A DNA stretch of 48,032 nucleotides from Candidatus Aceula meridiana (GTDB lineage Bacteria; Omnitrophota; Gorgyraeia; Zapsychrales; Aceulaceae): assembly GCA_030765185.1 (NCBI GenBank), contig JAVCDE010000033.1:138957-186988 (forward strand). Direction: 5' to 3'. The position numbers and the translations under genes were made by a program. This document shows, piece after piece, positions 1 to 48,032 of this stretch. The notes under the pieces are model-generated. The model did not search any database. It had not been told where the DNA came from and worked only from the letters and a program-made list of their open reading frames with translations. Positions within the stretch are counted from its first letter, which is position 1, and the number at the start of each line of letters is the position of its first letter.

Positions 1-1495
1 TATAGGAAACAACGTCAGTGAACATATTGACAACGCTCATTAAAAGATCGCCTACGCCTAAAGCTATCCCTTTAAGAATATTTTTCTTCGGCTGACTGAA
101 AAAAACAACTAAGAAGGCTCCGCCAATAAAAAAAGTCATAACAAACGACGGTAACGCTTGGCCCAAGATAAGCATTTTTGCCACAAAATACATTCCCCAA
201 AGAATAAAAAGCCACCCTATTTCTCCAAGGGCCGCCACAGACGGCATCTTAATAATGCCTCGCCAAAGATGCGCAATGCTTAAGTGAATGGCACCAATCA
301 GAAAACAAAGCATTTGCATATTTTCGTCATTGCGAAGCCACGGCAAAAGAGGGTTAACGCGTCCAGCAATCCAAGCCTGCCCAAAAAATGTTCCTGTTAA
401 AATGCCCCAGACAATCGCGCAAGAACTTAAAACATACATAAGAAAAAACGGAGATTTGTCTTTTATTTTGCTAGAAGCTTTTTTGTCTGCAAAAAATGTT
501 GCTAAGAGAAAAACAAAGCCATAGCCGGCATCACCGATTAAAATCCCAAAAAATATAGATAAAAATGCTAAAAAGAAAAAACTAATATCAAGTTCTTTGT
601 AGCCCGGCAAAATATTCATCATTGAAAATACCGGCTTAATCATGTCAATCCATTTTGGATTACGCAAAAGCGTTGGAATCTTATCATCGTCTGTCGGATC
701 CTCGACAATAAGGCCCCACTTTTCTTTTTTCGCTGCTGCCTGCAACTGCGGACAAACTTCATTAGGGCAAAATCCTTTTAAATAACTAAATTCTTCCGCG
801 TCACCCATTCCTGCTAAAACTTCCTGCACGTGTAAATCGGCTATCTTTCCATCGAGAATATCCTTAAACTCATTTAAATAAAAACTATCTTTAGCAAGAG
901 CACCTTCCATGACCTTGATACTAGTCGCGTCATGAACCTGAGCATTTTTCATGTCGCTCAAAGAAAGATTTGGTAGCGCCACTTCTTCAAAAGGCAAAGA
1001 CTTTTGCTCCTTGCAGACAACTAAACAATAAGCGACTTTTTCTTGAACAAAAATTCTCTCGCAAATAACGTCGCTCGGAAGATTGCTAAGCTGTTTAACC
1101 GGTATTTTAAAAAGACGGGCGCAAAGACCTTTAGTGCGCAATTCCGCAAAATCCGCCAGATTAAAATCTCCCCATCTCTCCCATTTGGCAATTTGTGTCT
1201 TCCGCTTTTTTATGTCATCTTTAACTTGTTTAATCTTATGTAAATCTCGAATAATTTCCTCCAGCAACTCTTCCCAGTCATTTAAGGGCTCTTGCGTGAG
1301 GATAGGTTGAGATTCAAAAAACTCAACAGCTGTCTTTAATTTTCCGATTTGCTCTTTTAAAAGAATAACGTTCGCGCTCTCAGGGACTTTTTCATTTTCG
1401 ATATGAACAACTCCGACGTGGCGAAGGGCATCCAAAGTAGAAAGACTGTCTTTCTTCTGTACAATCAAAAATATCTTTTTCATAGAAACAATCAT
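1..1495 (-). CDS. atpI: V/A-type ATP synthase subunit I, 5' part (runs off the left edge)
   Basis: This is the membrane stator subunit of a V/A-type ATPase, equivalent to the a-subunit of F-type enzymes, which carries ions through the membrane together with ring subunit K. About 498 residues are visible. The N-terminal half is soluble and charged (start MIVSMKKIFLIV, a ferredoxin-like stator domain with coiled-coil stretches). From about residue 300 it becomes strongly hydrophobic with several membrane helices, including FFFLAFLSIFFGILIGDAGY, a family hallmark. The frame is still open at base 1, and the last residues seen (VVNMFTDVVSY) fit the conserved segment before the C-terminal helices. 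The start overlaps the subunit D stop by ATGA, which indicates translational coupling. A second in-frame ATG lies four codons downstream at 1483. The K subunit would be expected beyond the left edge. Confidence 0.95.
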   Translation of the reverse strand, partial: MIVSMKKIFLIVQKKDSLSTLDALRHVGVVHIENEKVPESANVILLKEQIGKLKTAVEFFESQPILTQEPLNDWEELLEEIIRDLHKIKQVKDDIKKRKTQIAKWERWGDFNLADFAELRTKGLCARLFKIPVKQLSNLPSDVICERIFVQEKVAYCLVVCKEQKSLPFEEVALPNLSLSDMKNAQVHDATSIKVMEGALAKDSFYLNEFKDILDGKIADLHVQEVLAGMGDAEEFSYLKGFCPNEVCPQLQAAAKKEKWGLIVEDPTDDDKIPTLLRNPKWIDMIKPVFSMMNILPGYKELDISFFFLAFLSIFFGILIGDAGYGFVFLLATFFADKKASSKIKDKSPFFLMYVLSSCAIVWGILTGTFFGQAWIAGRVNPLLPWLRNDENMQMLCFLIGAIHLSIAHLWRGIIKMPSVAALGEIGWLFILWGMYFVAKMLILGQALPSFVMTFFIGGAFLVVFFSQPKKNILKGIALGVGDLLMSVVNMFTDVVSY

Positions 1496-2109
1496 ATCGC
1501 CATCTCCGCTAAAACAGCCATTTCAATCTTCTTCTTAGCAACTTTGCTTACCCCGACGGCATTAGCCTGTTGGTCACCCAAATAAATACGAATCTTTCTA
1601 ATATTCTCAAGACACTGAGGTATTTTAACTTTTTCAAAAAGATTTACTCTCTGGGTTGTTGTCATAAGCTCCTTTTCAAGCACAGCCAATTGCTTTTGCA
1701 CAACAGCCGTTTCCGTCATTAAGGAAGCGTAAGAGCGAAGTTTAATAATCCCCTCGTCAATCCAAAAAGGCGTGCCATATAAGTCATACTCAACATCTTT
1801 AAATATTACCCTTTTAAAAACAGGAATATCTGCACCGGCAATATTTTGAGTATCCGTTAAAATCTCTTCTGGAAAAATCCATGGTCGTATATCAACTCCG
1901 GGATCGCCGAGAAGTCCTATCCAAGTTTTTAAATTTTGTTCTAACGATTTTAACTGAGCTTGTTTCTTGGCATAAATTTTACGAATTTCAAAGATACGAA
2001 TCTGGAGCTGCTGCTTTTTCAACTGCAGCGTCGGTAAATAATGCATAAACTGCTTAAGACTATCGCGCTGTTTTTTAAGTTCGCTCTTGGTTAGCTTAAT
2101 TTTAAGCAT
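1492..2109 (-). CDS. atpD: V/A-type ATP synthase subunit D
   Basis: This is the central-shaft subunit that turns inside the A3B3 head and couples ATP turnover to ion flow. At 205 residues it has the usual family length. The N-terminus is lysine-rich and helical (start MLKIKLTKSELKKQRDSL), matching the family opening in which an antiparallel coiled coil fills the head. A second long helix forms the C-terminal half. The gene sits 3 bases after subunit B and overlaps subunit I by ATGA, the order found in chlamydial and spirochaetal V-ATPase operons. The symbol follows V-type naming and does not mean the F-type beta subunit. Confidence 0.95.
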   Translation of the reverse strand: MLKIKLTKSELKKQRDSLKQFMHYLPTLQLKKQQLQIRIFEIRKIYAKKQAQLKSLEQNLKTWIGLLGDPGVDIRPWIFPEEILTDTQNIAGADIPVFKRVIFKDVEYDLYGTPFWIDEGIIKLRSYASLMTETAVVQKQLAVLEKELMTTTQRVNLFEKVKIPQCLENIRKIRIYLGDQQANAVGVSKVAKKKIEMAVLAEMAI

Positions 2110-2112
2110 CTG

Positions 2113-3408
2113 CTATTTTTTCTTCCAATATTTTTTAATTAATGAATCTTTGATTCCAGTCTCGGCTGGCTCAAAAATACTCGATAAAATCTCCCACCCT
2201 TTATCAAGCGCTCCTTCAAGCGGAATATTTAAAGATAAATCCATAAGTTCTTTTTCAAAACGGCCACCATATTTTAAAAGCTTATCGTCCCACTCGCTCA
2301 TCTGAAAGCCCATAGACTTCTTTTCAATAGTTTCTTTAAAGTCTGCATAAAGCTGAATCATGCGATCCATAATCGCTCTATGGTCATCACGTGTGTCTCC
2401 GTTGACTTGCTGTTTTAATCGGCTCAATGATCCAAAAGGCTCAATGTGTCCATTTTTCAAATAAAGCTGCCCTTCGGTAATATAGCCAGTATTGTCCGGC
2501 ACAGGATGCGTAACATCATCTCCTGGCATTGTCGTAACCGCTAATACTGTAATCGACCCTGCATCATCAAAGTCAACGGCCTTTTCATAGCGCTTAGCCA
2601 ATTGGCTATAAAGATCTCCGGGATAGCCGCGATTAGACGGAATCTGCTCCATGGTGATAGCAATCTCTTTTAAAGAATCAGCAAAGTTTGTCATGTCCGT
2701 CAAGAGAACCAAGACCTTTTTTCCATCTAATGCAAATTTCTCCGCAACAGCTAAACACATATCCGGAACTAGAAGACACTCGACTGTTGGATCAGAGGCT
2801 GTGTGAATAAAAAAGATAGATTTCGGCAAAACTCCATGCTTATCAAACGTATCTCGGAAAAATAAATAATCATCATATTTTAAGCCCATGCCGCCTAAAA
2901 CAATAAGGTCGACTTCTGCTTGCATCGCGATACGCGCTAAAAGCGGATTGTATGGTTCTCCGGCTACAGAAAAAATCGGGAGTTTTTGTGACTCAACCAA
3001 AGAATTAAAAACATCAATCATCGGAATTCCGGTGCGCACCATATTTTTTGGGACAATACGTTTTGAAGGATTAACCGATGGCCCGCCGATATTACTAAGG
3101 TTTTCTTCAAGGGCCGGTCCATTGTCGCGCGGCTGACCGCTTCCTGTAAAAATACGACCTAAAAGATTTTCAGAAAAAGATACCTGCATCGGATGTTTTA
3201 AAAACCTTACTTTGTCATTGGTTGCGATACCACGGCTTCCCGCTAAAACCTGGAGAGATACCCGATCACGGTCTAAACGAATGACCTGGGCTAAAGAAAC
3301 ACCCCCCTGAGTTTGCACTTCGGCTAGCTCGCCATATCCGACGTCTTTTGCCTCGACGGTAATAACATCCCCGGAAATTTGAATAATCTCATTATAAACT
3401 TTGTGCAT
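2113..3408 (-). CDS. atpB: V/A-type ATP synthase subunit B (non-catalytic)
   Basis: This is the regulatory, non-catalytic subunit of the A3B3 head. It has 431 residues, the normal length. The N-terminal beta-barrel (start [20 protein letters not shown]) is followed by the nucleotide-binding fold. At about residues 150-165 the position of the P-loop reads [17 protein letters not shown], without a GxxxxGK[ST] motif, as expected for B rather than A. Other family segments visible are [29 protein letters not shown] and [20 protein letters not shown]. The last of these is the conserved loop before the C-terminal helical domain. It is one base away from subunit A upstream and 3 bases from D, so it belongs to the same transcript. 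Confidence 0.97.
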
Positions 3409-3409
3409 A

Positions 3410-5146
3410 TTAAACCGCCTTTTTACTCTTAATTTGTTCTAATATATCTTGTTCAATTTTCTTAAAGTCATCTGCTTGAAATTCTAATGTGTTCCAATTA
3501 ATAAATTTCTGGCGAAGCTCTAAGAAAAACTTTCGAGCTTCATCTTTACTTTCAATTTGAAATTTTGATTTAATAATATCGCTAATCAAATTAAAAACAT
3601 ATGTTTGACGCTCTGCGATAGTTGCCTCGTCAATTTTATCAAAAGCATTCTGCTGCAGATAGACAGCGTCGAAGAATTCGCCCTTTAGGTAATCAATAAA
3701 ATCCTCGATGCCTGTTCCGTCTTCACCAACGACTTTCATCATTTGATTAATTTCATCGCTTCGTTTTAAGATAGCTGTCGCGCTCTTAAGCGCTTCCGCG
3801 TCAATAAAGCTTTCATACTTGCTCCAGCTCTGTAGAGGGTCAATCGCCGGATACCGACGAGCGTTTGCGCGGTCACGCGAAAGCCCGTGAAACGCGCCAA
3901 CAACTTTTAAAGTAGATTGTGTTACAGGTTCTTCAAAATTTCCACCAGCAGGGCTTACAGCGCCGCCAATGGTAACGGATCCAACTTTTCCATCACGCAG
4001 CTGGACAATGCCTGCTCTTTCATAAAACGAAGCAATACGTGATTCAAGATACGCAGGGAAAGCTTCTTCGCCGGGGATTTCTTCTAAGCGTCCGGACATC
4101 TCGCGCATAGCTTGCGCCCAGCGGGATGTTGAATCCGCTAAAAGAAAAACATTAAGACCCATTTGACGATAATATTCTGCAATAGTCACAGCTGTATAAA
4201 CACTAGACTCACGAGCGGCAACCGGCATAGAACTTGTGTTGCAAATGATAATCGTTCTATCCATTAATGTTTTTTTTGTCTTAGGATCAATTAATTCCGG
4301 AAATGTTTTTAAAACCTCAACGACCTCACCAGCACGTTCGCCACAGGCCGCGATAACAACAATATCAACATCCGCATGACGGCTTAGAAGATGCTGCAAA
4401 ACTGTTTTCCCAGCACCAAAAGGGCCAGGCGTACAAAATGTTCCGCCAATCGCAACCGGAACCAAAGTATCAATGATTCGGATTTTTGTAACAAGAGGTT
4501 TTTCAGGTTTAATTTTCTTGATATAGGCTTTGATAGGAACCTTGACAGGCCAAGTCACCTTCATGGTAAGCATATGCGTTTTACCGTTAGCATCCTTCAC
4601 TTTAGCGATTACCTGCTTTAAATCATATTTTCCTTTTTCTACAACCTCAAGAACCTCAACTTCTTTTGCAATATTAAACGGCACCATGATATTATGCTCA
4701 AAAATTTTCTCAGGGACAAATCCAACACGCATCCCAGCGCGGAGCTTGTCTCCAACGTTAACCGTAGGCGTAAATTCCCATTTCTGCTCTTCTTCTAAAG
4801 CATTTAAATAAACGCCACGCTTTAAAAAGAATCCATGAGCCTCGGCAAGCCTTGGCAAAGGATTTTGAAGCCCGTCAAAAACCTGCCCTAAAAGACCCGG
4901 CCCTAACTCTACGCTTAAAAGCTCGCCGGAAAACTCGACATCATCACCCACACGCACGCCATCAGTATCTTCATAAACCTGAAGTTCAGCACGTCTCCCG
5001 CGAATACGTATAACCTCGGACTTTAAACGGTCTTTATCTTGTACAATGTAGGCCACCTCATTTTGAATAACATTAGTTTCGAATTCAACGGATACCATGT
5101 TCCCGTTAACTCCGATAACCTTCCCCTTACGTAAATGATCTGCCAT
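3410..5146 (-). CDS. atpA: V/A-type ATP synthase catalytic subunit A
   Basis: This is the catalytic subunit, which hydrolyses or makes ATP. It has 578 residues, typical of V/A-type A subunits. The P-loop [12 protein letters not shown] lies near residues 240-250. The non-homologous insert typical of A subunits precedes it at roughly residues 120-210. Conserved segments [33 protein letters not shown] and [20 protein letters not shown] follow. The C-terminal helical domain ends in charged residues. A good ribosome-binding site (AAGGAG) precedes the ATG, and the 13-base gap to the DUF2764 gene fits one operon. Confidence 0.98.
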
Positions 5147-5159
5147 AAAATAATCTCCT

Positions 5160-5711
5160 TTAAATTTTCGAAAAAAGCTCTTCGAAAGCTTCCGCTTTCC
5201 TATAAGCCTCGAATTGGGCTGCGCCTTTTTCAGAATTAATTTCCTGATGGCGCTCTAACAGTTGAATTTTAAGTGAGTATGTTATTAAAAAAATTAAATC
5301 GAAAAGATGATTTACTGAAATCTCGTCGAACTTCTCCCATCTATATCGGTCTAATATCTTCTCAGATTCAAAAGGATTCTCAGCCTTAGCAGCGCGATTA
5401 ACCACATCAACAGAGATTTGATCTGCGTATCTATCTCCACGGACATAATCCGAAGAATCTTTATCTATCCTTTTAGCACGCACGCGCACCATCTCATTTT
5501 TAAAAAGTCTGTTAAATTTAGCGATGGCCCAAAGGGTAGGATGCTCAGCGTGAGTATTGTCGAAGTCTAAAACGGCTTGATTTAAGATACAAAAATCTTT
5601 TTCGCTTATCAATCTTTGGCAATTATCTAAAAATTCTCTGTAAGAAAAAGGCAAGGCTTTTTCAAAGTCAAGAGACGGAAGGCTGGCAGCTAAATAATAA
5701 AAATCAGACAT
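5160..5711 (-). CDS. V-ATPase-associated DUF2764 protein
   Basis: This 183-residue soluble protein is encoded between subunits E and A. The N-terminus (MSDFYYLAASLPSLDF) matches the opening of DUF2764 proteins, which occupy the same slot in V-ATPase operons of Chlamydiae, Bacteroidetes and spirochaetes. The body is alpha-helical and charged, with no membrane segment or catalytic motif. The position suggests a structural role. It may substitute for the C (d-like) subunit that links the central shaft to the membrane ring, because no separate C gene is visible here. That role is inference; the family assignment rests on the N-terminal motif, the length and the gene order. Confidence 0.8.
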   Translation of the reverse strand: MSDFYYLAASLPSLDFEKALPFSYREFLDNCQRLISEKDFCILNQAVLDFDNTHAEHPTLWAIAKFNRLFKNEMVRVRAKRIDKDSSDYVRGDRYADQISVDVVNRAAKAENPFESEKILDRYRWEKFDEISVNHLFDLIFLITYSLKIQLLERHQEINSEKGAAQFEAYRKAEAFEELFSKI

Positions 5712-5726
5712 CGATATCTTTAGGGT

Positions 5727-6341
5727 TTACTTTTGTGAATCTTTAACAAGGGCGCCGATCTCTGGATTAAGATAAGCGCTTAGATATTCCGATAGACTCT
5801 CGTCGGTAAAATCAAAACTTGATTTGCCGGAATCAAAACTAATCGTAAATCCAGCGGCGATTTCTTCAGAAGATTCAAAAGTGATCTTTTGCTTAATTTC
5901 TTCTTGAATCTTTGCGATAGCGCCTTTTTTTAAACTTTCCAAATCGCTTTTTCCTAAAACAACTTTAATATCCGCGCTGGCATCTGTTTTCTCGCAAAAA
6001 TTCTTAGCGACCTCTGTAATAATGCCGGCTAAAGCCTCTGGACTTAGAGATTCTTTGACATCTTTTTTAATAATTGTATTTAAAATTTTCTGAATTTCTC
6101 TTCTTAAATCAAGGACCATGTCACGGGCGGCCTGCTTGATGGCGGCTTTGGCAGTCTCTTCTAATCTCTCTGCTTCACGATGAGCCGTATCCAAAATATC
6201 TTTCTCCTGTTTTTGCGCCTGCTCCACAATAACCTTAGCTTTTTCTTGGGCGCTAGCTTCGATGGTTTGAGCTTTTTCTTTCGCAGCTAAAAAACCTTCT
6301 TGCTTAATCTTATCAATAAGCTCTTGAACTTGTTTTGCCAT
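5727..6341 (-). CDS. atpE: V/A-type ATP synthase subunit E
   Basis: This is the peripheral-stalk subunit that ties the A3B3 head to subunit I. It has 204 residues. The first ~110 residues are a long alanine/lysine/glutamate-rich coiled coil, and the C-terminal half is the compact alpha/beta head-binding domain (VVLGKSDLESLKKGAIAKI onward). It is the first gene of the operon. A strong AAGGAG site lies 7 bases before the ATG, and the 147 bases upstream (6342-6488) are AT-rich with no coding potential seen. The promoter probably lies there, although only a weak -10-like TATATT is visible near 6378. Confidence 0.93.
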   Translation of the reverse strand: MAKQVQELIDKIKQEGFLAAKEKAQTIEASAQEKAKVIVEQAQKQEKDILDTAHREAERLEETAKAAIKQAARDMVLDLRREIQKILNTIIKKDVKESLSPEALAGIITEVAKNFCEKTDASADIKVVLGKSDLESLKKGAIAKIQEEIKQKITFESSEEIAAGFTISFDSGKSSFDFTDESLSEYLSAYLNPEIGALVKDSQK

Positions 6342-6473
6342 AACTTTTCTCCTTGAAAAAATAGGTCTTTTTAAATATAGATGAAAATTTTTTAAGAAAT
6401 AGCCTGAATCCCTCGCCGAAAATTTTACCCTTTAATCTAAAAAATGAGAATTTATTTTATTTCTGCTCGGGAG

Positions 6474-6500
6474 GGATCCTTCTTAAATCTAGAAGGATCC
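6474..6500. repeat. 9-bp inverted repeat at the 3' end of pyrF
   Basis: GGATCCTTC (6474-6482) and GAAGGATCC (6492-6500) are perfect inverted copies with a 9-base spacer, spanning the pyrF stop codon. The RNA could form a stable stem at the end of the pyrimidine transcript. No U-run follows on the minus strand, so it is not a textbook intrinsic terminator. It may instead protect the 3' end or pair with a factor-dependent termination site. Confidence 0.5.
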
Positions 6501-7220
6501 ACTTTCTTTTAAAATTTCTTTGGCAGATTTGAGGGGGTCTTTGGACTGGACAATCGGACGGCCAACAACCAAATAGTTACTTCCGTTTTGTACAGCCAAA
6601 CAAGGTGTGGCGACACGTTTTTGATCACCGACATCAACGCCTCTGGGTCTTATCCCAGGAGTCACGATAATAAAGTCTTCGCCAAGCTCTTTGCGAATAA
6701 CAGCTGCTTCATGAACCGAGGCAACAACCCCATCTAAACCCACTTTTTTTGCCAAAAGAGCACGTTCTTTTACAAGAGTTTGTATGTTATCCTTATTCGC
6801 TTCACTTGTCAAGACTGTTATTCCAAGGCTCAGAGGCTTTCTAACCTTAAGAGCTTCAGCGGTTTTTATCGCTGATTGAACGGCCATAGCAAGCATTTCT
6901 TGGCCACCAACTATGTGCATAGTATACATAAGAATACTATTACTATTGATTTCTTCCGGTCCGGTTACTGCTTTTAAGCCCACAGCAGATTCAACAGCCT
7001 TTGCAACTGTATTAGGAATATCGTGATATTTCAAGTCAAGAAAAACTTCTTTGCCCTTAGCTTGTATATAGCGCACGGCCACAGGACCACAAGCGGTAAA
7101 AAGCTGACTACCTACCTTAAAAATATCAACCACAGGCGAAAGAGTATCAATAAGATTGCGTGCTTGTTCAAAAGTTTCGACATCTAGGGCAACAATAAGT
7201 TTTGGCGCTTTTGGGCTCAT
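6489..7220 (-). CDS. pyrF: Orotidine 5'-phosphate decarboxylase
   Basis: PyrF decarboxylates OMP to UMP, the last step of de novo pyrimidine synthesis. It is a 243-residue TIM barrel. The first strand reads LIVALDVETFEQA and the catalytic block is DLKYHDIPNTV near residues 62-72, which contains the Asp-Lys-Asp network. A C-terminal phosphate-binding loop is seen at GSNYLVVGRPIVQSKDP. TPGIRPRG is the usual conserved segment, with GDQKRVATP just after it. The length is typical of the bacterial group-I type. The start overlaps the pyrD stop by ATGA. It is the last gene of the pyrimidine locus. Confidence 0.97.
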   Translation of the reverse strand: MSPKAPKLIVALDVETFEQARNLIDTLSPVVDIFKVGSQLFTACGPVAVRYIQAKGKEVFLDLKYHDIPNTVAKAVESAVGLKAVTGPEEINSNSILMYTMHIVGGQEMLAMAVQSAIKTAEALKVRKPLSLGITVLTSEANKDNIQTLVKERALLAKKVGLDGVVASVHEAAVIRKELGEDFIIVTPGIRPRGVDVGDQKRVATPCLAVQNGSNYLVVGRPIVQSKDPLKSAKEILKESGSF

Positions 7221-8122
7221 GTTCTTATACTTCCAATCAGCTGCTTAATGTCTTTAATTTTGTTCTTTTTCATATATTTCTTAATTCCCGATAAAATCTC
7301 TATTGATGCATTCGGATTGACAAAGCTTGCTGTGCCAACAGCAACCATAGACGCCCCGGCAATCAAAAACTCTAAAGCATCATCGTTCGTCATAATCCCA
7401 CCCATTGCAATAATCGGCATCTTCGTTTCTCTGTAAATATCATAAACCATTTTTAAAGCAATAGGCTTTATGGCTGGGCCACTTAATCCCCCGACAATAT
7501 TACCCAAAACAGGTTTACGATTTTTTATATCAATGGCCATTGCTGCAAATGTATTCACCAGGCTCACAGCATCTGCCCCTGCTTTCTTGGCAGCTTGAGC
7601 AATCTCGACGATATTGGTGACATTCGGCGTAAGTTTGGCAATCACAGGCTTCTTACAAACTTTTTTAACTGCCTTTACCAGGCGATAAGTCGCTTTTGCA
7701 TCTTGTGCCACAAGTTGCTTTTTCTTTAAATTCGGACAAGAAAGGTTCAGCTCTATCGCGCAAATGCCCTTTGCATTGTTTACTTTCTTTGCAAGAGTCA
7801 CAAATTCTTTATCTGTATTCGCGGAAATGCTTAAAATCACAGGAATTTTGAACTTGGTAAGCTTTGGCAATTTTTCACTCAAAAAATTATCAATGCCTTG
7901 ATTCTCAATGCCAATGGCATTGATCATCCCCGACGGAGTCTCGACAATTCTTGGAGATGGATTACCTTCGCGCAAATTTAATGTCACGGTCTTTGGAACA
8001 ATTGCCCCCAATTGAGAAATTTTAGATGGGCTGCAATATTTCTCAATATATCCAAACGTGCCCGAGGCAACTGTGACCGGATTTTTAAATTGTACTTTTC
8101 CTATTTTGACGTTTAGTTTCAT
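7217..8122 (-). CDS. pyrD: Dihydroorotate dehydrogenase, class 1B catalytic subunit
   Basis: PyrD oxidises dihydroorotate to orotate with FMN. Class 1B enzymes work as PyrD2-PyrK2 and pass electrons to NAD+. It has 301 residues, the normal 1B length. Markers are NPVTVASGTFGY at the N-terminus, LNLSCPN with the nearby substrate-binding Asn, and GLSGPAIKPIALKMV. The flavin phosphate site is IIAMGGIMTNDDALEF...AVGTASF. A pyrK gene two genes upstream confirms class 1B. The only gene between them is the small TSUP transporter. Spacing to that gene is 3 bases, so co-transcription is likely. Confidence 0.97.
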   Translation of the reverse strand: MKLNVKIGKVQFKNPVTVASGTFGYIEKYCSPSKISQLGAIVPKTVTLNLREGNPSPRIVETPSGMINAIGIENQGIDNFLSEKLPKLTKFKIPVILSISANTDKEFVTLAKKVNNAKGICAIELNLSCPNLKKKQLVAQDAKATYRLVKAVKKVCKKPVIAKLTPNVTNIVEIAQAAKKAGADAVSLVNTFAAMAIDIKNRKPVLGNIVGGLSGPAIKPIALKMVYDIYRETKMPIIAMGGIMTNDDALEFLIAGASMVAVGTASFVNPNASIEILSGIKKYMKKNKIKDIKQLIGSIRT

Positions 8123-8125
8123 ATA

Positions 8126-8485
8126 TTATTTTAAAAAAATCATTTTTAATCCCAAAACAAGAAGAAACCCTCCAAAAACCTTTTTGAGCTGGGGCCCTGG
8201 AACAGCTTGAATCCAATCTGCTCCAAAATAAGCACCGAAGACAAATCCAAGCGCAATAAACATGGCCATGGTCCAATTGACATGTCCTTCTTGATAATAG
8301 CGTAAAACAGCTAAGATGCCAATAGGTGGAAGCAAAATGGCTAAACATGTCCCTTGCGCCTGGTGTTGCGTCAAGCCGAACATATAAACCAAAGCCGGTA
8401 TCATAATTGCGCCTCCGCCGATGCCAAAGATACCGCTAAAGACTCCTCCGACAAGACCAACAGTCATATAAAGAATATGTTGCAT
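8126..8485 (-). CDS. Half-size TSUP (TauE/SafE) family membrane protein
   Basis: This 119-residue protein has about four membrane helices. The first is glycine-rich (VGLVGGVFSGIFGIGGGAIM), the hallmark of the TSUP/TauE/SafE (DUF81) transporter family. Full members have about 250 residues with two copies of this domain, so this is one half-unit and would have to act as a dimer. Stand-alone halves are known in the family. Known substrates of full-length members are sulphite, sulphoacetate and other small organic anions; I cannot assign one here. The start overlaps the pyrK stop by one base and pyrD follows 3 bases later. It is therefore embedded in the pyrimidine operon, which suggests transport of a pyrimidine-related anion or chance insertion. 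Confidence 0.85.
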   Translation of the reverse strand: MQHILYMTVGLVGGVFSGIFGIGGGAIMIPALVYMFGLTQHQAQGTCLAILLPPIGILAVLRYYQEGHVNWTMAMFIALGFVFGAYFGADWIQAVPGPQLKKVFGGFLLVLGLKMIFLK

Positions 8486-9264
8486 TATGCCCCTCCCTGA
8501 AAAATAACCTCATCTAAATCGAAAACCGGGCCATCATGGCAAACGGTTTTATATCCATGTTTTGTTTTTGTCGAGCATCCTAAACACGTTCCGACGCCGC
8601 AAGCCATGACTTCCTCTAAAGATGCCTGGCCCTTTATTTTGTTCTTTTTCGCAAACGCCTGAACTGATGCCATCATGGGTTTTGGGCCGCATGTATAAAT
8701 AAATGTTGGTTTCGCTAAATTAATCTTTGTGAAAAGCTTGGAGACCCGCCCTTTAACGCCAATGCTACCATCATCCGTTGAAACAAAAACCTTGCATCCG
8801 TTTTGCTGAAATTCTTTAAAAGAAAAAACATGACCTCGCGTGCGTCCCCCATAAAGAAGAATAAGGTCGTATCCTTTATTTTTTAGTTTATCCGTAAGTA
8901 GCAAAAACGGTGCTACGCCGACTCCTCCTGCCACCATCACCACTTGCTTTATTCCCTTAGGCGGCATTGAAAATGGCGTACCTAAAGGCCCAAGGCAATC
9001 GATGCTGCTATTTCTTTTCTTTTTGGAAAGAATTTGCGTGCCGTCGCCAACAACTTCATATAAAATTTCAAGACTTTTTTGAGCACGGAAAACACTAAAT
9101 GGCCGACGGAAAAACGGCTTTAAGCCGTCTGAAACGCGCAGGTGCACAAACTGACCTGGCTTAATTTTCTTTAAAAGAAACTTTGCGTTTAAAGATAAAC
9201 GAAAGAAATTTGCACAAACTTTTTTATTCGAAATAACTTTATAACGTTTTTGATTTCTTAACAT
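8485..9264 (-). CDS. pyrK: Dihydroorotate dehydrogenase electron-transfer subunit
   Basis: PyrK carries FAD and a [2Fe-2S] cluster and passes electrons from PyrD to NAD+. It has 259 residues in the usual order. The FAD-binding barrel includes RRPFSVFRAQ near residue 50, and the NAD-binding domain includes VMVAGGVGVAPFLLL. The C-terminal cluster loop CGVGTCLGCSTKT with a later VCHDGPVF supplies the four cysteines. The Arg-Pro-Phe/Tyr-Ser flavin motif is intact. The 5' end overlaps the preceding methyltransferase gene by 26 bases. The start is the ATG giving MLRNQKRYKVIS, which agrees with the length of the family. Confidence 0.95.
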   Translation of the reverse strand: MLRNQKRYKVISNKKVCANFFRLSLNAKFLLKKIKPGQFVHLRVSDGLKPFFRRPFSVFRAQKSLEILYEVVGDGTQILSKKKRNSSIDCLGPLGTPFSMPPKGIKQVVMVAGGVGVAPFLLLTDKLKNKGYDLILLYGGRTRGHVFSFKEFQQNGCKVFVSTDDGSIGVKGRVSKLFTKINLAKPTFIYTCGPKPMMASVQAFAKKNKIKGQASLEEVMACGVGTCLGCSTKTKHGYKTVCHDGPVFDLDEVIFQGGA

Positions 9265-9952
9265 TGAATTTTAATTTTGGAAAAAGTGTATAGCGGATAA
9301 CGCCTCCTATGGCAAAAACAGCCATTGCAAAAACAAAGAGGGAGATAACTCTTTTGACGTCTGTACCACCGAAAATAATATTTTCCTGAAAAACCTCCAA
9401 TAAAACAGCTAAAACTGGCCACCAAAAAAGCCCACGCTTTTCTTTGGTATTCCAGCAAGCTTCAAGCGGCAACGCCTCGCGCACATCCACATTAATTAAT
9501 TTCTTTAATTTTGGAAACAAGCGCGGCACCTTACGACAATATTGTTTATATCTGTCTCCAAAAATTTCTGTAAGATACCCTTCTTCTTTAACAATCTCCT
9601 TGTTAAATCTTAAATAAAAAAGATAAGCAAAAACCGGTAAAAACCAAAAAGGCCAAACAATTAAAACAAATCCTGCACCCATTAAAAAACTCCCTAAATA
9701 CATAGGATTTCGAGTTAAGGTGTACGGTCCTTCAGTCACCAAATCCTTGCTCTTTTTTGAATGAATTTTCTTGAAACCGCGTGCGGCCATGCGCAAGAAT
9801 GTTCCCTTTAAAACCAGCATCAACCCGATAAAGTCACAAATATTATCCCAAAAAGGAGACCTTGGATAGAGGCTAGGAAACAAATATAGAATTCCTGTTA
9901 AAATAATGGCAAATGATAAAATAGAACTATCAATTTGAATACGTTTTTTCAT
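9239..9952 (-). CDS. Isoprenylcysteine carboxyl methyltransferase (ICMT)-like membrane protein
   Basis: This 237-residue membrane protein has about five or six hydrophobic segments. The sequence RNPMYLGSFLMGAG near residues 84-97, with a later EEGYLTEIFGDRYKQYCRKVPR, is the conserved C-terminal core of the ICMT/PEMT-like (isoprenylcysteine or phospholipid methyltransferase) superfamily, which uses S-adenosylmethionine. After the core it has an unusual extra C-terminal pair of hydrophobic segments (about residues 165-225). Bacterial members methylate lipids or small hydrophobic compounds; the substrate cannot be read from the sequence. It is 0-1 bases from the LOG-like gene and overlaps pyrK, so it is part of the pyrimidine transcript by position. 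Confidence 0.8.
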   Translation of the reverse strand: MKKRIQIDSSILSFAIILTGILYLFPSLYPRSPFWDNICDFIGLMLVLKGTFLRMAARGFKKIHSKKSKDLVTEGPYTLTRNPMYLGSFLMGAGFVLIVWPFWFLPVFAYLFYLRFNKEIVKEEGYLTEIFGDRYKQYCRKVPRLFPKLKKLINVDVREALPLEACWNTKEKRGLFWWPVLAVLLEVFQENIIFGGTDVKRVISLFVFAMAVFAIGGVIRYTLFPKLKFNVKKSKTL

Positions 9953-10438
9953 CTACTTTGATTCCCTTCCTGATTTAATCTGGCCGATAAGTTCTTTAAT
10001 TTTATTTTCCGCTTGTTCCAAATTCTCAACCTTTATCATTCCCTTAATATTCCAATTTCCTAAATCGATCACAGGTCTCTTATAAACAAGCCCATAGCAA
10101 ATCTCACTATTAGTTCCGTGGCTTCCTGGAAGCGCCACAATAATATCTACCGAACAAGCTACCATTGTATTTCGAGCAAAACCTAGTGAAGTCGGCAAAG
10201 CAATATCAATAAATGGATTGGCATCTTTTTTTTCCTTACCTGGCAAAAGGCCAATTGTGATTCCTCCGGCCATTTTTGCCCCTTTTGAAGCATGCTCCAT
10301 TACTCCAGAAAGGCCACCACAAACAAGTATAGCCTCCATATTAGCTATTATTTCGCCTATTTTATGGGCTAAATTCTCCACTTCTCTATTTACGTCGTGT
10401 CCACCTATGACAGATATGGTAATTTTCTGGTTTTTCAT
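9953..10438 (-). CDS. TIGR00725-type LOG-like (SLOG superfamily) nucleotide-binding protein
   Basis: This 161-residue Rossmann-like protein has the motifs ISVIGGHDV, LVCGGLSGVMEHASKGAK, GITIGLLPGK and ALPGSHGTNSEICYGL. These match TIGR00725 proteins, relatives of lysine decarboxylase-like (LOG) phosphoribohydrolases and molybdenum-cofactor carrier proteins. LOG enzymes cleave nucleoside 5'-monophosphates to a base plus ribose phosphate. The PGGxGTxxE catalytic motif is here PGSHGTNSE, so the second glycine is changed and activity cannot be assumed. A nucleotide-related job would fit its place between pyrC and pyrK, but this is inference. Confidence 0.8.
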   Translation of the reverse strand: MKNQKITISVIGGHDVNREVENLAHKIGEIIANMEAILVCGGLSGVMEHASKGAKMAGGITIGLLPGKEKKDANPFIDIALPTSLGFARNTMVACSVDIIVALPGSHGTNSEICYGLVYKRPVIDLGNWNIKGMIKVENLEQAENKIKELIGQIKSGRESK

Positions 10439-10444
10439 AAATGA

Positions 10445-10489
10445 GCGTATAATTTATGCGACTGTACAAGGAGCATAAATTATTTACGC
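10445..10489. repeat. Inverted repeat upstream of the LOG-like gene
   Basis: ATAATTTATGC (10449-10459) and GCATAAATTAT (10473-10483) are a perfect 11-bp inverted repeat around a 13-base loop. Flanking GCGT (10445-10448) and ACGC (10486-10489) extend it after a 2-base bulge. It lies just before the ATG of the LOG-like gene on the minus strand, where no clear ribosome-binding site is seen. It could be an operator, an mRNA processing stem or a translational control hairpin. Confidence 0.55.
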
Positions 10490-10493
10490 GAAT

Positions 10494-10523
10494 TTATCCT
10501 GCACTTGTAACGTGTCAGGATAA
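10494..10523. repeat. Hairpin directly after the pyrC stop
   Basis: TTATCCTG (10494-10501) pairs with CAGGATAA (10516-10523). An inner CAC/GTG pair extends the stem to 11 bp with one bulged base and a 7-base loop. It abuts the pyrC stop codon. The minus-strand sequence after it is not U-rich, so it does not look like a Rho-independent terminator. With the neighbouring inverted repeat it makes a double-stem intercistronic element. Confidence 0.55.
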
Positions 10524-11804
10524 TTATTGCTTAAACTGAAAAACAACTTTTCCTCCACAAATTGTGGTCTCAACAAACCCTTTTAGCTCTCGGCCAATAA
10601 ATGGCGAATTCTTAGATTTCGAAACAATATCTTTTTCTTCAAAGACCCATTCTTTTTCAGGATCTACAATAATTATATCAGCATCTTTGCCTTCTTCGAC
10701 AATGCCTTTATTTTTAAGTGCAATAATTTCCGCAGGTCTTGCAGACATTTTCTCAACAAGTTTTGGCCAAGTAAGTATTTTCCCATTCACAAGCTCAGTA
10801 ACAGCCAGACCAAAAGCCGTCTCAAATCCAATCATACCAACAGGCGCTTTATCAAACTCGAGCTCTTTTTCCTCTAAAGCATGTGGTGCATGATCGGTTG
10901 TAATACAATCTAAAGTCCCATCTTTTAAGCCTTCTTTAATCGCCTTAACGTCATCGACTGTCTTAAGAGGCGGATTCACTTTGGTGTTGGTGTTAAAGCT
11001 TTGTACAGCATCCTCGGTTAGCGCAAAATAATGAGGACATGCCTCAGCTGTTACAGCAATGCCTTGAGCTTTAGCTGTTCGAATTAATTCAACAGAGCGC
11101 CCCGAACTAATATGAGAAAGATGAATTCGTGTTTTTAGATATCTTGCTAATTCGATATCACGGGCAACAATAATTGTTTCAGAAATCTCAGGTAACCCTT
11201 TTAACCCCAGTATAGTTGAATTTTTTCCCTCATTCATATATCCAGGGCTTAAAGTTGGGTCTTCGCAATGTTCCATCAAAAGCATATTGGCCATCTTGGA
11301 ATATTCTAAAGCATTGCGTGTCAGTTGGGTATTTGCGACAGATCTCCCATCATCCGATAAGGCAACGCAACCGCTTTCTTTAAGCTCAAAAATATCAGTT
11401 AACTCTTCGCCCTTTTGATCTTTAGTGACAGCGCCCACAGGCAAAACATTGACAATCCCAACCCGTTTGGCTTCCTTTAGTATGCCAACAACGACCTTCT
11501 CGTTATCAATAACTGGTTTTGTATTCGGCATACAGCAGATTGTTGTAAACCCGCCTTTGGCAGCAGCGCTTGATCCTGTCTCAATAGTCTCTTTATGTTC
11601 ATGGCCCGGCTCACGTAAATGGCAATGTAAATCAATAAGACCCGGCAAAACATATTTATTTTTCGCATCGATGACTTTGTGGCTACCTTCTGGAATCTTT
11701 GAAGAAATTTCTTCTATAATGCCTTTTTCAATAAGAATATCTTGAGAATCTCGAGAGATACCCCTTGCGTTAACAATCACTGCATTCTTTATAAGCAAAC
11801 CCAT
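10524..11804 (-). CDS. pyrC: Dihydroorotase
   Basis: This enzyme cyclises carbamoyl-aspartate to dihydroorotate, the third step of pyrimidine synthesis. It has 426 residues, the class-I (PyrC/AllB-type amidohydrolase) length. The metal site is visible in order: GLIDLHCHLREPG (HxHxR), a central GGFTTICCMPNTKPV, later metal histidines in ALTAEACPHY-like VTAEACPHYFAL and HLSHISSGRS, and the catalytic Asp in CITTDHAPHALEEKE. The carboxylated-lysine position of other amidohydrolases is not obvious to me. The gene lies one base from pyrB. Confidence 0.97.
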   Translation of the reverse strand: MGLLIKNAVIVNARGISRDSQDILIEKGIIEEISSKIPEGSHKVIDAKNKYVLPGLIDLHCHLREPGHEHKETIETGSSAAAKGGFTTICCMPNTKPVIDNEKVVVGILKEAKRVGIVNVLPVGAVTKDQKGEELTDIFELKESGCVALSDDGRSVANTQLTRNALEYSKMANMLLMEHCEDPTLSPGYMNEGKNSTILGLKGLPEISETIIVARDIELARYLKTRIHLSHISSGRSVELIRTAKAQGIAVTAEACPHYFALTEDAVQSFNTNTKVNPPLKTVDDVKAIKEGLKDGTLDCITTDHAPHALEEKELEFDKAPVGMIGFETAFGLAVTELVNGKILTWPKLVEKMSARPAEIIALKNKGIVEEGKDADIIIVDPEKEWVFEEKDIVSKSKNSPFIGRELKGFVETTICGGKVVFQFKQ

Positions 11805-11805
11805 T

Positions 11806-12768
11806 TTAACTGTCTCCTTGCCCTTTTAGATCGTCAGATACGAGCTCTTTTTTTCCTAAAAGTAAATATAAGATTGCCATGCGGACAGCAACGCCGTTGG
11901 TTACCTGGTCTAAAATAACCGACTGTGGCCCATCGGCAACATCAGCGGAAAGCTCAATCCCTCGGTTAACCGGCCCAGGATGCATAATAATAACATTTTT
12001 TTTAGCCATTTTTAATTTTTCTTTATTTAATCCAAAAAGTTTTGTGTATTCACGGATCGATGATAAATATTTTTCCTCCTGGCGCTCTTTCTGAAGACGT
12101 AGGAACATCAGAACATCAGATATTTTTAAAACATCCTCTAGCTTGTAAGTTACCTTAACGCCTTCTTGCTCAATATCCGGTGGAATCAATGTTGTCGGAC
12201 CACAAAGCGTAACATTCGCGCCCATTTTTATTAATCCGTGGATATTAGAACGTGCAACACGTGAATGTAAAATGTCACCGACAATCGCAATATTTAATCC
12301 CTCAATTTTTCCGAGCTTTTCTTTAATCGTAAACATATCCAAAAGTGCCTGAGTCGGGTGCGCGCGGCAACCATCACCAGCATTTATGATTCCAGGGCCT
12401 AAAGCTTCGGCTAAAATCTGAGGAACGCCCGCGCTTTTATGACGCACAACAATCATATCGACGTTCATAGCTTCAATGTTCTTCGCCATATCCAGCATGG
12501 ACTCACCTTTTAGAAGTGAAGAAGCACTAACAGTCACATTAAGGGTATCCGCTGAAAGGCGTTTAGCAGCCAGCTCAAAAGAAATGCGCGTGCGCGTTGA
12601 AGGCTCGGAAAATAGCATGACAACAGTTTTTCCGCGCAAGGCCGGAACCTTTTTGATATCGCGCGTCGAAACTTCTTTAAAAGATTTTGCTGTCTCAAGG
12701 ATAAGTTCAATGTCCTCTTTGGTCAAATCTCTTAAATCTAATAAGTCGCCTGCTTTCCACCCAATCAT
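11806..12768 (-). CDS. pyrB: Aspartate carbamoyltransferase catalytic subunit
   Basis: This enzyme joins carbamoyl phosphate and aspartate, the committed pyrimidine step. It has 320 residues. The carbamoyl-phosphate loop [18 protein letters not shown] is near residues 54-71. The second-domain markers are [15 protein letters not shown] and [13 protein letters not shown], and the aspartate-binding end is [13 protein letters not shown]. No pyrI regulatory gene is adjacent, as in Gram-positive and other organisms where PyrR does the regulation. Its start overlaps the pyrR stop by ATGA. Confidence 0.98.
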
Positions 12769-13316
12769 TGTTTTCCCCTTTTGACAATAACGACCTCATC
12801 GTCTTTTTCGTCTATCTCTTTCAAAACAACCTGGACATCCTGGTCTAAAGATGTCGGAATATTTTTTCCGGCGTAGTCGGCGCGAATCGGAAGTTCCCGG
12901 TGTCCCCGGTCAATTAAAACAGCTAACTGAATACTTGCCGGTCGGCCAAAGTCTGTAAGAGCATCTAAAGCAGCGCGAATAGTGCGTCCTGTATAGAGAA
13001 CATCATCAACTAAAACCAAATTCTTTCCGGTAATGTCAAAATCAATAAGAGTTGCTCTTAATATAGGCTGTGTATCAACAAGGGTTAGGTCATCACGGTA
13101 AAGCGTAATGTCGAGAATTCCCAAAGGCACCTGAACATTTTCAATTTTCTTAATACAAGCTTGAATGCGCTCGGCCAAAATAGCTCCGCGCGTGCGGATG
13201 CCTACTAAGCAGAGATTTTCTGTTCCCTTGTTTTTCTCAAGAATTTCATGAGCTAACCGAGAAATGATCCGCCTTAGGGTTTCTTTATCCATAACTTTTG
13301 TGTTAAATGGCGTCAT
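12765..13316 (-). CDS. pyrR: Bifunctional pyr operon RNA-binding regulator / uracil phosphoribosyltransferase
   Basis: PyrR senses UMP/UTP (and PRPP), binds the leader RNA of pyr operons and lowers their expression; many members also make UMP from uracil. It has 183 residues. The PRPP loop is [21 protein letters not shown], and the N-terminal half contains [14 protein letters not shown] and [13 protein letters not shown], which are typical of PyrR. The chosen ATG (MTPFNTKV) has AGGAG eight bases upstream and overlaps the leader-ORF stop by ATGA. An internal ATG nine codons later would give a canonical-looking N-terminus (MDKETLRRI) but has a poorer site. A PyrR box lies 190 bases upstream, so autoregulation is expected. 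Confidence 0.97.
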
Positions 13317-13501
13317 AAATGAGCTCCTCTCTTAAAGAAGCAAAAAGAAACCCCGATACCCTTCGGGTACGGGGTCAACATAGATTTACCCAGCGCTTTT
13401 TGCAGGGTTAATTCGCCCGCTGTTAATTTCGTAGCGGGCTCATCTAAAAAAAAGGCCCACCCCGCGCTTGAGGTGAGTTTATATATATCTATGTGTTTCA
13501 T
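13313..13501 (-). CDS. pyr operon leader ORF, 62 codons
   Basis: This short ORF begins [20 protein letters not shown] and ends FFKRGAHL. It has an excellent Shine-Dalgarno (AAGGAG, five bases before the ATG) and ends exactly on the pyrR start codon (ATGA). I recognise no protein family. Its body encodes three RNA hairpins, and it stays open through all of them. Ribosome movement, rather than the peptide, may therefore be what matters. The Shine-Dalgarno overlaps the last bases of the PyrR box, so PyrR binding should block its translation. This reading is inference from position. A plain non-coding leader that is open by chance is the alternative. Confidence 0.6.
13350..13375 (-). terminator. 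Attenuator hairpin just before pyrR
   Basis: On the minus strand ACCCCGTACCC pairs with GGGTATCGGGGT through a GAA loop (11 bp with one bulged U). It is followed by UUCUUUUUGCUUC, an imperfect U-tract. It sits 30 bases before the pyrR start and inside the leader ORF, so it can stop transcription before the structural genes. It is stable by inspection; the folding energy was not computed. Confidence 0.75.
13415..13439 (-). other. Leader hairpin between the two attenuator terminators
   Basis: GCCCGCT (minus-strand 5' arm, 13439-13433) pairs with AGCGGGC (13421-13415) through an 11-base loop. No U-run follows. Its 5' arm CCCGC could also pair with GCGGG from the 3' arm of the upstream terminator, so it is a candidate alternative (antiterminator) partner. 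Confidence 0.55.
13446..13477 (-). terminator. First attenuator terminator in the pyr leader
   Basis: On the minus strand CTCACCTC pairs with GGGGTGGG (8 bp, three G-U pairs) through an AAGCGC loop and is followed by CC and eight T. This is a textbook intrinsic terminator about 75 bases after the predicted transcription start. It overlaps codons 9-19 of the leader ORF, so a translating ribosome would prevent it from folding. Confidence 0.75.
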
Positions 13502-13508
13502 TTTTTCT

Positions 13509-13538
13509 CCTTGCCGAACTCTCAGGTTCAGCTTAAAG
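13509..13538 (-). promoter_or_regulatory. PyrR-binding RNA element
   Basis: On the minus strand the element runs from CUUUAA through GCUGAACCUGAGAGUUCGGC to CAAGG. It matches what I recall of the PyrR box: CUUUAA, a stem, a CNGNGAG hexaloop region and GCAAGG at the 3' end. The arms GCUGAAC and GUUCGGC pair (with one G-U) around CUGAGA. It begins about 11 bases after the predicted transcription start and its 3' end contains the leader-ORF Shine-Dalgarno. Confidence 0.82.
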
Positions 13539-13555
13539 GGTTATCTTTAAAGCCA

Positions 13556-13584
13556 AATATAGCATCGAAGCATACCCTTGTCAA
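13556..13584 (-). promoter_or_regulatory. sigma70-type promoter of the pyrimidine operon
   Basis: The -35 is TTGACA (13584-13579) and the -10 is TATATT (13561-13556), separated by exactly 17 bases. This is close to consensus. Transcription should start near 13549, giving a leader of about 230 bases before pyrR. It lies 15 bases after the stop of the neighbouring exported-protein gene. Confidence 0.85.
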
Positions 13585-13599
13585 GTGTGGAAAAACAGA

Positions 13600-14028
13600 T
13601 TACTGTACTTTTAAAATACGGATAAATTCGTCTATCGCATGCTTAAAATTTTCTTGCTTGCTAGAATTATTCGCCTTAATCAACGCTAGCATATTTAAAA
13701 GATTCGCCTCAGGCTCACTATTGTGTGAAAGCTTACCTGCTCCAGGCTTATCAGGGTAATCTGCACCAACAAAGATGCTCCCTTTATCCTTGCTCATCAC
13801 CCTTTGATCCAAACAAAAACTAAATTCTTGATTCTCGGCATCTTTGACAGTTATCCCAATGGTTCCACCATCTTCATAAAGCTCAGCCTGTACGACCTCA
13901 ATCGGCAAGGCCAAAACAATGCTCCTGTCATCGCATGAGATAATAACTTCACTTTGCGCTAAGACTGAAGAAAAAGAAATCAGCATTGCAAATACAGCTA
14001 AAATAAGAATTTTGCTTTTTTTGTTCAT
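13600..14028 (-). CDS. Small exported protein of unknown function
   Basis: This 142-residue protein has a clear signal peptide: MNKKSK, then a hydrophobic run ILILAVFAMLISFSSVLAQS with likely cleavage after VLA. The mature part has two cysteines (ISCDD and FCLDQ), which could form a disulphide, and a helical C-terminus. I recognise no family. It sits 31 bases after the YfhO-like gene on the same strand and just upstream of the pyr promoter, so it probably ends that transcript. AAGGGTG before the ATG is a modest ribosome-binding site. Confidence 0.8.
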   Translation of the reverse strand: MNKKSKILILAVFAMLISFSSVLAQSEVIISCDDRSIVLALPIEVVQAELYEDGGTIGITVKDAENQEFSFCLDQRVMSKDKGSIFVGADYPDKPGAGKLSHNSEPEANLLNMLALIKANNSSKQENFKHAIDEFIRILKVQ

Positions 14029-14058
14029 GACACCCTTAGAAATATTTTTATAAAATGT

Positions 14059-16380
14059 CTATAAATTATTCTTTTTTGAAGAAACTATACACAAAAAAAG
14101 GCAGAGACCAAAACTGAAAACACTTACACCTAAACCAAAATAAAACCAGAAAGGAACAAACCGAAACTCAACAATATGTTTTCCTGGCTCTAAAAAAACA
14201 GCTCTAAATAAATAATTTGCTGGATAAATCTTGGAAGGCTTTCCGTCTACCCAAACTTTCCAGTTAGGATGATAAGCATCTAACAATACCAAGAAACAAT
14301 TCTTCCCTGCGTTAGCTTTTAATACAACACCGTTAGCCCAAGCTTTCTCAATTTTTATCGGAACAATGATCTCCTGTCCCGGATCATTTGAACCTGCAAG
14401 AGTTTCTTGCGGATCTTTTTCAATAATAACGCGAGGAACGATTTTTGCTCCATTCTTTTTTATAAAATTTAAAACTTTTCCGTCTCCTTTTTCTATTATA
14501 TTCCAATCATAGGCCAAGTAGGCTCGAGGGGCGGTCACCTGCAAAGGCATAATTTGAACCTCGTTATCATAAACATACGCTCCAGGACGAGCTCTTTTAC
14601 CAAAAACAATATATTTTACATTAGAAATGCTTAAAAAGTCTCCGACATCAAGATCCTTCTTGCTAGATTCAGGGTCCTGAATTTCTCCCATTTTTCCATA
14701 AAACCCAGGATTAATTAATTTTTCTACAAACTGAACATAGCGATAAGGATAAAGCGATTGATGGCCTCCAAAACTATCCAACCCATAAGCCATGGCTGTA
14801 TTCTTGTAAAAAGCTAAAAGTCTTCCGTCCGCCCTAAAATAAAATTCTTTTTGTTTATTTCTTAAAAATTCAATATACGGGACAGTAGGAAAGGAGTCAA
14901 ATCTTCTAACACGATATCTTGGATTCAGAATAAAAAGCTCAAAAAACATTAAAACAATTAAGCCGCTGATCGCTATCAATCTTGCTTGTTTTTTTCTTGT
15001 AATGCTTAAAAAGGTTGATCCAAGACATACCACAGTCAAAATGAGCAAAGAAAATTTTGAAGCAGTTAACGCTTGGCTTAAAAAAGGCTCCTGCCGATAG
15101 ACCCAAAGGCCTCCCAAAATAAAAATGATTAAAATAACTGCTATAACAACAAGCCTTTTAAATGATTTAACCGGATTGTTAAGAAGCTCTTGGCAGCCGG
15201 ACCCAACTAAGAAAGCAACTAAGAAAACAAAAATATGGGACAAATGCCACGTTAACAACATAAAATTAAAAATTGGCAGATGCCCTATCCACTGAGCGTA
15301 AACAAAGCCAAACATCTTGCCGAAAAGCAATACAACAATTCCTCCCAGAAACCAAACAAGCTTTTTCTTTTCTTTTAGCCAGAAACCTAAAGAAGCAAGC
15401 AAAACAACAATAACCCCTAAATAGCCTCCTGACCACGTATAGCGGACATCGTCAAGCGAAACAAGCCCTTTTGAAAAAAATCCAGGAACAAGCATAGTGA
15501 GAATATTCCGCCTTGACTCCAAATTTATTAATCCAGTTAGATTTGTATGTGGCGTCCAAGCTTTAAAAAAGTCAGCAATAAACGGAAAAAGAACAGCCGC
15601 AGAAATCCCTATCCCTAAAATATAAAAACCTAAGAAAGTTGCTAGCTTCTTTACCTTGTCAAGATTCCTTCTCTCTATATCTTGCCAAAACAAAAATATA
15701 ACATATAAAGCTGTCAAAAAATGTGTTAAAAAAATATGCTCCACGTGTCCCGAAAGCACACTTAAGCCAATTGTGAGACTAAAAAAGGAATAATGCCTAA
15801 TAGAAGGTTTTCTGAAGGCTTTGTAAGAAACAAGAAACAACAAAGGAAGAAGCATGTCTGCGTTTACAGTCCAGAGCTGGCTCACAACCATAGGGCCAGT
15901 AAACATAAATGTTAGTGCAGCCATGATTCTTGAAAAGAAAGAAAAACCCCAAACACTCATAAGCCAATACATCAGCAGTCCGGCTATTAATACCCGCAAA
16001 AAAATCACGGCATCAAAGCTAATTTCATTGGGAAGAATATAAAAAAGCATGTTTAATGGAAAAAAAATCCCTCCTTCCATCATCAAGCTCATAGGCGTCC
16101 CACAAAGCTGATGTGGGTTCCATAAAGGGAAAATACCTTTTTGAAAATTTATTTTCAGAAATTGAAAAAACGGCTCTTCGAGCGGAGCAGAATCACGAAA
16201 AACCATAGGACAAAAAAATGAAAAGTTACTCCCTTGTCCATATGGCCCCGACGGTAACGCCTGCGCGTACATCGTTGAAACCTTAAAAGTTTTTCCAAGA
16301 AATACAACGTCATAAAAAAATCCTAACGTAATGACCAAAAAAAGAATTATAATTAAAAAAACTTGAAGCTGCTTTTTCAT
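14059..16380 (-). CDS. YfhO-like large membrane protein (probable GT-C glycosyltransferase relative)
   Basis: This 773-residue protein has about 12 predicted membrane helices over the first ~480 residues and a soluble C-terminal domain of ~260 residues ending in one more helix (FWFYFGLGVSVFSFGLCLFL). The first loop contains FPLWNPHQLCGTPM and GGIFFPLNMLFYILP, and the C-terminal domain contains LLDAYHPNWKVWVDGKPSKI. Both are typical of YfhO (PF09586) proteins. In Gram-positives YfhO supports glycosylation of lipoteichoic acid. In Gram-negative-type envelopes members are linked to polysaccharide modification by inference only. It is followed by a second large membrane protein gene, which may act in the same process. 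Confidence 0.88.
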   Translation of the reverse strand: MKKQLQVFLIIILFLVITLGFFYDVVFLGKTFKVSTMYAQALPSGPYGQGSNFSFFCPMVFRDSAPLEEPFFQFLKINFQKGIFPLWNPHQLCGTPMSLMMEGGIFFPLNMLFYILPNEISFDAVIFLRVLIAGLLMYWLMSVWGFSFFSRIMAALTFMFTGPMVVSQLWTVNADMLLPLLFLVSYKAFRKPSIRHYSFFSLTIGLSVLSGHVEHIFLTHFLTALYVIFLFWQDIERRNLDKVKKLATFLGFYILGIGISAAVLFPFIADFFKAWTPHTNLTGLINLESRRNILTMLVPGFFSKGLVSLDDVRYTWSGGYLGVIVVLLASLGFWLKEKKKLVWFLGGIVVLLFGKMFGFVYAQWIGHLPIFNFMLLTWHLSHIFVFLVAFLVGSGCQELLNNPVKSFKRLVVIAVILIIFILGGLWVYRQEPFLSQALTASKFSLLILTVVCLGSTFLSITRKKQARLIAISGLIVLMFFELFILNPRYRVRRFDSFPTVPYIEFLRNKQKEFYFRADGRLLAFYKNTAMAYGLDSFGGHQSLYPYRYVQFVEKLINPGFYGKMGEIQDPESSKKDLDVGDFLSISNVKYIVFGKRARPGAYVYDNEVQIMPLQVTAPRAYLAYDWNIIEKGDGKVLNFIKKNGAKIVPRVIIEKDPQETLAGSNDPGQEIIVPIKIEKAWANGVVLKANAGKNCFLVLLDAYHPNWKVWVDGKPSKIYPANYLFRAVFLEPGKHIVEFRFVPFWFYFGLGVSVFSFGLCLFLCIVSSKKNNL

Positions 16381-16424
16381 GATGCCCTTATACGTTAAAA
16401 AGTCAAAATTCTATTAAAATGTTT

Positions 16425-18560
16425 TCACTTCGTCATAGTATCTGAAAAATAAACTGCGCTTAAAATATAAGAATTCTTTAGCCTTGGATTATCAATATAA
16501 ACACGATAGAAATCTTTATCGCTTAAGCTTCCTGTCCGATAAATAACAACAAAATAACTATTAGGACTTAGAATTAATGGCTTTCTAAAGCGGAAAAAAA
16601 CATCTTTACCTTTAGAATTCAATGTAATTTCGCTAGATTTTACGGGAATTGATACAAAATCCTTTCCATAAGGCAAAAAAGCCATCCCGTCTTCTGTTTT
16701 AGAATAAACATACGCAAGAAGGCTATCCGTCGGGTTCCCTACTTTATAAATTTTCCTTGTTATCCCTTCGAACACAACATCTTTTGAAGAAGCAAAAGGA
16801 TGTCCGATATAACCATAAATTGATTCCTTCCTTCCAATGTTTCGAATTCCAGAGAAAATAAGATTAAAAAAATCTGGATCGACAAAGTCTCTGCGAATAT
16901 CTTTCTTTAATTTCTCGCCATCCAATATCCAAGCGAAACCTTTCTCAAGGTCACTTTTTGAAACAGACCCTAGAACTAAATGCATATAAGACAACATTTC
17001 CTCTTCCTGAGACCATAATTTACTTGAAGCGATTGTCTTAAAGGATGCAATGGCATACTTCTCCAACCTCTTTTTTCTTATTACAGAATTAAAATACGGG
17101 TCTAGGTCAAAATCAGTCTGTGTTGTATTGCAATTATACATAGATGTTGTCGTTATCGGGGGGATTAAGATATATCCGTCTTGCGCTTGAGAAATATTTG
17201 AAATAAGCTTCATATCATCTATCACCCCTTGCCCTAGGCGAGAAGTAAAAAAAGGATTATTCGGAGAATTTCCGTAAGTGTAAAATTTCTTCAATCCCAA
17301 AGACCGAATTTTGTTCGAAACAAAAGTTTTTGCCATTCTGCAGGGAAAAACATCTGAAGCAAACAAATAAATATTTATGCCGATATGACAGATCAACAGA
17401 AAGACAACAACTCCTCCTAAACTTTTTATATTTCTTGCCCGTTTTCTGACCATATGCAGGCCAAATCCTATAAGCATAATAAAGCCTATTAAAGATGAAA
17501 AATAATTGGCTCCATACTGAGAAACACCTCTTATTTCAGCTAAAATTGGCGATGAAAAACAAACTAAAAGAATCCCTAAAGTACCTATTCGTTTTCGAAT
17601 CGTTGAATACAAAACCGCTTCCCAGACAACATAACAAGCCATTGTTATACATACAGGAAAAAGGACCGGCATAATTAACAAAAAATATCGAACAATCCAA
17701 ACTAACCCCCCCCTAGAAATAGCAATTCCTCCTGGGACCCACTTCTGAAAAATCGGCTGATTATAATAAAAATGGTTTTGGCTAGCATTTAAATAAACAT
17801 AATGAAAATATGCTTTTATATTACTTAGTACATTTGGATAATTAAAATAAATAAAAAGAGCAAAAAAACCTAAAAGAATAAAACAAATTTTCTTTAAAGA
17901 ATCAACTGACCTTATTTTAAAATTTCTCGCATCCCAGCCTAAAATATTCTGATTATAAAGAAAACCTGCAGCATAATAGGGAAAATATAAAGGGGAGATT
18001 GGCGAAGAAAATAACGAAAGAGATGCAAACATTCCAGAAATAAAATACAAAACCCCTGACATAGAATTTTGTTTTGCTTTTTGTAGTAAATAAAAAGACA
18101 GGAGAAAGCAAAGCAACCCGAAAGGCTGATGTTTTGGAAAAAGAACATACACATACGGCCAGATGGAAAAAATGAAGGCTATGTAGCAAATTAGTCCGAT
18201 AGTTTTCCCAAAATAGCCTCTGATAATCAGGAACAAAAGTATAGCCGACAGACAAAAAGCAATAATCATCAAAATAACCAGCGGACGCAAGGAACTATAG
18301 TCTCCAAAAATTTCTTGAAAAAAAGATAAAACTATAATTAACGCCTCTTTCCCATGAAGCCAAACCATGTGCGGATTATCAAAGCCCTGATGCATCTCAG
18401 AAGGAAAAGAAAAATCTGATACTTTAGCTGCAGCCGAAAGATAATAGCCCTCAGCATCAGAAGGGAAGAAAGGGATATCCCAACTTGCGGTTGCAAGGCC
18501 AATGCCAATGATTAAAGAAAGGACAACAACAAAAAAATTAATATTTATTCTTTGTCTCAT
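16425..18560 (-). CDS. Multi-pass membrane protein, possible GT-C type glycosyltransferase
   Basis: This 711-residue protein has about 10 membrane helices in residues 8-400, followed by a soluble region of ~300 residues rich in aromatic and charged positions. The first outside loop holds PFFPSDAEGYYLSAA, which resembles the acidic first-loop motif of GT-C enzymes using polyprenyl-phosphate sugars. I cannot name a family with confidence. The next gene on the same strand is the YfhO-like protein, 44 bases further on. The pair may build or decorate an envelope glycan. No ligase (O-antigen) motif was noticed. Confidence 0.65.
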   Translation of the reverse strand: MRQRININFFVVVLSLIIGIGLATASWDIPFFPSDAEGYYLSAAAKVSDFSFPSEMHQGFDNPHMVWLHGKEALIIVLSFFQEIFGDYSSLRPLVILMIIAFCLSAILLFLIIRGYFGKTIGLICYIAFIFSIWPYVYVLFPKHQPFGLLCFLLSFYLLQKAKQNSMSGVLYFISGMFASLSLFSSPISPLYFPYYAAGFLYNQNILGWDARNFKIRSVDSLKKICFILLGFFALFIYFNYPNVLSNIKAYFHYVYLNASQNHFYYNQPIFQKWVPGGIAISRGGLVWIVRYFLLIMPVLFPVCITMACYVVWEAVLYSTIRKRIGTLGILLVCFSSPILAEIRGVSQYGANYFSSLIGFIMLIGFGLHMVRKRARNIKSLGGVVVFLLICHIGINIYLFASDVFPCRMAKTFVSNKIRSLGLKKFYTYGNSPNNPFFTSRLGQGVIDDMKLISNISQAQDGYILIPPITTTSMYNCNTTQTDFDLDPYFNSVIRKKRLEKYAIASFKTIASSKLWSQEEEMLSYMHLVLGSVSKSDLEKGFAWILDGEKLKKDIRRDFVDPDFFNLIFSGIRNIGRKESIYGYIGHPFASSKDVVFEGITRKIYKVGNPTDSLLAYVYSKTEDGMAFLPYGKDFVSIPVKSSEITLNSKGKDVFFRFRKPLILSPNSYFVVIYRTGSLSDKDFYRVYIDNPRLKNSYILSAVYFSDTMTK

Positions 18561-18591
18561 GGGTACAAAAAATCCTTAAAATATCTTGATC

Positions 18592-19257
18592 CTAAGAATT
18601 AAAATTAAGAATTAAAACAAATTCTCCGCGGGGTTTTTTGTCTTCAAAACCGGCTATCAGTTCGCTGGCTTTGGCTTTTTGAACTTCTTCAAATTTTTTA
18701 GTTATTTCCCTTACACAGACAACAACAGGGTCGCCTAAAACATCGCAAACATCCTGCAAAACTTTTGCAATACGATGAGGAGATGCATAAAAAATAACAG
18801 TTCTTTTTTCACCTTTAAGTTCGCCAAGTTTTCTTTGGCGGGCAGCAGATTTAACAGGTAGAAATCCTTCAAAGATAAAACTATGCGAAGGCAAGCCTGA
18901 CAAGGAAAGCGCGGCAATGGCCGCCGTTGGCCCAGGCGAAACAGTAACCGGAATATTGTTTTCTTTCGCCAATTTAATTAAAAGATATCCCGGATCACTA
19001 ATACCCGGGGTACCGGCATCGCTTATCAAGGCGACATCTTTACCCTCTTGCAAAAGTTTTAAAAGATATTTCGATTTAGAAAATTTGTTATGCTCGTAAT
19101 AACTTGTAAGAGGCGTTTCAATATTGTACTGCTTGGTTAAGATTTTGCTGTGACGGGTATCTTCGGCAGCAATAATATCAACGCTTTGAAGAATTTCAAT
19201 GGCGCGCAGGGTGATGTCTTTTAAATTTCCGATAGGAGTTGAGACAATATAAAGCAT
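18592..19257 (-). CDS. rsmI: 16S rRNA (cytidine-1402-2'-O)-methyltransferase
   Basis: RsmI methylates C1402 in the decoding centre of 16S rRNA using S-adenosylmethionine. Motifs in order are MLYIVSTPIGNLKDITLRA, IAAEDTRHSKILTKQY, LISDAGTPGISDPGYLL, PGPTAAIAALSLSGLPS and ERGEF-like KPRGEFVLIL at the C-terminus. It has 221 residues, whereas E. coli RsmI has about 286. The C-terminal extension is missing, a short form seen in other phyla. It overlaps the end of glmS by one base (stop/start TAATG type), indicating one transcript. Confidence 0.95.
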   Translation of the reverse strand: MLYIVSTPIGNLKDITLRAIEILQSVDIIAAEDTRHSKILTKQYNIETPLTSYYEHNKFSKSKYLLKLLQEGKDVALISDAGTPGISDPGYLLIKLAKENNIPVTVSPGPTAAIAALSLSGLPSHSFIFEGFLPVKSAARQRKLGELKGEKRTVIFYASPHRIAKVLQDVCDVLGDPVVVCVREITKKFEEVQKAKASELIAGFEDKKPRGEFVLILNFNS

Positions 19258-21089
19258 TATTCAACCGTAACAGATTTGGCTAAATTACGCGGCTGATCGA
19301 CGTCATTTCCGCGCTCAACTGCAATATAGTAAGCAATCAATTGCAGAGGAAGCGCAACAACCAGAGGGGTTAACAATTTATTTGTCGAGGGGATGTAAAT
19401 AATATTATTAGCATGCTGTTTAATAGCTGTGTCACCCTCGGTTGCGATAGCAATAATTTTTCCTTTGCGAGCACGAATTTCTTGCATATTAGAAATCATC
19501 TTTTCATATGTGTCAGCCTCTGGGGTAACACAAACAACAGCGCGGTATTCATCAATAAGGGCAATGGGCCCGTGCTTCATTTCACCAGCAGCATAACCTT
19601 CAGCAGGAATATAAGAAATTTCTTTTAGCTTTAAAGCGCCTTCTAACGCCGATGGGAAGTTTATATTACGGCCTAAAAATAAAAAACAACCAAAATGTGA
19701 ATTCGCACGTGCAATCTTTCGAATTTTTGCTTTACTCTTTAAAATCATCATCAAAAACGATGGGACTCTTTTTAAATCTTTTATCAAAGATTCGCTTCTT
19801 CCTTTTGAAATCTTTTTCTTTAAAACACCTAATTTCAATCCCAAAAGATACATCATACAAAGCTGAGCTGTATAAGCTTTTGTCGAAGCCACACCAATTT
19901 CTGGGCCAGCATGAGTATAAAGAACACCGTGAGACTCACGCGCTAAAGAAGACCCTACAACATTACAAATTGAAATAACTTTACAGCCTTTAAGTTTCGC
20001 TTCGCGAACAGCTGCCAGGGTATCCGCTGTCTCTCCGGACTGGCTAACCGCGACAATCAAAGTCTTTTTATTAATAATCGGCGTGCGGTAACGAAATTCG
20101 CTCGAAACATCAATAGAAACAGGTACGCCGGCCAGCTGCTCAATAACATATTTTCCGACAAGACCCGCATGATAGGCAGTTCCACAAGCTACAACAAAAA
20201 CATGATTAATGCCTTTTAGCTGCTTATCAGTAAGCGACAGACCCTCAAGATGAACTTTCTTATTTTTAATCCGAGACGAAAGCATGCCGGAAAGGACCTT
20301 AGGCTGCTCATGAATTTCCTTAAGCATAAAATGCGAAAAGCCTTCTTTTTGCACAGCATCTAGCTTAAATGCAACTGTATGGACTTTTGGCTTAATTTGT
20401 TTACCTTTAAAATCAAAAATCTTAAGACTGCTTTTTTGAAGCTCAGCAACCTCCCCATCTCTAAGATAAACGATTTTTCGCGTGCGGTCTAAAATTGCAG
20501 GAACATCTGAAGCAATAAAATTTTCATTGCAGCCGACGCCGATAATTAAAGGAGATCCTAGACGAGCGGCAATTAATTTATCAGGATGGTCGCTTGAAAT
20601 CACGCCCAAAGCAAAAGAGCCGTTGAGCTTTTGAATAGCCTTTTGGACAGCTTCTAAAAGATCACCTTTATCTAAAGAAGAAATCAGATGAGCAATAACT
20701 TCAGAGTCGGTCTCGGAAACAAAAGGATAGCCTTTGGCCTTAAGAGCTTCTTTGATTTCTTGATAATTTTCAATAATGCCGTTGTGGACAATAAGAATTT
20801 TTCCTGTCTTATCGGCATGGGGATGGGCATTGGCCTTGGTAGGTTTGCCATGAGTGGCCCAGCGTGTATGCGAAATGCCCACAAATCCTGTGGGCATCGG
20901 CTTGTCTTTTAATATATCCGTTAGGCCTTGAATTTTTCCTTGTGTTTTCTTGGAATGAATTTTTCCATCTTTTTGCGCGACAACTCCAACACCACAAGAA
21001 TCATAGCCACGATATTCTAAGCGCTTTAAAGAGCTTAAAAGAATCGGCGTGGCATCTTTTTTTCCGATATATCCGACGATTCCGCACAT
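19257..21089 (-). CDS. glmS: Glutamine-fructose-6-phosphate aminotransferase (isomerising)
   Basis: GlmS makes glucosamine-6-phosphate, the entry to peptidoglycan and lipopolysaccharide amino sugars. It has 610 residues, the full length. The N-terminal nucleophile is Cys2 (MCGIVGYIGKKDATPILL), and the glutaminase domain has EYRGYDSCGV, THGKPTKANAHPH and VHNGIIENYQEIKE. Two SIS sugar-isomerase domains follow (VACGTAYHAGLVGKYVIEQL; VSQSGETADTLAAVREA; LGRNINFPSALEGALKLKEI). The C-terminus is LAKSVTVE as in canonical GlmS. No glmS ribozyme-like leader is evident in the 50 bases upstream. Confidence 0.98.
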   Translation of the reverse strand: MCGIVGYIGKKDATPILLSSLKRLEYRGYDSCGVGVVAQKDGKIHSKKTQGKIQGLTDILKDKPMPTGFVGISHTRWATHGKPTKANAHPHADKTGKILIVHNGIIENYQEIKEALKAKGYPFVSETDSEVIAHLISSLDKGDLLEAVQKAIQKLNGSFALGVISSDHPDKLIAARLGSPLIIGVGCNENFIASDVPAILDRTRKIVYLRDGEVAELQKSSLKIFDFKGKQIKPKVHTVAFKLDAVQKEGFSHFMLKEIHEQPKVLSGMLSSRIKNKKVHLEGLSLTDKQLKGINHVFVVACGTAYHAGLVGKYVIEQLAGVPVSIDVSSEFRYRTPIINKKTLIVAVSQSGETADTLAAVREAKLKGCKVISICNVVGSSLARESHGVLYTHAGPEIGVASTKAYTAQLCMMYLLGLKLGVLKKKISKGRSESLIKDLKRVPSFLMMILKSKAKIRKIARANSHFGCFLFLGRNINFPSALEGALKLKEISYIPAEGYAAGEMKHGPIALIDEYRAVVCVTPEADTYEKMISNMQEIRARKGKIIAIATEGDTAIKQHANNIIYIPSTNKLLTPLVVALPLQLIAYYIAVERGNDVDQPRNLAKSVTVE

Positions 21090-21139
21090 ATACTACCTGC
21101 CAATCAAAATTTCATTGAGAATCAGTATAATTTCAAAAA

Positions 21140-21430
21140 TTACTTTTCTGCTGCGGCCTTCTTTGTTGTCTTTTTCTTAGCCGTCTCTTTTAAAGGCTTG
21201 ATGTTAATAATAGTAACCGTGCGTTTATAATTTCCGCGTTTTCGTGTAAAATATACTTCGCCATCACAAGAAGCTGTCAGATGCATACGCCCACCGACAT
21301 TAACGCCTGGCTTCCATTTGTTGCCTTCTCGGGTTAGAAGTGCTCCGGAGTTGACTTTCATGCCACCGGAAACTTTGACGCCCTTTGTTTCTTTATAATT
21401 AATATGCGATAAACCACCGACTTTACTCAT
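21140..21430 (-). CDS. rpmA: Divergent bL27-like ribosomal protein, encoded alone
   Basis: This 96-residue basic protein contains SGGMKVNSGALLTREGNKW, PGVNVG and CDGEVYFTRKRGNYKRTV. They align by eye with bL27 (FGGQxVxAGxIIVRQRGTxxxPGxNVG...DGxVxFxxxxxxRxxVxV). The N-terminus is unusual: instead of the lysine/glycine-rich AHKKGxGSSRNGRDS stretch that reaches the peptidyl-transferase centre, it reads SKVGGLSHINYKETKGVKVS. No bL21 (rplU) gene is next to it, although rplU-rpmA is the usual pair. The C-terminus is an extra lysine/alanine tail. It may be the normal bL27 of this lineage or a second paralogue. Confidence 0.75.
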   Translation of the reverse strand: MSKVGGLSHINYKETKGVKVSGGMKVNSGALLTREGNKWKPGVNVGGRMHLTASCDGEVYFTRKRGNYKRTVTIINIKPLKETAKKKTTKKAAAEK

Positions 21431-21448
21431 TAGATAAACCCTCCTAAA

Positions 21449-22219
21449 TTATTTTGCATTTAAAATGGTATCAATTTCTTTCTTAATTTCCTCGACGGTG
21501 CGTGCACGCGTCTTTTTACCATTGATAAAGAATGTGGGTGTTCCTCTGACGCTCACAGAACTTCCAAGTTCCATATCTTTTTGAATTATTGACTCGAATT
21601 CAGCATCTTTGTTGGCCAAATCTCTAGAAAATAAATCCATGTTGAGATTTAATTGCTTGGCAAGTTCTTTAAATCTTTCTTCGCTTAATTGCTTCCCGTT
21701 TTGCATTAAAAGCCCAAACATTTCCCAATACTTACCTTGCTCTTTGGCTGCCAAGAGAGCCTTCGCCGCAGGCTTAGCTTGCTTATGAAAACTTAACGGA
21801 AAATTCTTAAAAACATATTTAACACCCTTAGGATAAGCTTTGATGGCTTCCTGAAATATTGGATGAAACCGTCCAGAAAACGGGCATTGAATGTCAGAAA
21901 ACTCAACAATTGTGACCTTCGCATCAGGATCCCCTTTTACAGAAGCACCGCTTAAATCTATAGTGTAAACCTTATTAAGGTCTTCCTGAGGTGGTTGCGG
22001 ACGTTTTGCTTCTTGGCGTGGCGCCGGAGCACTCTTTATATTTCTTAATGCGCGCAAAATTTTATCTTGTTTATTCTCTATCGCTTGCAGCTTGTGCACA
22101 ACACGCGATTGCAACAGATAATTCGTCTTATACTCCCTTATTCTTAATGTAATCAGAATGAGTAGCAATAGAAAAAACCCTATCCAAACAATCGCTCTTT
22201 TTATCCGCTCAACCTTCAT
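21449..22219 (-). CDS. Membrane-anchored DsbA/thioredoxin-like protein with a single active-site cysteine
   Basis: This 256-residue protein has one N-terminal membrane helix (residues 10-27) and a short coiled linker, then a DsbA-type thioredoxin fold (Thioredoxin_4) from about residue 100. The active-site helix reads SDIQCPFSGRFHP, where Cys112 is present but the second cysteine of CxxC is Ser115. The cis-proline loop SVRGTPTFFINGKK is intact. Normal DsbA oxidases need both cysteines. A CxxS site can form mixed disulphides and favours isomerase-like or adaptor roles. GAGGGGGG-type purine-rich sequence gives a strong ribosome-binding site, and a promoter lies 65-95 bases upstream. Confidence 0.88.
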   Translation of the reverse strand: MKVERIKRAIVWIGFFLLLLILITLRIREYKTNYLLQSRVVHKLQAIENKQDKILRALRNIKSAPAPRQEAKRPQPPQEDLNKVYTIDLSGASVKGDPDAKVTIVEFSDIQCPFSGRFHPIFQEAIKAYPKGVKYVFKNFPLSFHKQAKPAAKALLAAKEQGKYWEMFGLLMQNGKQLSEERFKELAKQLNLNMDLFSRDLANKDAEFESIIQKDMELGSSVSVRGTPTFFINGKKTRARTVEEIKKEIDTILNAK

Positions 22220-22284
22220 TTTTCCCCCCTCTAAATTACTTATTATTAATAGAAATATTTAAAATAATACTCCAAGAATGAAAG

Positions 22285-22313
22285 ATTGTACCGTATAAAC
22301 TTTAATTTGGCAA
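22285..22313 (-). promoter_or_regulatory. Probable promoter for the DsbA-like gene
   Basis: TTGCCA (22313-22308) and TACAAT (22290-22285) are separated by 17 bases on the minus strand. They lie in the 136-base gap between the carboxypeptidase stop and the DsbA-like start. The predicted start is near 22278. The L27, glmS and rsmI genes further on may be read from here. Confidence 0.6.
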
Positions 22314-22355
22314 TGATTTTAAATGGCTCCCTTCAGCTTAATCAGCCGAGATGTC

Positions 22356-23207
22356 CTAAAGAGAAATACCACCATATTTTGAAATAATACGCTTAATGTC
22401 TTTCCAACGCTGGCCGCTTTTGCACTTAAAAATAGCGATAATAAGTTCATCTCCTCCTTTTTTAATGTGCCCAAGGAAACAAGCACCAGCTTTCCGGGTA
22501 TAGCCAGTCTTGCCGTAAGGCTTTCTCCTCCAATTAAAAAACAACATTTTGTTATGACTTTTGAGCTTAATTTTACGTCCTTCTTCTGAATAAATCGTCT
22601 TGTACTTAAGCTTGATTGCCGCGGTAAAAAACGGATGCTTTATCGCTTGGCGAAAAATTAAATACATGTCATAGGCTGTCGAATACTGTGTTCCACCGGC
22701 ACTCGGAAGTCCGTGGGGGTTAGCAAACCGGGTATGCTTGCATCCAAGCTGTCTTGCCCTTTTGTTCATCATTTTTACAAATTTCTTCTCCGTACCAGCA
22801 ACAGCCTCAGCCAGGACAACAGCAGCATCATTAGCTGAATTGAGCAAAATCGCGTAAAGAAGATCACGAATCTTATATCTTTCACCAGGCTTAACATAAA
22901 TCTTGCTCGGCTGAGGATAAGTTGCGTTTTTGCTAACGCCTGTAGATTTATTAAACGAAAGCTTTTCTAAAACTAAAAGAGCTGTCATGACTTTTACCGT
23001 CGAGGCTGGAAGAATCTTAGCGTGAACATTTTTCCCGTAAAGACGCTTCACCTTAGTACTATTAGAAAAAATAGCAGCTCGAGCGGAAACCGTATGATTT
23101 TTTTTCTTAGCGGCAAGGCCATCAGAAGAAAATGTGCCTAAAATAAAAAAGCACAAAAAAAGAAGCTGATAAATTTTTATGACTTTTGAGTTTCTTATTA
23201 AATTCAC
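22356..23207 (-). CDS. D-alanyl-D-alanine carboxypeptidase, PBP5-like (peptidase S11)
   Basis: This is a penicillin-binding serine peptidase that trims the terminal D-Ala from peptidoglycan stem peptides outside the membrane. It has 283 residues. A signal peptide (LLFLCFFILGTFSSDGLAA) precedes the catalytic domain. All three motifs are present: SxxK as STVK at 69-72, SxN as SAN at 124-126 and KTG in GKTGYTRKAG near residue 232. It is shorter than E. coli PBP5 because it lacks the C-terminal beta domain and amphipathic membrane anchor. It lies nine bases after the ATP-grasp gene and shares its transcript. Confidence 0.93.
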   Translation of the reverse strand: MNLIRNSKVIKIYQLLFLCFFILGTFSSDGLAAKKKNHTVSARAAIFSNSTKVKRLYGKNVHAKILPASTVKVMTALLVLEKLSFNKSTGVSKNATYPQPSKIYVKPGERYKIRDLLYAILLNSANDAAVVLAEAVAGTEKKFVKMMNKRARQLGCKHTRFANPHGLPSAGGTQYSTAYDMYLIFRQAIKHPFFTAAIKLKYKTIYSEEGRKIKLKSHNKMLFFNWRRKPYGKTGYTRKAGACFLGHIKKGGDELIIAIFKCKSGQRWKDIKRIISKYGGISL

Positions 23208-23216
23208 GATTAAGAA

Positions 23217-24245
23217 TTATTTTGTTTTTCTTTTAAAAGCTAAAGAAATAATTTTTCGAATTAAAGCAGAATACGAAATCCCTGCTTTTTCAGCAGATTG
23301 TGCCACCTCATCATGGTGGGCAATACACGGATTGGCGTTCGGTTCAATAATATAAACACGCCCAGTCTCTGTCAAGCGAATATCAAACCGTGCATAGCTC
23401 TGGATATTCAAAGCCCGATAAGCGCGCTTGCAGACTTCTTTGATTTTTTCTTCAAGGCCGCTAGTTAGTTTCCCGATAAATACGCTTTTAATTTTCCACT
23501 TTTCACGATATTTATCATCCCATTTCGCCTTATAAGTTGCAATGCGCGGTTCGTCCTCGGGGAAAGAACCAAACTTCATTTCGCGAAGCGGAAAAACTTC
23601 AATTCGCTTTGTCCCAAAAACACTCATATACATTTCTCGTCCGTCGATATATTCTTCGGCAATTGCATCACAGCTCATGCTATTATGAATAAAATTAACA
23701 CGCTCAACAAAAGACTCCTCGCTATCAGCAATTGATGCTAAAGAAATTCCGCGTGAGGCTTCCTCGCTCAAAGGCTTAACAATAACCGGTAATTTTAAAT
23801 ATCTAGGAAGCCAGACTTTGTAATTCCGATAAAATGTGTGGAACCGTGGAACATGAATGCGGTGAAAACGCAAAATTTTCTTAGCCAAGGCTTTATCATT
23901 ACAAATAAAAAGGCTCGCCGCCGAAGCTCCAGTATAAGGAATTTCGAGCATTTCTAAAACACTGGCGACATTTTTATCCAAATGAGACTTTTGATTAAAA
24001 ACTTCAGCTAAATTAAAAATGACATCCGGAGGAAATTCTTTAACCTCTTCTAAAAGAATATTAATGTCGTTAAAAAGTCCCAAAAATCTAACCTCATAAC
24101 CATTATCTAGAAGAGCCCTGTAAACATCGGCTTCCGTATACCAATTTTCCTTATCTTGAAACTCTTCCTTATAATCATATCCCCGCGGCTTGGTGTACGG
24201 GCTATCAAAAAGAAGGAGGACTTTTAATTTTTTAAAGATGTTCAT
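23217..24245 (-). CDS. ATP-grasp ligase of the D-alanine-D-alanine ligase type
   Basis: This 342-residue ATP-grasp enzyme contains EVFNQKSHLDKNVASVLEML, IPYTGASAASLFICNDKALAKK (Ddl-like binding loop), VIVKPLSEEASRGISLAS and RFDIRLTETGRVYIIEPNANP (metal- and ATP-binding end with Asp, Glu and Asn). This is the Ddl branch of the fold. The N-terminal domain (LLLFDSPYTKPRGYDYKEEF) lacks the usual Ddl G-G-x-S-x-E-H start, so the true substrate may be another amino acid or peptide. It overlaps the zinc peptidase gene by 14 bases and precedes the carboxypeptidase, suggesting a role in cell-wall or peptide modification. Confidence 0.82.
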   Translation of the reverse strand: MNIFKKLKVLLLFDSPYTKPRGYDYKEEFQDKENWYTEADVYRALLDNGYEVRFLGLFNDINILLEEVKEFPPDVIFNLAEVFNQKSHLDKNVASVLEMLEIPYTGASAASLFICNDKALAKKILRFHRIHVPRFHTFYRNYKVWLPRYLKLPVIVKPLSEEASRGISLASIADSEESFVERVNFIHNSMSCDAIAEEYIDGREMYMSVFGTKRIEVFPLREMKFGSFPEDEPRIATYKAKWDDKYREKWKIKSVFIGKLTSGLEEKIKEVCKRAYRALNIQSYARFDIRLTETGRVYIIEPNANPCIAHHDEVAQSAEKAGISYSALIRKIISLAFKRKTK

Positions 24246-25299
24246 GCTTAGAATATGGATATCGTTTGCGATTATTTCCTCGAAACCATCCGGTGTACAA
24301 ATAATTCATGACAAGTGCGGTAAGGTATGTTGCTACTTTTAAAATCGCCGTACTCTCGGAATCTTTGATAACAAGCTTCAGCCCCCGGCACCTAAGACAA
24401 ACATCTTTAAACAAATTATTAATAATATATTTACGCTCACCGGTCCACATCGAGACATTGTTCAAAATTTCCTTTCGATATTTCCGAATGCAACTAACGG
24501 CTAAAGGCGATTTTTTATTCTCTTCGTTTCTTTCGACAAAAATACGCTTGAGGTTAATATCATGAAAATGCGGTAAATCTTCAGCAGAAAGCATTTGACG
24601 CTTTCGATAATGACTTTGAAGAGTTCGTTTTAACGAACGGACATGCCAATAGGGCTTGCCCTTTCTTATCAAGGGATCCTTGCCTTGCAGTGAAATCATC
24701 AGCCCGTCGACATACTTGAGCTTTTTAATGGCTTTCCAGTTCATATAGTGCGCTTGCCAATCAAGCTCCGGTGTCAGCCAAACAGAAAAAGTTTCGGAAA
24801 AATCCTCATCCGGATGATACTGGGCATAGAATCCGTCAAGATGCCTAACAAAATTCCGGCTGTAAGGTTTATACTTATAAGTATCGTCGTAATCTTTGCT
24901 GGATTGGCCAAAAACTTTTTGCCATCGTCTCTTCTTGTTTAGCCTGTAGGCGTAGGTAATCGCATGCCCTGCTTCATGACGCAAAAGTTGCATGCAGGTT
25001 TTTTTTGTTCCCCCTTCAACTTCTAGCATCATTTTTTGCTCAAGCTTCATCAAAGCCGGATGCGCCAAATAAAAAGGAATACCAATAATCGGTTCGTCTT
25101 CTGGGGTGAGCCACTCCTCAGCTAAATAAACAGCCGGACGAAATTTAAGGCCTTTGTTTTTCAACTCTGCATAAAGCTCCTGAACGCACTCTTCTATCCA
25201 TGTCCCCTGAATTTTTAAAGGCAAGTCACACATACGCAAAGATAAAAATTTATCTTCAGGCATTTTGTCTAAATCGGCTTTTGATTTTTGTCGTCTCAT
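24232..25299 (-). CDS. Putative zinc-binding metallopeptidase (HEAGH type)
   Basis: This 355-residue protein has no signal peptide or membrane helix. The zinc motif is LRHEAGHAITYAY (His108, Glu109, His112), and a likely third ligand is Glu169 in DEDFSETFSVWL. The arrangement HExxH plus a downstream Glu in an ET(F/W) segment is that of the 'putative zinc-binding metallopeptidase' group, which often sits beside an ATP-grasp gene. The substrate is unknown. Because the gene overlaps the ATP-grasp ligase, one enzyme may make and the other cut the same bond. The ATG has AAAGG six bases upstream. A TATAAT-like -10 lies near 25322 without a good -35. Confidence 0.8.
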   Translation of the reverse strand: MRRQKSKADLDKMPEDKFLSLRMCDLPLKIQGTWIEECVQELYAELKNKGLKFRPAVYLAEEWLTPEDEPIIGIPFYLAHPALMKLEQKMMLEVEGGTKKTCMQLLRHEAGHAITYAYRLNKKRRWQKVFGQSSKDYDDTYKYKPYSRNFVRHLDGFYAQYHPDEDFSETFSVWLTPELDWQAHYMNWKAIKKLKYVDGLMISLQGKDPLIRKGKPYWHVRSLKRTLQSHYRKRQMLSAEDLPHFHDINLKRIFVERNEENKKSPLAVSCIRKYRKEILNNVSMWTGERKYIINNLFKDVCLRCRGLKLVIKDSESTAILKVATYLTALVMNYLYTGWFRGNNRKRYPYSKHEHL

Positions 25300-25467
25300 C
25301 TAAAACCTTTCTTCTGGTCAATTATAACACAGCAAAAAAAAGGAAGAAACTGCCTTTCTCATTAATTGAGGGGCCAAAAAAATACGTCATCCCCCATTCT
25401 AAGCGAACAAAAACGAGGCTTCGAATTCTCTACTTTCCTAAGGACAAAATCATCCTTTTCTGATATT

Positions 25468-26274
25468 ATGCTAATAATTATGATTGAAGCAGTCATTACA
25501 GGTATCATTCAAGGCATTACCGAATGGCTTCCGGTTAGCTCCGAAGGTGTTCTCGCGCTTGTTAAGACGAACTTTTTCGGGTCAGAGGACGTCTCAGGCC
25601 TCTTTCGGCAGATTCTCTTTCTTCACTTAGGAACTTTTTTTGCAGCTCTTGTTTATCTACGTTCTGACGTCAAGGCCATCTTAAAAACCCTTTTCCGTTA
25701 TAAATCTTCAAGCGAAAAAAATCAAAAAATATTAATTTTTCTTTTAGTGTCAACCTTGATAAGCGGCGTCTTAGGAATTATTCTTTTAAAATTCTTTATT
25801 TTTACCTACTCGAACATGGAATCCCCGGCAGAAATTCTTACCCTCCTTGTCGGTATTCTTCTTGTCATTACGGCTTTTTTGCAATTAAGATCAAAGGAAA
25901 AAGGATTGCGCGATGCCAAAGACCTTAATTTAAAGGATGCCATCGTCTTAGGAATCGCCCAGGGGTTCTCGGCGCTGCCAGGCCTTTCACGCTCAGGCTT
26001 AACAGTTTCTTTTCTCTTACTTAAAAAATTTGATAAAGCTGTTGCCCTACGCTTAAGTTTTTTGATGAGCCTGCCTATTGTCTTAGCAGGAAACATTCTC
26101 CTTAATTTCCGAAATTTGGATACCTTGGGGCTTGAAGATTTGGTAGCTTTTATGTTTGCGTTTCTTGCGGGGATTCTGACAATCCACGGACTTTTTAAGC
26201 TTGCGGAAAAAATTAATTTTGGGTATTTTGTGCTCTTTTTTGCTGCCGTTGTTATTTTCTCCCGCTTTCTGTAA
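25468..26274 (+). CDS. uppP: Undecaprenyl-diphosphatase, UppP/BacA family
   Basis: UppP removes a phosphate from undecaprenyl diphosphate at the membrane so the lipid carrier can be reused for wall and polysaccharide synthesis. The protein has about 268 residues and 7-8 membrane helices. Both signature regions are visible: GIIQGITEWLPVSSEGVLAL near the start and AQGFSALPGLSRSGLTVSF in the second half, containing the catalytic Glu and the PGxSRSG motif. The usual His after SSEG/SSTG (SSxGH) is Val here, which is seen in the archaeal-type branch. The frame is open back to 25366, but the ATG at 25468 (or 25480) gives the family N-terminus. It is the only long plus-strand gene in the first 46 kb. 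Confidence 0.92.
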   Translation: MLIIMIEAVITGIIQGITEWLPVSSEGVLALVKTNFFGSEDVSGLFRQILFLHLGTFFAALVYLRSDVKAILKTLFRYKSSSEKNQKILIFLLVSTLISGVLGIILLKFFIFTYSNMESPAEILTLLVGILLVITAFLQLRSKEKGLRDAKDLNLKDAIVLGIAQGFSALPGLSRSGLTVSFLLLKKFDKAVALRLSFLMSLPIVLAGNILLNFRNLDTLGLEDLVAFMFAFLAGILTIHGLFKLAEKINFGYFVLFFAAVVIFSRFL

Positions 26275-26275
26275 A

Positions 26276-26438
26276 TGAGCACACAGCTTACACGCTTCTT
26301 CAGCACAAACGTTCATTCCTGCTGTTGAGTAATCTTCTGCAATACAATCTTCTTAAAATACATCCATTGGATGCTTTTCTTGTGCAAAAGCAAGTGTCAG
26401 TGTCAACATTAAGACTATGAGTAGGATTAATTTTTCAT
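26276..26438 (-). pseudogene. Decayed DUF1311 (LprI-type) secreted-protein gene
   Basis: The ATG abuts the stop of the next gene upstream. One base is missing after it. Shifting the frame gives a clean signal peptide, KLILLIVLMLTLTLAFA, then QEKHPMDVF, a TAA stop, and EDCIAEDYSTAGMNVCAEEA in the same frame. HPxD...CxxxDxSTAGMxxCxxxA is the pattern of DUF1311 proteins (relatives of the lysozyme inhibitor LprI). The gene has at least one frameshift and one stop, and its 3' part runs into the end of uppP on the other strand. No later WDxELN motif was found, so the end is also lost. Confidence 0.7.
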
Positions 26439-26894
26439 TTATTCTTCAAGAATTCTTAAACTGCCATTCTTAAATGTAGCGACTCTGTCCCTGCGTGGTC
26501 CTGGGCCAAAGAGGAAATCAACAATAAAATCTTCTGTGCTAGCCTCAGGGATTTGCCACGAAACCGCTCTAGCAATTGTGTCAGAAACTTCATTTAATGC
26601 AGTTCTTTTCTCAAGATTTGAGGAATTTAAACACACTGAGTCAGGAAAAATACGCAAAGAAAAAACAATCTTTTTCCTTTCCATATCATAATAAGCAGGT
26701 GTTAGGCTCAAAAACATAAAATTATCCTTCGGACCATATGGCATATCCCAAAGATTGCTAAGGCTAATGTTTATATTTACCAAAATAAAATCCATCTCAA
26801 TTACTTCTTTTGGTTTTAAATATTCGCTTGGAATCTCCGCATAACAAAGAGAGGTAACTCCCAACAAAAGAATTGCTACTAGTAACTTTTTCAT
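26439..26894 (-). CDS. Small exported protein of unknown function
   Basis: This 151-residue protein has a signal peptide (MKKLLVAILLLGVTSLCYAEI, cleavage probably after CYA). The mature part has one cysteine (SVCLNSS), several aromatic residues and no motif I recognise. A good site (AAGGAGGCGGA) precedes the ATG, which overlaps the stop of the broken upstream ORF by ATGA. It is the last intact gene of a chain of tiny genes downstream of the giant protein. Confidence 0.78.
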   Translation of the reverse strand: MKKLLVAILLLGVTSLCYAEIPSEYLKPKEVIEMDFILVNINISLSNLWDMPYGPKDNFMFLSLTPAYYDMERKKIVFSLRIFPDSVCLNSSNLEKRTALNEVSDTIARAVSWQIPEASTEDFIVDFLFGPGPRRDRVATFKNGSLRILEE

Positions 26895-27061
26895 TCCGCC
26901 TCCTTGATGTTATCCACAAGTTTCTCAAGACTATCCAAGTCCTTGATGCTAATTTCGATTATAGATTGAGGAACCTTCTTTTCTTTCTTTAGTGTCTCGA
27001 TGGTTGTCCGTGAAGTTTAGAGTTTATTTCTTATTTCAATTTTGAGTTCGTAAGAGTTCAT
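26891..27061 (-). pseudogene. 57-codon ORF interrupted by one in-frame stop
   Basis: Reading from the ATG at 27061 gives MNSYELKIEIRNKL, then TAA at 27019-27017. The same frame then stays open for 42 more residues (TSRTTIETLKKEKKVPQSII onward, ending DNIKEAE) to a TGA that overlaps the next gene's ATG. Both ends have ATGA overlaps with intact neighbours, which argues that the whole 57-codon frame was once one gene. It looks like a single-base nonsense change (for example CAA or AAA to TAA), a sequencing error or readthrough. The product would be a small charged helical protein of no known family. Confidence 0.6.
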
Positions 27062-27165
27062 TTCTCGTTAAACTTCTTGATTATTTTTCTAGTTATCCCA
27101 GACACATCCGCTATTCTAAATAAGGCGACTAGAAGGACAATCACGGCAAGAATCTTTATCCACAT
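27058..27165 (-). CDS. 35-residue single-helix membrane peptide
   Basis: The ORF encodes MWIKILAVIVLLVALFRIAD followed by a basic tail (TRKIIKKFNEK). It has one membrane helix with a positive C-terminus and an excellent ribosome-binding site (AAGGAGGGG six bases before the ATG). Its stop overlaps the next ATG by ATGA. No family is recognised. Small hydrophobic peptides of this kind can be membrane-complex subunits or toxins; there is no direct evidence for either here. Confidence 0.6.
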   Translation of the reverse strand: MWIKILAVIVLLVALFRIADVSGITRKIIKKFNEK

Positions 27166-27222
27166 AACCCCTCCTTAAATAATTTCTTCATCTCCACAGC
27201 CCCCTCTTATTCTTCACATTAT

Positions 27223-27393
27223 TTAATCTTTCTTCGTATATTCTATAAAAATAAGACTGGCTAAGCAACCAAGAGCCAGCAGGGCATTTCCTATAGGAAT
27301 CTTGAAATCATTTATTAAAACTGGCGAAGATGAAAGAGCGAGCATTACCCATATGGCAATTTTTAGAACTTTAATGTATATTATTCTTTTCAT
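27223..27393 (-). CDS. 56-residue membrane protein
   Basis: The ORF encodes MKRIIYIKVLKIAIWVMLAL, SSSPVLINDFKIPIGNALLA and LGCLASLIFIEYTKKD: two membrane helices joined by a short polar loop. The ATG overlaps the stop of the truncated nuclease gene by ATGA, so translation is probably coupled. No family is recognised. A 57-base gap with purine-rich sequence separates it from the 35-residue gene. Confidence 0.6.
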   Translation of the reverse strand: MKRIIYIKVLKIAIWVMLALSSSPVLINDFKIPIGNALLALGCLASLIFIEYTKKD

Positions 27394-27677
27394 TTCCATA
27401 GTCCTCTCTTATTTTCTCGTGCTTCTTGATAAAGTTTTTGGAATAAATCAGCGTGCTTAACATTAGGAGGAATTGTCATAGGCGAGGCGTAGCCTGCTTT
27501 GATGATAGTAACGTTTACAAAGAGCCCTTCATAAGATTTAGAGCTCGTCAAAGGCAAATCAAGCCATACATAAGCTAGCGTTCTTCCGTATTTATCCTTT
27601 TTCTCAACATCATATTCTAGGCGAACCTTTTTACCCTCAACCAGCTCCTTAACAAACTGAGTAGCTTCCTGACCCAT
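27390..27677 (-). CDS. N-terminally truncated thermonuclease-like (SNase) protein
   Basis: The 95 residues match the second half of staphylococcal-type nucleases: GQEATQFVKELVEGKKVRLE, DKYGRTLAYVWLDL, FVNVTIIKAGYA and EARENKRGLWK. The arginine of DKYGR (Arg87 of the staphylococcal enzyme) is present. The first half, which carries the calcium-binding Asp residues, Arg35 and Glu43, is missing. The start lies only 23 bases after the stop of the giant gene, so there is no room for it. It is either a remnant or a repurposed non-catalytic OB-fold piece. The frame continues a few codons upstream (TSSNVHINK) without a start. Confidence 0.75.
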   Translation of the reverse strand: MGQEATQFVKELVEGKKVRLEYDVEKKDKYGRTLAYVWLDLPLTSSKSYEGLFVNVTIIKAGYASPMTIPPNVKHADLFQKLYQEARENKRGLWK

Positions 27678-27699
27678 CTTGTTAATATGGACATTGCTG

Positions 27700-30600
27700 C
27701 TAGTTTAACTTCGACAAAGAATATTCACTTTCTTTTTCCATTGGCTCAAGGCCTAACATCGGCAAAACGCTATTAATAGGCGTCAAATTGATAATAACCG
27801 GAACAAAACCGTCAACGCCGTTGTTCAAGATATCCTGCATCATGACAGAATCAAATTGAATGTCAACGCCAGAACCCCTACGATTGACATTAATATTATT
27901 CATGTCAATACCCCCAGGACTAGAAATTCTCGTTGAACCAGTATCATTATGATACGACGCATAATACGTGGCACCTACGGCTTGTCCTATTTCAAGATAA
28001 GTTTGATCATCAACACCGCTATTTTCAGGTGCTGCCGGGAAATGTATTTTTATTGGCAATTTTCGTGCGTTGAGTAATTTTTGAGTTTCTGCTCTGATGA
28101 ATTCGCCTGATTCGCCAACTGTTATTCTTCCGGTAATGACGACATTCTTTATGCCCACGATGCCTGATACAGTCTGCACAAAATCAGCTAAATATTGTGG
28201 GATTTCTTCAAATACTATATGCGCTTTAATTTGTTCTTGCGGAGTGCCTACTCTCTTTTCAAACAATGCCTGCATATGTTTTAATTTTTCTTTTTCTGTG
28301 TCAAAGGCAGAGAGATCAAGTCCTTCTTTTTTCGCTAATCTGAATATCGAACGTTGTGAAATGTATTGTTGAGCTGCTCCAGGCACTTTGCTGAAAGAAT
28401 GTCCTTCGGCTCCCTTAGATATATCAATAACAATATTTCCACCTTCAGTCAAAAGCTGTGTTGAACCAATACCCATGGCTAATCCTGTGCCACCAGCTAA
28501 GCTTAACGTGTTTTCTAATTCCATATCAACCGCATTTTGTATGGCCGCGGCATCTCCGTCATTAAGAATAAATACCGGTAAATCAAATGCCTTTCTTAAT
28601 TCGTCATCAAGGCCTTTTAATACTTGCGCATCGTCACTTTTCAATCCTTCAACAACAGGGCCTAATCCTGTTAGCCTATTATTTGCAACAGCTAAATTAA
28701 CGCTAACACCCAAAGACTTTAAATCTTTTGCATCTACACCTAACTCAGACGCCTTTGCAATAACATCACTTATTATTCCTGTTATCATTGGTATATGCCC
28801 GTCCTCGGCCCAAGGATCTTTAATCTCCTTTGGCGACCACGTAACTATTTTATACGCGACAATTTTACCGTCTTTTACTACTACAGCTTTCAGGTCGCTT
28901 CCTCCGATATCAAGGCCAACCCTTGTTCCGCTTTTATCAACGTCTTCCTTCCTTACAATATTCAAATCCGATGATTTAATATTATCTAAAGAACCTTCTT
29001 CAACTCTATCAATGCTGAATTCATCTGATTCATAAACAATGTTTGAAAAACTGCCAAGAGAAGCATAGCCTTTACCTTTAGCTAATCCGCTCTTGCTTGG
29101 ATCAAAAAATATTTCATTAAAAGCGTTAAACAGAGATTCTTCAGCAGCGACCTCAACTTTGATTGCTCCGAATACGGTGAGTCTATTGTAAACTTCAAGA
29201 GCTAAGCGTTGAGCTGATCTCTCTACAGAAACGAGATCATTCTTGTCAAAACCTGGAATTGAGATATTTGCAACTTGAACAAAATTATCTGTTGGTCTTT
29301 TGAAACTTACCTTAACGTTTACAGAATTTGGAATTTCTTGTTTAACGAGTGACCTATATTCAGATAATATTTCGGTGTATTTCTTGTATAATTCGCTTTT
29401 GTTGTATACTACTTTACCTTTTGAATTAGTGGTAAACGCTTCTGGATTCTTAACGAAACGAACTCTAACTCCTTTCTCATTTTTAAGATAGGCAAGATAG
29501 TCACGATCTTCCTGTGTAATTCTTACTCTGCCCATAGGGTAATATTTACTAATTTTAAGTGTTCTGTTTTTTATACCCGCTTGAATTTTAGGTGAATTGT
29601 ATTTTGCTATCATGTCTTCTTTTGACGTTTTAAATAAATCTAATGTTGATTGATTTAGATCAGAATCTGGAGCAGGAAGTATAATGTCAGTAACAATATC
29701 TGAAAAACCATGTTTGCTGGCACCAAATTTCTTAATACTTCTATCTAATACTTCTATCTGTTCTTTTAAGCTTAAATCTTTTGTTTCAAAATCTTCAGTG
29801 AGTTTTGGGTAAAATATGGCCTTAACGCCTCTTTTATGAATGGCATCATATATTTCATCTACAACACCGCTAACTAATAGATTTGGTAGTAAACTTGTAA
29901 TCATTCCTGTCTCACCATAGGAGAATGCGTTCAAGACTCGCCTAATCATTGCCCTAACATCTTCATTAATGACTGGTTTGCTTGCATCATCTGAAAACGC
30001 TTCAAAAGACCTAACTTTTCTTGATCCAGATTTATCTAGCTTGTCGCCTCGTCCTGTTTTCTTATCTTGGACATAAACATATTTCCCGTCAGGTCCACGC
30101 TTAGCTCTTTTGAATATCATACTGCGCATTCTTGATGATAAAATTTCATCAGTAATAAATGTTTGCTCTTCAACCATACGGCTTTTTATGGCCACTTCAA
30201 CGCCGCCAATGACACTTTTATGCTCTCTAACATCTAGAGGAAGGATAATTTTCTTTGCAGCTCCTAATTTTAAAACTGTCATCCCTTCTTCTATTTCAGT
30301 AAATCGTGCTATTTCTTCATTGATAGAAACTACTAGGCCGCCTTCACCGGAGTTAAGAAACTTAACATCATTTCCTGCTATGTTTATTTTGTGAGAGGCT
30401 CCAACTTTTATTCTTATTGTCGGATTAATTGGATTTTCTTCTTTTTGTGAATCTAACCTTGTGGCCAAAACATCTCCTGAGGGTTGTACCTCCACTTTTC
30501 TGATTAAGTAATCACCATCTGATTTCTCCCCTTCTTGAGCGAATAAAACAGCTGCTTCTTCACCGTTCGCTCCCTTTACTTTCATCATGGCAGCTTCAAG

Positions 30601-33600
30601 AATTGCGACCATGGTTGCGTCATCAGTACTTACTTTTCGTGTATATCCATATGGGATGCCTAAAGCTTCGTAGAGTTTACCCATTTGTTTTAAATCATCT
30701 ATTTCAGTGCTTCCCGGAGTGATGTACCCTGCATCAATTCTTATAGCAAGGTCAACTAGATTTTGCCACTTAGTTCCTACAAGCCTGAGGTCGTGTGTCT
30801 TTTTTAAATACTCTTCCACAATAACAGCCATGCCAATCATATTATTTACAAAAAAATACCAATCTTCTGGTTGTTTAAATTCTCCGCTTTCTATTTTCTT
30901 TTGTGTCTTCAGGATCTTCTCTTTTACAAATTCTAAAACCGATACCTTATGGTCTCCTTCAGTTCTAAATTGGTTTTTTATCAATCTATAAGTTTTTGGG
31001 TCTATGGCAATTGTTTGAGTACTATTATCATTGACAGCCTTTTCTTGTTCTTCTTTTAGTTCTACAATTTCATCAGTATCTATATCTTTAGTAAATTCTT
31101 TACCTGAGGCAATAAGTCTTTTACGCATTGCTAATATTCTGTCAGCAGTCGCTTCATCGACAATGTACATTAAATCATCTTTTCGTGCCGTATTAATATT
31201 TACAAGACCTTTCATTCTAAAACCATCTTCTAAGACATCTATTTTTGCGTTATCATCAGTCATATAAACATTCAGAGACATTTCGTCTCCGGCTAGTCCA
31301 GAAACATTATTTGCCCATCTGCCTGAATCATGTATTTGCATTCTTACTGCTGCTGAGTCACCTCCATCGTCATATGTTCCACTATTGATTGCTCCGATTG
31401 CTTTTGGGGTGTTCACTCCTTCATATTCTTCTTTAACTTGTTGATATGTCTTGTCTTTTTTTGCATCTGCAGCAACTGCTCGTGCAAAGGATGTTGTTCC
31501 TTCTCCACCACCTGCAACAATCAATATTTTTGATGGAGGTCCTCGCGGTCCTCGCCCACGCTTAGCCATAGACCAGCTATCATCATGGTTGTTGTCTCTG
31601 TTTCTTCCCATGATACCGTGCAATACTGCATATTCAGGACGGCCAGTTACAGCACTTTCAAACTTCATAGCTTTTTTTATAATTTTCTCATTTTTTAATA
31701 ATTTTTTGGTAAAATTCTCGGCTTCTTTTGCAATTCTTTCTGTTATGCCTGTTGCAACATGGGTTTTAACTATTGGAAATTCCCACTCTTCTTTATCTTT
31801 AGCCAACAATTGTGTTATAAGGTCGCTTAATCCTCCCTGTACTTGTGCCTTTCTTATTTCGTTATGTTCCATCCTGGTTAATTCTAGTCTTTCATGTTCA
31901 ATAACTTCTCTGATCTGATCAAGATCTCCTTCTTTCCAAACATCTTCACGAACAAAGGGGAGACCGTTAGCGGCAACTCCTAGTATGCGATGATGAATTG
32001 CTTCAGAATCTCTAATGATTACCCTTAAATCTGTTAAATCTAGAAGACCATCGCTAAAGTCTTTTTCTGTTTGGTTAAGGTCTCTTGTTTGAAGAACAAT
32101 ATCTCGTTTATCATTTTTACCATTAATAAGAAATTCCGGCTCAACAGTGCCATTTTTATGCTTAATTCGCCTTGCATTTAAAAGGGTAAGCTCCCCTGTT
32201 GTAGAGTTGAACTCTGTTGCCTCATACGTCCATCGTCCTATCATGCCGCCAACACTTTCCTGGCTATCATCATTTGGTATCAATCCGATATCTCTAATGG
32301 CTCTTTGTCTAACACTAATATCTTCGCTCATGCTCAGCTTCTCTAGCTCCGCAATCAACACCTCCTTGTAGGGAAACTTTGTCCAAAAATCATCGGACAG
32401 ATGCCTAACCTCAACCTTGAGCATCTCTTTTCTAAGAAGTTGCTTAGAAAGATACTCTTTTGCAATATTAGTCCTAGGATTACCGGACAATGTCTCTATC
32501 TCACTTTTCGCAACAAACGTTTCCCACCTATGCGTGCCTACTGCACCATCTTGGTATACATGAACTTCTTCAGTTCTCACTTCATATGGAACAAAGCTCT
32601 CTCCTAGTAGCCCTATTAACGCCATTATTTCTTTGTCTGACTTTGAATGTTGATTTAATATGCTCGCTAACATATCAATAGATACCGATTCTACAGAAGC
32701 TATGCCCTCTGGACTTCGATAAGAAAATAGAAGCTCCGATCTTAAGTTAGATAAAATGTCATTGAAAGTCATTTTCCTAACGGCACTGCTAGAATTTTTT
32801 TTAGAAGAGATACCCGCTTTTGTGCTTCTCCTCTGCGGCTCTATCCTCACCGACAATTTGCCCTTATCCCCCGTAGACGAAAAAGTTACCTCATTGGGGT
32901 CTTCTGTTCTTTTGATAGGAATCCCGCCAAATTCCTGGCCTCCGGAAAAATACTTTCGTGGGACCATCCGGCCGATAGATTGGTCCTGCTCAACTTTGAT
33001 AAGATCAAAAACACCTTTTTTAAAAGATTCGACATAGCGAGCATAGATCTGATCTTTAAGTGTAGGGTCATTGAGGTCAAGGCCTTTAATCTTCCGCTGA
33101 TCAATATAAACCTTAGATAAAAGACTTTCTTTAATGGTTTCCTTATACCATTGCGCCAGAATCAAAGAATGATAAACCTGCCTCATCAGGGCAAAATGCG
33201 CTCCCTCATTGACCTCTCGCTCTATCTCGGGAAGGATAATTTCACGGACAATGGCAGAAGCGAACTCTTGGCTCTTGGATTCTGGCTCGCTGATTTTGCT
33301 ATCAGCTATGAGCGAAGAGCTACGAGCTTTTTGCAAAGCAACGTAATCCTCTTCCATCAAGACTTTCAAACGGCTTTTGACAATATAGACCGCGTTGCCG
33401 TGCTCGAAAACCGTAGCCTCTTGAGGAACGATCCATACTTTATTAAACGTATTGACTGGGATGCTCGTTGTTCCGAATTGCTCGTAAGCCTTTTTATAAA
33501 TTTTATCCCAAAATGCCTTGCCGAACTCATTCTCCGGATAAATTAAAGATGCAGTGAGTTGTTTTAAAATATAGTCCTGAGCCAGCATATCCTGTCCGAG

Positions 33601-34026
33601 CTCAGTTTTCCCCAAAGCATCAGGAACGATCCTGTCTTTTTCATAAGGAGATAGGTTGACCCATAGATCTCTCTGAGGAACAGTCATGGCTGCTAAAAAA
33701 TACTTCACCAGTCGATTAGACTCTTCTTTAATTTGATCTGGCGTAAATTTTGTATTTCCGCTATCAACAATAAAATCAAAATGAAGAGGGTTCTGAAGGT
33801 CTAAGGCCATACCTTTAAACAAGACCGGCACAAAGGCAGGGCTGGGGGCCAGCATGGTGCCCGGAACAGGAAGATTCAGCGCGCTTTGAGCGTAGGAAGG
33901 CAAGGCAGAAGACAAAAGAAAAGCAAATATAATAAGAATTGATATGGCGCGACGAAAATGCACCCAATACCTCTTGGGAGCATGAATAAAAAAATATCCT
34001 TTTTTAGGCATATTAACTAAAAACAT
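27700..34026 (-). CDS. Giant exported fusion protein: Omnitrophota-type N-terminal module, CofD/YvcK-like domain and ROK-like kinase domain
   Basis: The protein has 2108 residues. Residues ~22-47 form a signal peptide or anchor (ISILIIFAFLLSSALPSYAQ). Residues ~48-400 hold a module (LNLPVPGTMLAPSPAFVPVL; VNTFNKVWIVPQEATVFEHG) that I recall from Omnitrophota giant proteins. Residues ~420-820 are unassigned. Residues ~827-1455 resemble CofD/YvcK proteins: ILIVAGGGEGTTSFARAV, GTYDDGGDSAAVRMQI and FSYGETGMITSLLPNLLVSG. Residues ~1700-2010 are ROK/ASKHA-like: VGLDIGGSDLKAVVVKDG, LNDGDAAAIQNA (catalytic Asp) and LAGGTGLAMGIG. The ROK zinc motif CxCGxxGCxE is absent. The tail (PVIINLTPINSVLPMLGLEP) also looks like a phylum-specific ending. 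Exporting ATP/phosphate-using folds is odd; the signal could instead be a membrane anchor. Confidence 0.8.
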   Translation of the reverse strand: MFLVNMPKKGYFFIHAPKRYWVHFRRAISILIIFAFLLSSALPSYAQSALNLPVPGTMLAPSPAFVPVLFKGMALDLQNPLHFDFIVDSGNTKFTPDQIKEESNRLVKYFLAAMTVPQRDLWVNLSPYEKDRIVPDALGKTELGQDMLAQDYILKQLTASLIYPENEFGKAFWDKIYKKAYEQFGTTSIPVNTFNKVWIVPQEATVFEHGNAVYIVKSRLKVLMEEDYVALQKARSSSLIADSKISEPESKSQEFASAIVREIILPEIEREVNEGAHFALMRQVYHSLILAQWYKETIKESLLSKVYIDQRKIKGLDLNDPTLKDQIYARYVESFKKGVFDLIKVEQDQSIGRMVPRKYFSGGQEFGGIPIKRTEDPNEVTFSSTGDKGKLSVRIEPQRRSTKAGISSKKNSSSAVRKMTFNDILSNLRSELLFSYRSPEGIASVESVSIDMLASILNQHSKSDKEIMALIGLLGESFVPYEVRTEEVHVYQDGAVGTHRWETFVAKSEIETLSGNPRTNIAKEYLSKQLLRKEMLKVEVRHLSDDFWTKFPYKEVLIAELEKLSMSEDISVRQRAIRDIGLIPNDDSQESVGGMIGRWTYEATEFNSTTGELTLLNARRIKHKNGTVEPEFLINGKNDKRDIVLQTRDLNQTEKDFSDGLLDLTDLRVIIRDSEAIHHRILGVAANGLPFVREDVWKEGDLDQIREVIEHERLELTRMEHNEIRKAQVQGGLSDLITQLLAKDKEEWEFPIVKTHVATGITERIAKEAENFTKKLLKNEKIIKKAMKFESAVTGRPEYAVLHGIMGRNRDNNHDDSWSMAKRGRGPRGPPSKILIVAGGGEGTTSFARAVAADAKKDKTYQQVKEEYEGVNTPKAIGAINSGTYDDGGDSAAVRMQIHDSGRWANNVSGLAGDEMSLNVYMTDDNAKIDVLEDGFRMKGLVNINTARKDDLMYIVDEATADRILAMRKRLIASGKEFTKDIDTDEIVELKEEQEKAVNDNSTQTIAIDPKTYRLIKNQFRTEGDHKVSVLEFVKEKILKTQKKIESGEFKQPEDWYFFVNNMIGMAVIVEEYLKKTHDLRLVGTKWQNLVDLAIRIDAGYITPGSTEIDDLKQMGKLYEALGIPYGYTRKVSTDDATMVAILEAAMMKVKGANGEEAAVLFAQEGEKSDGDYLIRKVEVQPSGDVLATRLDSQKEENPINPTIRIKVGASHKINIAGNDVKFLNSGEGGLVVSINEEIARFTEIEEGMTVLKLGAAKKIILPLDVREHKSVIGGVEVAIKSRMVEEQTFITDEILSSRMRSMIFKRAKRGPDGKYVYVQDKKTGRGDKLDKSGSRKVRSFEAFSDDASKPVINEDVRAMIRRVLNAFSYGETGMITSLLPNLLVSGVVDEIYDAIHKRGVKAIFYPKLTEDFETKDLSLKEQIEVLDRSIKKFGASKHGFSDIVTDIILPAPDSDLNQSTLDLFKTSKEDMIAKYNSPKIQAGIKNRTLKISKYYPMGRVRITQEDRDYLAYLKNEKGVRVRFVKNPEAFTTNSKGKVVYNKSELYKKYTEILSEYRSLVKQEIPNSVNVKVSFKRPTDNFVQVANISIPGFDKNDLVSVERSAQRLALEVYNRLTVFGAIKVEVAAEESLFNAFNEIFFDPSKSGLAKGKGYASLGSFSNIVYESDEFSIDRVEEGSLDNIKSSDLNIVRKEDVDKSGTRVGLDIGGSDLKAVVVKDGKIVAYKIVTWSPKEIKDPWAEDGHIPMITGIISDVIAKASELGVDAKDLKSLGVSVNLAVANNRLTGLGPVVEGLKSDDAQVLKGLDDELRKAFDLPVFILNDGDAAAIQNAVDMELENTLSLAGGTGLAMGIGSTQLLTEGGNIVIDISKGAEGHSFSKVPGAAQQYISQRSIFRLAKKEGLDLSAFDTEKEKLKHMQALFEKRVGTPQEQIKAHIVFEEIPQYLADFVQTVSGIVGIKNVVITGRITVGESGEFIRAETQKLLNARKLPIKIHFPAAPENSGVDDQTYLEIGQAVGATYYASYHNDTGSTRISSPGGIDMNNINVNRRGSGVDIQFDSVMMQDILNNGVDGFVPVIINLTPINSVLPMLGLEPMEKESEYSLSKLN

Positions 34027-34080
34027 CGAAAAACCTCTTCTCTCCGTGGCTTATTAAAAGAATTTACTTCAGATGGTATA

Positions 34081-34108
34081 AGTATAGCATGGCTTTTTCG
34101 AAAAACAA
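34081..34108 (-). promoter_or_regulatory. Probable promoter of the giant gene
   Basis: TTGTTT (34108-34103) and TATACT (34086-34081) are separated by 16 bases on the minus strand. They are followed by about 45 untranslated bases with GAGAGAAGAGG ahead of the ATG at 34026. No other good promoter is seen in the next 100 bases upstream. Confidence 0.6.
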
Positions 34109-34212
34109 GTCTGCCTCAACTTAAAGATTTGATTTTTTATGTATGCACGATGGGTCATTTTCTACCAGAGAATTCTTGCTAAAAATCAGCCAATTGCTAG
34201 TTAATCAAATTC

Positions 34213-34226
34213 TGCCGACGTCGGCA
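34213..34226. repeat. 14-bp perfect palindrome
   Basis: TGCCGACGTCGGCA is a perfect, GC-rich palindrome inside an AT-rich intergenic stretch, about 105 bases upstream of the giant gene's promoter. With no loop bases it is better suited to a dimeric DNA-binding protein than to an RNA hairpin. The regulator is unknown. Confidence 0.5.
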
Positions 34227-34316
34227 AAATCAAGCTATGGCAAATCTAGGCGATTTTTCCATTAACTAAACCTCATTTACTAACTGCCAATTGTGAGAGT
34301 AGTCGAGGGGATTTTA

Positions 34317-34406
34317 ATGAATAAGCTGAGATCGACGAGGCTAAGATTTGTTGATTACATGAGATTGGCGGCAATGCGGCAAAGTGTCTGGACAATCAAG
34401 GCGTAA
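34317..34406 (+). CDS. Possible 29-residue basic peptide
   Basis: The ORF encodes MNKLRSTRLRFVDYMRLAAM and ends VWTIKA. GAGGGG lies six bases before the ATG, and an intrinsic terminator starts 25 bases after the stop, so the layout is that of a small transcript. The peptide is basic and amphipathic, and no family is recognised. A non-coding RNA ending at the same terminator is an equal possibility. Confidence 0.3.
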   Translation: MNKLRSTRLRFVDYMRLAAMRQSVWTIKA

Positions 34407-34430
34407 CCTTTTGGCACCTAAACACATAAA

Positions 34431-34463
34431 AAATCCCTGACTGAAATATTCAATCAGGGATTT
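34431..34463. terminator. Strong bidirectional intrinsic terminator
   Basis: AAATCCCTGA (34431-34440) pairs perfectly with TCAGGGATTT (34454-34463), and an inner TGAA/TTCA pair closes the loop further. On the minus strand the stem is followed by a run of T (34433-34428). On the plus strand it is followed by TTTCTTGTCTTCT. It can stop leftward transcription arriving from the hydrogenase operon and rightward transcription from the possible small gene. Confidence 0.8.
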
Positions 34464-34499
34464 CTTGTCTTCTCAGAATAAATTCTAAGCAGACTATTT

Positions 34500-34531
34500 G
34501 GTAGGGTGGGCCCATCAGGTATCGACCTACC
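34500..34531. repeat. Compact nested inverted repeat
   Basis: GGTAGG (34500-34505) pairs with CCTACC (34526-34531). The 20 bases between contain two smaller palindromes, TGGGCCCA and AGGTATCGACCT (AGGT/ACCT). The RNA could form a three-way, cloverleaf-like fold. It has a faint resemblance to the 3' half of a tRNA but no matching acceptor or anticodon arm. Function unknown. Confidence 0.45.
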
Positions 34532-34760
34532 CGCTCTAAAACATATCGCTATTCTATATGATTATGCCAGCTTTAACTAGAAGATTAACAAATTTTAAGA
34601 GAGCTTTCTCAACTGGAGAGAAACATTCCAGTCTATACCGCTAATTTCTGCCTGCACTGCGAAGCTCAAACATGCAAATTTTTGAGCGAAGAAGTGTCCT
34701 ATTTGTCCACTATTTCCAACCCAAAATATACATAACTACTTGATATATAATCAATTAGCA

Positions 34761-34787
34761 AATGTCCACCCCGTCGAGGTGGACATT
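34761..34787. terminator. 10-bp perfect hairpin downstream of hydE
   Basis: AATGTCCACC (34761-34770) pairs with GGTGGACATT (34778-34787) through the loop CCGTCGA. It lies 75 bases after the hydE stop on the minus strand. Only a short T-rich stretch follows, so it is a weak intrinsic terminator or a 3'-end-stabilising stem for the hydrogenase transcript. The rest of the intergenic stretch from 34532 to 34760 shows nothing I can assign. Confidence 0.5.
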
Positions 34788-34861
34788 CATTAAAGCATGA
34801 AATACCCTAACGCCTATGCTGACTTTTCCTCTCCATGCGACCTCTCTCTTTTAAAAATTTA

Positions 34862-35905
34862 TCATCTTTTCTTTAAGAAATGCGGAGAATCACCCCACTG
34901 GTTATAGCCAATCTCCTCACCAATAGAATCTATACGCTGCGACAAACAATCACGGCACAAAGATGCATTCTCATCAAGACAAGGCTTATCTTCATACAAT
35001 TGATAAAACTTACGATATTTCGTATGCGTTATATTGGGCATGATAATATTTGCCCCACTCTGCAGCCCCATCTCCCTACCAGATAAACTCAATGCCTGCA
35101 AAGCTGTTGTTGCTGCGATATTAACATCTTGCAAATGAATACGAGTCAAAGCAATCATTTTTAACCCTAGCTCTAAATTCTTTTTTCTAATATCTTCCTG
35201 TATGCTTTCGGCCAAAGGAGTATCTTTATGCACAAGGTAAGGACCCATCCCTATCATATCGATATCTTTATCCTTAAAAAATAAAATATCATCAGCTAAA
35301 TCTTCGACCGTCTGATAAGGTAATCCAATCATAACGCCTGTTCCAACCTGATAGCCTACTTTTCGTAAAACCTCTAAACAATTTAAACGTTCAGAAAAAC
35401 TATGATCTGCTGGATGTAATTCTTCATAAAGCTTCGAATTAGATGTTTCAATACGCAATAAATAACGATGCGCGCCGGCATCAAACCACCGCTGATAAGT
35501 TTCTTGTGTTTGTTCTCCCAAAGAAAGCGTAATCCCAAGAGAATTATTGCTATCGCGTAAGGCTTTGATTTCACGAACAACATCTTCAACAAAATCAACA
35601 AATTCTAAATCGGTGCGCTCTCCGGACTGCAAGACAAGTGAGCCATATTGCATATCCAAAGCGCTTTTGGATGACTCAAGAATTTCTTGTTTTGACATTA
35701 AAAAACGTTCAACACGAGCATTAGACTTACGAATACCACAATACAAGCAATCTTTCTGACAGATATTGCTTAGCTCAATGATTCCTCGAAAAAATACATG
35801 ATTACCGACATTCTTTAATTTGACGGCATAGGCTCGCAGATACAATTCTTTCAGGCGCCTCGGGTCTTCTTCCTTTAGCCACCGAATAATTTCGCTTCTA
35901 TCCAT
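34862..35905 (-). CDS. hydE: [FeFe]-hydrogenase maturase HydE (radical SAM)
   Basis: HydE takes part in building the [2Fe] subcluster of the H-cluster. It works with HydG and HydF, acting on the iron-cysteine synthon made by HydG. It has 347 residues, the normal length. The radical-SAM cysteines are Cys49, Cys53 and Cys56 in LSNICQKDCLYCGIRKSN. Other family segments are LQSGERTDLEFVDFVE and SLGEQTQETYQRWFDAGAHR, followed by MGPYLVHKDTPLAES. The C-terminal cysteines (CLDENASLCRDC) could hold the second, non-essential cluster found in some HydE. It follows hydG by nine bases. Confidence 0.96.
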   Translation of the reverse strand: MDRSEIIRWLKEEDPRRLKELYLRAYAVKLKNVGNHVFFRGIIELSNICQKDCLYCGIRKSNARVERFLMSKQEILESSKSALDMQYGSLVLQSGERTDLEFVDFVEDVVREIKALRDSNNSLGITLSLGEQTQETYQRWFDAGAHRYLLRIETSNSKLYEELHPADHSFSERLNCLEVLRKVGYQVGTGVMIGLPYQTVEDLADDILFFKDKDIDMIGMGPYLVHKDTPLAESIQEDIRKKNLELGLKMIALTRIHLQDVNIAATTALQALSLSGREMGLQSGANIIMPNITHTKYRKFYQLYEDKPCLDENASLCRDCLSQRIDSIGEEIGYNQWGDSPHFLKKR

Positions 35906-35914
35906 TCTTGCCCC

Positions 35915-37411
35915 TTAGATGTACAAATCTCTTTCACCTTGTTTTGTTCTTTCATAATAATCTTGAAAAAGCTCAAACACTTTCGGGTATTTTTCTTTAA
36001 CCTCAGCAATTTCTTTTTTAATAATAGACTCTGCTTTTTTACGAGTTTTTTCAGAAGCAAAATCATCTAGCCATTCACGAAAAGTAATAATAGCATTCAG
36101 CTTGCAAAACTTACCTTCCTCTCCCTTACGGAGCAAGTCCATAATGCACTTTCCTGTTCTTCCGCAGCGATAACCAGCAGTACAAAAAGACGTAATGTGT
36201 CCCTTATCAACAAACTCACAAATCAATTCATCTAAGGAGCGTGTATCCCCTAAAATAAACTGCTGTTTTTCTTGCACCTGTTCTTTTTCCTCTTTTTGAT
36301 AACTGCCAACTCCAATTTTAGAAGAGGCATCCATTTGTGTTACACCCAAGTCAATTGATTCTCCCCGAATATCTGCCGGTTCCCGCGCAGTAATAATCAT
36401 CCCCACATGCGGTATCGCCAGACGCAGAACAAGAATAATCTTTTTGAAATCCTCATCACTGACACGGTATTTTTCGTATTCTTTCATGTTCGCATTTAAA
36501 GCCGGCTCCAGGCGCGGAAACGAGACAGTATGCGGCCCAATTCCAAAACGTGCCTCTAGTTCCAAAGAATGTTTGACCAATGCTAATAAATCAAACCGCC
36601 AGTCATAGAGCCCAAACAGCACACCAATACCCACATCATCAATGCCTGCCTCAAACGCCCGGTGCATAGAATAAAGACGCCAATCATAATTACCCTTAAT
36701 CGTATTAACAGGATGAACTTTGTTATAAGTTTCACGATGATAGGTCTCTTGAAAAACTTGATACGTACCAATGCCAACGCTGCTGATTTCTTTTAAGTCC
36801 TCAATTGAAAATGGTGGGGCATTAACATTAACCCGTCTGATATTACCGTATCCTTTGCGTGTTTTAATTTTTACATCATAAATAGCTTGAATACTTTCTT
36901 TAATATAATCCACGTCATTGTGAGGATGTTCGCCATAAACAACGATCAATCGTTTGTGTCCAATTTTCCCTGCTAAGGCCTCAACCTCTTTTCTAATTTC
37001 TTCAGGATTTAAAACCTTTCTTTGCGCCTCAGTATTCTCAGCCTTAAATCCACAATAAAGACAATTATTAACACAATAATTTCCCAAGTACAAAGGAGCA
37101 AAAGTTACAATACGGTTATCATATACTTTTTTTTTAACTTCAAACGCTGTCTTTTTCATCTCGTCTAAAAGCTGCGGGTCCTCAACAGCTATCAAGGCAG
37201 CAGCTTCTTCAAGCGTAAGATTCTCGATACGCAATGATTTTTGCAGCAACCTTCGAATATATTCAGGACGAGGCTCCTTATTCTTTTCCAACGTGGAGTA
37301 AATCTCCTGCTCATCAATAAAATTCTTTCCATCAACTAAATATTTCTTTATCTGATCTTTCTTGATTCTTTTATTTATCCAGCGATGCTCTTTATCGGCG
37401 TAGGTCTTCAT
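35915..37411 (-). CDS. hydG: [FeFe]-hydrogenase maturase HydG (radical SAM tyrosine lyase)
   Basis: HydG splits tyrosine to give the CO and CN- ligands of the H-cluster. It has 498 residues, the full length including the C-terminal extension. The radical-SAM motif is GNYCVNNCLYCGFKAEN. Family segments are VVYGEHPHNDVDYI and VFQETYHRETYNKVHP, then IPHVGMIITAREPADIRGE. The C-terminal second-cluster domain has TAGYRCGRTGKCIMDLL followed by a third cysteine in EGKFCKLNA, the CX2CX22C-type site that holds the dangler iron. It overlaps hydF by ATGA. Confidence 0.97.
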   Translation of the reverse strand: MKTYADKEHRWINKRIKKDQIKKYLVDGKNFIDEQEIYSTLEKNKEPRPEYIRRLLQKSLRIENLTLEEAAALIAVEDPQLLDEMKKTAFEVKKKVYDNRIVTFAPLYLGNYCVNNCLYCGFKAENTEAQRKVLNPEEIRKEVEALAGKIGHKRLIVVYGEHPHNDVDYIKESIQAIYDVKIKTRKGYGNIRRVNVNAPPFSIEDLKEISSVGIGTYQVFQETYHRETYNKVHPVNTIKGNYDWRLYSMHRAFEAGIDDVGIGVLFGLYDWRFDLLALVKHSLELEARFGIGPHTVSFPRLEPALNANMKEYEKYRVSDEDFKKIILVLRLAIPHVGMIITAREPADIRGESIDLGVTQMDASSKIGVGSYQKEEKEQVQEKQQFILGDTRSLDELICEFVDKGHITSFCTAGYRCGRTGKCIMDLLRKGEEGKFCKLNAIITFREWLDDFASEKTRKKAESIIKKEIAEVKEKYPKVFELFQDYYERTKQGERDLYI

Positions 37412-38679
37412 GCCGCTACCTTTTTCTTTTTTATTTGAGCAATCTCTTGCGCAAACACGAGAGATGCAGGTTTAAATGGCTCTAAAACACGTTCTAAAAC
37501 ACCTTGCGTATAAGAAATACACACTCCATAATTCGTGATGGGAACTCCATTTGCTTTTGCCTGCTCAATGCGATAAACAGACTCTTTACGATTAAGCATA
37601 CAGCTGCCGCATTGAATAATAAGTTTATATTCTTTTATATTCTCGGGAAGGTCTCTCCCCGAGAAAACATCAATCTTTAAATCCGCCTGGGTATATTCTT
37701 TAAGCCAACGTGGAATTTTTACTCTGCCGATATCATCCTCAATTGCGTGATGCGTGCAACCTTCAAGAATTAAAATCTTATCACCTGACATTAAACTTTC
37801 GATAGCTACTGCTCCACGAGCCATCTCGACGAGATCTGATTTAAAACGCGCGAACAAAATAGAAAAAGTTGTGCAGTTGATACCTTCAGGCGTTTCTGCC
37901 ACCATTTTATCAACGACCTGAGAATCACAAATAACAATATCCGGTGGTGTTTTTAACTTTTTAAGCGCATGAGCATACTCACTTTCTTTAACAACCCAGG
38001 CGGACGCATCATTGTCCAAAGCATCACGGATAGTTTGCACCTGTGGCAAGATAATCCTTCCTTTAGGAGCTTCCAAGTCAATGGGCACAATCAACATAGC
38101 TAGGCCGTTTTTGGGCAACAAATCGCCGATCAAAAAAGGTTTTACTAAAAAATCATCAGGCGTAGCTTCTATCAAGACGACTTTAAACTGATTAACATAT
38201 TCATCGCGTTTTTCTTTTCTTATGCTGCTAACAAACATCAGGCGTCGCGAATATTCTTTTATCTTCTCAAGAAATTCATCTCTTAGCTCATCAGAGTCAA
38301 CCTTGTTCACAACAACAATCAAAGGTGTGTTGCGCTTATTCGCTTCAGCGGCAATATTGACCTCAAACTCCGTCCACTTATTTGGTTCAAGAATTAATAA
38401 AACAACATCTGCACGGCGGAAAACATTCTTTGTCTTTTCAATTCTTTTTTTAGCTAATACGGATTCATCATCAATTCCGGCTGTATCTAAAAACACGACC
38501 GGCCCGATAGGAAGCAATTCCATGGTTTTTTCAACCACATCTGTGGTCGTGCCTGGATGATGCGAAATGATTGAGACATCTTGGCCTGTTACCATATTAA
38601 GAAAAGAAGATTTCCCGACGTTAGTACGACCAAAGAGACCAATGTGCAAGCGCAATGATTTAGGTGTGTTCTCCATCAC
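37408..38679 (-). CDS. hydF: [FeFe]-hydrogenase maturation GTPase HydF
   Basis: HydF is the scaffold on which the [2Fe] subcluster is completed and passed to apo-HydA. It has 423 residues. The N-terminal GTPase domain has G1 GRTNVGKSSFLNMVTG, a G2 threonine in HHPGTTTDVV, G3 DTAGIDD and G4 NKVDSD. A dimerisation domain follows. The C-terminal cluster domain has CTHHAIEDDIGRVKIPRWL and LIIQCGSCMLNRKE with the conserved His and Cys ligands, then ITNYGVCISYTQG. A stem of AGCCAAAGC/GCTTTTGGCT type lies in the 35 bases before it. Confidence 0.97.
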   Translation of the reverse strand: MMENTPKSLRLHIGLFGRTNVGKSSFLNMVTGQDVSIISHHPGTTTDVVEKTMELLPIGPVVFLDTAGIDDESVLAKKRIEKTKNVFRRADVVLLILEPNKWTEFEVNIAAEANKRNTPLIVVVNKVDSDELRDEFLEKIKEYSRRLMFVSSIRKEKRDEYVNQFKVVLIEATPDDFLVKPFLIGDLLPKNGLAMLIVPIDLEAPKGRIILPQVQTIRDALDNDASAWVVKESEYAHALKKLKTPPDIVICDSQVVDKMVAETPEGINCTTFSILFARFKSDLVEMARGAVAIESLMSGDKILILEGCTHHAIEDDIGRVKIPRWLKEYTQADLKIDVFSGRDLPENIKEYKLIIQCGSCMLNRKESVYRIEQAKANGVPITNYGVCISYTQGVLERVLEPFKPASLVFAQEIAQIKKKKVAA

Positions 38680-38714
38680 TTTTATGCTTTCTAATATTTA
38701 TAGCCAAAGCTAAA

Positions 38715-38966
38715 TTATTTGCTTTTGGCTAACGCTGACTTGACTTCAACTCCCTCAAGAGTGCCCAGCTTTCCTGTTAAGCCACCGAGTTCATCTGTGT
38801 TCATATCCACAACGAGAGTTATGACAAAACAATGCTTTTCTTCATAAGGAATCCCAACACGCGCCCGAATATGATCCCCATAATCGGATAAAACATGATT
38901 TACCTTATCGGCGCTTTTGCGCCTATCCTCAATAATAATTCCTACAAATCCTAATCTTCTCTCCAT
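38715..38966 (-). CDS. TM1266-type iron-only hydrogenase system regulator
   Basis: This 83-residue ACT-like (ferredoxin-like fold) protein starts MERRLGFVGIIIEDR and continues with VNHVLSDYGDHIRARVGIPY and TLVVDMNTDELGGLTGKLG. This matches the TM1266 family, which is found almost only beside [FeFe]-hydrogenase maturation genes. It is presumed to sense a small ligand or modulate maturation. It has no DNA-binding helix, so it probably acts on proteins. A full terminator hairpin separates it from the receiver gene upstream, and AAGGAGGAG gives a strong start site. Confidence 0.9.
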   Translation of the reverse strand: MERRLGFVGIIIEDRRKSADKVNHVLSDYGDHIRARVGIPYEEKHCFVITLVVDMNTDELGGLTGKLGTLEGVEVKSALAKSK

Positions 38967-38984
38967 GATTCTCCTCCTTATTAA

Positions 38985-39037
38985 TAAAAAACCCAGCCTT
39001 CTTCTTTTCCTAAAAACAAAAGAATAAAGCTGGGTTT
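38985..39037 (-). terminator. Intrinsic terminator inside the hydrogenase gene cluster
   Basis: On the minus strand AAACCCAGC (39037-39029) pairs with GCTGGGTTT (38997-38989). A second helical part (U/A-rich, one mismatch) extends the stem to about 19 bp, and the stem is followed by six T. It lies between the receiver-protein gene and the TM1266/hydFGE genes. It should reduce but not abolish maturase expression relative to the structural genes, unless a second promoter exists beyond it. Confidence 0.8.
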
Positions 39038-39111
39038 AAATAAAATAATTAAAACAACTTATATTCCCTTGGATTCAGGATAAACTTCCCCAACCGCAGG
39101 CAAAACAAATA

Positions 39112-39498
39112 CTATCCGTTAATGTACTTCTCTATAACTTCCAAAAACTTTTCAGGGTCGATTGGCTTTTCAATAAAAGCCTTGGCTGGAATAAGCTTCT
39201 CTCCTGTTTCATAATTATAAGCACTATAACCAATCTTTTTAACGCCAGAAACAATAATAAAAGGAATCTTTTTTAACTCTTCATCAGAGTTAAACTGCTT
39301 ACCGACATCTAATCCCTCACCGGCATCAGTCATCATAACGTCTAGCGTAATAAGATCTGGCTTTTCTGCCTTTGCCTTTTTGATTCCTTCAATGCCATTA
39401 GATGCTGTAATAACCGTATAATCCTTAGCCTCTAGTAAAGTCGTTACCGCTGCTACAAAATCAGGGTCATCATCGATTATCAATACTTTCTTGCTCAT
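39112..39498 (-). CDS. Stand-alone response-regulator receiver domain
   Basis: This 128-residue protein is a single REC domain: VLIIDDDPDF (acidic pocket), phospho-acceptor Asp53 in LITLDVMMTD, a Ser/Thr position in IIVSGVK and the conserved Lys in FIEKPID. It has no output domain. It is clearly similar to the receiver half of the REC-NuoE fusion in the same operon (LLEA.DY.V.TA.NG.EG, followed by the EKP.DPE ending), so the two arose by duplication. It may be a phosphate sink or a protein-binding regulator of the hydrogenase. The start has AGGAGG six bases upstream. The 88 bases before it hold an AT-rich stem but no clear promoter. Confidence 0.93.
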   Translation of the reverse strand: MSKKVLIIDDDPDFVAAVTTLLEAKDYTVITASNGIEGIKKAKAEKPDLITLDVMMTDAGEGLDVGKQFNSDEELKKIPFIIVSGVKKIGYSAYNYETGEKLIPAKAFIEKPIDPEKFLEVIEKYING

Positions 39499-39586
39499 GA
39501 CTTCCTCCTTTTAGATTCCTTTTCCATGCTTTAATAATAAATATTTTATTATCTTACACTATAAGTTCTGATTAGGATAATTAATT

Positions 39587-41332
39587 TTATTTCTTATATT
39601 CTGGCCTTGGCACATATTTTGTATGCAAAAGATGATGTGCCTTTTCACTTAAGGGAGCATCTAAAAAATCCTTGTACAGCTTCTTAATAAAAGGATTGTC
39701 ATGAGAACACCTGGCCTCGCAATTAGCATCATCCTCATACAAACCTTTAGCGCGAATAGCCCTAATCTCATCAGTTACCCCATATGGCTGACCACCTCCG
39801 CCAACACACCCTCCAGGACAGGCCATAACTTCAACAAAATGATAAGGCAAAGGGTCATCATTTTCTTTTGCCTTTTTAATTTTATTAAGAACATACTCCA
39901 CGTTACCTATCCCATGAGCAACGGCAATCTTCACCTCAATGCCATTAACACTAACTGAAGTTTCTTTAACACCTTTTAACCCTCTAACATTCTCAAACTC
40001 CACCTTAGAAAGTTTTTCTTTTGTAATCAAATGATGCGCTGTTCTTAAAGCTGCTTCCATGACGCCACCTGTTGCACCAAAAATAGTTCCTGCGCCCGAA
40101 TAATCACCCATAAGATGATCAGGTTCTTCATCAGTCAAAGAATTAAAATCAATTCCTGCCTGTTTGATCATGCGAATAATTTCCCGAGTCGTTAACACAC
40201 AATCTGTCCCTTGATATCCAGAAGCAAACATTTCTTCTGTCCGGGTGATCTCATATTTCTTCGCCGTACAAGGCATAATCGATATAACTCGCATCTTAGC
40301 CGGATCAATATTATTCTCTTTAGCATAGTATGTCTTACATAACGTGCTCATAATCTCCTGTGGTGATTTTGCAGAAGAAAAATGCTCTATCATTTCAGAA
40401 TGAAATTTTTCCATAAAGTCTACCCATGCCGGGCAACAGGTCGTAATTAAAGGAAGGACCCCTTTTTTGTTAACAAAACGCTCTACAAATTCGCTAGCTT
40501 CCTCCATGATCGTAACGTCTGCAGAAAAATTAGTATCAAAAACCGTATTAAACCCTAATCTTCTTAGTGCTGCATAAATCTTTTTTGTCAAATTGGTTCC
40601 AGGAGGATACCCAAAGCCTTCTCCTATCGCCACGCGAACCGAAGGTGCAATTTGAACAACACAATACGTATCCGGATTTAACAACTCTCTCCAAACTTCT
40701 CGGGTTTGATCAAATTCAAAAATCGCACCTGTTGGGCAATGCGCAGAACATTGGCCGCAACGAATACAAGGAGATTCGCTTAATTTAATATCTCCGGCTG
40801 GAGCCATGCGCGTGTTAATCCCTCTTTCTAAAAAGGATAGCGCCCAAACATTTTGCACATTCTGGCAAACTTCAATACAGCGTCCACAACCGATACACTT
40901 AGATGGTTCAAGTTCGATTGTTTTAGTTGATGAATCTTTAGGAAGCTTCCGTGTAATTTTGTTAAACGATTCCTGGCGAATACCAAAATCAGCAGCAATC
41001 GTCTGAAGCTCACAATCATTATTGCGTCCACAAGTCAAACAATCATTAGGATGATTTGACAAAATAAGCTCAATAATTGTACGTCTAATCTCAACCAGCT
41101 CAGGATCATGGGTAATGATCTTCATGCCGTCTTCAAGCGCGGTACAGCAGGCTCTTAGCATTTTTTTAGAACCCTCAACCTTAACAACACAAATGCCGCA
41201 AGCTGCAGTGGCCGGAAGGTCTTCATGCTTGCAAAGCGTTGGAATTTTCACCTGCACCTGCTCGGCAACCTCAAGAATAGTTTTCCCTGGTTCAAATTCT
41301 ACTTGAACATTATTAATATATGCTTTTGCCAT
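39587..41332 (-). CDS. hydA: [FeFe]-hydrogenase catalytic subunit (NAD-linked, bifurcating type)
   Basis: This subunit makes or oxidises H2 at the H-cluster. It has 581 residues with the domains in order. A [2Fe-2S] ferredoxin domain contains CKHEDLPATAACGICVVKVE and is followed by the His-Cys3 cluster HPNDCLTCGRNNDCELQ. Two [4Fe-4S] sites are CIGCGRCIEVCQ and CIRCGQCSAHCPTGAI. The H-domain carries TTCCPAWVDFMEKF, MPCTAKKYE and EVMACPGGCVGGGGQP. The length and N-terminal clusters match the HydA subunit of trimeric or tetrameric electron-bifurcating hydrogenases (HndD type). It lies 15 bases after the NuoF-like gene. Confidence 0.97.
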   Translation of the reverse strand: MAKAYINNVQVEFEPGKTILEVAEQVQVKIPTLCKHEDLPATAACGICVVKVEGSKKMLRACCTALEDGMKIITHDPELVEIRRTIIELILSNHPNDCLTCGRNNDCELQTIAADFGIRQESFNKITRKLPKDSSTKTIELEPSKCIGCGRCIEVCQNVQNVWALSFLERGINTRMAPAGDIKLSESPCIRCGQCSAHCPTGAIFEFDQTREVWRELLNPDTYCVVQIAPSVRVAIGEGFGYPPGTNLTKKIYAALRRLGFNTVFDTNFSADVTIMEEASEFVERFVNKKGVLPLITTCCPAWVDFMEKFHSEMIEHFSSAKSPQEIMSTLCKTYYAKENNIDPAKMRVISIMPCTAKKYEITRTEEMFASGYQGTDCVLTTREIIRMIKQAGIDFNSLTDEEPDHLMGDYSGAGTIFGATGGVMEAALRTAHHLITKEKLSKVEFENVRGLKGVKETSVSVNGIEVKIAVAHGIGNVEYVLNKIKKAKENDDPLPYHFVEVMACPGGCVGGGGQPYGVTDEIRAIRAKGLYEDDANCEARCSHDNPFIKKLYKDFLDAPLSEKAHHLLHTKYVPRPEYKK

Positions 41333-41346
41333 AAAGTAAAATCTCC

Positions 41347-43095
41347 TTAATTATTTCCTCGACTAATAGCTTCAAATTTACACACCTCATAGCATTTTCC
41401 ACATTTAATGCATTTTTCTTGAATAATTTTATACCCTTCGTCTTTATCGCCGACAATTGCATCAACCGGACAATTTCTTTTACACAAACCACAACGACGG
41501 CATTTTTCTTCAATAACTTTATACTCATATAAAGATTCACATTTTCCGGCAGTGCATTTTTTGTGCTCAATGTGATCAATATACTCATTTTCAAAGTATT
41601 TTAAAGTCGACATGACTGGGTTAGGCGCTGTTTGTCCTAAACCACAAAGCGAAGCCTTTTGCATTGTATGAGAAATGGTTTTAAGCTTTTCAATGTGCTC
41701 CTGGGTGCCTTTACCTTCAGAAATTTCAGTAAGCAAATCTAGCATCTGCTTTCCACCAATTCTACACGGAGCACATTTTCCGCAGGACTCATCTACACAA
41801 AACTTTAAATAAAACTTCGCAATATCTACCATACAGTCGTCTTCATCCATAACAATCATTCCACCAGACCCCATAATAGAACCTAAATTCTGAAGATTTT
41901 CATAATCAATCGGCGTATCAAAAAATTTCTCTGGAATGACACCGCCTGAAGGGCCACCGGTCTGTACCGCTTTAATATTTTTATTATCTGGGACACCTCC
42001 CCCTATGTCATAAACAATTTCTCTAAATGTAATCCCCATGGGAACTTCGATTAGACTAGAATTTGCAATTTTACCGGTTAAAGCAAAAACTTTTGTTCCT
42101 TTTGATTTTTCTGTGCCAATTTTTGCAAGCCAATCCCCACCCTTACAAATAATTGGCGCAACACTGGAAAGTGTTTCTACGTTATTAATAACAGTGGGTT
42201 TGCCCCATAGACCGATTACAGAAGGATATGGTGGCCTTGGGACTGGACACCCTCTTTTGCCTTCAATCGAAGCGATGAGTGCGGTTTCTTCACCGCAGAC
42301 AAAAGCGCCTGCTCCTAAACGTATTTCTAGCTCAAACGAAAAATCTGTTCCTAAAATATTTTGCCCAAGCAATCCTTTTTCTCGTGCTTGGCTTAAAGCT
42401 AAGTTCACCCTAAGAATCGCTAATGGATATTCCGCTCGAATATAAAAATATCCCTTTTTTGCCCCAATGGCAAAACCTGCGATAATCATACCTTCAACAA
42501 CAGTATGAGGATCACCTTCTAAAACACTGCGGTCCATATAAGCACCCGGGTCTCCCTCGTCTGCATTGCAGATAATAAATTTTGTCTCATTGTCCTGTTC
42601 TTTGGCAAAATTCCATTTCATCCAGGTAGGAAAACCTCCTCCTCCACGCCCGCGCAAACCACTCTTTTTAATTTCTTCAATCACCTTATCTCGGTCATCT
42701 AATTCTAATACCTTCTTTAGGCCAAGATAACCGTCTGCAGCCAGATAATCCTCTATATTTTCAGGATCGACATTACCACAATTTCTAAGCACAATCCGAA
42801 TCTGCTTATCTTCAGGCTTAGCTAAAATCTCTTTAACAATATCATTATTTTTGATTGATTTACGAATAATCATATCGATATCTTTTTCATTCACATTAAC
42901 ATATGTAATGTCACTGGGCATAATCCTGACAACAACACCCTGGTTATAAATATTAATATCCGCAGCCCTGACAACCTGTGCTTGCTCATCTAAAGCTCGG
43001 TCTCGTAAAGCTGAATTAAACAACTCGGCGAAGCGGACAGTTTCCTTATTGTTGGCTGTATCTTTAACAAGAATTATTTTTTTAAGCTTCCCCAT
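41347..43095 (-). CDS. hydB: NADH-binding hydrogenase subunit, NuoF/HndC type
   Basis: This is the flavin subunit that binds NAD(H) and FMN and, in bifurcating enzymes, splits electrons between NAD+ and ferredoxin. It has 582 residues. FMN/NADH motifs are SGLRGRGGGGFPTWMKW, CNADEGDPGAYMDR, GAGAFVCGEETALIASIEG and NNVETLSSV. The NuoF-type [4Fe-4S] site is ESCGKCAPCRIG. Two extra [4Fe-4S] sites close the protein (CRRCGLCKRNCPVDAI and CIKCGKCYEVCKFEAI). The N-terminal ~120 residues look like a thioredoxin-fold domain but have lost the cluster cysteines. It overlaps the HndB-like gene by 14 bases. Confidence 0.96.
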   Translation of the reverse strand: MGKLKKIILVKDTANNKETVRFAELFNSALRDRALDEQAQVVRAADINIYNQGVVVRIMPSDITYVNVNEKDIDMIIRKSIKNNDIVKEILAKPEDKQIRIVLRNCGNVDPENIEDYLAADGYLGLKKVLELDDRDKVIEEIKKSGLRGRGGGGFPTWMKWNFAKEQDNETKFIICNADEGDPGAYMDRSVLEGDPHTVVEGMIIAGFAIGAKKGYFYIRAEYPLAILRVNLALSQAREKGLLGQNILGTDFSFELEIRLGAGAFVCGEETALIASIEGKRGCPVPRPPYPSVIGLWGKPTVINNVETLSSVAPIICKGGDWLAKIGTEKSKGTKVFALTGKIANSSLIEVPMGITFREIVYDIGGGVPDNKNIKAVQTGGPSGGVIPEKFFDTPIDYENLQNLGSIMGSGGMIVMDEDDCMVDIAKFYLKFCVDESCGKCAPCRIGGKQMLDLLTEISEGKGTQEHIEKLKTISHTMQKASLCGLGQTAPNPVMSTLKYFENEYIDHIEHKKCTAGKCESLYEYKVIEEKCRRCGLCKRNCPVDAIVGDKDEGYKIIQEKCIKCGKCYEVCKFEAISRGNN

Positions 43096-43453
43096 TGTCC
43101 TCTTCCTTTATTATTGAATAGATATGATCATCGATTAATTGTTTAGCCATCACATGCTTTTGAACAATTTTTTCAGCCGTATCCTTGTCAACGCCGCCAT
43201 AGACAACACGCGCCACACCTTCAGCCTTAACCTCCACTAAAGGTTCAGCATAACATTTACCAGCACAACCTGTTCTAAAAACAGAAACATCCAGCTTATT
43301 TTCTTTAACGGCTTTCTGAATTGTTTCAAAAACAACATCAGCACCGGCGGCAATGCCACAAGTACTTAGTCCTACCTTGATCCAATTTTTATTTTTGGGC
43401 TTACCGCTTTTGGATTCTTGTTCAAAATTATCTATTGTTAATTTCATCGTCAT
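43082..43453 (-). CDS. HndB-like [2Fe-2S] thioredoxin-fold subunit
   Basis: This 123-residue protein has WIKVGLSTCGIAAGADVVFE and FRTGCAGKCYAEPLVEV, which together give the four cysteines of a thioredoxin-like [2Fe-2S] ferredoxin. Proteins of this type (HndB; HydD-like) occur between the NuoE- and NuoF-like subunits in NAD(P)-linked hydrogenase operons and relay electrons. Its presence explains why the N-terminal thioredoxin-like domain of the NuoF-type subunit has no cysteines. The gene starts 9 bases after the REC-NuoE fusion. Confidence 0.92.
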   Translation of the reverse strand: MTMKLTIDNFEQESKSGKPKNKNWIKVGLSTCGIAAGADVVFETIQKAVKENKLDVSVFRTGCAGKCYAEPLVEVKAEGVARVVYGGVDKDTAEKIVQKHVMAKQLIDDHIYSIIKEEDNGEA

Positions 43454-43462
43454 CCCCTCTTA

Positions 43463-44338
43463 TCAAGCAACGTTAACAGTTTGATTGTTATATTTAGAAA
43501 TAATCTCAAGCAGATCACCAGGCTTAAGATTACCATATATCTTACCGTCAATCATAATAACTGGAGCTAAACCACAGCACCCCAAACAGCGCACACTTGA
43601 AAGCTGAAACATACCATCTTTGGTTACTTCGCCTTCTTCAATATTAAGAATATTTTTTATCTCTTTCAATAGCTGCGGAGACCCTTTGAGATAACACGCC
43701 GTTCCCATACAAACTGAAATGACATGCTTGCCTGGTTTTTCTAGCTTAAAATAATGATAAAAAGAAATAACTTCATAAATCCTTGCTAAAGGAATTCCTA
43801 AACAGCGCGACAAATCAAAAGAAACATCGCGGGGAATATAGCCATAATGATTTTCCACCTCATGCAAAACCATAATCAGATTACCTTCTTTTCCTTCCCA
43901 TTTCTTAATAAGCTGCTCGATCATAGACAAATTTTCATAATGCTCAGAACTTTTCTTAGATAAAAAGAAACTGATTTTTTTTATTAAATCTTCAGGATCA
44001 ACGGGCTTCTCCATGATCGCTTTGATAGGCAACTTGTCATTGTCTGGCTTCAGCTCAAAAGAAAAAGAGTGCTCTTTTCTGGCCCCAGTAATCATAATAA
44101 TAGGAATATCTTTCACTGCGGCATCTGCCGCAATAGCCTTAGCGGTTTCCGCCCCTTCAGTTTTATAGGTCATCATCATGTCTAAAAGAATAAGATCAGG
44201 CAGTTCCTTTTTGACTTTATGAAAACCTTCCTGGCCGTTATTTGCCGTCAGGACCTGATAATCATGGGCCTCTAACAAAAGCTTGGTTGCGTCCACAAAA
44301 TCGCAATCATCATCAATAATTAAAATCTTATGTTGCAT
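43463..44338 (-). CDS. Receiver domain fused to NuoE-type hydrogenase subunit
   Basis: The protein has 291 residues and two domains in one open frame. Residues 1-~128 are a complete REC domain: LIIDDDCDF, phospho-acceptor Asp53 in LILLDMMMTY, IMITGA and the lysine in AIMEKPVDPE. Residues ~137-285 are a NuoE/HydC [2Fe-2S] thioredoxin-like subunit (NHYGYIPRDVSFDLSRCLGI, ISVCMGTACYLKGS, SSVRCLGCCGLAPV) with all four cluster cysteines. NuoE-type subunits normally have no receiver. The neighbours are the sensor kinase upstream and HndB/NuoF subunits downstream, so the fusion places a phospho-switch directly on an electron-transfer subunit of the hydrogenase. The regulatory role is inference. Confidence 0.95.
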   Translation of the reverse strand: MQHKILIIDDDCDFVDATKLLLEAHDYQVLTANNGQEGFHKVKKELPDLILLDMMMTYKTEGAETAKAIAADAAVKDIPIIMITGARKEHSFSFELKPDNDKLPIKAIMEKPVDPEDLIKKISFFLSKKSSEHYENLSMIEQLIKKWEGKEGNLIMVLHEVENHYGYIPRDVSFDLSRCLGIPLARIYEVISFYHYFKLEKPGKHVISVCMGTACYLKGSPQLLKEIKNILNIEEGEVTKDGMFQLSSVRCLGCCGLAPVIMIDGKIYGNLKPGDLLEIISKYNNQTVNVA

Positions 44339-44378
44339 TCTTCAATCCTCTTTTATTAGTTTATTCTTTCTATAAACT

Positions 44379-46205
44379 TTATCTTTCAATCTGAAAAATA
44401 AAAGAATTTCCGTTTTCTCTAGGCACAGCCTTGATAGAGCCACCGTGTTGTTTGACAATTTCGCTTGTAATAAATAATCCAATGCCTGTTCCTTTAATGC
44501 TTTCCATTCCTCGATAAAGAACACGTGAGAATTTCTTAAAAAGCTTACTTAAATCGCCTTCTACGATAGGAAGCCCATCATTATAAACCTCTACCTCTAC
44601 CATGTGCCCTTGAATTCGTGAATCAATACGAATCTCACCCTTAGATTTGCCGTATTTAATCGCATTGCTCAAAAGATTATTAGCAACAACTTGAAGCAAC
44701 CCAGAATCAGCAACAACTTTAAGTTCTGGATCAATGCGGTTCGTCACTCGCATTTCTTTCTCAGACGCTTGCTGTGCAAAAGCATCAACGGTAACATTAA
44801 AAACGTGCTCTTTCAAAGAAATCTCTTTTTTTGAAACTTGCAATTCATCTTTTTCAATACGACTTAAATTTAGAAAATTCTTAACCGTGACCGTTAGATA
44901 ATCTAAATTTCTCGCCATAGATTTAAGTGCTTTTTGTTGCTTTTCATTAATCGGCCCTAAAATCCCTTTATTAAACAAATATGTATTAAGAACAACAGAC
45001 GAAAGAACACCTTTAAATTCGTGAGAAACAAAACCAATCAAATCCAAATAACGCTTATTTAAAATCTCAAGGCTTTCGTTGACCACTTCTAGTTTTTCAT
45101 CCCGCTCTACCAAGGCCTCAGACATTTTATTAATCGACGATATCAGCTCGTTAAGCTCTCTTACATCAGTCTTTTCTTTTACTTTAGCTCCAAGAACGCC
45201 ATCTGATATCTTCTTGGTTGTGTTAAGTATTTTTTTCAAAGGAACAATGATAGGATTAATTATAAAAGGCATAAAAATAATCGTAATAAGCAACGTCAAG
45301 GCCATAATAAAAATTAGTTTAAAAAATAAATTCTTTTGTAATTCTGTAAAAGGTTTTTCTAGAATCCCAACATAAAGAATGCCAATAACCTCTCCGTCAA
45401 TATTATAAATCGGTTCATACGCCGTATAGTACCAATCTGTGACGACAAAAGCCTTATCCAACCATTTTCTTCCTTGATTAATAACAGTTTCATAAACCGC
45501 GCTAGAAACCCTTGTGCCTATCGCACGCTGACCGGTTTTATCCAAAACGTTTGTCGTAATACGAACGTCTCCCTGAAAAATAGTAATCGTTCCTAAAGGC
45601 TTTCCCTGATAAAAACGATTTTCATACACTGTTTCAACAATGCCATCAATAAACTTATAATTTCTATTTAAAACTTTCCCACCAACTAAAATCTTATCAA
45701 GATGTCCTGTCGTCATCATAAAGGGCTTTGCGTATTCCAAGGCCATCACGCTATCTAATTGATCTTTATCCGTTGGCAAGGCTTTCGGCGTAGGCTTAAT
45801 CTTGATTCCTTCGACTCTTCCCTTGATTCTTTCAATCTGTTCTTTAGGGATAATTCTGACAGCCCCGACGTCCTGCGTAGTCTCATCAACTCTTAAAACA
45901 ATTTTGCTCGCCTCTTTATTAATCTTATCTTTAGGAACCCAGTATAAATAATCCAAATCCAAATAATTTCGCAATAATCCTAAGTCATCATCCGCATCAA
46001 TTAAATTAAATGCCATCTGCATCTGCTGAAATTGTTGATTATATAAAACATGCACAATTTCGAGATCCTTGCTTGCCCTATGCTGCGCAGTTTTTAAAAT
46101 GTTATTCTTAATAACAAGATATCCAAACACACTCATGCATAAACTCAACAGCAAAATAATGCTAAGCAAAATAAACATTATTTTTGTTCTTAATTTAACA
46201 ATCAT
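44379..46205 (-). CDS. Membrane sensor histidine kinase with Cache domain
   Basis: The protein has 608 residues. A membrane helix lies at ~9-31. An extracytoplasmic single-Cache-3-like domain at ~35-290 includes GQRAIGTRVSSAVYETVI and DWYYTAYEPIYNIDGEVIGI. The second helix is at ~292-318, followed by HAMP and a coiled coil to ~380. The HisKA domain has His395 in GFVSHEFKGVLSS. The ATPase domain has an N-box in LLQVVANNLLSNAIKYG and GTGIGLFITSEIV. The G1 box is unusual: VYNDGLPIVEGDL in place of DxGxG. The only receiver domains in the locus are the REC-NuoE fusion, 40 bases downstream, and the small REC protein; these are its likely partners. Confidence 0.93.
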   Translation of the reverse strand: MIVKLRTKIMFILLSIILLLSLCMSVFGYLVIKNNILKTAQHRASKDLEIVHVLYNQQFQQMQMAFNLIDADDDLGLLRNYLDLDYLYWVPKDKINKEASKIVLRVDETTQDVGAVRIIPKEQIERIKGRVEGIKIKPTPKALPTDKDQLDSVMALEYAKPFMMTTGHLDKILVGGKVLNRNYKFIDGIVETVYENRFYQGKPLGTITIFQGDVRITTNVLDKTGQRAIGTRVSSAVYETVINQGRKWLDKAFVVTDWYYTAYEPIYNIDGEVIGILYVGILEKPFTELQKNLFFKLIFIMALTLLITIIFMPFIINPIIVPLKKILNTTKKISDGVLGAKVKEKTDVRELNELISSINKMSEALVERDEKLEVVNESLEILNKRYLDLIGFVSHEFKGVLSSVVLNTYLFNKGILGPINEKQQKALKSMARNLDYLTVTVKNFLNLSRIEKDELQVSKKEISLKEHVFNVTVDAFAQQASEKEMRVTNRIDPELKVVADSGLLQVVANNLLSNAIKYGKSKGEIRIDSRIQGHMVEVEVYNDGLPIVEGDLSKLFKKFSRVLYRGMESIKGTGIGLFITSEIVKQHGGSIKAVPRENGNSFIFQIER

Positions 46206-46209
46206 ACCA

Positions 46210-46839
46210 TCAGGTCCTTTTCTTTTTTAAAGACTTTACAAAATATGCAATGGACTCTAGCTCAATTTTAAGATTCATATCATTAATATAAAAATTCTTC
46301 GGTGCTTTTAAAGCAATAGGAGCAAAATTCATAACGCCCTTAATTCCTGCTAAAATCATAATATCCAAAACCTGTTGCGCAGAGTGATATGGAACCGCAA
46401 TAACCCCAAGCTCAATTTTATTTTCATTAATAAAACCGTATAGTTGCTCTAACGCTAAAACCGGCGGCTTTGCCTTCTCATTCTGTGCCTTAGAGTCATT
46501 GTCAAAAAGGGCTACAATCTCAAGTCCTCCCTCACGGAAACCGTCGTACTTCATTAAAGCCTTCCCGATGTTTCCTGCACCAACAATAATAACTTTTTGC
46601 TTTTCATCTTTTTTCAGGACATCGTTCAACTGCTTAAGAAGCTCATCGACTTTATACCCGGCTCTTTTGTTTCCTGATAATCCAAATATAGAAAAATCTT
46701 TTCTTACTTGAATTGATGTTGTCCCAAGATTCTCTGCAAAATCATCTGAAAAAATACTTTCTTTCCCAAGCTTCTTTGAACGAATCAAGAAATCTCGGTA
46801 TTGAAAAAGCCTTAAAACGCTTTGTTTCACTAAAATCAC
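46210..46839 (-). CDS. rex: Redox-sensing transcriptional repressor Rex
   Basis: Rex represses fermentation and hydrogenase genes and leaves DNA when the NADH/NAD+ ratio is high. It has 209 residues. The N-terminal winged helix contains FAENLGTTSIQVRKDFSIFG and GNKRAGYKVDELL. The Rossmann domain has VIIVGAGNIGKALMKYDGF and LEIVALFDNDSK. The C-terminal swap helix ends with MNLKIELESIAYFVKSLKK. The start is a GTG with AAAGGA six bases upstream; no ATG fits better. It leads the hydrogenase operon and is followed by the kinase gene after 4 bases, so Rex should control its own operon through the site at 46911. Confidence 0.95.
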   Translation of the reverse strand: MILVKQSVLRLFQYRDFLIRSKKLGKESIFSDDFAENLGTTSIQVRKDFSIFGLSGNKRAGYKVDELLKQLNDVLKKDEKQKVIIVGAGNIGKALMKYDGFREGGLEIVALFDNDSKAQNEKAKPPVLALEQLYGFINENKIELGVIAVPYHSAQQVLDIMILAGIKGVMNFAPIALKAPKNFYINDMNLKIELESIAYFVKSLKKKRT

Positions 46840-46876
46840 TATTGTTCCTTTAATTCACATTAGAAATTATAATAAA

Positions 46877-46904
46877 AGAATAACACGTTCTTTCATAATG
46901 TCAA
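46877..46904 (-). promoter_or_regulatory. Promoter of the rex-hydrogenase operon
   Basis: TTGACA (46904-46899) and TATTCT (46882-46877) are separated by 16 bases on the minus strand. The start point is predicted near 46870, leaving about 30 untranslated bases to the GTG of rex. The Rex box sits immediately upstream. Confidence 0.68.
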
Positions 46905-46910
46905 GAATTA

Positions 46911-46928
46911 TTGTGAAACGATTCACTT
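46911..46928. promoter_or_regulatory. Rex-binding operator
   Basis: TTGTGAAACGATTCACTT matches the Rex operator consensus TTGTGAAnnnnTTCACAA as known from Gram-positives and Thermotogae, with two changes in the last half-site. It is six bases upstream of the -35 box. It is the only such site noticed in the window and lies between rex and the divergent mobile-element genes. Confidence 0.82.
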
Positions 46929-47065
46929 AAATAAAAAAAATCAAAAATAAATTAAAAAAATAATCGAACTTTTCTAGCCTCTTTCTTGCTTGCTATATGC
47001 GAAATTGTATGGCTATATAGTAGTACAAAAGTCTGCAATCGCCTGAGAATAAAGGAGTTTTGGCT

Positions 47066-47359
47066 ATGAATAAATGTTTCAAAGAAAGGCTTTCTGAGCT
47101 AATCGCTAAATATGACCCGATAAACAACCGGAATCTGTGCCCTAATCAACCCAGCAAGAAGAACATACGTGATTATCGCCTCCCTATCCCCGGAACAACA
47201 ATACATAAGAAATACAAGGGCCAAGCTCATATTATTTTAGTCTTAAAGGACAACTTTGAATACAAGCAAAGACGCTATAAATCTCTATCTGCCATTGCCA
47301 GAAAAATCACCGGGAGTCATTGGAATGGCTATGGATTTTTTGGATTGGAAAAACGATGA
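47066..47359 (+). CDS. DUF2924 protein (recombinase-associated)
   Basis: This 97-residue basic protein ends with the DUF2924 signature: LPIPGTTIHKKYKGQAHIIL, then FEYKQRRYKSLSAIARKITG and SHWNGYGFFGL. Family members are usually encoded directly before a large serine recombinase in integrated elements and are assumed to help it, for example in DNA binding. The ATG is chosen because AAAGGAG lies eight bases upstream. A TTG two codons earlier would be too close to it. The stop overlaps the recombinase start by ATGA. TTGCTA-18-TATATA near 46990-47020 may be its promoter. Confidence 0.9.
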   Translation: MNKCFKERLSELIAKYDPINNRNLCPNQPSKKNIRDYRLPIPGTTIHKKYKGQAHIILVLKDNFEYKQRRYKSLSAIARKITGSHWNGYGFFGLEKR

Positions 47360-48032
47360 ATTCTTCGACAAGCTCAAAACAAGTCCCTCCAAGAAAACAG
47401 ATAGTTAAATGCGCTATTTATACCCGCAAATCCACACAGGAAGGGCTTGATCAAGAGTTTACTACGCTAGACGCCCAACGTGAGTCTGCCGAAAATTATA
47501 TTGCCAGTCAAAAATCTCAAGGATGGATTACCCTGCCGGAAAAATACGATGATGGCGGTTTCACAGGCTCTAACATTGAACGCCCCGCAGTACAACGCCT
47601 CTTAAAAGACATCGCTGACGGTAAAATTGATTGTGTGATTGTTTATAAAGTCGATCGTCTTTCGCGCTCCCTTTTGGATTTTACACGATTGTTGGGAACT
47701 TTTGAACAAAACAATGTCACGTTTGTTTCGGTGACACAACACTTTAATACCAACAGCTCCATGGGACGATTAACGCTTAACATCCTTCTGTCCTTCGCGC
47801 AATTTGAACGTGAAATGATTAGCGAGCGCACTGCTGATAAAATAGGCGCTGCCCGCCGTAAAGGCAAATATACCGGAGGATGTCCAACCCTTGGCTTTAA
47901 TGTGAACAAAGAAAAACATACACTTATTATTAATCCAAAAGAAGCCGCCTTAGTTCAGCATATCTTTGACCTCTACATCAAGGAGCAATCTCTGCTAAAA
48001 GTAGCCGAGGTAGTTAACTCACAAGGCTACCG
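47356..48032 (+). CDS. Large serine recombinase, N-terminal part (runs off the right edge)
   Basis: About 225 residues are visible. The resolvase catalytic domain is complete: CAIYTRKSTQEG with the nucleophilic serine, DAQRESAENYI, YDDGGFTGSNIERPAVQRLL, CVIVYKVDRLSRSLLDF and FAQFEREMISERTADKIGAA with the catalytic arginines. The DNA-binding 'Recombinase' domain begins at about residue 170 (GKYTGGCPTLGFNVNKEK, VQHIFDLYIKEQSLLKVAEV). This fits a large serine integrase, or the group often found with DUF2924 in integrated elements. The frame is open at base 48032. An attachment site should lie nearby but cannot be identified from one end. Confidence 0.95.
   Translation, partial: MNSSTSSKQVPPRKQIVKCAIYTRKSTQEGLDQEFTTLDAQRESAENYIASQKSQGWITLPEKYDDGGFTGSNIERPAVQRLLKDIADGKIDCVIVYKVDRLSRSLLDFTRLLGTFEQNNVTFVSVTQHFNTNSSMGRLTLNILLSFAQFEREMISERTADKIGAARRKGKYTGGCPTLGFNVNKEKHTLIINPKEAALVQHIFDLYIKEQSLLKVAEVVNSQGY

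Follow-up and report, generated by a model that had tools for sequence, protein, structure and literature searches.

A receiver domain built into HydC and a candidate two-component control of a bifurcating-type [FeFe] hydrogenase in Omnitrophota

Discussions of how bifurcating hydrogenases are controlled usually centre on transcription, with the redox-sensing repressor Rex as an example. Receiver (REC) domains with an output at the level of protein are in turn familiar from single-domain response regulators such as CheY and DivK and from enzyme-linked ones of the CheB and PleD type. Signalling genes near hydC are not new either, as the bifurcating-hydrogenase operon of Acetobacterium woodii carries a kinase-like gene adjoining hydC, hydE (Awo_c27000), whose product is described as an ATP-binding domain only (PMC10472528) and is reported to be absent from the active enzyme and possibly to serve assembly or signalling (PMC3315566). 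HydE-like HATPase_c proteins of about 180-196 aa, with no HisKA, Cache or REC match, are also found between the NuoE and 2Fe-2S protein genes of Chitinispirillales and Termititenax hydrogenase operons (L026:8460-9047 and L038:8482-9018). Finally, hydrogenase and histidine kinase (HK) genes share one cluster in the group C sensory [FeFe] hydrogenases (the HK-linked C1 type and HydDB), which are proposed to act as H2 sensors that drive signalling (PMC5037454).

Here we analyse a locus of Candidatus Aceula meridiana, which belongs to a group of anaerobic bacteria that has not been cultured, contained in a stretch of 48,032 nucleotides of contig JAVCDE010000033.1 (the window), that differs from all of these. 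A complete receiver is joined to HydC, so that its putative output, although protein-level and not DNA-level as in CheY, DivK, CheB or PleD, would be an electron-transfer subunit of a multi-subunit redox enzyme, and the signal seems to run towards, not from, a hydrogenase of the catalytic group A.

The hydrogenase operon and its fused receiver

The sequence-only reading of the window had described a single open frame joining a REC domain, with Asp53 and the conserved Lys and Thr, to a NuoE/HydC subunit with four cysteines, preceded directly by a Cache-type kinase gene and embedded in a bifurcating [FeFe]-hydrogenase operon. Gene identification with Pfam and NCBIfam profiles recovers every one of these features exactly where it had been placed, and adds Rex, a free REC and a TM1266-like gene, which that reading had left out (Table 1). 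The minus-strand operon is tightly packed at its start, with gaps of 4 bp between Rex and the HK gene, 40 bp between the HK gene and the fusion, and 9 bp between the fusion and the gene for a small 2Fe-2S protein. A 2108-aa open frame for which Pfam returns only a weak ROK-family match occupies window positions 27700-34026 (-).

Table 1. Genes of the window operon, listed in operon order
Feature	Window positions	Strand	Basis
Rex redox-sensing repressor, first gene of the operon	46210-46839	-	NF003996, 220.6 bits (cut-off 138)
Membrane sensor HK (Cache, HAMP, HisKA, HATPase_c), 608 aa	44379-46205	-	Pfam and structure model
REC-NuoE (REC-HydC) fusion, 291 aa, single open frame	43463-44338	-	Pfam, full-length homologous fusions
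Small thioredoxin-like [2Fe-2S] protein	43082-43453	-	PF01257, at cut-off
HydB/NuoF, FMN/NADH subunit with C-terminal 2x[4Fe-4S] domain	41347-43095	-	Pfam/NCBIfam
HydA, [FeFe]-hydrogenase catalytic subunit, NADH-dependent group A6	39587-41332	-	NF040763, above cut-off
Free single-domain REC (REC2), no output domain; D, T/S and K intact	39112-39498	-	Best NCBIfam match DVU0259 family, below cut-off
TM1266-like putative iron-only hydrogenase system regulator	38715-38966	-	PF21699
HydF maturation GTPase	37408-38679	-	Profile match
HydG radical SAM maturase	35915-37411	-	Profile match
HydE radical SAM maturase	34862-35905	-	Profile match

By the features tested, the hydrogenase is an ordinary HydABC-type member, with the same HydA, HydB and HydC subunits as the structurally characterized bifurcating enzymes of Thermotoga maritima (7p5h), A. 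woodii (7q4v) and Thermoanaerobacter kivui (8a6t). HydA scores 782.1 bits against the profile of the NADH-dependent group A6 (NF040763, cut-off 765) and has A. woodii HydA1 (7q4v) as its closest solved structure, HydB combines the FMN/NADH module with a C-terminal 2x[4Fe-4S] domain, and HydC retains its four cysteines. Bifurcation in the window enzyme is predicted by homology, namely from the group A6 HydA and the C-terminal dicluster ferredoxin domain of HydB. The same group A6 assignment led us to reject an HK-linked sensory (group C) hydrogenase.

What sets the complex apart from the HydABC structures is the REC on HydC, and no PDB chain among the matches listed spans both the REC and the NuoE part. 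Pfam delimits a Response_reg domain at residues 5-122 (E 4e-17, 62.8 bits) and a 2Fe-2S_thioredx domain at residues 140-283 (E 6e-47). The REC part (residues 1-123) has the REC fold and all phospho-site residues of a response regulator, namely the acidic pair D9 and D10, the acceptor D53, T84 and K111, and can, judged by these motifs, be called phosphorylatable. Its best response-regulator match in NCBIfam is the DVU0259 family (NF045717), which is also the best match of the free REC, yet at 63.7 and 85.3 bits, respectively, both domains fall below the cut-off of 160. In the NuoE part, C210, C215, C251 and C255, plus C254, are invariant in all 38 aligned proteins, and the linker that separates the REC from the NuoE core has a nearly fixed length, with 37 residues in 21 of 23 sequences and 38 in the other two. 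In an AlphaFold2 model of the fusion (pLDDT 82, pTM 0.58) the NuoE part superimposes on T. maritima HydC (7p5h_C) with a TM-score of 0.88 by target length, and REC helix alpha5 (residues 115-128) runs nearly end to end with the first NuoE helix (residues 130-147), the placement of the REC relative to NuoE being not well fixed at this pTM.

The sensor kinase and its probable pairing with the receiver

The kinase encoded upstream of the fusion has sCache_3_3 and HAMP domains and matches HATPase_c above cut-off and HisKA at 23.4 bits, just below the cut-off of 26.9 that is exceeded by its orthologue in locus L124. Its H-box (HEFKG) with the phosphorylatable His, its HATPase_c domain and a transmembrane sensor, the last predicted from the hydrophobic N terminus and the Cache-HAMP layout, are those of a HisKA sensor kinase. 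The fourth residue after the H-box His, usually a Thr or Asn that serves phosphatase activity in HisKA kinases, is Gly in 17 of 18 aligned kinases and Ser in one; as kinases without this motif exist, we retain the HisKA assignment, and the kinase may be one-directional.

A confident model (pLDDT 91) of the sensor, which is encoded at window 45324-46100, displays a two-lobed Cache domain, whose membrane-proximal lobe resembles chemoreceptor domains solved as formate complexes (8py1 and 8py0) both in sequence (E 1e-8, approximately 22-24% identity) and in fold. By this analogy formate is the best candidate ligand, to be taken as a lead only, and would be a sensible cue for a hydrogenase. A search for pyruvate formate-lyase as a formate source found no such gene in any of the 22 genomes tested, the window genome included, so formate, if it is the signal, would have another origin. 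The nearest Spirochaete kinase (L146:5436-8407), of the same Cache type and 32% identical, adjoins a NuoEF/formate-dehydrogenase-like cluster and two other response regulators in a locus without REC-NuoE, a possible link to formate. Sensing of an external ligand, as suggested previously, therefore fits the Cache domain of the window kinase, but does not extend to three relatives (G232, G285 and G461), in which the kinase is reduced to HisKA and HATPase alone (approximately 229-249 aa), has no sensor or membrane part, and is still encoded directly upstream of REC-NuoE (L123:7098-7844, L124:9493-10179 and L141:469-1155).

The sequence-only reading had called for a search for REC+NuoE architectures and their kinase neighbours in other genomes. 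We find the fusion in 24, nearly all of them Omnitrophota and one from Auribacterota (L007). In 18 of the 23 loci analysed the HK gene immediately precedes the fusion within one contig; it has this position also in the 24th genome (G461), and in G040 it sits at the end of another contig. Among 36 Omnitrophota genomes, an HK orthologue is present in 16, comprising 14 with the fusion and two (G120 and G294) with free REC genes beside an unfused NuoE; it is absent from four fused genomes, from one with no close NuoE (G002), and from 15 with an unfused NuoE and no such REC seen, some of which were read for about 1.5 kb of flank or for the match alone. In the Auribacterota-level group of 44 genomes to which L007 belongs, strong orthologues (E <= 1e-100) occur in six, the same six that have hydrogenase-linked RECs, and G491 yields weak matches only. 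The readable loci of this group follow the order Rex, HK, hydrogenase genes, free REC, which indicates that the module also occurs without the fusion, and that the fusion reveals the receiver's partner.

As HK and REC-NuoE are neighbours, their co-occurrence is partly linkage. Kinase-core distances correlate with those of the REC at r 0.80 and with those of NuoE from the same polypeptide at r 0.60, and when HydAB is controlled for, the partial correlations are 0.68 for HK-REC and 0.27 for HK-NuoE; the permutation p of this comparison ignores shared ancestry and deserves little weight. HK and REC distances hence covary beyond the operon background. Adjacency, co-occurrence, distance covariation and the REC decay described below together make the proposed pairing of kinase and fused REC highly probable, and from their evolutionary coupling we infer phosphotransfer between the two. 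The earlier picture was nevertheless incomplete: with Rex, the TM1266-like gene and the free REC in the same operon, transcriptional control is also present, and the free REC offers the HK another possible target. None of the operon's genes encodes a response regulator that carries an output domain.

Several loci vary this arrangement. The free REC gene after hydA is present in about half of the fused loci. In six loci (L118 and L120-L124, from G233, G171, G158, G263, G232 and G285) the kinase gene is immediately preceded by a second hydrogenase operon, Rex-REC-NuoE-HydB-HydA (the last of about 640 aa), whose REC is encoded on its own beside NuoE, and one kinase may serve two hydrogenases. Tandem free REC genes, the second highly diverged, stand between two hydrogenase gene sets at L128:8184-8996 and L130:8503-9312.

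We propose, as the best explanation and with somewhat better than even confidence, a dedicated two-component system acting directly on a bifurcating-type [FeFe] hydrogenase; direct post-translational control of the enzyme is, on balance, probable. The Cache kinase would autophosphorylate at its H-box His upon triggering by an extracytoplasmic small molecule, with formate as the best lead, and pass the phosphoryl group to D53 of the REC joined to the N-terminal helical domain of HydC/NuoE, with the free REC encoded behind hydA as a probable second acceptor. Once phosphorylated, the fused REC would change its alpha4-beta5-alpha5 face and, through the near-continuity of alpha5 with the first NuoE helix, bias the position of HydC, whose C-terminal [2Fe-2S] domain would act as a moving gate and thereby change hydrogenase activity or electron routing. 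For the related NiFe-HydABCSL, it has been proposed that the corresponding domain gates low-potential electrons by its movement (PMC8880783), and the HydC cluster has been proposed to matter for bifurcation in T. maritima HydABC (PMC9499530); by model and analogy, a REC on the N-terminal domain of HydC would be well placed to bias such a movement. The choice among effects on activity, routing and assembly is provisional, as are the direction of the effect, the gating mechanism and the ligand.

The phosphorylated REC could instead serve for docking or dimerisation, and so control the oligomerisation of HydABC or its tethering to the membrane kinase, while leaving the redox core allosterically unchanged. 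REC domains commonly act in this manner, T. maritima HydABC is a dodecamer (PMC9499530), the kinase carries a membrane-spanning sensor in 16 of 18 aligned loci, and the coupled evolution of HK and REC would fit equally well. We nevertheless regard this alternative as rather unlikely, because the fixed linker suggests rigid coupling and because the fusion is retained beside all three sensorless kinases, G232 and G285 preserving an intact motif, which means that tethering to the membrane is not a general feature.

Receiver decay in lineages without the kinase

Four fused loci (G030, G032, G036 and G267) lack an orthologous HK both at the locus and in the whole assembly, and in two of them (G032 and G267) the fusion directly follows Rex within one contig. 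Using a fixed tree built from HydA and HydB, we compared the REC tip branch with the NuoE tip branch of the same polypeptide. The median ratio is 3.3 for the four kinase-less proteins and 0.87 for the 19 that have the kinase (p 8e-4, one-sided), and tip branches of NuoE relative to HydAB do not change between the two sets (p 0.31). Within the kinase-less fusion proteins, the REC therefore evolves approximately 3-4 times faster than the NuoE part, which is itself unaffected. Phospho-sites are damaged in three of the four (D53E and D10A in G032, T84I and D10N in G267, D9V and D10N in G036), whereas D9, D53, T/S84 and K111 are kept in all 19 kinase-positive proteins. Within a single genus, G049 has the kinase, the free REC and an intact site, and G032 has none of the three. 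The exceptions are G030, where the HK is lost and the motif retained, G006, where the HK is present with D10N, and L125, where the REC is fast (ratio 2.0) despite the HK. Two to three of three phylogenetically independent pairs go in the expected direction, the rest being tied and none opposite; with only 3-4 independent kinase losses, these are too few for a tree-aware sign test to reach significance. As the kinase-loss lineages keep the hydrogenase, the switch is dispensable.

The free REC after hydA is also missing from all four kinase-less loci examined, which would suit a reversed flow of information, where the NuoE [2Fe-2S] cluster reports redox state to the kinase or the free REC, REC-NuoE serves as redox input or phosphate sink, and the output proceeds via the free REC. 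The Gly (in one case Ser) at the phosphatase position would point the same way, in that phosphoryl removal may depend on REC partners. The free REC, however, likewise lacks an output domain, and it is missing from the vicinity of the fusion in several HK-positive loci (G006, G033), which makes this scheme improbable. Still less probable is that the REC is a structural passenger replacing an N-terminal extension of HydC, its motifs persisting by inertia and the kinase serving another regulator: fusions with damaged phospho-sites do persist after kinase loss, so the enzyme can exist without phosphorylation, but the conservation of D9, D53, T/S84 and K111 in all 19 kinase-positive proteins and fast REC evolution almost exclusively where the kinase is gone both speak against mere inertia.

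Origin of the fusion and its implications

Omnitrophota with the full-length fusion span at least seven families of one class, and the fusion proteins, the Auribacterota one included, are 51-80% identical to that of the window. Of 384 genomes drawn from the phylum, 20 encode the full-length fusion, one more has it split at contig ends, and approximately 50 have an unfused close relative. An assembly or gene-calling artefact, which the split gene of G030 might bring to mind, is rejected as next to impossible, since relatives in 24 genomes carry the fusion independently and without internal stops. All fused RECs form a single clade apart from every free REC with 100/100 support, for which one fusion event followed by later transfer is the simplest reading. 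In the operon tree the window groups with families f5 and f36 and the Auribacterota copy and not with its genus-mate G001, and a resolvase-type recombinase gene lies beyond Rex (window 47320-48030, +) and continues past the window edge; together the two fit horizontal transfer of the operon. Further afield, a profile of 38 fused and unfused proteins, with which fusions are expected to rank first, returned no uninterrupted REC+NuoE frame among the matches listed for 247 genomes of the Syntrophobacterales-containing phylum, 249 at the Bacillota level and 16 at the Elusimicrobia level.

The earlier statement that no hydrogenase with a receiver in its NuoE subunit had been described agrees with our search of the open-access literature, in which we found no description combining NuoE, a REC or receiver, and a hydrogenase; as far as that literature goes, a bona fide two-component pair whose receiver forms part of HydC is new. 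More tentatively, and with somewhat less than even confidence, the locus may be the first example of an electron-bifurcating, energy-conserving enzyme in which phosphorylation of an aspartate in a built-in receiver gates the flow of electrons in real time, under the control of a dedicated kinase responding to an external metabolite, for instance formate.

These data suggest that an outside signal switches the hydrogenase directly, instead of or besides its gene. If so, two-component signalling would have a redox enzyme complex as its direct output, and bifurcation would gain an engineered handle, in which a phosphorylation or BeF3 switch could trap the moving HydC states seen by cryo-EM. For the organisms themselves, it would mean that cells living at the thermodynamic edge could shift electrons between H2, NADH and ferredoxin in a matter of seconds as their surroundings change.
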